From: Oscillatoriales cyanobacterium PMM_0008 | GTDB taxonomy: Bacteria > Cyanobacteriota > Cyanobacteriia > Cyanobacteriales > Aerosakkonemataceae | DNA length: 35,690 bases | Direction: 5' to 3' | Assembly (NCBI GenBank): GCA_949128025.1 | Contig: CASBRD010000116.1 | Span: 1-35,690, forward strand | In this document: one piece after another, positions 1-35,690 of the stretch | How positions within the stretch are numbered: position 1 is the first letter of the stretch | Layout of the letters: each line of letters opens with the position of its first letter | Notes under the pieces: generated by a model | Databases searched by the model: none | What the model was told of the DNA's origin: nothing | The model's input: only the letters and a program-made list of their open reading frames with translations | Translations under genes and position numbers: made by a program

Positions 1-28
1 CTCAAGTTGCTAGTTACTTGCTTTCTGG

Positions 29-95
29 GTATGTTGTTGCGCTTTAGCGCTCTTATTACAACTGGGATAAGAGCGCTAAAGCGCAACAACGTACC
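29..95. repeat. Dispersed palindromic repeat, copy 1
   Basis: Two arms of about 28 nt (29-56 and 67-94) are reverse complements with one mismatch, around a 10-nt spacer. The core GTTGTTGCGCTTTAGCGCT recurs at 560-591, 17444-17499 and 18988-19055. All copies are intergenic. As RNA it would form a very stable hairpin, so it could be a MITE-like element, a REP-type element or a transcript-end structure. Confidence 0.85.
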
Positions 96-145
96 TAATA
101 CCAGCCTCAACTATATAACTAGCAAATTGCGTTAATTAATGGGAC

Positions 146-184
146 ATTTCGCCTTGTCTTGCTTATCTGGAGACAAGGCGAAAT
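146..184. terminator. 14-bp hairpin downstream of a leftward small gene
   Basis: Perfect 14-bp inverted repeat (146-159 with 171-184) with an 11-nt loop, starting 15 nt beyond the stop of the leftward ORF at 199-381. Its position suits a transcript end, but neither strand has a convincing T-run after the stem, so it may be only a structural repeat. Confidence 0.3.
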
Positions 185-198
185 TACTCGGACAGATT

Positions 199-381
199 TT
201 ATTGTTCTTCGTTTTCATCCTCACTTTCATGTTCATTTTCATGTGCATACTTTTCCACTAAGCAGTAAATTGCTAGTGGAGTAGCAGCAATCGCGACAAT
301 AGGATTGCAGGTGTAAAAGCTAAATAAAGTAGAAGCAGTTGCTAAAACTTCTAGGAGTAAATCAGAGTGCTTGCGTTTCAT
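199..381 (-). CDS. Small hypothetical protein with one hydrophobic segment and acidic tail
   Basis: 60-residue ORF that I do not recognise. The first eight residues are charged (MKRKHSDL), residues about 9-42 are mostly hydrophobic and could span a membrane once, and the last 17 are very acidic (EHESEDENEEQ). An AGGAA sequence sits 7 nt before the ATG, which supports real translation. A strong hairpin lies just after the stop. It has no operon partner: a palindrome-rich non-coding stretch separates it from the divergent STAND gene. It could be a small membrane peptide or a fortuitous ORF. Confidence 0.42.
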   Translation of the reverse strand: MKRKHSDLLLEVLATASTLFSFYTCNPIVAIAATPLAIYCLVEKYAHENEHESEDENEEQ

Positions 382-490
382 AGGGAAGTTCCTAAATCTG
401 TCTTATTTCTATGAAACACCCACCAATCCCAAGTACAATCCCAAGCAAATGAAACTAATTTCTAAGTTATTCCCAACTTATTCCCAAGTG

Positions 491-520
491 ACCCGCCAGC
501 GATTCAAATCGCTGGCGGGT
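491..520. repeat. Perfect 14-bp inverted repeat with 2-nt loop
   Basis: Positions 491-504 and 507-520 are exact reverse complements, arm sequence ACCCGCCAGCGATT. It lies between the small leftward ORF and the STAND gene. The interval 382-625 has no convincing gene: this hairpin, half a copy of the dispersed palindrome (560-591) and a short GAGGTT/AACCTC dyad are all I see. The hairpin could be a protein-binding site, a transcript end or a mobile-element scar. Confidence 0.7.
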
Positions 521-559
521 CTGGGCCACACCACTTACTCAACTGTCACATTAAACACA

Positions 560-591
560 GGTACGTTGTTGCGCTTTAGCGCTTTAGCGCT
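560..591. repeat. Dispersed palindromic repeat, copy 2 (half element)
   Basis: Carries the left arm GGTACGTTGTTGCGCTTTAGC followed by a short tandem repetition of GCTTTAGC, but no full right arm. It appears to be a truncated or rearranged member of the family at 29-95, 17444-17499 and 18988-19055. Confidence 0.7.
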
Positions 592-635
592 ATGACGCTG
601 AGGTTTGAACCTCCGGGCGGCCTAAATGACGAGAC

Positions 636-644
636 TGCTATACT
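636..644 (+). promoter_or_regulatory. Possible extended -10 promoter for the STAND gene
   Basis: TGC followed by TATACT fits the extended -10 pattern TGnTATAAT. No good -35 is seen. Transcription would begin near 651, about 20 nt before the ATG at 671, which agrees with that start rather than the ATG at 626. Confidence 0.33.
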
Positions 645-670
645 GGATAAAAAATTTACTATATTTCAAT

Positions 671-3202
671 ATGCCTCGCTCTGTCAGGGTTCGCTTAGAA
701 TGTATTGAAACAGTTAAACTAGCACTTAGACGTAACGGCTACCCACGTCAGATAGATTTAGTTGAGAAAATACACATTTCTAAAAATACGGTTAACAAAT
801 TTTTCAATGGTAAAGCAATTGACTACCTAAATTTTATTGAAATTTGTCATACATTGTCTCTCGATTGGCAGGAGATTGCCGATTTTGAATGTGAAGACTT
901 ACCACAAAATATACCAGAAAGCAATACCACAGAGCAAACTTTATCTGTGACGGTGGAAGTTAATCACGATTTAAAGGTAAATTTAGCAGATCCGCAGACG
1001 AATCAAAAAAAGGAAAAACGAGTTATTTTACAACAAGCAATTCCTACTGTTCCCGTCTGGAAAGGGCGAGATGAATTGCTGCATAAATTGACAGAAAGAT
1101 TATTGCCGCCAGAACCTTTAGAAACCGGGTTTATGAACCCACCGAAAGTATTAGCAATTATCGGACAAGGTGGGATTGGAAAAACGAGTTTAACTGTTAA
1201 ACTTTTAGAAGCTTTGGGTGTTAGTTTGGGGAGATCCCCCCTAACCCCCCTTAATAAGGGGGGAACAGAAGAAAAGGGGGGGACAGAGGAAAATTGTCCT
1301 TATGATCGCGTGATGTATTTCAAAGCGCAGGAGGGAACGAGTTTTGATGATGTGGCAGAGTTTCTGTTAGATGGGTTGGGAATTGAAACGCCGGAACCTT
1401 TGAAAACGGCGGATGAAAAAATCGGGAAAATTATCGCAGGTTTGGCAGAAACGCGCTGTCTTTTGGTGTTGGATAACTTAGAAAGTGTTTTGCATCCAGC
1501 TAATCATCCCCAAGCGGGAAAAGCTGTTTCATTGGATTGGGGTAAATTGCTGAATGCGTTAGTTTATCAGCAGCATATTTCCCAAACTATTTTAACGAGT
1601 CGGGAAGTACCAGCAGATTTGGCTGATACGCGGTATGAAGGGGCGGAACCGGATACGGAATTGGTGTATATTGAAATGCTGACGGGTGTATCGGATCGGG
1701 CGGGTGTGGAGATTTTGCAACAGCGCCAAGTGAAGGATAAACCAGAAGATTTGCAGTGGGTTTCCGGGCGCGTGGAGGGTCATGTATTTTTGTTAACTCA
1801 ATTGGCGGCGATTGGGAAAGGTAAACCTGGGTATCTGCGGAAGCATCCCGAATTCGTGACGAAAAAAGCGGAACCGATTTTGCAAGAACAATTGGCGCGA
1901 CAAAGTGAAGCGGCGCGAGATTTACTGAAGCGGATGTGTGTTTTGCGCGTACCGATAGATGTCAGAGGTTTAACTTTTTTGCGATTGTATACAGATGATA
2001 GAGAGAAAGATGACAGATTTTTGAATGCAGCAGAATTAGGAGAAGCTGCGGAGTTAACAGAGGAAGAAGTTAGGGAAACGGAAGCGATTTTAGAACGTTT
2101 GGTTGATAGCAGTTTGGTGCAGTGTCGCTATGATGATGAGAAATGCGAGTTATTTTACGATTTGCATCGGGTAATTGTGGAGTTTCTGCAAGGGGAATGT
2201 AAGGAGGAACTGCCAAAACTGCTGGAAAGTGTTTATAAGTTTTATTGCAGTGGTAAGAATGTGGAAAATCCGAAAACTTTAGAAGATTTGCGCCCGGTTT
2301 TAGAAGCACAATATTTTGCTTTTCAGTTGGGGAATTATAGCGAAGCGTACTACTTAATAAAATCTGAATACCTTTACAGATGGGGATATTGGAACTTGTT
2401 AAAAGATTTATATGAAAAAGTTATACCGCATCTTGATGAAAATAAACGTCAAATTTGCCTGCAATGGATAGCCACAATTTATCGTGAAGTTGGAAATTGG
2501 GATACAGCAGAAAAATATTATCAGGATGCTTTAGCTATAGCACAAGAACAAGAGGATAAAAGTAACATAGCATCTTGCCAAGGAATGTTGGGAAATATTG
2601 AGCGAAATCGCGGTAATTGGGATGAAGCGGAACGTCTCTATCGGCAATGTTTGCAAATTGAAACAGAATTAGGCGATCGGGCTGGAATGGCAACAAGTTG
2701 GGGTCTTTTGGGAGATATTGAGCGAAATCGCGGTAATTGGGATGAAGCGGAACGTCTGTATCGGCAATCATTGCAATTGAGAACAGAATTAGGCGATCGG
2801 GCTGGAATGGCTGCTTGTTGGGGTAGTTTGGGAGATATTGAGCGAAATCGCGGTAATTGGGATGAAGCGGAACGACTCTATCGGCAATCATTGCAATTGA
2901 GAACAGAATTAGGCGATTATAATGGGATTGCTAGTTCAATCGGTTCTTTAGGAGAAGTTGAACTCAGTAGAGGTAATTTAGATGCAGCAGAGCATTTTTT
3001 AACTGATGCTTTAGAAAGATTCCAAGAACTAGGAAATAAAAAAATTATTGGTGAAGCTACTTTTCGTCTTGCTCAAGTTTGGCAAAAGCGCAATAACCCA
3101 GAACTTGCCCAACAACATTACAACACAGCTTATCAAATCTTTCAACAATTAGGTGCAGCCAAAGATTTAGAGAAAATCGAGAAAGAGTGGCATCAGAATT
3201 AA
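671..3202 (+). CDS. STAND-class ATPase with N-terminal HTH and C-terminal TPR repeats
   Basis: 843-residue NB-ARC-like signalling ATPase. Residues 1-75 (beginning MPRSVRVRLECIETVK) look like an Xre-type helix-turn-helix domain with the segment SKNTVNKFFNGK. The NTPase has Walker A GQGGIGKT (Lys171), Walker B RCLLVLDNLE (Asp268) and an LTSRE sensor-like motif. From about residue 590 TPR units follow, three nearly identical and 40 residues long. In STAND proteins the repeats sense a ligand, the ATPase oligomerises and the N-terminal domain acts; an HTH effector suggests DNA binding, but that is inference. The ATG at 671 is preferred over 626: the sequence beginning MPRS matches my memory of cyanobacterial relatives, and a possible promoter lies between the two starts. 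A dispersed C/G-rich repeat is embedded in frame near residues 187-206. Its target is unknown; regulation and phage defence are both conceivable. Confidence 0.85.
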   Translation: MPRSVRVRLECIETVKLALRRNGYPRQIDLVEKIHISKNTVNKFFNGKAIDYLNFIEICHTLSLDWQEIADFECEDLPQNIPESNTTEQTLSVTVEVNHDLKVNLADPQTNQKKEKRVILQQAIPTVPVWKGRDELLHKLTERLLPPEPLETGFMNPPKVLAIIGQGGIGKTSLTVKLLEALGVSLGRSPLTPLNKGGTEEKGGTEENCPYDRVMYFKAQEGTSFDDVAEFLLDGLGIETPEPLKTADEKIGKIIAGLAETRCLLVLDNLESVLHPANHPQAGKAVSLDWGKLLNALVYQQHISQTILTSREVPADLADTRYEGAEPDTELVYIEMLTGVSDRAGVEILQQRQVKDKPEDLQWVSGRVEGHVFLLTQLAAIGKGKPGYLRKHPEFVTKKAEPILQEQLARQSEAARDLLKRMCVLRVPIDVRGLTFLRLYTDDREKDDRFLNAAELGEAAELTEEEVRETEAILERLVDSSLVQCRYDDEKCELFYDLHRVIVEFLQGECKEELPKLLESVYKFYCSGKNVENPKTLEDLRPVLEAQYFAFQLGNYSEAYYLIKSEYLYRWGYWNLLKDLYEKVIPHLDENKRQICLQWIATIYREVGNWDTAEKYYQDALAIAQEQEDKSNIASCQGMLGNIERNRGNWDEAERLYRQCLQIETELGDRAGMATSWGLLGDIERNRGNWDEAERLYRQSLQLRTELGDRAGMAACWGSLGDIERNRGNWDEAERLYRQSLQLRTELGDYNGIASSIGSLGEVELSRGNLDAAEHFLTDALERFQELGNKKIIGEATFRLAQVWQKRNNPELAQQHYNTAYQIFQQLGAAKDLEKIEKEWHQN
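1228..1289. repeat. C/G-run dispersed repeat inside the STAND gene
   Basis: Runs of C then G (CCCCCCTTAATAAGGGGGG) form a dyad followed by further G-runs. It is translated as a low-complexity stretch containing SPLTPLNKGG and two GGTEE units. This style of sequence is a common intergenic repeat in filamentous cyanobacteria. Here it is an in-frame insertion between Walker A and the next conserved block, probably in a surface loop. Confidence 0.7.
2591..2950 (+). repeat. Three near-identical 120-bp tandem TPR units
   Basis: Units at 2591-2710, 2711-2830 and 2831-2950 each encode 40 residues beginning G(N/D)IERNRGNWDEAERLYRQ. Long stretches are identical at DNA level, including at synonymous positions, which points to recent tandem duplication rather than ancient TPR divergence. 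Flanking TPR units are diverged. Confidence 0.9.
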
Positions 3203-3205
3203 ATA

Positions 3206-3601
3206 TCACTCCAAAAACGCCGCAGCAGAAACATGGAAAAACTCACCTAACTTTTGCATTTCAGTTGCCGTCAGTTCCCGTTCCCCATTCAGTACCTCAG
3301 ACACCTGTACCTCATTTTTCCATATATCAACCAAGTCTTTTGCTTCTATATTATCTTCCACCATCAAAGCTTTCAGCAGCTTGACACCTTTCAAAACTGG
3401 CATTATCTCATGTTTTTGTTCGTAATCATAAACTAAAGTGCCAAGCACATTTAAGTAGTCTCGGTCATCTTGCGTGATATTCCTTTTATCCAAAATAGAA
3501 TTAATCCGATTTTGGGTAGCGGTTAACTCAGCTTCACAAGTAATCGGACGTGGCGGAAATGTGGTAATTAGTTCCATGTAGTAGCTGCTAGGAGTTTTCA
3601 A
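3206..3601 (-). CDS. HigA-type antitoxin / HTH regulator
   Basis: 131 residues. The N-terminal part (FPPRPITCEAEL... LVYDYEQKHEIMP) matches the HigA antitoxin pattern, and the C-terminal half (about 68-131) is an Xre-type HTH containing VSEVLNGERELTATEMQKLGEFF. HigA proteins bind a partner toxin and repress their own operon. The start is a TTG whose TTGA overlaps the TGA of the upstream gene, implying translational coupling; an ATG at 3577 is the alternative, but residues before it align with the usual HigA N-terminus. The upstream partner is not a recognisable HigB ribonuclease, so toxin-antitoxin function is inferred from this gene alone. The 3' end converges on the STAND gene with a 3-nt gap. 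Confidence 0.75.
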   Translation of the reverse strand: MKTPSSYYMELITTFPPRPITCEAELTATQNRINSILDKRNITQDDRDYLNVLGTLVYDYEQKHEIMPVLKGVKLLKALMVEDNIEAKDLVDIWKNEVQVSEVLNGERELTATEMQKLGEFFHVSAAAFLE

Positions 3602-3903
3602 ATCTGAAGAAAAGCTGGGCTGACTTCTGCGATAGAAAATTCACCAATCGCCATTGGTAATTGAACATCTTTACCGTTATATACTTTGGCTGTCAGTTTA
3701 TACACTTCTTGAGCCAAATGTTGGTTAAATTTGAAGATTTCCCAAAAATCTTTATCTCCCATTATAGCATGAAGCTCTTTATTAGCAATTATGTTCGTTT
3801 CACCTTTCATCGTGAAACTATGCTGCCGATCTCCGATCGAGATCGCAACATTAAATGTGCCTTTTTCTTTACCAGGTTCGATGGAAAGCACTTGTACGTT
3901 CAT
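3598..3903 (-). CDS. Hypothetical small protein coupled to the HigA-type gene
   Basis: 101 residues from the ATG at 3903; the frame extends to a TTG at 3936. I recognise no named domain. It begins with alternating beta-type segments (NVQVLSIEPG, TFNVAISI, QHSFTMKGE), followed by an amphipathic helical stretch containing DFWEIFKFNQHLAQEVYKL and a final VYNGKDVQLPM strand. The stop overlaps the start of the HigA-type gene by 4 nt, so the two are almost certainly one transcript. That is the position where a toxin gene would stand, but it does not resemble HigB/RelE. It could be an unusual toxin or merely a conserved hypothetical protein cotranscribed with a regulator. Confidence 0.65.
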   Translation of the reverse strand: MNVQVLSIEPGKEKGTFNVAISIGDRQHSFTMKGETNIIANKELHAIMGDKDFWEIFKFNQHLAQEVYKLTAKVYNGKDVQLPMAIGEFSIAEVSPAFLQI

Positions 3904-3970
3904 TTTTTTAACCAGTAAACTCCACTCTGGCTCCAATATTGCAGAAAGTTATCTATGATCATTTTATCTT

Positions 3971-3980
3971 ATGCTACAAT
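3971..3980 (+). promoter_or_regulatory. Possible -10 promoter element for der
   Basis: ATGCTACAAT contains TACAAT with a TG one base upstream of the usual extended position. It sits about 90 nt before the der start in the divergent region between the HigA-type pair and der. No clear -35 is visible, so this is a weak prediction. Confidence 0.28.
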
Positions 3981-4070
3981 AGTAAGTTGGAGCAAAAACA
4001 GGACTGAGGGGAAAGTAATCAAACCTGAGTCACTGCCTAACCAAACTTGCACAAGACTCAGGATTGAACT

Positions 4071-5432
4071 ATGCCTCTGCCAATTGTTGCTATTATCGGT
4101 CGCCCAAATGTGGGTAAATCTACCCTTGTCAATCGTTTGACAGGTTTACAGGATGCTATTGTACACGATCAACCGGGGATGACGCGCGATCGCACCTATC
4201 GCCCCGCATACTGGCGCGATCGCGAATACACCGTCGTCGATACCGGCGGCTTAGTATTCGACGACGACACCGAATTTCTACCCCTGATTCGCGAACAAGC
4301 TATGACAGCCCTGGCAGAAGCCTGTGCTGCCATATTTGTCGTGGACGGACAAAGCGGCCCAACAGCCGCCGATGAAGAAATCGCAATATGGTTGCGTACT
4401 CAACCCCTCCCCGTCCTGCTAACCGTCAATAAATGCGAATCTCCAGAACAAGGTTTGACTCAAGCCGCACAATTTTGGGAACTGGGATTAGGCGAACCTT
4501 ATCCAGTTTCTGCCATTCACGGTGGCGGTACTGGCGAACTACTCGACGATCTAATTACCCACTTGCCGCCAGTAGGAGAAATCCCTGACGTACCCGAAAT
4601 TAAAGTAGCAATTGTCGGGCGTCCCAACGTTGGTAAATCGAGTTTATTGAACTCCTTTGTCGGAGAAAATCGCGCTATTGTTAGCCCGATTTCCGGCACT
4701 ACTCGCGATGCGATTGATACCGTCGTGCAAAGGGAAGATAAAACTTATCGTCTGATCGATACGGCTGGAATTCGCAAAAAGAAAAACGTAGAATATGGCC
4801 CGGAATTCTTTGGGATTAATCGCGCCTTCAAAGCAATCCGCCGCGCTGATGTAGTCTTGTTAGTAATAGATGCAGTTGATGGAATTACCGAACAAGACCA
4901 AAAACTCGCCGGTAGAATTGCCGAAGAAGGTCGGGCTTGCGTAATTGTAGTTAATAAGTGGGATGCGGTAGAAAAGGATTCCTACACAATCTACGACTAC
5001 GAAAAACTTTTGCAACAACGACTGCATTTTACTGAATGGGCAGAAAGTATTTTTGTCAGCGCTAAAACGGGTCAGCGTGTAGAAAAGATTCTCGATTTGA
5101 TCGACTCCGCAGCTGAGGCACACCAACGTCGGGTAACTACCGCCGTGATTAATGAAGTGATTCAAGAATCCATCAGGTGGCACTCTGCCCCAGTTACCCG
5201 TCAAGGGCGTCAGGGCAAAATTTACTATGGCACTCAAGTCAAAACCCAACCGCCTACCATTGCTCTCTTTGTCAACGATCCCGTCCGTTTCAACGATAAT
5301 TACCGCCGCTACATGGAAAGCCAATTCCGCAAACAACTAGGTTTTAAAGGCACACCATTGCGATTGCTGTGGCGCGGTAAAAAAGCTCGTGAAGTAGAAG
5401 GCCCCACGAAAAACAGAGCTACCCGCGTCTAA
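4071..5432 (+). CDS. der: Ribosome-assembly GTPase Der (EngA)
   Basis: 453 residues, full length for the family. Der has two tandem GTPase domains and a C-terminal KH-like domain and helps mature the 50S ribosomal subunit in the cytoplasm. G domain 1 has GRPNVGKS at 10-17, a DTGG motif, and NKCE at 120-123, where the usual NKxD aspartate is replaced by glutamate. G domain 2 has GRPNVGKS at 183-190, DTAG and NKWD at 295-298. The C-terminal region (about 355-445) holds the KH-like fold with the basic end [17 protein letters not shown] about nine bases before the ATG supports the start. It is the first gene of the rightward housekeeping block, and codon use looks native. Confidence 0.97.
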
Positions 5433-5439
5433 AAATTTT

Positions 5440-5483
5440 AGATTTTAGATTGTTATACAATTTAACCATACAATCTAAAATCT
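5440..5483. repeat. 14-bp inverted repeat between der and the four-helix-bundle gene
   Basis: AGATTTTAGATTGT (5440-5453) and its exact complement (5470-5483) flank a 16-nt loop and end three bases before the ATG at 5487. The arms are built from the TTTAGAT word also repeated at 10081-10112. As RNA the hairpin would occlude the ribosome-binding region of the next gene. It may also serve as a der transcript end, although it lacks a T-run. Confidence 0.65.
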
Positions 5484-5486
5484 ATT

Positions 5487-5852
5487 ATGGACAAGCAAAA
5501 GTTTAAGACTAGAACGAAGCAGCTTGCCTTGAGAGTTATTCGCCTGGTAAATGCCTTGCCACCAGGGCAAACTGCTGAATTTATTGGCAAGCGGTTACTG
5601 CGATCGGCTACATCTATAGGTGCTAAATATCGGGCAGCTTGTCACTATGAAGCTAGTCTCCATTTAGTCGATAAACTGAGAATCGTACAAGAGAAGACCG
5701 ATGAGAGCTTATACTGGATGGAGCTTTTAATCGAATCTGAATTAATGCCTGCCGAGCAACTAAAAAGTTTGATGTCAGAAACAAATGAAATCTTAGCTAT
5801 GACTGTAGCATCGATCACAACTCTAACCGAAACTCCCAAGTCTAAAGTCTAA
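5487..5852 (+). CDS. Four-helix-bundle protein (23S rRNA intervening-sequence family)
   Basis: 121 residues, predicted almost entirely helical and typical in length for the four-helix-bundle/IVS family that also includes Avd of diversity-generating retroelements. Recognisable family elements are LALRVIRLVNALP, LLRSATSIGAKYRAA, and EKTDESLYWMELLIES. Members form small pentameric bundles and often bind nucleic acid; their cellular role is mostly unknown. No reverse transcriptase or variable repeat is near, so a DGR is not supported. It is flanked by TTTAGAT-type repeats on both sides and interrupts what otherwise reads as a der-to-cbiQ housekeeping run, suggesting a small mobile or inserted gene. 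No Shine-Dalgarno is seen, because the hairpin abuts the ATG. Confidence 0.85.
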   Translation: MDKQKFKTRTKQLALRVIRLVNALPPGQTAEFIGKRLLRSATSIGAKYRAACHYEASLHLVDKLRIVQEKTDESLYWMELLIESELMPAEQLKSLMSETNEILAMTVASITTLTETPKSKV

Positions 5853-5861
5853 AATCGAAAG

Positions 5862-6830
5862 ATGGATTTATTGCGATCGCTACCTCTAGGGCTATACCTC
5901 GAAGAACCAACCACTTGGCTGCACAAACTCGATCCGCGAGTCAAGCTAGGTTGGTTGATGAGCTTCCTGTTTGCGCCCATTCTGGCAAATGCCTCTAGCC
6001 GCATGGCGCTGTCAGTATTGCTGATTTTGATTACCCTGACAGCGAGAATTCCGTGGCGGGTGTGGCGTCAGCAAATGGTTTGGTTGCTGATCCTAAGTGT
6101 ATTTGTTTTCTTCTTGAGCGCGATCGCCCCTGACGGAATGGCGGTAAGTTATCAGCCACGACTACCCGCAGATGAGATGGCTTTTGTCAACCCTCAGCCG
6201 GAGAGTGGGGGAGCGGGGGAGCCGAAGAATTTCCGATCGCCGATCGCAAATCACCAATTCTCAATCTCCAGTCTAAAATCCCAAGGCTACAGTTACATAG
6301 TATTCAAACAGGGGCCGATTACAATTACCCGCAGGTCTTTAGATTTGGCAATTCGCGTCAGTACCTTACTATTTACGCTGATTTACAGCACTAATTTATA
6401 CCTGCTCACAACTGCTCCAGAGGAAATAACTGCTGGGATTGAAAGCTTAATGCGACCTCTGCGCCGATTCAACTGGCCGGTGACAGAAATTGTGCTAACT
6501 TTAACGTTATCTTTGCGCTTCATTCCCTTAGTCTTGGAAGAAGTGCAAAACCTAGTCCGATCGGTGTGGACAAGGGCAATCAATTGGAAAAAGCTAGGTT
6601 TGCGGAGAGCGATTAGACTGTGGATGACGATCGCAGAGCGACTGCTGAAAAATCTGCTCCTGCGAGCCGATCAAATCGCCAGCGCTATGAAAGTACGCGG
6701 TTTTACCAGTCCCGATCGACATCGCGTGGAGTGGAGTCAGTTGCGTCTTTTGAGAAGTGACTGGCTTGCGATCGCAACTTTAGCGGTATTCTGGGGAGTG
6801 CGGTTGATTTGGGGGAACGGCGAACTGTGA
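5862..6830 (+). CDS. ECF-type transporter transmembrane T component (CbiQ/EcfT family)
   Basis: 322-residue integral membrane protein. EcfT proteins couple two ATPases to a substrate-binding S component for vitamin or metal uptake. Family features seen are LDPRVKLGWLM near the N-terminus, hydrophobic spans around residues 30-60 and 70-90, another set from about 160 to 185 and 205 to 230, and the coupling-helix motif ASAMKVRGF near 275-283. No S component or ATPase gene is nearby, so the substrate is unknown. Residues 110-142 are a hydrophilic insertion of repeat-like sequence (see 6189-6287). The gene follows the four-helix-bundle gene by only 9 nt. In many cyanobacteria a CbiQ-like gene sits near der and pipX; that is recollection, not shown here. 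Confidence 0.88.
   Translation: MDLLRSLPLGLYLEEPTTWLHKLDPRVKLGWLMSFLFAPILANASSRMALSVLLILITLTARIPWRVWRQQMVWLLILSVFVFFLSAIAPDGMAVSYQPRLPADEMAFVNPQPESGGAGEPKNFRSPIANHQFSISSLKSQGYSYIVFKQGPITITRRSLDLAIRVSTLLFTLIYSTNLYLLTTAPEEITAGIESLMRPLRRFNWPVTEIVLTLTLSLRFIPLVLEEVQNLVRSVWTRAINWKKLGLRRAIRLWMTIAERLLKNLLLRADQIASAMKVRGFTSPDRHRVEWSQLRLLRSDWLAIATLAVFWGVRLIWGNGEL
6189..6287 (+). repeat. Intergenic-type repeat inserted in frame in the EcfT gene
   Basis: About 99 bp encoding residues 110-142 (NPQPESGGAGEPKNF... SSLKSQG). The DNA has a GGGGGAGCGGGGGAGCC run, two nearby CGATCGC words, and CCAGTCTAAAATCCC, which is typical of intergenic words in this window (compare AGTCTAAAGTCTAAAATC at 5839-5856). It keeps the frame and falls between two membrane segments, probably in a loop. 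Confidence 0.5.
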
Positions 6831-6832
6831 CG

Positions 6833-6967
6833 ATGGAACCAGTACAACCCTACTCCATTCCGGGGCAAGAGGACTATCTTACACCATTGAATAGGTATTT
6901 ATCACCAAAAAATACCTGGGAAATTAATCACAAATCATTTTTAGTAAATAGACGCTTTATACTCTAA
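6833..6967 (+). CDS. Possible 44-residue peptide downstream of the EcfT gene
   Basis: Short ORF starting 3 nt after the EcfT stop and beginning MEPVQPYSIPGQEDYLTPLN. I recognise no family. Its first half has a plausible protein composition, while the second half (NHKSFLVNRRFIL) overlaps AT-rich sequence with a TATACT motif at 6958-6963. No Shine-Dalgarno lies in front, though tight spacing would allow reinitiation. It could equally be a remnant or chance. Confidence 0.22.
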   Translation: MEPVQPYSIPGQEDYLTPLNRYLSPKNTWEINHKSFLVNRRFIL

Positions 6968-7221
6968 AAGATGAGCCCAGATTGCTATAAAGTAATGGGA
7001 TGAATAGTTGAGATATACTCTGTTGCACATTTGTCAAAATACCGATATTGTCAATATCCCCCCCAACCAATCTACTGTTGTCCGTTTTGGGGACAGAGTT
7101 GTGCAATACAACTGGCAGAACAGCCCCAGCCATGCTGGAGGTTATGCGAACTGGGTACAACCCAGATATAGGTTACCGTCCTTTATAGCTGGAATAAGTA
7201 TTAATCGGCTTACGCTGAAGA
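6968..7221. other. pipX upstream region
   Basis: Non-coding in my reading. It contains TATACT motifs at 6958-6963 and 7014-7019 that could be -10 elements without good -35 boxes, and a small hairpin CTGGGT/ACCCAG at 7151-7165. I looked for an NtcA box of the form GTA-N8-TAC and found no convincing one. Confidence 0.4.
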
Positions 7222-7497
7222 ATGAATGAAAACACAGAAACTTACCTGAATCATCCTACGTTTGGTTTGCTTTACCGGGTGTGCGTACTTGAAGAACACA
7301 AGGAATTATTCACCACACTCTACGCTCAACGTCTGTTTTTTTTAGTTGTCACTACACCGGCTGGCATCACTTGCGAGCCGATTACCCGTTCGGATTCTCG
7401 CCTTTTGGTAGAAAATCGCCTGCGATCGCTGCGTCGCAGCGGTCAATCTCAGGAGTACGATAAGCTCATGGTCATTCATCATCGCACATTTCAATGA
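7222..7497 (+). CDS. pipX: PII-interacting protein X (PipX)
   Basis: 91 residues, the usual size. PipX is the small cyanobacterial coactivator of the nitrogen regulator NtcA; the PII protein GlnB sequesters it when 2-oxoglutarate is low. Residues about 7-57 form the Tudor-like domain (YLNHPTFGLLYRVC, LFTTLYAQRLFFLV). Tyr34 in this motif corresponds to the tyrosine known to matter for binding in Synechococcus PipX. The last 35 residues form two basic helices (SRLLVENRLRSLRRSGQSQEYDKL). The TGA stop overlaps the pipY ATG as ATGA, so the pair is cotranslated. A GAAG lies directly before the ATG, and the start matches the family N-terminus. Confidence 0.96.
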   Translation: MNENTETYLNHPTFGLLYRVCVLEEHKELFTTLYAQRLFFLVVTTPAGITCEPITRSDSRLLVENRLRSLRRSGQSQEYDKLMVIHHRTFQ

Positions 7498-8183
7498 CCC
7501 GCTCCCACTTATCTGATGCAATAGCGTCTCGGATTAGCCTCCTTCGCCAACAGCTACCCGAATCTGTCCGCTTGATTGCCGTCACCAAGCAGGTGTCGGT
7601 AGATGCTATGCGTTCTGCCTATGCAGCCGGAATACGGGATTTTGGCGAAAGCCGCGTGCAAGAAGCAGAAGCCAAACAGTCTCAGCTGCAAGATTTACCG
7701 GATATCACCTGGCACCTAATCGGACATCTTCAAACCAATAAAGCTAAAAAAGCTTTGGAGCATTTTCAGTGGATTCATTCTTTAGATAGTTTAAAATTAG
7801 CCGAGCAATTGGATCGCTTGGCAGGATCGCTATCCAAACAGCCGCAAGTTTGCCTCCAGGTCAAACTTTTACCCGATCCCAACAAATACGGTTGGACAGT
7901 ACCCGAATTGCTAGCCGATCTGCCCGTACTCGATCGGTGCCAACATATACAAATACTTGGGTTAATGACTATTCCTCCCCTAGATTTGGATGAAGAGGAA
8001 ATTCTGGCATTTTTTCAAAGTACACACGAACTGGCCCAAAAAATCCAGCAGCAAAATTGGTCGCGCATTCAAATGCAGCACCTTTCAATGGGTATGTCCG
8101 ACGATTACCACCTGGCAGTGCAAGCGGGTGCGACGATGGTACGCTTGGGAACAACTCTGTTTGGCGAAAGACAGAATGAGTGA
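7494..8183 (+). CDS. pipY: PLP homeostasis protein PipY (YggS family)
   Basis: 229 residues. Members bind pyridoxal phosphate without known catalysis and balance PLP and amino/keto-acid pools. Lys32 in LIAVTKQV is the PLP-linking lysine. Also present are the DFGESRVQEAEAK, WHLIGHLQTNKAKK and GLMTIPP motifs, and the phosphate-binding end LSMGMSDDYHLAVQAGATMVRLGT. The ATG lies inside the pipX stop, so translation is coupled; pipX-pipY is a known conserved cyanobacterial operon with functional linkage. It is complete. Confidence 0.95.
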   Translation: MTRSHLSDAIASRISLLRQQLPESVRLIAVTKQVSVDAMRSAYAAGIRDFGESRVQEAEAKQSQLQDLPDITWHLIGHLQTNKAKKALEHFQWIHSLDSLKLAEQLDRLAGSLSKQPQVCLQVKLLPDPNKYGWTVPELLADLPVLDRCQHIQILGLMTIPPLDLDEEEILAFFQSTHELAQKIQQQNWSRIQMQHLSMGMSDDYHLAVQAGATMVRLGTTLFGERQNE

Positions 8184-8558
8184 TATAGCTCTTTGCAAGG
8201 TCAGCCGTGCAAACACAGTCGCTTCCTTGCTTTGAGCCCTCAATACTGTACTAACATATCTGACTGTGGCTATACGTTACAATGGGGAACTATCGGGCGG
8301 TTCTGTTAAATCCTGAACTTTCGGCGGCGAAAGAGCAATTATCGGCTACTTTAGCCGGAATAATTTCTAAAATTAAACAGACCATAGGCTAACATATTGC
8401 CAGCGTCGAGACATAAATAGAAAAGGGTGTTTCCCAAGTCAAGTACCCTTACCATAAGCGAAGGTATGCGAAAAACTCCGATTTTCAAATGCCTCTTCTC
8501 TGGCAAAACGATCGAAACAATCTCTAGTAAACTGTAGTTGGATGGAGTGTGAACAACC
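8184..8558. other. Intergenic region upstream of sepF with a TPR-like coding remnant
   Basis: No normal gene. An ATG frame at 8282-8392 encodes 36 residues including NYRAVLLNPELSAAKEQL, which resembles the second helix of a TPR followed by the next unit, and ends at TAA. It lacks an upstream gene and looks like the tail of a lost TPR gene, or a chance frame. TACAAT at 8278-8283 could be a -10 element. The remaining 160 nt before sepF show nothing I can name. Confidence 0.3.
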
Positions 8559-9152
8559 GTGAATAATATTTTTACCAAGCTAAGAGATTTCGTTGGCCTC
8601 AACGAGCCAGTCGAATACGAGTACGACGATTACGACGATGCGGACGAGCGGAATAACTACCAAAACCTCTACCCAGAGGAAACTGCTCAACCCGCCACCG
8701 AAGAAGACCGCCGAAATCGCCGCCGGATTCGCGATCGCATCACCGTAGCACCAGAAACTACAATACCATCCCCAATGAATAACGTGATTGGAATGCCAGG
8801 AGTTAGCAACAGCTTTTCTGAAGTTGTGGTAATGGAACCCCGCACCTTTGAAGAAATGCCTCAAGCAATTCAAGCTTTGCGGGAACGGAAATCGGTTGTA
8901 TTGAACCTGACGATGATGGACCCCGACCAGGCCCAACGGGCGGTAGACTTTATCGCAGGTGGCACTTATGCGATCGACGGTCACCAAGAGCGCATCGGCG
9001 AAAGCATCTTCCTGTTTACGCCTAACTGCGTCCAGGTGAGTACCCAATCGGGTGTCGTTCACGAAGTCCCTCAACCCCAAGTGCGCGTCCCCCGTCCAGC
9101 CACTCCGACACCCTCCTGGGCAACGGATCAGCGGATCGTTCAGTCGATCTAG
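8559..9152 (+). CDS. sepF: Cell division protein SepF (Cdv2)
   Basis: 197 residues with a GTG start; GGAG lies about 11 nt upstream. SepF polymerises into rings and tethers FtsZ filaments to the membrane at the division site. The N-terminus [14 protein letters not shown] is the expected membrane-targeting amphipathic helix. Residues 18-80 are an acidic, disordered linker ([11 protein letters not shown]). Residues about 87-165 are the DUF552 core with [39 protein letters not shown] and [10 protein letters not shown]. The C-terminal 30 residues are proline-rich. It sits between pipY and proC, a neighbourhood I recall as common in cyanobacteria. Confidence 0.96.
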
Positions 9153-9169
9153 ATCGAGTTGGTCATTAG

Positions 9170-9266
9170 TCAGCAGTCAGCAGTCAGCAGTCAGCAATGA
9201 CTCTTAACTAATGACTCTTGACTAATGACTCTTGACTAATGACTCTTGACTAATGACCAATGACTA
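9170..9266. repeat. Heptamer and 14-mer tandem repeats running into the proC start
   Basis: First a 7-nt unit CAGCAGT/CAGTCAG is repeated about four times (9170-9196). Then a 14-nt unit ATGACTCTTGACTA is repeated four times with one variant (9197-9252). A fifth, partly diverged unit (9253-9266) contains the proC ATG at 9260. Period-7 repeats of this kind resemble the STRR elements known from filamentous cyanobacteria. Confidence 0.9.
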
Positions 9267-10069
9267 TAAAATTTGGCATCATCGGTGGCGGGGTAATGGG
9301 AGAAGCTCTCTTATCCCGCTTAATTAATCAACAAATATATCTACCGTCAGAAATTCTGGTCAGCGACCCCCAGGCGCAACGCCGCAGTTTGTTGACCCAG
9401 CAATACCAGATCGCAGTGACTTCTGACAATAAGGAAGTGGTAAGGGCAGCCGAAGTGCTGTTTTTGGCAATTAAGCCGCAAGTGTTTGATAGCGTAGCGG
9501 CAGAGTTGGTAGAAGATGGGGTTGTTGTAGAAGGGCAGCTGGTGATTTCGATTATGGCTGGCGTTCCCTTGAATAAGCTGGAATGGGCTTTTCCGGGACA
9601 GCCGGTGATTCGGGCGATGCCGAATACGCCCGCAACTGTGGGCGCTGGGATGACTGCGATCGCACCTGGCAATCATGTACAGCTGGGTCACCTTGAACAG
9701 GCGCAAGGCATCTTCCAAGCTGTGGGAGAGGTGGTGGAAGTGCCAGAAAATATGCTGGATGCGGTGACGGGTTTATCGGGCTCAGGGCCGGGTTATGTCG
9801 CCCTTATGGTGGAAGCGCTGACGGATGGAGGGGTGGCGGCAGGGTTGCCAAGAGCGATCGCATCTGGGTTAGCACTCCAAACCGTTCTCGGCACCGCTCA
9901 ACTGCTTAAAGAAACGGGTATGCACCCAGCAGAACTCAAGGACAAGGTTACCAGTCCCGGCGGTACAACTATTGCTGGTATTGCTGAATTAGAACGTCTT
10001 GGTTTTCGATCGGCTTTGATTGAAGCGGTTAAAAAGGCTTATCGTCGTTCAAAAGAACTTGGCAGTTAG
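9260..10069 (+). CDS. proC: Pyrroline-5-carboxylate reductase
   Basis: 269 residues, full length. It catalyses the last step of proline synthesis, NAD(P)H-dependent reduction of pyrroline-5-carboxylate. The Rossmann motif GIIGGGVMG is at residues 6-14. The middle holds AIKPQVFD, ISIMAGVPL and RAMPNTPATVGAGMTAIAPG. The C-terminal dimer domain contains GLSGSGPGYVALMVEALTDGGVAAGLPR and the signature TSPGGTTIAGI. The ATG lies within a tandem repeat and has no visible Shine-Dalgarno, so translation may start by a leaderless or repeat-derived route. The Rossmann motif begins only five residues in, so a later start is excluded. Confidence 0.96.
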   Translation: MTIKFGIIGGGVMGEALLSRLINQQIYLPSEILVSDPQAQRRSLLTQQYQIAVTSDNKEVVRAAEVLFLAIKPQVFDSVAAELVEDGVVVEGQLVISIMAGVPLNKLEWAFPGQPVIRAMPNTPATVGAGMTAIAPGNHVQLGHLEQAQGIFQAVGEVVEVPENMLDAVTGLSGSGPGYVALMVEALTDGGVAAGLPRAIASGLALQTVLGTAQLLKETGMHPAELKDKVTSPGGTTIAGIAELERLGFRSALIEAVKKAYRRSKELGS

Positions 10070-10080
10070 GTACTGGGCAA

Positions 10081-10112
10081 TTTTAGATTTTAGATTTTAG
10101 ATTTTAGATTTC
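10081..10112. repeat. TTTTAGA heptamer repeat
   Basis: About four and a half tandem copies of a 7-nt unit (TTTTAGA). The same word occurs around 5438-5483 on both sides of the four-helix-bundle gene. Confidence 0.85.
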
Positions 10113-10121
10113 CCCATGACT

Positions 10122-10285
10122 AATGATATCGTGTCCGGTTGCATCGTTAGTATATGAGTGATATTGTCAAATTGTCTGTTTTCATCGTTGGTTAAATTTT
10201 TACCGCAGATGAAGACAGATGAACGCAGATGAACGCAGATAAGAATAAGAACCTAAATTTTTTAGGTAACAGATGCTACCGGACA
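10122..10285. mobile_element. MITE-like dispersed element with terminal inverted repeats
   Basis: TGTCCGGTTGCATC at 10132-10145 is matched by GATGCTACCGGACA at 10272-10285, an inverted pair with one mismatch. The interior contains ACCGCAGATG and GAACGCAGATG repetitions. Positions 10122-10252 align without gaps to 27827-27957, where the right terminal repeat is absent. No ORF is inside. A separate GATGCCCATCCCACAAGAAG word follows at about 10330-10350 and has a relative near 35164-35190. Nothing else is recognisable up to 10388. Confidence 0.7.
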
Positions 10286-10388
10286 TAATAAGATATTACG
10301 CATCTAAATCCAATATAAAGACGGGCAGGATGCCCATCCCACAAGAAGATCGGAAAAACTGACTGTCAAATTAGATGCGTAGCAGCTT

Positions 10389-11756
10389 ATGATTAATAAA
10401 AGAATATTTGATTGCTACACGATTATTCCCCATACAACCGAGTCCAAGGTGTTGGTGCTTCGGGTTAAAGATGGCTGGTCTTTACCACATTTTGTGCCTG
10501 CTAAAAATCATTTTGCTCATGTCGATCTGGTCAACCGAGCTATGCAGGAGCAGTTGGGGATTGATGTAACAACGCTGTGCTGCGTCTACAATGACTTGGA
10601 TACTGACCTCGATCGCGTAAACCGAGTTTTTGTCCTTGAAAATCACGATCCCGACTGGAAGCCACCTGTTGAGGCTCGTTGGATTGGTAACTACGAACTG
10701 GATAATCTGGCGCTAACTGTGCCAGTGCATCGTGATGTGCTGAAAGCTTGGTTTAATGAGGTTGAAGATTATCAAATTAGCACACAGCGAGTTCCTTGGG
10801 CAAGAATTGGCTGGTTTGAAAAGGCAACAATTTGGATTGACGAACAATTAAATAGTCTTGGCATAAGTGTTATTTCTCCTATTGAACAATTAAGATCTTG
10901 GAGTGTTTCCTGCGTGATGCGGGTAAGTACGACAGCGGGAAATATTTACTTCAAAGCTACGCCAGATGTATTAGCTAAAGAATTTTTATTCACGCAAACT
11001 TTAGCAGAATATTACCCAGCAAACTTTCCCAAAATATTAGCTGTGGAACCAGAACAGCACTGGATTTTGATGCAGGATTTTGGGGGAAGGATTTTGTCAG
11101 AAGTGACAGATGTCGTTCAGTGGGAAAAAGCTTTGCGCTTATATGCTGAAATTCAGATAGAATCTGTTGAGCGCGTTGATAATTTGATAAGTTTGGGTTG
11201 GCCCGATCGGCGTTTAAAAATTCTATCATACTTCATTGAGTTGCTGTTAAGTGATACCGAGGCATTGCTAGCAGGAGATTTTATAATTATTGAAGAAAGT
11301 GATATTGATGAACTGCGTGCTTTGATTCCCCAATTTAAGGCAATGTGTCAGGCATTGGCAAGTTACAATCTGCCGCAGACGCTGGTACATGGGGATTTGT
11401 GGGCAAAAAATGTCGTTGTAACCGATAATAATTATATTTATTTTGATTGGCCGACTAGCGCCATATCTCATCCTTTTTTCGATATCGTTAACTTTTTGTA
11501 TATTGAAAAGTACGTTCCCGATCTTCCAGACGTGCGTACTCATCTCCGCAATGCCTATCTGGAAGCTTGGACAATTTACGAACCGATGGAACGTTTGATT
11601 GAAGCGTTTGAATTGTCGATAACATTGGGAATGTTGTATCAGGCGATAACTTATTACTGGATAGTTTCCCATTTAGAAGAATTAGCTAAATGGGAAATAG
11701 AAGTTGCAGTACCTTTGTGTTTAGAAAAGCTGTTACAGCGCTTTTCTGGTAAGTAG
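10389..11756 (+). CDS. APH-family phosphotransferase with Nudix-like N-terminal domain
   Basis: 455 residues. The C-terminal two thirds is an aminoglycoside-phosphotransferase/choline-kinase fold: catalytic loop HGDLWAKN with His334, Asp336 and Asn341, and metal-binding Asp353 in YFDW. Residues 1-125 (FDCYTIIPHTTESKVLVLRV... LVNRAMQEQLGID... DLDTDLDRVNRVFVLEN) have the spacing of a Nudix fold, but I see no intact GX5EX7REUXEEXGU box, so hydrolase activity is doubtful. The substrate is unknown; small alcohols or nucleoside-like compounds are possible, and drug resistance is not implied. The gene stands alone between repeats, with long non-coding flanks. Confidence 0.72.
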   Translation: MINKRIFDCYTIIPHTTESKVLVLRVKDGWSLPHFVPAKNHFAHVDLVNRAMQEQLGIDVTTLCCVYNDLDTDLDRVNRVFVLENHDPDWKPPVEARWIGNYELDNLALTVPVHRDVLKAWFNEVEDYQISTQRVPWARIGWFEKATIWIDEQLNSLGISVISPIEQLRSWSVSCVMRVSTTAGNIYFKATPDVLAKEFLFTQTLAEYYPANFPKILAVEPEQHWILMQDFGGRILSEVTDVVQWEKALRLYAEIQIESVERVDNLISLGWPDRRLKILSYFIELLLSDTEALLAGDFIIIEESDIDELRALIPQFKAMCQALASYNLPQTLVHGDLWAKNVVVTDNNYIYFDWPTSAISHPFFDIVNFLYIEKYVPDLPDVRTHLRNAYLEAWTIYEPMERLIEAFELSITLGMLYQAITYYWIVSHLEELAKWEIEVAVPLCLEKLLQRFSGK

Positions 11757-12014
11757 GTACGCGAAACCCGGTTTCTGGGCTTTACGACCTCAGACTGCCG
11801 AGTTTGAAAAGTTAAAAAATCTTTATATTTCCAAAAATGCTCTGTTGTCAACGCTGAGTGAAGCGAGTGGGGAATGAGTTAAAAGCGTTAGTGTTCGATC
11901 GCATTTTTCCTGATTTAGCGGGAGGATTTGTCGCGGATGCTATCCGACGAGGGGAAGAGGTGACATCGGAACAATGAGATGCACCATTGAAAAACCGCAA
12001 ATTTGAAAGAGGAA
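11757..12014. other. Intergenic region with a coding remnant
   Basis: GAAACCCGGTTTC near 11763 is a near-palindromic word. From 11875 to 11977 one frame reads like protein (ALVFDRIFPDLAGGFVADAI... ending at TGA 11975) without a start codon or upstream continuation, so it looks like the 3' end of a deleted gene whose identity I cannot name. The rest shows no gene. Confidence 0.35.
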
Positions 12015-12023
12015 TGGTATAAT
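12015..12023 (+). promoter_or_regulatory. Extended -10 promoter of the methyltransferase-nuclease gene
   Basis: TGG followed by TATAAT is a perfect extended -10 element. TTGAAA words upstream are too close or too far for a standard -35, as expected for TGn-type promoters. Transcription would begin near 12030, about 70 nt before the preferred GTG start at 12100. Confidence 0.5.
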
Positions 12024-12099
12024 CTGTGAAAGTCTGCGTTCAAGATATTGATAAAAGTCGTTACTCTATCTCTTTGGATTGTCACAGGAAAGCGAAATC

Positions 12100-14745
12100 G
12101 TGCAAAGTGTTTCTAAGTTTGATATTACAAGCAAAATTAGCCGTCAGCCCTACTACAGGACGCAGCTAGGTTCAGCCTACTTAGGTAATAGCTTGGAACT
12201 GATGGCAGAATTGCCCAATGAAAGTGTCGATTTGATTTTCACTTCCCCACCTTTTGCCCTAGTAAGAAAGAAAGAGTATGGCAATGTAGATGCCCATAAA
12301 TACGTCGAATGGTTCAAGGCATTTGCTAGTGAATTCTATCGTATTATCAAGCCCGAAGGATCGCTAGTCATAGATATTGGAGGAACTTGGATTAAAGGTT
12401 TTCCCGTGCGATCGCTTTATCATTTTGAGTTAGTAATAGAGCTTTGCAAACCAAAATCAGAAGGTGGTTTGGGTTTCTTCCTCGCCCAAGAGCTTTTTTG
12501 GTACAATCCAGCCAAACTTCCTACGCCTGCTGAGTGGGTGACGGTGCGGAGAGAGCGAGTAAAAGATGCTGTAAATACAATTTGGTGGTTATCAAAAGAT
12601 CCGCACCCTAAAGCCAATAACAAACGGGTTTTACGCCCTTACAGTGAGGCGATGAAAAACCTATTGAAAAATGGTTATGATGCAAAACTACGCCCGTCTG
12701 GGCATGATATTTCTACTAAATTTCAGAACGATCGGGGTGGTGCTATTCCTCCAAACATCATAGCCGATCCTACGTGCAGTTCCGGCGCGTTCATTGGGCA
12801 GCCAGTATTAGGAGAATTTAATTGGATTTTAGAGCATGATTTAGCACAGCCTGTCAATGTGATTTCCGCTTCTAATACTGCATCTAATGATTACTATCAG
12901 CGACGATGCAAAGAAGCAGAAATTAAACCTCATCCTGCTAGATTTCCCCAAGCATTACCTGAATTTGTCATCGCACTTTGTACTGAACCTGGTGATTTAG
13001 TTCTCGATCCATTTGCAGGTTCAAATACTACAGGACGAGTAGCGGAAACCCTCGATCGCCGTTGGTTAGCTTTTGAATTAGATCAAAATTATATTAAAGC
13101 ATCGCAGTTTCGATTTGAAGAAGATGCTCCATTGGTTGTTACTCCATTAAAAGAGAGAAAAGTTCTGAAAGCCAAAGCGCTGGCTTTAGCCCCTGATTAT
13201 ATTGACAAATCATCTACAATAGACGATCAAAATAGTTATATCCAATTAGACTTATTTCAATCACATAATAACAATATGGCAGATCAAAAACTAAAGTTTA
13301 CTTACGGGCATCAGTTTGAACCTAAAACGATGAATTTACCGGAACTGGTGCAACTCTGTGTAGATTGCCAGCCCGATCGCCGTATCCTACAGGTTGAAAT
13401 TGCCAAGCGTTATTATTCTAGTCACTCAACGCAAAATGATTTACAGCAAGGAGAAAATCGCAGCAAACTTGCAATGAATACATTTCTTTCTCTTCGTGCT
13501 TACAAGTTAGTTGAGTCGATTAATGATGATTGGCAGTACAAAGTAACAGATCTTGCTAATGAAATATTAGCTTATCAGAGCGATGCTGATGAAGCTGCTA
13601 CGATTTTTGCCCGTCACATCCTCACTAATTTAACTGGAATGTCTTTGCTGAAAGCAGTGGAAGCAATCAACAGTAGAGGCGATAAACCCAAATTAGATTT
13701 AATTGGTTACGAATTGCAAGAAATGGGGTATTCTCTCTCTCCTAATGCTATCTATGTTAGCACTATGCGGCAATGGTTACAAGAAGCAGGGGTATTTGAG
13801 AAAACATACGAAATTAATTGGGATCGAGTCTATGACATCCTAGAACTTGATAAAGACTATATTGATGAGATTTACACTCTTACCTCAGAGCAAAAGTATT
13901 TTCTATTGGCAATGCTCCAGATGAGCATTATAGAGCTAACCAAGTGGAATGACATTGCTAACTATGCGGTGAGTGTTTATAAAGTACGCTTCCCCTCAAA
14001 GTCATTTGTTAAGGATATTATTCAACCTTTAGTAGAAGTAGGTTTAATTGAAACTGAGAAAACTACGGGTGGACGTGGTGCTAAACCTAATCTTGTTAAG
14101 CTGACTGAAAAAGCACAGCGTGAATTACTGTTTAAATTGTTAGAGTCTATTGCAGACATGACAGAAATATCCCAAACTGAGCTAAATCGAAGTTTTGAAG
14201 ATGTTGTCAATGATTTAGATCATTCCGATAAACATATTAAAGGCAAAGCACTAGAATTGTTAGCAATTTGGATGATTCGTTTGACGAGTCTTCGATTCAC
14301 AAAATGGCGCAAACGGGACTATGAAACTGGACAAGGTGAAGTAGATGTTTTAGCTGCATCGGATCGCTTTGTTTATCACCGTTGGCAAATTCAGTGCAAA
14401 AACACCAAACGAGTAGATGTTGAGGTGTTAGCCAAAGAAATAGGGATGACTTTTGTAACTGGCGCTGATGTGGTGATGATTGTGACTACTGGTGAGTTTA
14501 CTAGAGATGCTTTCCAGTACGCTTATCGCATGATGGAAGTATCCCGTTATTATATGGTGCTGATTCAAAAAGAGGATATTGAGGCTATTAAAGAAGATAG
14601 AACTAATATTATCAAGATTCTCGATCGCCGCGCAAGGCGTGTATTTGCTAAGAAGGAATTAGGATTAACTGATAATGCAGTTGATGAGATGGAAATTGAA
14701 GAGGATTCACTGACAGAGTTTGATGGAGCATTTGAAGAGGAATAG
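12100..14745 (+). CDS. Single-chain DNA methyltransferase-winged helix-Mrr-type nuclease fusion
   Basis: 881 residues from GTG 12100, which has AGGAA nine bases upstream; TTG 12079 is the alternative. Residues 1-350 are an N4-cytosine/N6-adenine MTase in beta order: motif IV TSPPF at 48-52, then motif I DPFAGSNTTG at 303-312. TSPPF favours N4-cytosine. A second motif-I-like stretch, DPTCSSGAF, begins at Asp223 in a segment of about 35 residues that I believe is extra to the family. About 400-700 look like winged-helix modules, for example EVGLIETEKTTGGRGAKPNL. The C-terminus is a PD-(D/E)xK Mrr-type nuclease: Glu719 in GKALE, GEVD with Asp749, and QCK with Gln765 and Lys767. It is probably a self-contained type II-like system that modifies and cuts DNA. 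Known type IIG fusions usually put the nuclease first; here it is last. A DNA repair or nucleolytic sensor role is the alternative. Confidence 0.85.
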   Translation: MQSVSKFDITSKISRQPYYRTQLGSAYLGNSLELMAELPNESVDLIFTSPPFALVRKKEYGNVDAHKYVEWFKAFASEFYRIIKPEGSLVIDIGGTWIKGFPVRSLYHFELVIELCKPKSEGGLGFFLAQELFWYNPAKLPTPAEWVTVRRERVKDAVNTIWWLSKDPHPKANNKRVLRPYSEAMKNLLKNGYDAKLRPSGHDISTKFQNDRGGAIPPNIIADPTCSSGAFIGQPVLGEFNWILEHDLAQPVNVISASNTASNDYYQRRCKEAEIKPHPARFPQALPEFVIALCTEPGDLVLDPFAGSNTTGRVAETLDRRWLAFELDQNYIKASQFRFEEDAPLVVTPLKERKVLKAKALALAPDYIDKSSTIDDQNSYIQLDLFQSHNNNMADQKLKFTYGHQFEPKTMNLPELVQLCVDCQPDRRILQVEIAKRYYSSHSTQNDLQQGENRSKLAMNTFLSLRAYKLVESINDDWQYKVTDLANEILAYQSDADEAATIFARHILTNLTGMSLLKAVEAINSRGDKPKLDLIGYELQEMGYSLSPNAIYVSTMRQWLQEAGVFEKTYEINWDRVYDILELDKDYIDEIYTLTSEQKYFLLAMLQMSIIELTKWNDIANYAVSVYKVRFPSKSFVKDIIQPLVEVGLIETEKTTGGRGAKPNLVKLTEKAQRELLFKLLESIADMTEISQTELNRSFEDVVNDLDHSDKHIKGKALELLAIWMIRLTSLRFTKWRKRDYETGQGEVDVLAASDRFVYHRWQIQCKNTKRVDVEVLAKEIGMTFVTGADVVMIVTTGEFTRDAFQYAYRMMEVSRYYMVLIQKEDIEAIKEDRTNIIKILDRRARRVFAKKELGLTDNAVDEMEIEEDSLTEFDGAFEEE

Positions 14746-14840
14746 AGCAACCTCTGGGAGAAGGCGAAGCACCTACGTACTATCAAGCATAAAGATCGCT
14801 CACAACCTCGATCCAATAATATCCCAAGTCAACCAACCAT

Positions 14841-15284
14841 CACCTCAGCCAACAGCCAGAAGAAGCCGATGTAATTCACGATTTGTTAGCCTATATAGCA
14901 GAACAAATGCTCGAACTCAACAAACAAAAGCAAGCCGAAATAAAAAGCTTTTTGCAATGGCTAGAGCGCTTTATCGGTTGTCCCGTTGACAGCCTTACCA
15001 ATAAATCGAAAATTCAGAATTATTTAGGAGACTATTCCAAAGACGAACCCCATATCAGCTTTGATGAGTTAATCGAAGTGCTGAAGAAAAACAAAAATAA
15101 ACTCAAAATCGATCCCGTTGCGCGAAAAGAACAGCAAACCTTAGAAAAAGAATATCAAGCAAGTTTAGATACTTTACTCCCGCTCAAAATGCAACTGATG
15201 CGGTGCGATCAACTGATAGATAAGATTGTTTATAAACTCTATGGATTGACAGAGGAAGAAATTGCTATTGTAGAAGGGAGATGA
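14841..15284 (+). pseudogene. C-terminal remnant of an Eco57I-type restriction-modification protein
   Basis: About 147 codons are open from 14841 to the stop at 15284, without a credible start; an ORF from TTG 14883 gives 133 residues. The sequence (HDLLAYIAEQMLELNKQKQAEIKSF, IQNYLGDYSKDEP, the ending LIDKIVYKLYGLTEEEIAIVEG) matches my memory of the extreme C-terminus of cyanobacterial Eco57I/type IIG methylase-nucleases, where it follows target recognition. The MTase, nuclease and most recognition parts are absent, so this is a decayed tail. Related fragments recur at 15810-15863 and perhaps 16707-16769. It lies 95 nt after the methyltransferase-nuclease fusion but is not part of it. Confidence 0.7.
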
Positions 15285-15344
15285 GCAAAATTAATCTGAT
15301 TTGTAAAACTGCACCACCCAGAATGCCAATTCAAAAAAACACCA

Positions 15345-15605
15345 ATGAAGACCACCAACTATTTCAATGATTTTGCTTCTCAAAAGCATCCAGAAGTTCA
15401 ACGAGAATGGATAGAGCGTGTATTAGCCGATCCGGTTAAAAAAGAAGTGCAAACTAACAATCGCATCTCTTACTGGCGTAATATTGAAGAAGCAGAGGGT
15501 CGAGTTTTACGGGTAATTACCCTGGAAGATGGGGAAACTGTTCATAATGCTTTCTTCGATCGTAACTTTTACAAACGACAACAACGAGGAGAAGAACCAC
15601 AATGA
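15345..15605 (+). CDS. DUF4258-like small protein, putative toxin of a DUF2283 module
   Basis: 86 residues. Conserved elements are HPEVQREWIERVLADP near the N-terminus, ISYWRNIEEAEGRVLRVITLEDGETVHNAFFDRNF in the second half, and a basic C-terminus. Proteins like this are common beside DUF2283 proteins in cyanobacteria and other bacteria, and are thought to be BrnT/DUF4258-like toxins, but I have no proof of activity. The TGA overlaps the next gene's ATG as ATGA, the typical toxin-antitoxin layout. No Shine-Dalgarno is seen before its ATG. It is the first cassette after the RM remnant. Confidence 0.7.
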   Translation: MKTTNYFNDFASQKHPEVQREWIERVLADPVKKEVQTNNRISYWRNIEEAEGRVLRVITLEDGETVHNAFFDRNFYKRQQRGEEPQ

Positions 15606-15808
15606 AGATTCAATATTTTTCTGATACTGACACATTAGCGATCGAGCTAACCAACAAACCCGTAGTTTCTACCGACGCAATTACTGACGATCTAATCTTA
15701 GATTATGATGATGAAGGTAAAGTTGTCGCTATCACAATAGATAACTGTTCTAAAAATGTAGATGCTATCAATCTTCAAGCTTTCGATTTACCTTTGTTAA
15801 GTGTATAG
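15602..15808 (+). CDS. DUF2283 protein, putative antitoxin
   Basis: 68 residues. DUF2283 features visible are the opening IQYFSDTDTLAIELTNK, the ILDYDDEGKVVAITIDNCSK core and a short hydrophobic end. Translation is coupled to the 86-residue gene by a 4-nt overlap. DUF2283 genes are often the second gene of two-gene modules; the antitoxin role is inference from that context. A short copy of the RM tail begins right after its stop. Confidence 0.78.
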   Translation: MKIQYFSDTDTLAIELTNKPVVSTDAITDDLILDYDDEGKVVAITIDNCSKNVDAINLQAFDLPLLSV

Positions 15809-15809
15809 C

Positions 15810-15863
15810 CGCGAAAAGAACAGCAAAGCGAAGATGAAGTTGCTATTTTAGAATGGAGATGAG
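15810..15863 (+). pseudogene. Second, internally deleted copy of the RM-tail 3' end
   Basis: 18 nt (15810-15827) are identical to 15121-15138, and the following stretch to the TGA matches 15254-15285. The middle, about 115 nt of the first copy, is missing. Translation is PRKEQQSEDEVAILEWR, against ARKEQQ...EEEIAIVEGR in copy A. It is a deletion derivative of the same gene end and marks the right boundary of the DUF2283 cassette. Confidence 0.75.
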
Positions 15864-15919
15864 GCACAAAACAATAACTTAAACTATTTCAGGTCAAAAA
15901 GAATCCACCAGGAGATTTT

Positions 15920-16090
15920 ATGAAAGCAATCAAAGTAATGGCAACCATTGATGAAGAAGGAAAACTGGCTTTAGATAAGCCTTTGACGATAGATAAAAAT
16001 CTGCGCGTTGAGGTAATTGTTCTGATTCCTGAAACAGCAGATATCGATCGAGATGAAGATGAGCCAAAAACCGCCATTAAGGAATTTTAG
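15920..16090 (+). CDS. Truncated RelN-family antitoxin-like small protein
   Basis: 56 residues, preceded by a good Shine-Dalgarno (AGGAG, spacing about 5). The start MKAIKVMATIDEEGKLALDKP and the block VEVIVLIPE match the antitoxin family called RelN in cyanobacteria. Normal members continue 25-30 residues further with a helical toxin-binding end; here a TAG stops it after AIKEF. Removing one T from the TTTT before the stop would fuse the frame to the next gene's antitoxin through NMQV. No RelE toxin follows. It is probably a broken antitoxin whose partner was replaced by the neighbouring MazF module, but it may still be translated. Confidence 0.6.
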   Translation: MKAIKVMATIDEEGKLALDKPLTIDKNLRVEVIVLIPETADIDRDEDEPKTAIKEF

Positions 16091-16100
16091 GAGTAGCAAT

Positions 16101-16337
16101 ATGCAAGTAACCAAAGAAAACCTCAAACAAGAAATCGATCAATTTAACGACGATCAACTCAAGCAAGTTGCCGAATTTATCAAATTTATCAAATTTCGCA
16201 GTCGATTCAATCAAAAAGTAGTTGATTTACATCAATTTGCCAGCCTCTATCAAGAATTTGCCCAGGAAGACAGAGAACTTGCAGAAGTTGGAATAGCAGA
16301 CTACATCGAGCAACTACAAAAAGAGGATCGAGCATGA
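16101..16337 (+). CDS. Antitoxin of the MazF module
   Basis: 78 residues from ATG 16101, which has AGGAG 7 nt upstream (the upstream TAG of the RelN-like gene is inside it). It is mostly helical: MQVTKENLKQEIDQFNDDQLKQVAEFIKFIKF followed by an acidic second helix. This resembles DUF2281-like antitoxins. Its stop overlaps the MazF start by 4 nt (ATGA). It would bind and neutralise the downstream ribonuclease and probably autoregulate the operon. Confidence 0.78.
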   Translation: MQVTKENLKQEIDQFNDDQLKQVAEFIKFIKFRSRFNQKVVDLHQFASLYQEFAQEDRELAEVGIADYIEQLQKEDRA

Positions 16338-16684
16338 TTATTAAGCGTGGGGAAGTGTGGCTAGCAACCCTTGACCCAGTTCAGGGTTCCGAACAGGCTG
16401 GCACTCGTCCCGTAATTATTTTTCAAGAAAATACCCTATCCAAATTTACCACAACCGTCATCACAATTCCTGTCAGCAGCAATTTGCGCCGTGCCGAGCT
16501 TCCTACTTGTATTCAAATATCTAGTGGTGAAGGAGGATTGAATCAAGACTCTGTTGCCCTCTGCCATCAAATTCGTGTTCTTGATAAAACTCGACTTACC
16601 AAAAAATTAGGACAACTGGAACCGGAAACTATTGAACTGTTAGAAACAACTGTATTATTTACCATTGGTTACTCAATGCCATAA
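16334..16684 (+). CDS. MazF/PemK-family endoribonuclease toxin
   Basis: 116 residues, full length. MazF toxins cut mRNA at short sequences. Family motifs: RGEVWLATLDPVQGSEQAGTRPVII at the N-terminus with the catalytic arginine in TRP, TVITIPVSS in the middle, and LCHQIRVLDKTRL with the conserved Gln/Arg/Asp surface. It is the second gene of a coupled pair. Nothing suggests truncation, so the module is likely active. Confidence 0.92.
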   Translation: MIIKRGEVWLATLDPVQGSEQAGTRPVIIFQENTLSKFTTTVITIPVSSNLRRAELPTCIQISSGEGGLNQDSVALCHQIRVLDKTRLTKKLGQLEPETIELLETTVLFTIGYSMP

Positions 16685-16706
16685 TTACATTAAAGGATGA
16701 TCGAAC

Positions 16707-16769
16707 GAGGAAATTGCCCTTATCGAAATATACGCAAAAGTGAGCAATTTGTTAAAATCGGGAAAATGA
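16707..16769 (+). pseudogene. Possible third remnant of an RM tail
   Basis: The frame reads EEIALIE, then IYAKVSNLLKSGK before TGA. EEIALIE matches the EEIAIVE end of the RM tail at 15254-15281. It sits directly after the MazF cassette, just as copy B sits after the DUF2283 cassette. The match is only about 21 nt and may be chance. Confidence 0.35.
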
Positions 16770-16815
16770 GCAAACCCAGTAAATAGAAAATTCAAACATT
16801 AGAGGTTTAATTCAG

Positions 16816-17424
16816 ATGATTATGCAAGCAGAAGAAAAAAAATATTACTCTCCAGAAGAGTATCTAGAACTAGAAGTCAATGCAGAAGAAAAACATGAAT
16901 ACATTGATGGAGAAATAATCCTTATGTCCGGTGGAATGCCCAATCATAACCGAATTATCCTTAACTTCGGTGCATCTCTAAACTTTGCTCTTAAACGGCA
17001 ACCTTACGATGTATTTGTCAGCGATCAGCGATTGTGGATTCCCCAACGACGTACCTATACTTACCCTGATATCATGGTAGTTCAAGGAGCTTTGCAACTC
17101 CAAGAAGGACGAAAAGATACTATTACCAATCCAGTGATGATTGCCGAAATATTATCAAAATCAACTCAGGCTTATGATTCTCCTTCGGAGACGCTATGCG
17201 AACAAGGCGAAAAATTTAAGTTTTACCGCACTATTCCCACTTTTCAAGAGTATGTAACGATCGAACAATACTCAATGCACGTTGAGCGATACTACAAAAC
17301 AGAACCGCATCAATGGATTTTTTCTGAGTATGATGGTGCGGAATCAATCCTATCCCTTAACACAGTTCCATGTGAAATTTCTCTGGCAGATCTCTATGAT
17401 AAAGTTGATTTTGAAGCAGAGTAA
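16816..17424 (+). CDS. Uma2-family (DUF820) putative endonuclease
   Basis: 202 residues. Uma2 proteins have a PD-(D/E)xK nuclease fold and are greatly expanded in cyanobacteria; their biological role is unknown. Visible are YSPEEYLELE and EKHEYIDGEIILMSGG near the N-terminus, the putative active-site Asp85 in YTYPDIMVV and Glu111 in MIAEILS, and GEKFKFYR. Residues 122-130 (SPSETLCEQ) are an in-frame insertion of a dispersed repeat between AYD and GEKF. The start could also be the ATG two codons on; GAGG lies about ten bases before the first ATG. It stands alone after the toxin-antitoxin strip. Confidence 0.88.
   Translation: MIMQAEEKKYYSPEEYLELEVNAEEKHEYIDGEIILMSGGMPNHNRIILNFGASLNFALKRQPYDVFVSDQRLWIPQRRTYTYPDIMVVQGALQLQEGRKDTITNPVMIAEILSKSTQAYDSPSETLCEQGEKFKFYRTIPTFQEYVTIEQYSMHVERYYKTEPHQWIFSEYDGAESILSLNTVPCEISLADLYDKVDFEAE
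17179..17205 (+). repeat. TCCTTCGGAGACGC-type dispersed repeat inside the Uma2 gene
   Basis: 27 nt containing TCTCCTTCGGAGACGCTATG, encoding SPSETLCEQ. Words of this type (CCTACGGAGACGCTACGC and variants) are a well-known abundant repeat in Nostoc and relatives. The rest of the Uma2 sequence joins seamlessly without it. Confidence 0.65.
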
Positions 17425-17443
17425 AAATGAGGGAAATTATCAC

Positions 17444-17499
17444 GTATGTTGTTGCGCTTTAGCGCTATCTTAAAGAGCGCTGAAGCGCAACAACGTACC
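17444..17499. repeat. Dispersed palindromic repeat, copy 3
   Basis: Inverted arms of about 24 nt around a short centre, with GTTGTTGCGCTTTAGCGCT on the left and GCGCTGAAGCGCAACAAC on the right. It lies between the convergent ends of two Uma2 genes (20 and 5 nt away), a placement suited to a bidirectional transcript end. Confidence 0.85.
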
Positions 17500-17503
17500 A
17501 AAA

Positions 17504-18187
17504 TTAATTTAAAGAATTTGGATCTATCCCTAATTCTCGTAACTTTTCCGCCAATCTTTCCGCTTTTTGTTCCGCTTGCAAAATCCGTTCTTCAGGCGTT
17601 AGCAATCTTGACCCTCGATCGTCATACCAATAAAGCCATTCCCGCGTTATTCCCTGATAAGTTCCCCGTTCTCTACCAATTCCTAAACCAATTTCAGGTA
17701 GCCAAATCGGATTATCTTGCGGCTGCAAATTATATTCCCCATTCACCAAACGATATACTTCTAATGGTGATTTTCGACGGCGAATGGGATTATATACTAC
17801 ATAATACAATACTTCCAATTCTGCATAAAGGTTTTTCTTGTTGGTGTATTCTCCCCGCCGTTTCTCGGAAACAATTTCTAGCACCATGATTGGGGGAATA
17901 TGATCTTCTTCCCAAAAGATATAACTTCGACGCAAGTTTTCATCAAAAACCCGTTCTACTCCTAAGCTAAGAAATCCATCTGGCACTATAGCAGGTTCTT
18001 CGGGGTCGTAATATACTCCCATATCAACACCAAAAAACCAATCCATGCGGTTCGCCCAAACTAAAGCTAAGATTGCTTTGAGTAAACCGGGAATTAAATC
18101 TTGCAGTTCGTTATCCACAGGTGTATCGTCAGAGTCGGGTAGTTCTTCGGAAGAGGGTAAGTAATGCAGTGGGTTGTACTTTAACAT
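17504..18187 (-). CDS. Uma2-family (DUF820) putative endonuclease
   Basis: 227 residues of the longer Uma2 type. N-terminal LPSSEELPDSDDTPVDNELQDLIPG, putative catalytic Asp70 in IVPDGFLSLG and Glu104 in MVLEIVSE, and a C-terminal charged coiled tail (EERILQAEQKAERLAEKLRELGI) that is typical of these proteins. It converges on the other Uma2 gene with the palindromic repeat between them, and lies 78 nt downstream of plsY in the same direction. The cellular role is unknown. Confidence 0.88.
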   Translation of the reverse strand: MLKYNPLHYLPSSEELPDSDDTPVDNELQDLIPGLLKAILALVWANRMDWFFGVDMGVYYDPEEPAIVPDGFLSLGVERVFDENLRRSYIFWEEDHIPPIMVLEIVSEKRRGEYTNKKNLYAELEVLYYVVYNPIRRRKSPLEVYRLVNGEYNLQPQDNPIWLPEIGLGIGRERGTYQGITREWLYWYDDRGSRLLTPEERILQAEQKAERLAEKLRELGIDPNSLN

Positions 18188-18265
18188 GATGGGGTCTGGG
18201 TGACACGCACAATTCGATTGTAAACTTTTGCCTGGGATAATTGGCGGATATTGTGCGGTTGTTGG

Positions 18266-18934
18266 TTATGTAGTTTGTTCTGTCTCTGTCTGTAATTTTT
18301 GCCCGATTTTTGGTTCGGTTCCTGCTAATAAACGATCGATATTGGCGCGATGACGCCAGATAACGTAAATACCAGCTGCGATCGCAAATAGCAGATACGG
18401 TAACGGTTCACCAAATCCAAACATTAGCGCGGAAACTGCGATCGCACCCACAATCGAACTCAACGATACAATCCGGGAAATTGCCATCACTACCGCAAAA
18501 ACCCCTAACGTTCCCAAACCAACTTGCCAAGACATTGCTAGCAATATCCCCAAACTGGTAGCAACTGATTTCCCGCCTTTAAAATTCAACCAAATTGGCC
18601 AACTATGACCGATTATCGCCGCTAATCCCGCCAAAGCCACCAGCCAAGGCAAAGATAATCCCTCATTACTTGACAAATCGCTAGAAATAATGTAAGCAAA
18701 ATGCGCGAGTGCGATCGCAGCCGCACCTTTAGCAGCATCCACCAGCAAAACCACAATTGCTGGGCCTTTTCCCAGCGTTCTCAGCACATTTGTTGCGCCA
18801 ATCGAACCAGATCCTTGGTCGCGAATATCAATTCCCTTGAGGATACGAGCAGCTAAATAGCCAGTCGGAAAAGAGCCTAACAGATAAGATACCAGCAACA
18901 AAGCAATATTTACACTCAAACCAACCATCATCAA
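18266..18934 (-). CDS. plsY: Glycerol-3-phosphate acyltransferase PlsY
   Basis: 222 residues, a polytopic membrane enzyme that transfers acyl from acyl-phosphate to glycerol-3-phosphate, the first step of phospholipid synthesis. The three conserved cytoplasmic loops are present: GSFPTGYL at 20-27, GSGSIGATNVLRTLGK at 41-56 and HSWPIWLNFKGGKSVAT at 110-126. Hydrophobic segments fill the intervals. AGGA lies about 12 nt before the first of three in-frame ATG/ATG/ATG codons. The gene follows DUF3086, from which it is separated by a long palindrome. Confidence 0.97.
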   Translation of the reverse strand: MMMVGLSVNIALLLVSYLLGSFPTGYLAARILKGIDIRDQGSGSIGATNVLRTLGKGPAIVVLLVDAAKGAAAIALAHFAYIISSDLSSNEGLSLPWLVALAGLAAIIGHSWPIWLNFKGGKSVATSLGILLAMSWQVGLGTLGVFAVVMAISRIVSLSSIVGAIAVSALMFGFGEPLPYLLFAIAAGIYVIWRHRANIDRLLAGTEPKIGQKLQTETEQTT

Positions 18935-18987
18935 CCCATCCTTTACTGAAAATTTCCAATTTAAGATTACAGATTAAATCATTGAAT

Positions 18988-19055
18988 TAGGCTGATCTTA
19001 GGTACGTTGTTGCGCTTTAGCGCTAAAGCGCAACAACGTACCTAAGATCAGCCTA
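18988..19055. repeat. 68-bp perfect palindrome, copy 4 of the dispersed family
   Basis: Every base from 18988 pairs with its complement at the mirror position to 19055, around a centre between 19021 and 19022, with no loop. The core GTTGTTGCGCTTTAGCGC is shared with 29-95, 560-591 and 17444-17499; the outer 12 nt (AGGCTGATCTTA) are specific to this copy. It lies in the 166-nt gap between the DUF3086 gene and plsY, both leftward. Confidence 0.95.
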
Positions 19056-19100
19056 CATCTGCGATCGAAATTATCCAAAATCTAATTTTTGGACAAATCC

Positions 19101-20323
19101 TTAAAACCGATCGCGATCCGAAGAATAGTTCGGCGACTGAGGATCGGGCGCAAACGCCAACCACAGGGGGAATTGCAGCACAGCTAGACTAATTTGGTCT
19201 TCTGTTTCGTCAATAATAATCAACGGCATCTGCCCTTCTTTAACCAACCGCTCAGCTTTCATTGCCATCGGTTCTGGCGCTTCAAACAGAGTTAGTCCCC
19301 GTTCTGGGCCAAAATCGCTGCGAGAAATGCCCAGACAGTCTTGTAAACCGCGCCTCCATTCGCCCAGGCGTTCGGGGGTATTTGCCAGGACTAGGCTGCG
19401 GAGACGATCGCCATATTGCGATCGCAACACCGAGATAATAGAAGAAGAAATCAGGATATTTTGCAGGCGAGAACCCATAGTCCGCAACGCGCCCTTCCCA
19501 CCCTGAGTGAAAACCAGTAGGAAGCGCGTTCAGCGTGAACTGGTTCAAAAGTGCGCCGCAGTTGCCAAGGCGGGCCATAATAATCCGGTCGCGTGCGGTA
19601 TTGGTCTAAAAGTTTGCGAATTTGCTTGGATTGTTCCTGAAAACCCTGCTCTGCAAATTTCGGCCCCCCAGGTTCTTTGATGGGTTTAGCATCCTTAATA
19701 ACGACCTTTTCTTCTGGTTCTGGGGCTTTGGGAATCAGTTCCAGTTGTTCGGCTGACGACGCCAGATCTTGCAAACTACCTACCAGATAGTCTTTAAAGC
19801 CTTGTACCCGAATTGCCAAGTCTTGAGAAACTCCAGCAAATGTCGTTTTCATCTCAGATCGAACCCGTTCCTGGCGGCGTTCTAACTGTTCTACGGCAAT
19901 TTGCAGCGTCTGCTTGCGTTGTTCTAATTCGCTCAAGCCTTCTTGAAGCAGGCGACCTAAAGTTGCTTGCGTTTCAGTCATTTGCTCGGAGAGGATTTTT
20001 CTGCTGGTTTGTAGGGAAGCAATTTCTTGTTTGAGAGACTGTTCCTCTTGCTTTAATTCAGCTACCCGTGCTTCTAACTCAGTTATGCGATCGCTCTTTT
20101 TCTGCACTTTATCGTCTATAGGCGCTGAATCCCCTTCTATCAACTGATTGTTTTGTTCAGTAGTTAGAGGCGATCGATCGCCTACTACCAAATCATCTTC
20201 AGGTAGCTCTGCAACCAAATCTACTCTGGCACTTCGATCTTGTAAATGATCCAATGCCTCAATAGCTGGTTCTTGCTCTGGCTGTTGCTCTTGTTTTTGG
20301 GTTTGGGGTTCTTCTGAATTCAT
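19101..20323 (-). pseudogene. DUF3086 protein interrupted by a one-base frameshift
   Basis: Two overlapping frames (20323 to 19451 and 19487 to 19101) together give the cyanobacterial DUF3086 protein. The first part has an acidic N-terminus, a long coiled coil (ELEARVAELKQEEQSLKQ and further heptads) and ends near RPDYYGPPWQLRRTFEPVHAERASYWF. The second starts GALRTMGSRLQNIL and continues through LVLANTPERLGEWRRGLQDCLGISRSDFG to LLQFPLWLAFAPDP-like sequence. Adding one T to the four-base run at 19510-19513 restores WFFTQGG and a single 407-residue frame. Homopolymer position and intact downstream sequence suggest a sequencing error or a very recent mutation. Function unknown; conserved next to DUF3119. 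Confidence 0.8.
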
Positions 20324-20425
20324 CTAACAACTAACGACTAACAACTAATATTTACTCAACAAAGGTAGGGCATTGCTGGCCTTGACAACTAAAAACTAAT
20401 AGACACTCAGACGGCTGACCTTCCA

Positions 20426-20845
20426 CTAAATCTTCGGACAGCGTTGTTCCAGGCAGATTTGTAACATCTTGGCATCGAACAACATAGGCAAGAAGTGGAT
20501 GCTTTTGACTTCTTTAAAGTAAAACAAGATTGGCACTCCCGGCCAAAAAATTCGCCAATTTTGCCATTCCCGGTAAGGGAAACTGCGGATTATATTATCA
20601 GAGCGGTATACCTCTAAAGCCGTTTCCGTAAATTTCAGACGGATAGTGGCAGTCTGGAACAAGAGGAATAATCCGAATAGGGCGACGATCGAGCTAAGCC
20701 AGACTTGCACCAGCAGTAGCGGTATTGCGCCTACCACTAAGACAATAGGCAGAGTGTAACTGGGAGAGAGTTCAACCGTTTGTTGCGATCCGATGGGAGT
20801 AGCGGTGGTCACAGTCTTTAATTCCTCAAGACGAAGAGACTTCAC
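20426..20845 (-). CDS. DUF3119 family membrane protein
   Basis: 139 residues from GTG 20845; a GTG at 20812 has AGGA ten bases upstream and may be the better start (128 residues). A pair of hydrophobic helices (about 31-65) is followed by a PH-like beta domain with TALEVYRSDNIIRSFPYREWQNWRIFWPGVPILFYFKE. It is a cyanobacterial conserved protein of unknown function. It starts 22 nt after the MlaE-like gene and is followed by the DUF3086 gene, probably in one operon. A role with the lipid transporter is inference from position. Confidence 0.88.
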   Translation of the reverse strand: MKSLRLEELKTVTTATPIGSQQTVELSPSYTLPIVLVVGAIPLLLVQVWLSSIVALFGLFLLFQTATIRLKFTETALEVYRSDNIIRSFPYREWQNWRIFWPGVPILFYFKEVKSIHFLPMLFDAKMLQICLEQRCPKI

Positions 20846-20867
20846 TCCTATTTTATAGGCTTACGTC

Positions 20868-21644
20868 TCATAAGCCTTTTTGGATTACGCTGCCCGTTCC
20901 CTGAAACATTACCCAAGTCAATAAAAAATTGACAATAAAGATCGCTAGCAAAGATGTTACCACGGCAGTGGTCGTTGATTGTCCCACACCTTTAGCGCCT
21001 CCTGTCGTCGTCAAGCCCCAGCTACAGCCAATTACGGCAATTAGGGCTCCGAAGCAAAAAGCCTTGATCGCCGCACTACAGATATCCCAGATATCCAGGA
21101 AGTTGCGAACCGAATCTAGAAATATTGATTGGGAGATGCCGTAAAGGTTAGTGGCAATCAGCAATCCTCCCATCATGCCAGTTACCATGCACATAATGGT
21201 CAAAATTGGCAGCATCAAGCAGCAGGCTATCACGCGGGGAATCACCAGGTAATCGATCGGATCGGTCTTGAGGATCAGGAGGGCGTCGATTTGTTCGGTG
21301 ACCCGCATTGTGCCTATTTCTGCCGCAAAAGCCGATCCGACTCGTCCCGCCAGCACCACAGCGGTGAGGACTGGGGCTAGTTCGCGACACAACGCGAGTG
21401 CGAGAACTCCTCCCACGGCGGTGCCTGCACCCAAGTTGATAAACTCACGCGCCACCTGAACTGTAAATACCATGCCCACGAAAGCCGCTGTTACCAGGGC
21501 TATGAGCAGGGATTCTGGGCCAACTGCTGCCATTTGATCTAGGGTGTTGCGCCGGTGGATTTTGCCTTTGAGTAGGTGGATTAGTACTTGTCCGCCCAAC
21601 AAAATCGCCGCTAGCAAGCGCTGTCCCCATAACCTTAAACTCAA
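20868..21644 (-). CDS. MlaE-family lipid ABC transporter permease
   Basis: 258 residues. MlaE/YrbE proteins form the membrane part of ABC systems that move phospholipids between envelope membranes. Family motifs seen: RRNTLDQMAAVGPESLLIALVTAAFVGMVF, LCRELAPVLTAVVLAGRVGSAFAAEIGTMRVTEQIDAL and the C-terminal GCSWGLTTTGGAKGVGQSTT. The start used is TTG 21644; no in-frame ATG or GTG lies between it and the upstream stop at 21686, and no Shine-Dalgarno is convincing. The conserved part begins only about 25 residues later, so the protein is complete or nearly so. The ATPase and MCE subunits are not in the window. Confidence 0.93.
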   Translation of the reverse strand: MSLRLWGQRLLAAILLGGQVLIHLLKGKIHRRNTLDQMAAVGPESLLIALVTAAFVGMVFTVQVAREFINLGAGTAVGGVLALALCRELAPVLTAVVLAGRVGSAFAAEIGTMRVTEQIDALLILKTDPIDYLVIPRVIACCLMLPILTIMCMVTGMMGGLLIATNLYGISQSIFLDSVRNFLDIWDICSAAIKAFCFGALIAVIGCSWGLTTTGGAKGVGQSTTTAVVTSLLAIFIVNFLLTWVMFQGTGSVIQKGL

Positions 21645-21859
21645 AAAAGCGATCGCCCTTACTCCACAAAAGTTCGCACTGCATTAAGAACTGTATCCAA
21701 TATGAACGATCCCCAGTCACTTATCCTGTCTATTTTTAATTAAAACTTAAGATTTTTGACTTTTTGGCTCGACAGGGAGTATCGCGCCTATTGTGGTAAG
21801 TGGCAAGTGCCATTTGCAGGCATGGCCGCTGTCAGTTCGATCGGAGTACTAAGCTTGGC

Positions 21860-22153
21860 ATGAGTATTTTCCCCAACTTCTTCCGCTCTCTGCTGCTAAC
21901 GAGTATCCTCAGCTTTGTCGCCCCCATTCTGCTAATCGGGGGAACGTTGGCAGGTCTGTCTTTGATTAGTTATATTCCTGGCCTGGGAATCATAGGTCAG
22001 TCCGGCGCGGAGTCAATCTGGAAGTTCCTGGCCGTTTTTGGCAGTGGCTGTCCCATCCAAGGATTCTTGACAATTGGTGCGACTTGTGGATTGGTGGGCG
22101 CGATGTTTGACACCTACGCTTTCTACAGATATCAAACCCTTCGCGGGAATTGA
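21860..22153 (+). CDS. Small conserved membrane protein
   Basis: 97 residues from ATG 21860; the frame extends upstream to 21800 but the added residues look non-coding. Two hydrophobic segments are visible, about 9-38 (LLLTSILSFVAPILLIGGTL) and 66-86 (IQGFLTIGATCGLVGAMF), ending AFYRYQTLRGN. It matches my memory of a cyanobacterial hypothetical protein but no function is known. It is read opposite to its neighbours, the MlaE gene and the MscS-type gene. Confidence 0.7.
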   Translation: MSIFPNFFRSLLLTSILSFVAPILLIGGTLAGLSLISYIPGLGIIGQSGAESIWKFLAVFGSGCPIQGFLTIGATCGLVGAMFDTYAFYRYQTLRGN

Positions 22154-22239
22154 TTCGATCGCACGGGAATTGGGAATCGCTTCCCAAGAAAACCAAAAAT
22201 CTTCTCCTTTATCTAAAATCTGAAATTCTCAATCAACGG

Positions 22240-24042
22240 TTACCCCTCAAAAGGTCTTCCAGCCTTGATAGCGGGTTTGTTCTTCCCTACGGACAGGTAA
22301 AAAGCGAACCCTTGTTTAGCCGTCGCCGGATCGAGGGCAGTCTGGACAAGATTCTGATTAGTGGCGACATCAGCACCATTGCCAGTATCCCCTTTCGTTT
22401 CATTCTCTTGAATCCCATTCCAAGTAAGGTAGGTGCTTTTCAGATGGCGGAAGATTTCTTGATAAAGTTGGCTTCTCACGCGATCGCCCCGTTTCCCATC
22501 TTCCAGTTTGATATCATCCACAAAAAATGCTAGTTCCAAACCAATAAAATAGGAAACCTCATTATGATTAATTCCGATCATCCTGATTTGCGGTTCTTGC
22601 CATTTTTCTCGCGACAGTTTCAACTTTTCTTTGAGCCACTTAATTAAGTCCATCACATAATCATCTAATCGAGTTTCCTCACCTTGAGGATTGGATATCT
22701 TTTGAGACAAGCGTTGCGCTCTGCGCTTTAATACATTAATCTTTCGCTCCCATTCATCAGAAATGAAGTATTGATCTCGATCCAGTAAATTAGGATCTTT
22801 GAGCCAAACGCGATACCACTCCCTAATTAACTCAATCAGTCCTTCTTCATTATTTTCCTGAAACTCAAATCCACTGCGGTTGTTATTGTCTTCATCGATT
22901 ACTTGGAAACCCATAAGTTCTAAGATTGCTTGATATTCCTGTTGGACATTTTCTATTTCCTCTTCAGTTATCCCTCCTTTTTCAGCAAACTGCATTGTCA
23001 CAACCAAAGCTTCCAGCGCTTGTTCTATTTCCTCTAATTGGAAATTGACCGCCTGTTCCGCCAGTAGCCGTGATTTGCCGATTTTTTGTTGTTGGGTAAG
23101 ATGAGGGTCACATCCTTTATAGCTATAGTATCGATCGATCGTCTCCAATTTAGTATCGATATCCCCTAGTGTATCGGCATGAGCTAGCACAATTTCTTCA
23201 ATCAGCTTCCGGGTTTCATCAATATTAGATTCAGGGGGTATCTCTATATCCATAGCGATATAGTACAAAGAGGTAGGACGACTCAGATTCGTGAGTTTTT
23301 GACCCTGCAATACACTGTTAGGAATATAAACATCACAATGGTTACTAAATATATATAGCTGAGTCACTCTCACACCAATCCGGCGTAGCATTCCGATTGA
23401 ACCATCTTCAAGGAGCAGGATATCACCAAATTGAAAAGGAGTATCAATCAGTAAAACAATCCCACTAAAGAAATTAGCCAAAATATCCTGAAGTGCAAAA
23501 CCGAGAACAAAAGTAGCACCGCCCAGGGTTACCCAAAGTCCACTTAAATTAACTCCAAAGGTTCCGAGAACAAGAGCTCCGCCAGTAAGGAAGATCAGCA
23601 CAGGGACAACTGCTGATAGGATGGGAAGCAATACGTCATCCCACATGACTTCGCTTTTTTGAGTGTAATCTTTGAGGTAGTAAATAAAAACTTGGAGAAA
23701 TACTTGGATAGCCCAATAACTAAAGGTTATAATTATAATCGATGTCAGGATGTGTTCTATCCCTGTAGGAATTTTAACAGAGACTAAATTCTTAAAAGTG
23801 ATTTTTAGGGTGAAGATAGCGAAGACGATCAGTGCCGGATAGGCAGAAACACTTAGGGTAACGAGTGCGATGTCCCGTTCAAATTGCCGAAAGATCGGGC
23901 GCAAGATATAAAATAAGAATACATATAATAGCCCCGTTGCCAGAGCCGTGATTAGCAAACTAATCAGGATCGAATTCACTGTATTCATTTTATCAATTTG
24001 ATGCCAGAGGTTTTGTAACATAGCCGTTGCTCGATTTAACAT
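22240..24042 (-). CDS. MscS-type mechanosensitive channel with large C-terminal extension
   Basis: 600 residues, about twice E. coli MscS. Four N-terminal membrane spans (about 21-47, 60-80, 98-122, 138-160) precede the pore region at 165-200, with GGATFVLGFALQDILANFFSGI and the following FQFGD of the beta domain. Residues 205-285 fit the MscS beta domain (RRIGVRVTQLYIFSNHCDVYIPNSVL). Beyond that a long acidic, coiled region (YLL... EEIEQALEALVV... EYQAILELMGF) interrupts or extends the alpha/beta domain. MscS channels release solutes on membrane tension. AAGG six bases before the ATG supports the start. The last 30 residues (AKQGFAFYLSVGKNKPAIKAGRPFEG) overlap repeat-like DNA. Confidence 0.9.
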   Translation of the reverse strand: MLNRATAMLQNLWHQIDKMNTVNSILISLLITALATGLLYVFLFYILRPIFRQFERDIALVTLSVSAYPALIVFAIFTLKITFKNLVSVKIPTGIEHILTSIIIITFSYWAIQVFLQVFIYYLKDYTQKSEVMWDDVLLPILSAVVPVLIFLTGGALVLGTFGVNLSGLWVTLGGATFVLGFALQDILANFFSGIVLLIDTPFQFGDILLLEDGSIGMLRRIGVRVTQLYIFSNHCDVYIPNSVLQGQKLTNLSRPTSLYYIAMDIEIPPESNIDETRKLIEEIVLAHADTLGDIDTKLETIDRYYSYKGCDPHLTQQQKIGKSRLLAEQAVNFQLEEIEQALEALVVTMQFAEKGGITEEEIENVQQEYQAILELMGFQVIDEDNNNRSGFEFQENNEEGLIELIREWYRVWLKDPNLLDRDQYFISDEWERKINVLKRRAQRLSQKISNPQGEETRLDDYVMDLIKWLKEKLKLSREKWQEPQIRMIGINHNEVSYFIGLELAFFVDDIKLEDGKRGDRVRSQLYQEIFRHLKSTYLTWNGIQENETKGDTGNGADVATNQNLVQTALDPATAKQGFAFYLSVGKNKPAIKAGRPFEG

Positions 24043-24306
24043 AGTTCACCTTAACTTTATTTGTAAAAATGTCAACAATAATTTGGGATTTGGGATTTGG
24101 GATTTGGGATTAACCCCCAGACGGTCGTTCGGGGGCTGACAATACGGAAAAGGTTTTTTCTTTTCCACGACTGAAAGTCTGGGGCTTGAGCCCTTTGGGT
24201 TTTCGGTTGTTAGTTGGAGCGACTCATAGCGAAAGATTCTCAAACTTGAAATTGACAAAGGTGTAAATTTCTGACAAGTGTGACGATCGCTCCTAACTAT
24301 TCTACC
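24043..24306. other. Intergenic region with heptamer repeat and structured inverted repeat
   Basis: TTTGGGA is repeated about four times at 24082-24110. CCCCAGAC (24115-24122) pairs with GTCTGGGG (24177-24184), and inside GGAAAA (24146-24151) pairs with TTTTCC (24161-24166), giving an imperfect long hairpin. An ORF here is short and low-complexity, so I do not call a gene. The structure could end the slr1659-like transcript or be a mobile-element scar. Confidence 0.5.
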
Positions 24307-24660
24307 TTATTCTACTACCAGTTTTAACCCTGGAAGCAATCGTTCTAAGTTTTTCAATGATTTACCTTGCCAGGGCACCTTCTTGCCCCCTAAAACCACT
24401 AATTGAGTCCCTTTCTTTTTCTTCATCCCCAGGACAAATTTAGATAACATACTGATGCCAGAACTGTTGAGGAATGCTAATTCTTTCACGTTTAATGTGA
24501 GGGTGTCTGGGTCTGAATTAGCCGCTTGATCGAGCAACTTAACAATGGGAACATAATCCTTGGGACTTCCTAGAGTAATATCCCCTTTAAAATAAACTGT
24601 TGAGGACGCTGGCTCGTATTCAACCTGATAGTCATCGCCTTTGACTTCTTGATTTGCCAT
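24307..24660 (-). CDS. STAS-domain protein (slr1659-type regulator)
   Basis: 117 residues from ATG 24660, which has AGGAG nine bases upstream; a longer frame to 24699 adds 13 residues without such a site. Anti-sigma-factor-antagonist fold: strands at YQVEYEPASSTVYFKG, helix, then LTLNVKELAFLNSSGISMLSKFVLGM, with Ser66/Ser67 at the position where SpoIIAA-type proteins are phosphorylated. The C-terminal TQLVVLGGKKVPWQGKSLKNLERLLPG completes the domain. It is the last gene of the leftward signalling series, 52 nt after the slr1658-like gene. By analogy its phosphorylation would be set by the neighbouring ATPase-like and PP2C proteins. Confidence 0.87.
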   Translation of the reverse strand: MANQEVKGDDYQVEYEPASSTVYFKGDITLGSPKDYVPIVKLLDQAANSDPDTLTLNVKELAFLNSSGISMLSKFVLGMKKKKGTQLVVLGGKKVPWQGKSLKNLERLLPGLKLVVE

Positions 24661-24712
24661 AAATTGTTTCTCCTTTTTTTCTTCAGATGTCCGAATCATG
24701 TATTAGTAAAAA

Positions 24713-25306
24713 TTATACAACAACTTGAGCCATTGTAGTAACAGTGACAATTTGTGGATGACTCGGATCGAACTCAAATTTCCAGCCTAATTTTGCTGAA
24801 TAATCATTGATTGCGGTCAGCAAACCTAAGCCAGAAGCTTCACTATCTTCGGATTCGGCTGTTTTTTCAATCTGCTGAACATATAACTCATTAGGATCGG
24901 CGTCAAGCAATTCCCTAATAAAGGCTTGAAATTCCCTAGCCTTTTGAGTTGTAATACTGTTTTCGGTAAAAATCACAGCTGTTACTTTCTCGAACTCTTC
25001 CAGAAAATGAATGCCAAATTTAACTTTATTAGGATTGTTTTCTTCGTTAAATTTCATGGCATTTTCTAACAGTTCGTTGCCGACATAACTCACTGAATTT
25101 CTAGTTGCTTCGATCCGATCTTCACGCCGATCGGGGTTTTCATCAATTGGCAGAAAGGTTGAAAAATAGTTGGCAATAAAATAAGCTGATAAGCGGTTAT
25201 TACGCCACCGTTCTTCAATTGGTCGAGAACTGGAGGTAAAGCTCAGTTCTAAAGACTCATGTTCGAGAGGAAAGTCCTCAATAAATTCTCCAAAAATTTG
25301 GCTCAT
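24713..25306 (-). CDS. slr1658-type regulator, anti-sigma/histidine-kinase-like ATPase relative
   Basis: 197 residues, the length of the cyanobacterial slr1658/DUF6272 family. It contains YVGNELLENAMKFNEENNPNKV, which matches the N-box region of GHKL ATPases (NELLENAxKF), and SGLGLLTAINDYSAKLGWKF, which resembles the glycine-rich lid. The C-terminus ends QIVTVTTMAQVVV. Such proteins are found next to PP2C-type response regulators and STAS proteins. A kinase or switch role towards the STAS protein is the natural inference. No Shine-Dalgarno is seen; the gene follows the receiver-PP2C gene by 72 nt. Confidence 0.85.
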   Translation of the reverse strand: MSQIFGEFIEDFPLEHESLELSFTSSSRPIEERWRNNRLSAYFIANYFSTFLPIDENPDRREDRIEATRNSVSYVGNELLENAMKFNEENNPNKVKFGIHFLEEFEKVTAVIFTENSITTQKAREFQAFIRELLDADPNELYVQQIEKTAESEDSEASGLGLLTAINDYSAKLGWKFEFDPSHPQIVTVTTMAQVVV

Positions 25307-25378
25307 ATTTGTTACTTGTTAATTGATTGAAGGTTAATTAGTGGCTGCAAAATCTTGATGGCGAACATTGGCATATCA

Positions 25379-26692
25379 TTAGCGAAACAACCTGAATTTT
25401 TTCCTTTTGGTCGCAGTCCCTTTAACTTCCTCAACTGGTTCCTCTTCCTCAACTGGTTCCTCTTCCTCAACTGGTTCCTCTTCCTCAACTGGTTCCTCTT
25501 CAAAGTCAAATTCTTTCTGTTTAACAATTAATAAAGTAATGTCATCAAAAACCTTTTGTTTGCCGATAAATCCTTTAACATCATCAACTATAACTTGCTT
25601 AATTTCTTCGGCAGAGCCATCCCAGTTTTGACTGGCAACTTCGCATAATCTCTCAAGCCCATATTGTTCTTTATCCATGTTGTACGCTTCAGGAATTCCA
25701 TCGGTATAGAGGACGATTCCATCCCCCGCATTTAATTCGATGATGGTATGATTGATAAAGTCAGTAATTTCCTCATCTAACCCAATCGGAAACCCCAGAT
25801 CCATCGTGTTAACTCGCTCAATTTCGCCTCCCTTTCGCACTACAATAGTTTCTTCATGCTGACCGCTGATACTAACTTTGCCTTTTGTATAAGTGAGAAT
25901 GACTAATGTCAAACTCTTTTCTGAATTCATCCGGCGGACATTTTTATAAAGAGTGCGGTTGAGGGCGTCTAAAAATTTAACTGGATCGAGTTCTCGAATT
26001 TCTTTAAGAGTACGGACTGCTGTTTGGGTCATTACCATTAAGATGCCACTTTCGAGTCCGTGTCCGGTGACATCACCGATCCCAATTGTAACTACGCCGT
26101 CTGTGTAGAGAACATCATAATAGTCGCCGCCAACTTCGTCGGCTGGTTCCATAAAACCGGCAATTTCTAAACCTTCTATGGCTTCTAGTTCATCTGATGT
26201 AGGCAGAATCATGTGTTGCATTTGGCGCAACATCTCCAGTTCTTTAGCCATGCGGAAGTTTTCGGCTTGGAGGATGGCTTCGGCTTCGTTGCGTTTGAGA
26301 AGGTTTACATAAGCTTTAGAGTGGTAGCGGATGCGGGCGACCAGTTCTGCTTTGTCTGGGAGTTTGACTATATAATCGTTTGCGCCTAATGCAAAAGCTT
26401 TTGCTTTAATGAGGGGTTCTTCTTTACTAGAGAGAACGATCAGGGGAACGTATTTCGTGGGAGCGTTTTGGGCTCTCAGAAAGCGCACTAAGACCAGTCC
26501 TTCCATTTCTGGCATAACTAGGTCTTGTAAGATGACTGTTGGCTGACATGACTTGGCGACTTTGAGTGCTTTGGTAGGGTCGCTACAGTAATGAAAGGTG
26601 ATATCTTTTTCTGGCAGTAACATTCGACGAACGGCTTCGCCGATCATGGGCTGATCGTCGATGAGTAAGACTGTGATTGGATCTTCTGCCAC
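25379..26692 (-). CDS. Response regulator with PP2C-type (RsbU/SpoIIE) serine phosphatase domain
   Basis: 437 residues with a GTG start and AAGGAAG eight bases upstream. Residues 1-120 are a receiver (acidic IDD at 11-13, phospho-acceptor Asp57 in LQDLVMP, Lys110 in IVKLP). A coiled linker (about 135-165) leads to a SpoIIE/PPM phosphatase with Asp190 in VGGDYYDVL, Asp207 in GIGDVTGHG, VLYTDGIPEA and FDDITLLIVK. Phosphorylation of the receiver would control dephosphorylation of a STAS protein. The C-terminal 35 residues are EEEPVE repeats followed by a basic end (KRKKFRLFR). Likely cotranscribed with the slr1658/slr1659 pair. CheB ends 52 nt upstream. Confidence 0.94.
   Translation of the reverse strand: MAEDPITVLLIDDQPMIGEAVRRMLLPEKDITFHYCSDPTKALKVAKSCQPTVILQDLVMPEMEGLVLVRFLRAQNAPTKYVPLIVLSSKEEPLIKAKAFALGANDYIVKLPDKAELVARIRYHSKAYVNLLKRNEAEAILQAENFRMAKELEMLRQMQHMILPTSDELEAIEGLEIAGFMEPADEVGGDYYDVLYTDGVVTIGIGDVTGHGLESGILMVMTQTAVRTLKEIRELDPVKFLDALNRTLYKNVRRMNSEKSLTLVILTYTKGKVSISGQHEETIVVRKGGEIERVNTMDLGFPIGLDEEITDFINHTIIELNAGDGIVLYTDGIPEAYNMDKEQYGLERLCEVASQNWDGSAEEIKQVIVDDVKGFIGKQKVFDDITLLIVKQKEFDFEEEPVEEEEPVEEEEPVEEEEPVEEVKGTATKRKKFRLFR
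25427..25502. repeat. 18-bp minisatellite in the phosphatase C-terminus
   Basis: Four near-perfect copies of an 18-nt unit (plus-strand CTGGTTCCTCTTCCTCAA) encode tandem EEEPVE hexapeptides. It keeps the frame, and the copy number may vary between strains. Confidence 0.9.
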
Positions 26693-26744
26693 TGCTTTGA
26701 CTTCCTTTTGAGATGTTGAAGAGAAGATAGAATGTAGCGAGTAA

Positions 26745-27782
26745 CTAGCGCGTCATTGCTATTCGATCGATTAAGGTAGTGGCGATCGCATCTAGGGGTA
26801 AAACCTCCACCGCAGCACCCAAGTCTACTGCTGCTTTGGGCATCCCATAAACCACACAACTGGCCCGATCTTGGGCGATCGTATGCCATCCCTTGTTGCG
26901 TAACACACTTAGCCCCTCCGCTCCATCTCTGCCCATACCTGTTAGCAGCACAGCAGTTCCTGGGCGACTCCAGTGCTGAGCTACACTTTTGAAAAATACA
27001 TCAACTGAAGGACGATAGGGATAATCAATCGGGTTTTTCGTATAACTTAAACTCAAAGAAGGTTGCAACGACAGGTGATCGTTCGTTCCGGCAATTAATA
27101 CTTTTCCTACTTCGAGACGATTTCCTTGGGATGCTAGCTGCACGCTCAGGGGCGTTTGTTGATTTAGCCATTCTACTAAACTGGGGGTAAATTCTGCATC
27201 TACGTGCTGGACAATAACTACTGCTGCACCGAAAGAAGCCGGTAAGCGAGATAGGATCTTTGCCAGAGCGTTGGGCCCTCCTGTTGAAGAACCGATCGCC
27301 ACTAGAGGAGGCAAACGGGATGCGCTGGGCGCGAAGATAGATTGAGGGCTTTCGGTATGGGTTTTGGATTTAGAAGTTCCGCCTGATTTGCCAATCAGTT
27401 TCCCGATCGTCACAATTTTCGCAAGCATTGCTTGGGCCGCTTCAGGGTTGCCGCTTGGGCCTAAAACTGGTGTGCTGACGGCATCTAATGCCCCATATCC
27501 CATTGCTTCAAATACTTTAGACGCATTTTGCCCAACACTAGCTGTTACCACCAGAATAGCGCAGGGAGAATTCTTCATGATCTGGCGAGTTGCTTCTACC
27601 CCATCCACGATCGGCATGACCAAATCCATCAGAATCAGGTCTGGGGTATCTTGGGCGCATTTAGTCACTGCTTCAGCACCATCCCGTGCTATCCAAGCCA
27701 CTTGATAGTCTTTGACAGTCATCAAGACGCGCCGTAGCGTCTCTACTGCCATCACCATATCGTTTACAATTGCTATTCTCAT
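26745..27782 (-). CDS. cheB: Chemotaxis response regulator protein-glutamate methylesterase CheB
   Basis: 345 residues. CheB removes methyl groups from MCP glutamates to adapt the array. The receiver (1-120) has Asp8 and Asp53 in LILMDLVMP; the residue before Asp8 is Asn where most receivers have Asp. The methylesterase has Ser166 in GSSTGGP, His193 in VQHVD and Asp286 in [10 protein letters not shown], the expected triad. The ending is [20 protein letters not shown], as in the family. Its methyltransferase partner CheR is not in the window. It starts after a dispersed repeat that separates it from the CheA-type gene by 227 nt, and no Shine-Dalgarno is seen. Confidence 0.95.
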
Positions 27783-27789
27783 ATTATTT

Positions 27790-27810
27790 AGTCATTAGTC
27801 ATTAGTCATT
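27790..27810. repeat. AGTCATT heptamer repeat
   Basis: Three perfect tandem copies of a 7-nt unit just upstream of cheB. The unit is the reverse complement of the AATGACT word repeated before proC at 9197-9257. Confidence 0.85.
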
Positions 27811-27826
27811 TTATTCTAAATTAACC

Positions 27827-27957
27827 AATAATATCATGTCCGGTGGCATCGTTAGTACATGAGCGATCTCGTCAAATTGTCTGTTGTTATCGTTGGTTAA
27901 ATTTTTACCGCAGATGTAGACAGATGAACGCAGATGAACGCAGATAAGAATAAGAAC
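27827..27957. mobile_element. Truncated second copy of the MITE-like element
   Basis: Aligns without gaps to 10122-10252. It contains TGTCCGGTGGCATC at the left and the CAGATGAACGCAGATGAACG repetition, but lacks the right terminal inverted repeat seen at 10272-10285. It occupies the cheA-cheB gap and divides what would otherwise be a contiguous operon. Confidence 0.75.
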
Positions 27958-28009
27958 ACGATTTTGGATCGAGAGCGGATTCATTCGAGATCGATCCAAA
28001 ATCCCAAAT

Positions 28010-30964
28010 CTAATGACCTATCAAATCGAACACTGCGTTTACTAACGTATCGTCCTGGAAGCTGGCTTTTGTTAAGTAATAATTTGCTCCAGCTTCCAAC
28101 CCGCGTAGGCGGTCTTCTTCGCGGTCTTTGTAGGAGACAATAATCACTGGGATTTTATTCAGTTTGGGATGATTTTTAATCTTGCTGGTAAACTCAATTC
28201 CGTTCATACGGGGCATATCAACATCACTAACTACCAAATCGTAGTGATTTGTGGAAACGGCGTGCCAACCTTCCATTCCATCAACTGCGACATCAACCTT
28301 GTAACCTTTGTTTTGGAGCAATTTTCGTTCCATTTCGCGCACGGTAATGGAATCATCCACTACCAGAATACTCTTGCGGCTGTCTGTCACAACCCGATCG
28401 GCATTGCTAACAACACGATTCAACATATGGCTGCCATTAAGCAGATTATCGACAGAACGCATCAAGTCAGAAGCATCGACAATCAGGATCGGGGAACCGT
28501 CTCCCATTAAAGCAGCAGCACTAATATCCTGAACTTTCCCCAGTCTTGGTTCTAACGGTCTGACCACCAAATCGTGTTCGCCCAAAAAGCGATCGACCAC
28601 CAGTCCGTAATAGTCTGATTGTTCGCTGATCACGACAACAGATAAGGTGTCGGACTTCGGCGGGGGTTGCTTCAACTCCAATACTTGATAAGCGGCTACT
28701 AAGCCGATATTCTTATTGTCCATAGTGAAATATTGCCGGTTTTCCACTGAGGAAATATCCTTTTTATCCACGTTGACAATTTGCTCAATCCGCGCTAGGG
28801 GAAAGGCATAAGGTTCGCCGGATATTTCTACTAAGAGGGTGCGAACAACGGAGAGCGTCAAAGGCAACTGGAAGTTAAAAGTCATGCCTTTTCCCGGCTG
28901 AGAACTGGCTCGCACGTTGCCGCCAACATCGTGCGCCATGCTTTTAGCAATATCCAATCCAACACCGCGACCGGAAATTTCGGTGACTTGCTTGGCTGTG
29001 GAAAATCCAGGCAAAAACAGAAATTCCATCAGTTCGCTTTCGTTAAGCTGAGCTGCTATTTCCGGAGTTGCCAGACTCTTATCAATAATTTTTTGACGTA
29101 GGCGCTCTGGGTCGATTCCTCTACCATCGTCAGTGATGGTAATCGATAGCATTCCGCCGCGATGGACGGCTTCGAGCCGCACGGTTCCTTCTGCTGGTTT
29201 GCCTGCGGCTAGGCGCTCTTCGGGAAGCTCCATACCGTGATCGATCGCATTCCGCAAAATGTGGGTGAGGGGAGCTTCCAGTTTTTTGATGATATCGCGA
29301 TCGACTGGCGTGGCTTTGCCGAGAATATCAAATCTAACTTGTTTGTTCAGCTTCCTGGCTAAATCGCGCAGCATCCGGGGAAATCCCTGCACGCCATCGG
29401 CGAAGGGACGCATATTAGATGCGATTACTTCCCGGTAGAGGCGATCGCTTAAGGAGCCGGTGCGACGGGCATATAATTCTAGTTCGATCAGGCGATCGCT
29501 CAAAATCTGCCGACATTCCCGCTCCTTGGCGCGAGCGGCTTCTAAATAAGTGTCGCTATCTTGATTGTGGTGGACTGCCAGAGTTTGCTGAAAATTCTCT
29601 AAAATTTTCGATAATTCCAGTTGGCGTTTCTTGAGGATCGTCAGGGAATCGGCAAAGGGCTGAAGCCAATTTGCCTCGATCAGAGATTCCCCTGCCAAAC
29701 CCATGATGCGATTTAAGTTTTCGGCTGAAACCCGTACAACGCGATCGCTATTCGCCGCATCTTCTGCGGGTTGCTTGGCTTTCTCCACATTACCAGATGT
29801 TTGCCTAGCGATCGATTTGGTGTCCTTCCCCCCAGTTGGTTGTGTTTGGATGCCAGCAGACGCAGCAACAACCATTTCTTGCTTTTGCCCCGAAGCAGAT
29901 TGTGCCTGAGTTTCCTGCTGTGAGGGGGCCCTTTTAACTGGGGCCGATCCCGGTGTCAGCAGCGCAGAAATTTCCTCTCTAGTATTTTCAACATCTTCCC
30001 GATTTTGCTTAACCCAACTTTGCCCGTGCTGACTGATGTTTAACAGCAAATCGACTCCATGCAGCAGCACGTCAACCCCATCTGCCTCCAGGGTAATCTT
30101 TTGGTTCTGCGCTGCTACAAAGGCGTCCTCCATCACGTGAGCCAAATTAACAGCAGCATCAAGCGCCACGATGCGGGCAGCCCCTTTAATGGAATGGGCC
30201 GCTCGCATTAAAGATTCCAGTACTTTAGGAGAACCCGGTTGACTTTCTAGCGCTAACAGTCCCTCGTTTAAGACGGTTGCTTGGGCGTCTACTTCCATCT
30301 GGAATAACTCCAACATTGAAGTGTCGCCGATGCTTGACATCTCGTCTGCTTCTGGAGAAGATTCACTGTCTGCGATCGCGGTTGTTTGTGAATGACTGGG
30401 CGTTTCTTGATTATAAACGGGGGTAACATCTATAGCAGGCAGGTTTGGGACAATTTTTGTCTGTTTCCTGTTGAAATCATCTTCTAAACTTACCTCTACA
30501 GTTGGTAGCTCCGGCTTTGCAGATTTGCTTTTTGCCTCTACCCTTCGCTTAGAAACTGATGCCGTACCCAGCGTCAGCAGGTTAGCAATACTGTCTGTAA
30601 TAGTTTCGATCTCATCTTGATTTTCTGATAGCCAATCCTCTAAATTTTCTTCCTTTACCCGGCTAATATTTAACAGTAAATCGACCCCTTGCAGCAGCAA
30701 TTCAATCTGACCGCCACTCAGGGTAATGCTTTGCTTTTGGGCGTTATCAAGGCCACTCTCTATGCCCTGAGCCAGGTTAATAGCCGCATCGATTTCGACC
30801 AGCCTAGCGGTTCCTTGGATCGCATTAGCAACGCGCATCAAGGACTCCAGCATTTGGCGAGTCTGGGGTTCGCTTTCCAAGGATAATAGCCCCTGGTTTA
30901 ATATGGCTGCTTGGGCTTCCACTTCCTGCCGGAACACATCTAGCATCGTGAAGTCGCTCATCAT
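28010..30964 (-). CDS. CheA-type hybrid histidine kinase with two HPt domains and a receiver
   Basis: 984 residues. Order: HPt-like domain 1 (about 1-110), HPt domain 2 (about 215-330), a linker, a dimerisation/ATPase core with the N box around Asn572 (LRNAIDHGME), DDGRGIDPERL and GRGVGLDIAKSM, a CheW-like domain (about 720-850) and a C-terminal receiver with Asp914 in VVSDVDMP. HPt2 keeps the phosphorylatable His257 in AAHSIKGAAR. HPt1 has Asn47 at the same place (VANAIQGTAR) and cannot be phosphorylated in the normal way. The kinase is recruited to MCP arrays by CheW. GGAGG lies two bases before the first ATG and five before a second, in-frame ATG. It lies 17 nt after cheW. Confidence 0.93.
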   Translation of the reverse strand: MMSDFTMLDVFRQEVEAQAAILNQGLLSLESEPQTRQMLESLMRVANAIQGTARLVEIDAAINLAQGIESGLDNAQKQSITLSGGQIELLLQGVDLLLNISRVKEENLEDWLSENQDEIETITDSIANLLTLGTASVSKRRVEAKSKSAKPELPTVEVSLEDDFNRKQTKIVPNLPAIDVTPVYNQETPSHSQTTAIADSESSPEADEMSSIGDTSMLELFQMEVDAQATVLNEGLLALESQPGSPKVLESLMRAAHSIKGAARIVALDAAVNLAHVMEDAFVAAQNQKITLEADGVDVLLHGVDLLLNISQHGQSWVKQNREDVENTREEISALLTPGSAPVKRAPSQQETQAQSASGQKQEMVVAASAGIQTQPTGGKDTKSIARQTSGNVEKAKQPAEDAANSDRVVRVSAENLNRIMGLAGESLIEANWLQPFADSLTILKKRQLELSKILENFQQTLAVHHNQDSDTYLEAARAKERECRQILSDRLIELELYARRTGSLSDRLYREVIASNMRPFADGVQGFPRMLRDLARKLNKQVRFDILGKATPVDRDIIKKLEAPLTHILRNAIDHGMELPEERLAAGKPAEGTVRLEAVHRGGMLSITITDDGRGIDPERLRQKIIDKSLATPEIAAQLNESELMEFLFLPGFSTAKQVTEISGRGVGLDIAKSMAHDVGGNVRASSQPGKGMTFNFQLPLTLSVVRTLLVEISGEPYAFPLARIEQIVNVDKKDISSVENRQYFTMDNKNIGLVAAYQVLELKQPPPKSDTLSVVVISEQSDYYGLVVDRFLGEHDLVVRPLEPRLGKVQDISAAALMGDGSPILIVDASDLMRSVDNLLNGSHMLNRVVSNADRVVTDSRKSILVVDDSITVREMERKLLQNKGYKVDVAVDGMEGWHAVSTNHYDLVVSDVDMPRMNGIEFTSKIKNHPKLNKIPVIIVSYKDREEDRLRGLEAGANYYLTKASFQDDTLVNAVFDLIGH

Positions 30965-30981
30965 ATCCTCCCTCTTATTTG

Positions 30982-31671
30982 TTATAAAATTCTTTTGTTT
31001 AAAGTGGAAAACAATAAATCCGAATCTAGGTAATTAACCTTATGCCCCTGCCAGCGAATCACCCCTTTTGTATAAGCTTCTGTGGATTTTGAAATCACGA
31101 CAGGTGTATTTTGTAATTCCCTTAGTGGGAAGCGATGAATACCGCAAACTTCATCAACAATAAAAACCCAATGATTTTCTTGGCTTCCCACAACTATCAT
31201 CCGTTTAGCAGCAACAGAAATGACACGATCTGAAGAGTTAGCTTTATCTTCCAGGTCAAGCAGATGGGTGAGGGAAACGCACATGAGAATTTCTCCTCTA
31301 ATGTTGACCAACCCCATAAACAGTTCGCTGTTGCGGTGGGGTAAAGTATGAATTATACAGGGATCTGTCACTTCCTGAAGTAACCCTACTGGCACAGCTA
31401 ACCATTCGCCGCCCAGCATAAATATCATAACTGATACGGTTTCTACAGAAGGAACAATGGCCCCGTTAACTTGTGCTTTAGAACTAAGGGGCTGAGTTTT
31501 TGCTAGGATCTCAGTCCACTCGTTGACATACTCTGGTGGTGCTTCCCTTTCTAATAAACTGCGTCCGGCGGCAGAATAAACGGGGCAGTTACGACAGTGA
31601 ATCACTGTTTTGAGTTGTTCGCAGGACCGATCGCCCTCAACGCCTATTTTATTCCAGCAATCGTTACTCAT
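30982..31671 (-). CDS. cheW: CheW-type coupling protein with N-terminal cysteine motif
   Basis: 229 residues, longer than a plain CheW. The C-terminal 140 residues are the CheW domain (VMIFMLGGEWLAVPVGLLQEV, HTLPHRNSELFMGLVNIRGEILMCVSL, VIVDEVCGIHRFPL-like region). The first 45 residues contain four cysteines, C5, C17, C26 and C29, spaced C-x11-C-x8-C-x2-C in CW...SCEQL...HCRNCP; this may bind a metal or an iron-sulphur cluster. CheW links MCPs to the CheA-type kinase. AGGAGGGTT directly before the ATG is a strong Shine-Dalgarno. It lies between MCP and kinase genes with short gaps. Confidence 0.94.
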   Translation of the reverse strand: MSNDCWNKIGVEGDRSCEQLKTVIHCRNCPVYSAAGRSLLEREAPPEYVNEWTEILAKTQPLSSKAQVNGAIVPSVETVSVMIFMLGGEWLAVPVGLLQEVTDPCIIHTLPHRNSELFMGLVNIRGEILMCVSLTHLLDLEDKANSSDRVISVAAKRMIVVGSQENHWVFIVDEVCGIHRFPLRELQNTPVVISKSTEAYTKGVIRWQGHKVNYLDSDLLFSTLNKRIL

Positions 31672-31710
31672 AACCCTCCTGACAACCTAGTTTACTGTAA
31701 ACAATCACCT

Positions 31711-33309
31711 CTAAGCGGCTTGAAAACCAGAAATTTGCTGGCGTAAGCCTTGCGCCGCCTCGTTCAACTGGCGAATAGCACCGTTAATCTCACGCAAAGA
31801 CTGGGCAGTTTGCGATGAAGCTTCACTTAGCTGCACCATTGCCTCACTGATTTGCTCGGCTCCCTCTGCCTGTCCTTCCATACTGCCACTCACCTGTTTA
31901 AAGCGGGGTGTTAAGGTTTGCACTTGCCCAATAATTGACTCTAATTTTGTGCCGATATTACGGACATTTTCCACACTCATTTCTACGTCTTTCGTGAACT
32001 TATCCATTTCCATCACTCCTGTGGAAACTGCGCCTTGCATCTCTTTGACCATATTTTCGATGTCCAAGGTCGCAACTGCTGTTTGATCCGCTAGACGGCG
32101 AATTTCTCTTGCAACTACAGCAAAACCCGTGCCGTACTCCCCGGCTTTTTCGGCTTCAATCGCCGCGTTGAGTGAAAGTAAGTTGGTTTGATCTGCTACT
32201 TTGGTGATGGTGGTGACAATGCTGTTAATGCTGTTGGCTTTATCGCTAATCGTTCCCAGTTTTGACGATATCGTATTAGTTGAAGATGCCAATTTCTGCA
32301 TGGTTTTTTCCATCTGCAACAAGTCTTTTTGACTTTCACCCGCTGCCTGTGCAGTTACTTGGGAAATCCGCTCGACTTCATCTATTGTTTTTAGTAGGTT
32401 CTTGGAATTAGCCGCAATTTCTTTCGCTGTAGCGGCTACCTGATTCGTAGAGGCAACCTGTTCTGTCATTGTTGCCTCCAGTTGTTTGCCAGAGGCAGCA
32501 ATTTGGGTGGTAGAAGTGGTAATTTGAATGCCAGATTGCTGCACCTCGGTGGCGAGTGGTTTGGCGATCGTATTATTAAAATACCAACCCAATAATGCAG
32601 CGATTATCGGCCCAGCAATCACACCTATAACTATCGAGAATGTGCTGAGAGCAACATCTAGACTGGCTGCTTTGCGAACATTGTTTGCCACGTTTTCATT
32701 GTATAATATGAGTTTTTGCAGTGCGCCTGTTGATGATACAAATGTGTCATGTAATGTCGTCGCTGCGTAATCATTCATTTTGTCGATTACCCCAACCGCA
32801 CCCTCTGCGGCTGTATACTCAGGTGTATTAGTTTTTCCCTGCTTCACCAGAGCAATTAGAACTTGTCTGGCGTTAATGACGCCATAGGTCAAAAATTCTT
32901 CGTGAAGCTTGACAAATTTATTATGAGCTGCTATCCATTTTTCTCCTTCAGGCACAACTTTTTTATAAAGGTTATCTTCTTCTGGATCGCGAGGAATTTT
33001 TGCGTAGTCGTTAAAGGCTGCACTTATCTCTTTCATAGCAGTCTCCATTTCTGCTATATTTTTCTGCCTTTGCTCCGCAGTTAAGGCTGTAACCATCAAC
33101 AAGTTTTCTGATGATTGAACTCTAGATTGTGCTTCGTTGACTTTCCACAGATTAACCATGCTGGGAAAAGCCTTCTCGCTGACTATTGTAAGGTCATGGC
33201 TCAGCCGCGAAGTTGCAAACCAGCCGATTAACCCCACTATTAATACAAGTAAACCAACCAGCATAAATGAGCTGATTATTCGCGTTTGCAATGACATATT
33301 TTTAAACAT
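31711..33309 (-). CDS. Methyl-accepting chemotaxis protein with 4HB-type sensor
   Basis: 532 residues. TM1 about 12-32, a helical sensor domain at 35-205 (four-helix-bundle type, with SKRLSHDLTIVSEKAFPSMV-like start), TM2 about 218-244 and a long cytoplasmic coil. The signalling tip around 385-410 contains [21 protein letters not shown] do not see a separate HAMP domain after TM2. The terminal 150 residues are almost identical in DNA to the other MCPs here. GGGGGA about six bases before the ATG supports the start; a second ATG is four codons on. It precedes cheW by 39 nt. Confidence 0.93.
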   Translation of the reverse strand: MFKNMSLQTRIISSFMLVGLLVLIVGLIGWFATSRLSHDLTIVSEKAFPSMVNLWKVNEAQSRVQSSENLLMVTALTAEQRQKNIAEMETAMKEISAAFNDYAKIPRDPEEDNLYKKVVPEGEKWIAAHNKFVKLHEEFLTYGVINARQVLIALVKQGKTNTPEYTAAEGAVGVIDKMNDYAATTLHDTFVSSTGALQKLILYNENVANNVRKAASLDVALSTFSIVIGVIAGPIIAALLGWYFNNTIAKPLATEVQQSGIQITTSTTQIAASGKQLEATMTEQVASTNQVAATAKEIAANSKNLLKTIDEVERISQVTAQAAGESQKDLLQMEKTMQKLASSTNTISSKLGTISDKANSINSIVTTITKVADQTNLLSLNAAIEAEKAGEYGTGFAVVAREIRRLADQTAVATLDIENMVKEMQGAVSTGVMEMDKFTKDVEMSVENVRNIGTKLESIIGQVQTLTPRFKQVSGSMEGQAEGAEQISEAMVQLSEASSQTAQSLREINGAIRQLNEAAQGLRQQISGFQAA

Positions 33310-33429
33310 CAGTTCCCCCTAGTTTGTAATAGTTTATTCGCTGATATTTTGCCCAATTAGGTGCGAAGCAAAATTGATATAAGTAATCTTTAATCCCCTA
33401 ACGAGCTAAAGTCAATGCGAATTTTGGAA

Positions 33430-34926
33430 TCAATTATTTCCCACTTTAAAACGAGATATTTCCTGGCGTAAACCTTGTCCAGCTTCGTTTAATTCCCTAA
33501 TAGAACTGTTAATCTCACGCAAAGACTGGGCCGTTTGCGATGAAGCTTCACTTAATTGTACCATTGCCTCGCTAATTTGCTGTGCCCCTTCTGACTGTCC
33601 TTCCATGCTGCTACTCACTTGTTGAAAGCTGGGGGTGAGAATTTGCACTTTCTCGATAATCGACTCTAATTTACTGCCGATATTACGAACATCATCCACA
33701 CCCCGTTCTACATCTTTGGTAAATTTATCCATTTCCATCACCCCTGTGGAAACTGCGCCTTGCATCTCTTTTACCATAGTTTCGATGTCCAAGGTCGCAA
33801 CTGCTGTCTGGTCAGCTAAGCGGCGAATTTCACGGGCAACTACAGCAAAACCCGTGCCGTACTCCCCGGCTTTTTCGGCTTCAATCGCCGCGTTGAGTGA
33901 GAGTAAATTGGTTTGATCTGCTACTTTGGTGATCGTGGTAACAATACTATTAATACTGTTAGCTTTTTCACTAATAGTTCCCAGTTTTGATGAGATGGTA
34001 TTAGTTGCACCTGCCAACATCCGCATAGTTTGTTCCATGTGGTTCAGGTCTTTTTGACTCTCATCAGCGGCTTGGGCCGTTGTTTCCGACTTATGCTTAA
34101 CTTCATCCATTGTCTTTACCAATTGTGCCGAGGTGACAACAATCGCCTTGGCTGTCGCAGCTACCTGATTGGTCGAAGCAACTTGTTCGGTCATCGTTGC
34201 TTCGAGTTGCTTGCCTGATGAGGCGATTTGGGTGGCAGAGGTGGTGATTTGAATCCCGGATTTCTGTACCTGACCCATTAAAGCATTCAGATTTTCAGTC
34301 ATTATGCGAACAATTAAAAATGAAATGAATGAGCCAATCCCTATGACAAGTAGGGTACTCCCCCAAGCAAACTTAGTAGAAAAGTTCCTAGCTTCAATTG
34401 CGGTATTATTCCGAGCGACTAGGAGTTTATCCTCCGCTTGATTCATTTCTTCAATTTTTGTCCTGAGTTCGGCCATAATCCGCTGCCCCGCCCCTGAAAC
34501 TACTCTCTCTTTTGTCTCGTCGAATTTTTCTGCTTTTTGCATAGAAATAGTTTCTGCTAAGTAAATTTTTCTGCGTTGAACTACTTCTTGAAGTTTCGCT
34601 AGTCTTTGTTTTTGGTCTGGGTCTTTGATAAGATTTGTTAATTTTGAGAAGTCATCGTCAAGCTTTGTTAATGAATCATTGTATGGTTCTAAAAAGCTTT
34701 CTTTATTTGTGTACAAAAAACCCCGTTGACCTGTTTCGGCCTGTACTAAATGTTTTTCTAACATTTGTAGTTGTAATTGAACTTTATAGGTTGAAATTAC
34801 CCCATTAATGGATTGACTTGAAGTTTCATAGCCTCGCTCATTAACAACATTGGTAATTATAACCAATGCAAAAACTATCCCGAAACCCATCCACAAAAAT
34901 TGAGAAACACTTATACGTTTTAACAT
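33430..34926 (-). CDS. Methyl-accepting chemotaxis protein with CHASE3-type sensor
   Basis: 498 residues. TM1 about 10-29, then a periplasmic helical domain whose [31 protein letters not shown] stretch is typical of CHASE3, TM2 about 186-207, and a cytoplasmic domain starting [39 protein letters not shown]. The signalling tip [15 protein letters not shown] and the C-terminus [11 protein letters not shown] are shared with the neighbours. No clear HAMP. It ends 120 nt before the next MCP. Confidence 0.93.
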
Positions 34927-35040
34927 TGTAATTTACCAAAATGAATAAATCTGTTGACTTTTAAGCAAGGTCTGCGCCCTGAATCCACAACTTGTTACTC
35001 GCTCCTTAGTAATGAACTCCTGGTCATTAGCCATAGACCA

Positions 35041-35086
35041 TCAGTTATTTACTACTTTAAACCGAGAGACTTCCAGCCGTAAACCT
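35041..35086 (-). pseudogene. Residual 3' end of an MCP gene
   Basis: The minus strand reads GLRLEVSRFKVVNN then TGA, matching [14 protein letters not shown] at the end of the CHASE3 MCP and GLRQEVSRFKVASS at the end of the incomplete one. Sequence upstream on that strand is no longer MCP-like, so a whole gene has been lost apart from its last 14 codons. The remaining 35087-35276 shows a repeat word GATGCCTGTCCCACCACAAG and no gene. Confidence 0.7.
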
Positions 35087-35276
35087 TATTTATACAATCG
35101 TTTTGCAGAAAGACTATTTTCGGGTAGAGTGGCTAGGAGAACCCGCCTCATAGCACAGACCCGGATGCCTGTCCCACCACAAGAAGTGCATTTACAGGCA
35201 TTGGGATGCTCCCCAGAAGAGTTTTCGACGCGATCGCTAAAACCCACAACACCATCATCTCACTGATTTGCCAAAG

Positions 35277-35690
35277 TCAGCTACTTGCGACCTTAAACCG
35301 AGAAACCTCCTGGCGTAAACCTTGCGCCGCCTCATTTAATTGATTAATCGCACCGTTAACTTCCCGCAAAGACTGGGCTGTTTGCGATGAAGCTTCACTT
35401 AATTGTACCATTGCCTCGCTGATTTGCTGTGCCCCCTGTGACTGTCCCTCCATGCCGTTACCCACTTCTTGAAAGCGGGGCGTTAGAGTTTGCACTTGCT
35501 CGATAATTGACTCTAATTTCGCTCCGATATGACTGACACTTTCTACTCCCTGTTCGACTTCTTTGGTGAATTTATCCATTTCCATCACCCCTGTGAAAAC
35601 TGCCCCTTGCATCTCTTTGACCATATTTTCGATGTCCAAGGTAGCAACTGCTGTCTGATCTGCTAGGCGGCGAATTTCTCTGGCTACCAC
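35277..35690 (-). CDS. Methyl-accepting chemotaxis protein, C-terminal part (runs off the right edge)
   Basis: The last 137 or more residues of an MCP; the 5' part lies beyond the window. The visible end begins within [12 protein letters not shown] and continues with VATLDIENMVKEMQG, FTKEVEQGVESVSHIG and the ending [36 protein letters not shown]. It is very similar to the other two MCPs, including at DNA level. It ends 350 nt before the CHASE3 MCP, a gap with the MCP remnant. Confidence 0.93.
   Translation of the reverse strand: MVAREIRRLADQTAVATLDIENMVKEMQGAVFTGVMEMDKFTKEVEQGVESVSHIGAKLESIIEQVQTLTPRFQEVGNGMEGQSQGAQQISEAMVQLSEASSQTAQSLREVNGAINQLNEAAQGLRQEVSRFKVASS

Follow-up and report, generated by a model that had tools for sequence, protein, structure and literature searches.

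A predicted single-gene restriction-modification enzyme of cyanobacteria with a conserved sliding-clamp consensus motif between its methyltransferase and winged-helix nuclease halves

Bifunctional type IIC restriction enzymes are already known, including BtgZI, in which the modification part comes first (PMC4081073). According to that review of type II enzymes, BtgZI combines an N-terminal methyltransferase (MTase) with a C-terminal PD-D/EXK variant, in which Q replaces E, in one polypeptide, as does the protein analysed here, but its MTase is of the alpha class and it cuts at a distance from GCGATG; the two are likened by description only (PMC4081073). The PvuII system (M.PvuII, PDB entry 1boo, plasmid pPvu1) has an MTase like the one described below, with the motifs in the same order, but M.PvuII is without an insertion of about 30 residues seen in our MTase, and its nuclease has a short CDS of its own (545-1018), next to the gene of a helix-turn-helix regulator, whereas the present nuclease is a winged-helix protein of about 490 aa. 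The joining of adjacent type II genes into a bifunctional polypeptide is exemplified by RM.Eco29kI, which resembles the present case in this respect but was engineered, has R first and employs a GIY-YIG nuclease; its authors remarked that unidentified natural derivatives of such fusions could exist (PMC3039593).

In the window, namely the whole stretch of 35,690 nucleotides that was analysed, one gene was found to carry both an MTase and a nuclease half. The gene and its MTase features are as follows.

12100..14745, + strand: fused MTase-nuclease gene, 881 aa from GTG; the upstream TTG at 12079 is also open; full-length homologs exist
12139..13125, + strand: M.PvuII-like beta-class DNA MTase domain, residues ~14-342 (1boo, Pfam and PADLOC matches)
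12241..12255, + strand: motif IV TSPPF, catalytic, invariant in 14/14 MTase rows
12766..12855, + strand: MTase insertion of ~30 residues, present in 8/14 rows
13006..13035, + strand: motif I DPFAGSNTTG, AdoMet binding (MTase alignment of 14 rows)

Read from TTG 12079 to 14745 on the + strand, the same open reading frame would encode 888 aa. GTG 12100 was invariant in the aligned relatives (7/7), and AGGAAAG was found approximately 10 nt 5' of it in six of the seven, so that GTG 12100 is the likelier start. The preliminary description of this DNA, made from the sequence alone, had ascribed a strong extended -10 promoter to the gene. The corresponding element, TGGTATAAT, is located at 12015, but extended -10 matches occurred at chance level in the window (2 observed vs 1.5 expected), a sigma-70 scan gave no site at 12015, and the element was intact in just two same-genus relatives out of six aligned. 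The promoter was therefore rejected as a special feature.

The MTase half was matched by Pfam N6_N4_Mtase at residues 50-343 (888-aa numbering; E 3e-41), by PADLOC MTase_II (E 2e-116) and by 1boo (E 2e-98), the last in two stretches, 14-221 and 253-342, split by the ~30-residue insertion. This insertion was carried by the fused proteins, the split cyanobacterial proteins and the stand-alone L002, and was missing from six rows as well as from M.PvuII. Motif IV (TSPPF) precedes motif I (DPFAGS), as is the order in the beta class, and by this order, together with the similarity over the whole domain, the MTase half resembles the M.PvuII-type beta-class N4-cytosine MTases. pPvu1 gave a match with 46% identity over residues 1-339, and a Thiothrix plasmid was found to bear a 53%-identical MTase gene overlapping an HNH endonuclease gene; since the partner genes on the PvuII and Thiothrix plasmids differ, one MTase family serves different nucleases. 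A stand-alone MTase, 44% identical, occurs in the non-carrier genome G025.

The match to M.PvuII suggested CAGCTG as a recognition site. The mean observed/expected ratio (O/E) of CAGCTG was 0.30 in 10 carriers vs 0.23 in 10 non-carriers (120 kb each; G025 was one of the non-carriers), CAGCTG ranked 63rd of 64 palindromes for carrier-specific depletion, and its O/E was 0.86 in G001, a genome encoding a fused protein with 97% identity to that of the window. The avoidance test for CAGCTG was thus negative, the site being no rarer in carriers.

The second half of the protein was delimited as follows.

13276..14190, + strand: winged-helix region of the nuclease gene (AF2 model; matches to the BpuJI recognition domain, RosR, AbfR and TubR)
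14191..14742, + strand: Mrr_cat PD-(D/E)xK nuclease domain and acidic tail (Pfam Mrr_cat; structural matches)
14254..14256, + strand: catalytic-helix Glu (ALELLA), in 11/11 nuclease rows and in 8/9 of a 9-row alignment
14335..14346, + strand: GEVD with the catalytic Asp; EVD in 11/11 rows and in 8/9 of the 9-row alignment (Asp 9/9)
14392..14400, + strand: QCK with the catalytic Lys of the Q-x-K variant, in 11/11 rows and in 8/9 of the 9-row alignment

Pfam Mrr_cat was found at 748-820 (888-aa numbering; E 5e-9), with no Pfam domain between N6_N4_Mtase and Mrr_cat. Besides Mrr_cat, scans of the nuclease half with Pfam, PADLOC and PHROG gave weak matches only, and a PDB sequence search returned no nuclease, the best match being BRR2 (E 0.004). 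The helix Glu, E-V-D and Q-C-K were invariant in all 11 nuclease rows, five of them fused, down to 30% identity. In the 9-row alignment, eight rows are intact, and the row from Haloplanus (L048) has lost the helix Glu, E and V from EVD and both Q and K from QCK; judging from these losses, the Haloplanus relative may be inactive.

An AF2 model of the nuclease half (mean pLDDT 80.9) displayed winged helices and a PD-(D/E)xK core; a full-length model was of low quality across the MTase and linker and was set aside for both parts. The structural matches of the nuclease domain were the small subunit of R.BspD6I, AF1548, MspJI and AspBHI. In VIA-align comparisons with the nuclease core, these gave Z 10.2 (3.6 A, 143 residues), Z 10.1 (2.3 A, 104 residues), Z 9.1 and Z 9.0, respectively. 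Residues 2-200 of the nuclease half were matched by the BpuJI recognition domain (Z 9.2; 4.2 A, 172 residues), and residues ~199-296 by winged-helix regulators (Z 8-9). The chains of FokI, BspD6I and BpuJI gave Z 8.4-10.2, and the predicted fold, winged helices plus PD-(D/E)xK, is that of the FokI/BpuJI-like enzymes. The domain arrangement nevertheless differs from theirs, since the best PDB match by Foldseek, FokI (E 9e-7), had a TM-score of 0.27 and the whole-chain rmsd to FokI, BpuJI and BspD6I was 16-21 A. Because RPB5 chains score as high as Z 9.9 against the nuclease core, the Z scores, unselective by themselves, speak for the fold and not for the function; rows of RPB5 and acetyl-CoA carboxylase in the fold searches were taken as common folds without function.

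Pfam domains and the AF2 model of the nuclease half thus agreed on an MTase first, winged helices in the middle and a nuclease last, the layout that the preliminary description had proposed, and the TSPPF, DPFAGSNTTG, GEVD and QCK signatures on which it had relied were all located in the ORF; the profile search (Mrr_cat, E 5e-9) and the predicted PD-(D/E)xK core point the same way. Its suggestion of a compact, little-described restriction-modification protein also fits the evidence. The nuclease-last order that it had singled out is real here, but it has a precedent in the M-first BtgZI (PMC4081073), and its proposal that the winged helices take the place of the MTase recognition region was not borne out, for nothing of the M.PvuII body is missing from the MTase half, and the winged helices are part of the nuclease gene. 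A classical type IIG/IIC enzyme, with an N-terminal nuclease and a gamma-class MTase, was rejected, as the nuclease stands last and the MTase is of the beta class.

When 388 genomes of the order were searched with the nuclease half, 48 gave a match, among which 26 contained a complete fused ORF (871-931 codons open), with the MTase half confirmed in 26/26, and four a complete separate nuclease ORF. An overlapping draw of 386 genomes from the phylum gave 18 genomes with a match. In the four split cyanobacterial loci, M is followed by R on the same strand with gaps of 20, 43, 44 and 47 bp. The R-then-M order was observed in a distant genome of the phylum (L040), on a Roseivivax plasmid (L047), on a Haloplanus plasmid (L048), where three M.PvuII-like MTase genes surround the nuclease gene, and on viral contigs (L050-L053). 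An M.PvuII-like MTase gene directly adjoined the complete stand-alone nuclease in 11/14 loci, two of which (L052 and L053) gave identical alignment figures. The three nucleases without a directly adjoining MTase (L049, L054 and L055) were on viral contigs outside the cyanobacterial draw: L049 has a partial MTase 1.1 kb off, L054 showed no MTase within 11.3 kb around the nuclease, and L055 starts at the contig end. As judged from these sequence comparisons, the fused gene is a natural fusion of separate adjacent M and R genes, and its origin is such a gene pair and not a nuclease-first type IIG protein.

When the fused rows were constrained to one clade of the nuclease tree, the likelihood was 5.7 units above that of the free search (p-AU 0.90). 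As this one-clade constraint gave the best tree found, a single fusion event would suffice, and the scattering of rows from one host family over several branches points to horizontal transfer; the distribution over 26 genomes is consistent with one fusion followed by horizontal spread. Among 21 fused loci, no neighbouring ORF was common to more than two other loci, indicating that no partner gene travels with the fused gene. A phage search with the nuclease half and a viral-contig search with the full protein gave no match, and the idea that the fused form arose in phages or viruses was rejected on these grounds; an alignment query of viral contigs did retrieve seven separate-gene relatives.

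The remaining 18 of the 48 matching genomes of the order were without a complete nuclease, comprising 15 remnants and three weak distant matches, which were dropped from the remnant count (G446, G026 and G008; 21-26% identity, E 6e-4 to 9e-4, short matches, ORFs of ~500 codons). A near-complete MTase accompanied a broken nuclease in 8/15 remnants (L078-L082, L085, L086 and L089; the MTase alignment of L080 begins at residue 24), and the MTase was broken or undetected in the other seven (L075-L077, L083, L084, L087 and L088, with L077 cut by a contig edge). By contrast, a complete nuclease without a complete MTase was found in 0/30 cases in the order draw, even though the search, whose query was the nuclease, favoured precisely such cases. 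This asymmetry of decay is to be expected if a protective MTase keeps a toxic nuclease in check. Possible exceptions to it, outside the order draw, are the viral-contig loci L049 and L054.

The fused ORF of 26 genomes, uniting an MTase and a nuclease with complete active-site motifs in one polypeptide, has the domain composition of type IIC enzymes. We therefore consider it probable, from the sequence evidence, that the protein is a restriction-modification enzyme of type IIC encoded by a single gene, a natural fusion of a two-gene M-R operon, and probably directed against viruses. In the host, the MTase would place N4-methylcytosine at its DNA site, the winged-helix region would guide the nuclease to the same site, and the nuclease would cut unmodified invading DNA, probably once two molecules pair. 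Self-restraint of type IIC enzymes may come from the MTase being active in monomeric form and the nuclease in dimeric form, as reasoned in a review (PMC12707154).

The joint between the two enzymes contains the following features.

13126..13293, + strand: linker of low conservation between both enzymes (column changes on the tree; low pLDDT in the full-length model, whose MTase part is poor as well)
13243..13257, + strand: QLDLF, match to the beta sliding-clamp binding consensus; QLxL(x)F in 27/27 fused rows
13276..13278, + strand: ATG at the ancestral nuclease start, a possible internal translation start; Met unchanged on the tree and aligned with the split starts

On a tree of 27 fused rows from 26 genomes (L025 and L008, on contigs of identical length, being duplicates), the 48 linker columns changed 6.2 times each on average, the mean of the 42 non-motif columns being 6.8. 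Only five columns showed no change, namely Q, L and L of QLxLF, the Met and Lys 357. According to a 2024 review, the beta-clamp binding consensus is Q-aliphatic-x-[L/M]-(x)-[F/L], and QLDLF was the strongest-binding clamp peptide in several studies (PMC11139829); the linker sequence in the window is exactly that peptide. The consensus motif is short. A strict form of it, QLxLF or QLxLxF, was present in 27/27 fused linkers vs 0.2% of shuffled linkers, the loose consensus being found in 3.9% of the latter. In a sample of 1216 ORFs, each 200 aa or longer and taken from 20 cyanobacteria, five had the strict motif within their last 62 residues. One of these five is an unrelated C5 DNA methylase ending in QLSLFPV, and clamp tails may be more widespread among cyanobacterial DNA methyltransferases.

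Among 11 MTases of split or decayed cyanobacterial loci, QLGLF was located at the C-terminus or within three residues of it in six, near variants (QLGFF, QGNLF, DLPLF and ELPLF) in four, and none in one (L080). In Caulobacter, DLPLF is the motif by which MutS is recruited to the replisome (PMC8034640). The strict motif was absent from six MTases of R-then-M pairs and from 12 other stand-alone relatives, one of which (L015) bears the loose-consensus QLTLL. Given the C-terminal QLGLF or near variants in the MTases of split and decayed loci, the clamp motif is probably older than the fusion and was then kept.

The Met at 13276 was present in 27/27 fused rows, lined up with the initiator Met of the split nucleases, and showed 0 changes on the tree vs 5-10 at each neighbour within four columns. 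Its use for translation is plausible from this conservation; the window sequence shows no Shine-Dalgarno-like element ahead of the internal ATG. In the engineered Eco29kI fusion, a retained start Met of the second gene resulted in a separate second protein instead of the fusion, an unpublished observation for which the authors invoke mRNA structure or a second promoter (PMC3039593).

Tentatively, and with slightly less than even confidence, we propose that the enzyme is tethered at the replication fork: its linker on the DnaN clamp would couple self-marking to synthesis, the internal start would add free nuclease, and one gene would yield two proteins. The QLDLF linker would bind the DnaN sliding clamp and might keep the enzyme behind the fork, methylation of new DNA might in this way precede any action of the attached nuclease, and the retained ATG would possibly still give some free nuclease. 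Such tethering would add a second safeguard, in that daughter strands would be marked at the fork. The same features could instead be inherited structural leftovers of an ordinary type IIC enzyme, QLxLF and Met having no part in clamp binding or internal initiation, for both occur in split relatives and the Met could be retained for packing. Neighbouring linker columns, however, changed 5-11 times each on the same tree that gave 0 changes for Q, L, L and M, and the rows departing from the pentamer carry the hexamers QLSLPF or QLTLPF, which are also clamp-consensus forms; inheritance of mere leftovers is a serious possibility, though less likely than not.

A different function of the nuclease would follow if it were a type IV, Mrr-like enzyme dependent on modified bases and simply accompanying an MTase that serves another purpose. 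EcoKMrr, of type IV, has the layout found here, a winged helix and Mrr_cat with PD-QxK (PMC12707154), methyladenine-sensing winged-helix nucleases are known (PMC11037411), and the catalytic domain superposes on MspJI and AspBHI. EcoKMrr differs in restricting modified DNA, and MTase pairing is absent from the available part of its description (PMC12707154). The same MTase family is, moreover, paired with the nuclease in 11/14 separate loci and 26/26 fused genomes, an MTase creating the substrate of the nuclease within the host is expected to be lethal, and the MTase outlives nuclease decay in 8/15 remnants, all of which renders a type IV function quite unlikely. Still more improbable is a mainly regulatory or housekeeping methyltransferase with a vestigial nuclease, for although 8/15 remnants retain the MTase after nuclease loss, stand-alone MTase relatives exist and the Haloplanus nuclease lacks most catalytic residues, these residues are intact in 11/11 nuclease rows, including five fused ones, and in the compared fused proteins conservation of the catalytic part (residues 691-881) at least equals that of the MTase part.

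As a restriction-modification enzyme, the protein compares with known systems in its nuclease half and in its proposed link to replication. FokI, BpuJI and BspD6I likewise combine a winged-helix-containing recognition region with a PD-(D/E)xK-type nuclease but, unlike the window's protein, have no MTase in the chain; the winged helix of FokI apparently makes no DNA contact, according to one source (PMC11037411). HVO_A0006 of Haloferax, an N-terminal type IIG nuclease fragment (PMC4389544), was set aside. In the titles and abstract openings of the literature matches listed for clamp and restriction or MTase, no clamp motif in a restriction MTase is reported, the nearest idea encountered being a remark on the clamp for M.EcoGIX-type MTases (PMC7736820): methylation by the plasmid replication-associated M.BceJIII and M.EcoGIX is tied to replication, with the sliding clamp named as a possible Pol I-mediated intermediary, but these are single-strand-specific MTases, with no clamp motif or nuclease reported in the part of the source available (PMC7736820). 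Nor do the literature matches listed contain a report of a beta-class MTase followed in one protein by a winged-helix Mrr_cat nuclease, the joint bearing a clamp motif and a preserved internal start; such fused proteins may already be in REBASE as predictions. How cells with an active restriction nuclease spare their own freshly copied DNA is an old question, to which a restriction MTase with a conserved clamp motif in its tail or linker offers a direct and testable answer, namely marking physically tied to replication. The family, in addition, documents in nature the passage from a gene pair to a fused gene and on to nuclease loss, a series that the engineered Eco29kI fusion only modelled.

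Among the seven carriers of the fused gene in one genome search, four were found to encode an additional stand-alone MTase with 73-75% identity to the fused MTase (G001:C23, G002:C67, G006:C17 and L002, the locus of G000 listed below), and at a threshold of at least 70% identity none was detected in the 53 other genomes of the same search, a contrast (4/7 versus 0/53) that is confounded in that three of the carriers belong to one genus. The clamp motif was absent from the stand-alone MTase of G000. This relative possibly serves as a back-up protective MTase.

G000:C64, 7418-8431: stand-alone MTase (L002), relative of the fused MTase

As for CTGCAG, this hexamer was strongly under-represented in the 20 sampled cyanobacterial genomes (L112-L231), in carriers and non-carriers of the fused gene alike, the mean observed/expected ratios being 0.08 and 0.16, respectively.

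The surroundings of the fused gene in the window comprise the following features.

14883-15284, plus strand: 133-aa ORF, type IIG-like C-terminal end by PADLOC
16053-16684 and 16816-18187, 3' of the RM gene: PemK/MazF-type toxin with a small ORF upstream, and two Uma2-family genes
28010-34926, minus strand: chemotaxis cluster encoding a hybrid kinase of the CheA type together with two methyl-accepting proteins

The 133-aa ORF matched the PADLOC REase_MTase_IIG model (E 1e-5), resembling the C-terminal part of such enzymes, and gave no match in a Pfam scan. This ORF, lying immediately 3' of the fused gene, is likely to be the remnant of a second RM gene. On a Haloplanus plasmid, a relative of the nuclease that has lost most of the catalytic residues was surrounded by three M.PvuII-like MTase genes, next to a BREX pglZ gene.

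L048, 6004-7530: nuclease relative on the Haloplanus plasmid

Clamp-like tails were also encountered in other cyanobacterial proteins by the C-tail motif scan combined with Pfam.

L125, 17914-19086, minus strand: C5 DNA methylase (PF00145), C-terminal end EQLSLFPV
L131, 10730-11416, minus strand: TnpB/Cas12f-like protein (PF07282), QLSLF close to the C-terminus

The EQLSLFPV end of the C5 DNA methylase also fits the clamp-binding consensus, and the alignment extended through this tail in six of seven close homologs (68-83% identity), including that of the window's own genome, an observation on the extent of the alignment. As for the TnpB/Cas12f-like protein, transposases are described as known clients of the clamp (PMC5371812).

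Follow-up and report, generated by a model that had tools for sequence, protein, structure and literature searches.

A Wsp-type chemosensory operon of a cyanobacterium with a receiver-PP2C regulator and a putative partner switch

Main finding

A Wsp-type operon in which a PP2C phosphatase replaces the diguanylate cyclase of WspR, and thereby drives a partner switch, is the favoured reading of the chemosensory genes of Oscillatoriales cyanobacterium PMM_0008, with a probability of roughly 0.8. The DNA analysed (hereafter the window) is the entire 35,690-nucleotide contig C116 (CASBRD010000116.1) from this fragmented genome. The reading builds on features that are directly observed, namely the genes and their order, conserved catalytic residues, the WspR ancestry of the receiver, the cassette ancestry of the remaining genes and their linkage. 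The original prediction, that the array could signal through serine phosphorylation and not through CheY, is supported by the sequence data: the catalytic residues needed for such signaling are conserved, the receiver is of the WspR type and no CheY is linked.

Operon organization and conservation

The six genes previously grouped as one module, encoding CheW, hybrid CheA, CheB, the REC-PP2C regulator, the slr1658 protein and the STAS protein, were all recovered on the minus strand with strong domain matches (Table 1). The extent assigned to this module was too short, since the MscS gene that belongs to the operon had been omitted.

Table 1. Genes of the array-switch operon in the window.
Feature	Coordinates	Strand	Evidence or remark
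MCP, C-terminal part, cut at contig end	35277–35690	-	continues in C423 behind cheW, cheR-TPR
MCP, CHASE3 sensor domain	33430–34926	-	Pfam MCPsignal 2.7e-35, CHASE3 3.7e-34
MCP, four-helix-bundle sensor domain	31711–33309	-	Pfam MCPsignal 2.4e-34, 4HB_MCP_1 7.3e-17
CheW, WspD position, N-terminal Cys-rich extension	30982–31671	-	Pfam CheW 9.4e-22
Hybrid CheA, WspE-like: Hpt x2, HATPase, CheW, REC	28010–30964	-	domain matches, CheA tree
CheB methylesterase with receiver, WspF-like	26745–27782	-	Pfam CheB_methylest 1.3e-61, REC 1.2e-15
REC-PP2C response regulator, WspR slot	25379–26692	-	SpoIIE 3.5e-37, REC 1.8e-18
slr1658-family (DUF6272, SiaB-like) putative serine kinase / switch protein	24713–25306	-	NF052618 2.3e-76
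slr1659-family STAS, putative phosphorylated switch partner	24307–24660 (ORF 24307–24699)	-	NF047705 5.1e-43
MscS-type channel, long C-terminal extension, last operon gene	22240–24042	-	Pfam MS_channel_2nd 1.1e-9, synteny

The undivided operon, in the order CheW-CheR-MCP(1–3)-CheW-CheA-CheB-REC-PP2C-slr1658-slr1659-MscS, is present in two genomes of the same genus (L126, L127) and in several other families. Because a matching gene order recurs in these congeners, in other families (L128, L130, L088, L132, L133) and in Rhizonema sp. (L219), the arrangement of array and switch is not due to chance. In the compact genomes of f5/g161, the operon genes overlap by 4 bp. The gaps between cheA and cheB (227 bp) and between the STAS and MscS genes (264 bp) could hold promoters, and a scan for promoters and terminators gave no excess over shuffled sequences. 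A co-occurrence check by genome further revealed that 24 of 25 genomes with a REC-PP2C regulator in the WspR slot also carry a Wsp-type CheA, the 25th carrying a truncated copy, compared with 80 of 364 genomes without the slot REC-PP2C (Fisher p 4e-14, kinship ignored). The proposed joining of array and switch is thus supported by the shared gene order, by the overlaps in compact relatives and by the co-occurrence across genomes.

The earlier statement that the window holds no cheR is correct to the letter but does not describe a real absence: CheR is missing because the contig ends there. A 3.5-kb contig, C423, carries CheW, CheR and MCP in this order, and its end shares 119 identical bp with the right end of the window, in agreement with the MCP reading frame and as the sole other exact match in the genome. 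The CheR encoded on C423, one of four in this genome, has TPR repeats, as does WspC. A genuine lack of CheR was thus ruled out as a contig-edge effect, both by this overlap and by the whole operon in the two congeners. The window was also reported to lack cheY, and CheY is linked in none of the complete operon copies.

Two side observations concern the wider neighbourhood. In L132 (genome G366), an extra hybrid histidine kinase (10370–12310) lies between CheB and REC-PP2C and may feed another signal into the receiver. In addition, the overlapping window ORFs 19451–20323 and 19101–19487 correspond to a single frame of at least 388 aa in the congener L126, so that the split appears to reflect a frameshift or sequencing error.

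Relationship of the array to Wsp systems

Wsp-like arrays are of the surface-sensing type. In the CheA tree, the window CheA shares a clade (support 100/99) with Burkholderiaceae WspE and with proteins of arrays from numerous phyla, and the ten other cyanobacterial CheA proteins included lie outside it. The window CheW is 35–44% identical to the CheW found at the same position in Wsp-type operons; the second CheW of the operon lies with CheR-TPR on C423 and in the congeners. When compared with the PDB, the receiver of REC-PP2C matched WspR best (3i5a/3bre, E 7e-47), followed by the next protein at 4e-19. The betaproteobacterial operons retrieved with this receiver are arranged identically and encode a GGDEF regulator, as ordinary Wsp operons do. 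Altogether, the CheA clade, the Wsp gene order and the receiver match identify the array as Wsp-type, that is, of alternative cellular function (ACF). It falls outside Wsp sensu stricto, since a PP2C (SpoIIE) domain stands where a Wsp system has its GGDEF diguanylate cyclase output.

The WspABCDEFR systems of Pseudomonas and Burkholderiaceae share with the operon the order MCP-CheW-CheR-TPR-CheW-hybrid CheA-CheB-regulator. They differ from it in ending on a GGDEF diguanylate cyclase instead of PP2C and a partner switch, and the window operon additionally has several MCPs, MscS at its end and cheW-cheR ahead of the MCPs. According to a 2012 survey, CheR-TPR together with a multidomain response regulator marks ACF (non-motility) arrays (PMC3447774), and both are present here, the regulator being REC-PP2C. 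The same survey already catalogued REC fused to a PP2C-type phosphatase as an ACF array output and nowhere mentions STAS proteins (PMC3447774). In comparison with these ACF clusters, which share the REC-PP2C output, the slr1658/slr1659 pair, MscS and repeated capture are additional in the cyanobacterial operon.

Pilus linkage is frequent among cyanobacterial arrays, and Nostoc hormogonium motility uses Hmp together with HmpUVW (PMC6495340); both would fit an array that steers type IV pilus motility like Hmp, Tax or Pix. Such a role is highly improbable here, given the separation of the window CheA from other cyanobacterial CheA proteins, the lack of a linked CheY/PatA-type regulator and the non-motility mark described above. 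An array of the pilus or phototaxis type as such was rejected on the CheA tree (100/99). Within the window CheA, Asn47 replaces the phospho-accepting His of the first Hpt domain, as it does in several relatives while others keep the His; the second Hpt domain retains His257, and the Asp of the CheA receiver is conserved.

The receiver-PP2C regulator and exchange of outputs

The receiver Asp57 and the PP2C metal ligands D190, D207, D331, D383 and D384 are invariant across the array-linked REC-PP2C copies. An AF2 model (pLDDT 89) consists of a receiver, a 49-residue helix and a SpoIIE/RsbU-type PP2C domain, with structural matches to RssB overall, to WspR for the receiver and to SiaA-PP2C for the phosphatase. 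An acidic EEEPV-repeat tail with a basic end (25379–25500), modelled at low confidence, occurs in only one sub-group of the aligned window-type (type-A) proteins.

Wsp-type CheA was found in 104 of 389 genomes of the order. At 20 of these loci that lack a window-type REC-PP2C, any regulator that follows CheB has class III cyclase, histidine kinase or PAS domains. Loci L198–L216 represent such other cyanobacterial Wsp-type arrays, with a class III nucleotide cyclase, histidine kinase or PAS domain in the slot regulator. In a receiver tree based on few columns and a short search, all 40 sampled slot receivers form a single long-branch clade regardless of their output (PP2C, cyclase, histidine kinase or PAS), and receivers from REC-PP2C proteins without array linkage branch separately. 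In a set of 60 slot regulators linked to arrays in many phyla, which is biased because REC-PP2C served as the query, 37 carry a SpoIIE-type PP2C, 14 GGDEF and 8 a nucleotide cyclase, which indicates that REC-PP2C outputs of Wsp-type arrays are common, as catalogued in 2012 (PMC3447774).

Since the receiver is of the WspR type, it occupies the ordinary substrate position of such an array. This placement bears on the alternative that array and switch are neighbours that are merely co-expressed, with another histidine kinase driving REC-PP2C, an explanation that we consider very unlikely. Orphan kinases are numerous in cyanobacteria, and in part of family f5 CheA is encoded far from the REC-PP2C-CheB-slr1658-slr1659 cluster, as would suit an unwired arrangement. 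However, the receiver belongs to the clade of array receivers and not with those of non-array REC-PP2C proteins, CheB is still the neighbour of REC-PP2C in genomes whose CheA has moved away, and the slot regulator co-occurs with array CheA in all but one genome, as given above. Control of REC-PP2C by the array therefore remains the preferred reading.

The slr1658 and slr1659 switch proteins

In the slr1658 protein, the N-box ELLENA and the SGLG motif are invariant across array-linked copies, and the match to the SiaB family model (5.8e-7) lies below the family cut-off. A structure model built from two sequences reached a pLDDT of 34 and a profile search of the PDB returned nothing significant, so that the putative GHKL-type serine kinase activity of slr1658 rests on family models. 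For the slr1659 profile, the PDB gave a SpoIIAA-like match at no better than E 0.1. The STAS protein belongs to the slr1659 superfamily and carries a conserved candidate phosphorylatable Ser within the motif FLNSSGISMLSKF (NSSG), which is invariant in 17 sequences and corresponds to Ser79/Ser80 of the 130-aa ORF. Translation probably starts at codon 14 of this ORF, where the homologues begin.

Slr1658 and Slr1659 of Synechocystis 6803 belong to the same NCBIfam protein families as the window pair and are known from an iron-recovery and pgr5 phenotype, with no array link reported (PMC7555055). Loss of slr1658 affects iron recovery in this organism, and the mutants overexpress pgr5 (PMC7555055). 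As the window genome contains one slr1658 only above the family cut-off, the iron-recovery/pgr5 pathway would be under the command of the array. The pgr5 overexpression, together with the general logic of PP2C/kinase/STAS trios, would also fit a sigma-factor switch, with slr1658 as an anti-sigma factor released by slr1659 in the manner of SpoIIAB/RsbW. This option appears unlikely: the clusters examined lack any sigma gene, slr1658 is of the DUF6272/SiaB type and not HATPase_c_2, and the SiaB partner SiaC targets a diguanylate cyclase (PMC7647112, PMC8457831). Separately, in genome G179 slr1658 has been lost between REC-PP2C and STAS (L129, 5829–7740), and a related slr1658 stands alone on another contig (L195, 9390–9983); the trio therefore need not stay adjacent.

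The MscS channel and the sensor-swappable cassette

Close MscS homologues are present in 76 of 389 genomes. Among 20 array-free MscS loci, 13 encode MscS and an slr1658-slr1659 pair on one strand, mostly with MscS directly after the pair, and 7 orthologues sit away from slr1658/slr1659. The cassette PP2C proteins have varied sensor heads, such as ETR1-like (L058), MHYT (L299) and CHASE2 (L302), and the PP2C domains of these free cassettes are 68–71% identical to that of the window. In the slr1658 tree, all 24 proteins sampled from MscS-linked loci, the window included, fall within one 33-member clade, with the type-B proteins (described below) outside. From the cassette PP2C identity, the MscS linkage and the slr1658 clade, it follows that the window holds a sensor-swappable PP2C-slr1658-slr1659-MscS cassette headed by a Wsp-type array. 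MscS as a component of the array was rejected, as it tracks the switch cassette.

Further cassettes of this composition (L298–L316) bear many sensor heads and occur in several cyanobacterial families. In L058 (genome G125, 8252–12847), an ethylene-receptor-like sensor (ETR1_N, E 1e-41) fused to PP2C is followed by slr1658, two slr1659 genes and MscS; this locus is a candidate ethylene input to the cassette.

The cassette raises the question of whether MscS is itself the effector, with the slr1659 STAS protein, in its unphosphorylated or its phosphorylated form, binding the long cytoplasmic extension and gating the channel; in that case the array would act on turgor or ion flux and not on transcription. 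All complete copies of the window type, and that of Rhizonema as well, end with MscS, and both its position beside array-free pairs and the single slr1658 clade agree with this idea. It is nonetheless doubtful, since the type-B array clusters of family f5 lack this MscS, the seven orthologues noted above lie apart from the pair and loss of slr1658 in Synechocystis alters transcripts (pgr5) (PMC7555055). Equally tentative is the broader proposal that the array acts on the partner switch, that the STAS protein, set by PP2C and slr1658, binds and gates the mechanosensitive-type channel MscS, and that the cassette serves as a general cyanobacterial output with many heads.

Evidence for repeated joining of array and switch

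Two arrangements were distinguished. Type A, that of the window, has CheB, REC-PP2C, slr1658, slr1659 and MscS and occurs in four cyanobacterial families, while type B, mostly from family f5, has REC-PP2C, CheB, slr1658 and slr1659, with CheA often elsewhere in the genome. A single joining of array and switch is rejected by PP2C (p-AU 1.9e-4), slr1658 (4.6e-11) and STAS (0.02), whereas CheB does not reject it (p-AU 0.22). With a single origin rejected, either array and switch came together on two or more occasions within cyanobacteria or one switch has taken the place of another at the same site. Outside cyanobacteria, bacterium SM23_31 (L225, 9289–11404) offers a third case, in which a Wsp-type array and its slot regulator precede an RsbW-type kinase and a STAS protein, both from families other than those of the window.

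Proposed signaling route and related systems

In the proposed route, receptors tuned by CheR-TPR and CheB would control the hybrid CheA, and His257 in the second Hpt would donate phosphate to Asp57 of the WspR-type receiver, for which the receiver of CheA itself and CheB would be competing acceptors. Once phosphorylated, the WspR-type receiver would act on PP2C by way of the long helix between them, either activating or inhibiting it. The slr1658 kinase is predicted to phosphorylate the slr1659 STAS protein on serine and PP2C to remove that phosphate, whereupon the unphosphorylated STAS protein may leave or join a partner. MscS, as part of the switch cassette, may be the effector or a co-regulated stress valve. 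The phosphotransfers, the direction of control and the STAS target are inferred.

In Bacillus cereus, RsbK-RsbY couples a histidine phosphorelay to a STAS protein by way of a receiver-PP2C protein. The HptB-HsbR-HsbA pathway of Pseudomonas (PMC5085249) likewise leads from a histidine phosphorelay to a receiver-PP2C that controls STAS. Both systems receive their input from hybrid kinases or HptB, whereas the route proposed here starts at a dedicated Wsp-type array within one operon. SiaABCD of Pseudomonas aeruginosa shares the logic of PP2C, DUF6272-like kinase and switch protein, and the PP2C fold of SiaA matches; it differs in having a membrane sensor phosphatase (SiaA), in the target of SiaC, which is the diguanylate cyclase SiaD, and in lacking a chemosensory array (PMC7647112, PMC8457831). 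The window operon has neither a SiaC-type protein nor SiaD, its STAS protein being of the slr1659 family and a GGDEF gene being absent. Nostoc punctiforme, with Hmp and HmpUVW, is a cyanobacterium that likewise uses chemosensory and partner-switching systems for one process, and its hmpA-E and hmpUVW genes lie at separate loci (locus tags, PMC10581220). No description of a joined array, switch and channel was found in the open-access literature searched, which is weak evidence of novelty.

Implications

These results turn the role of a non-motility array in cyanobacteria into a testable wiring diagram, in which the poorly understood slr1658/slr1659 pair gains a defined input and the conserved MscS neighbour becomes a concrete candidate effector. 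A switch cassette of separate ancestry has been joined to arrays, and the further case elsewhere uses an RsbW-type kinase. Arrays keep their receiver when the output domain changes, which shows that bacteria swap the outputs of these arrays part by part.
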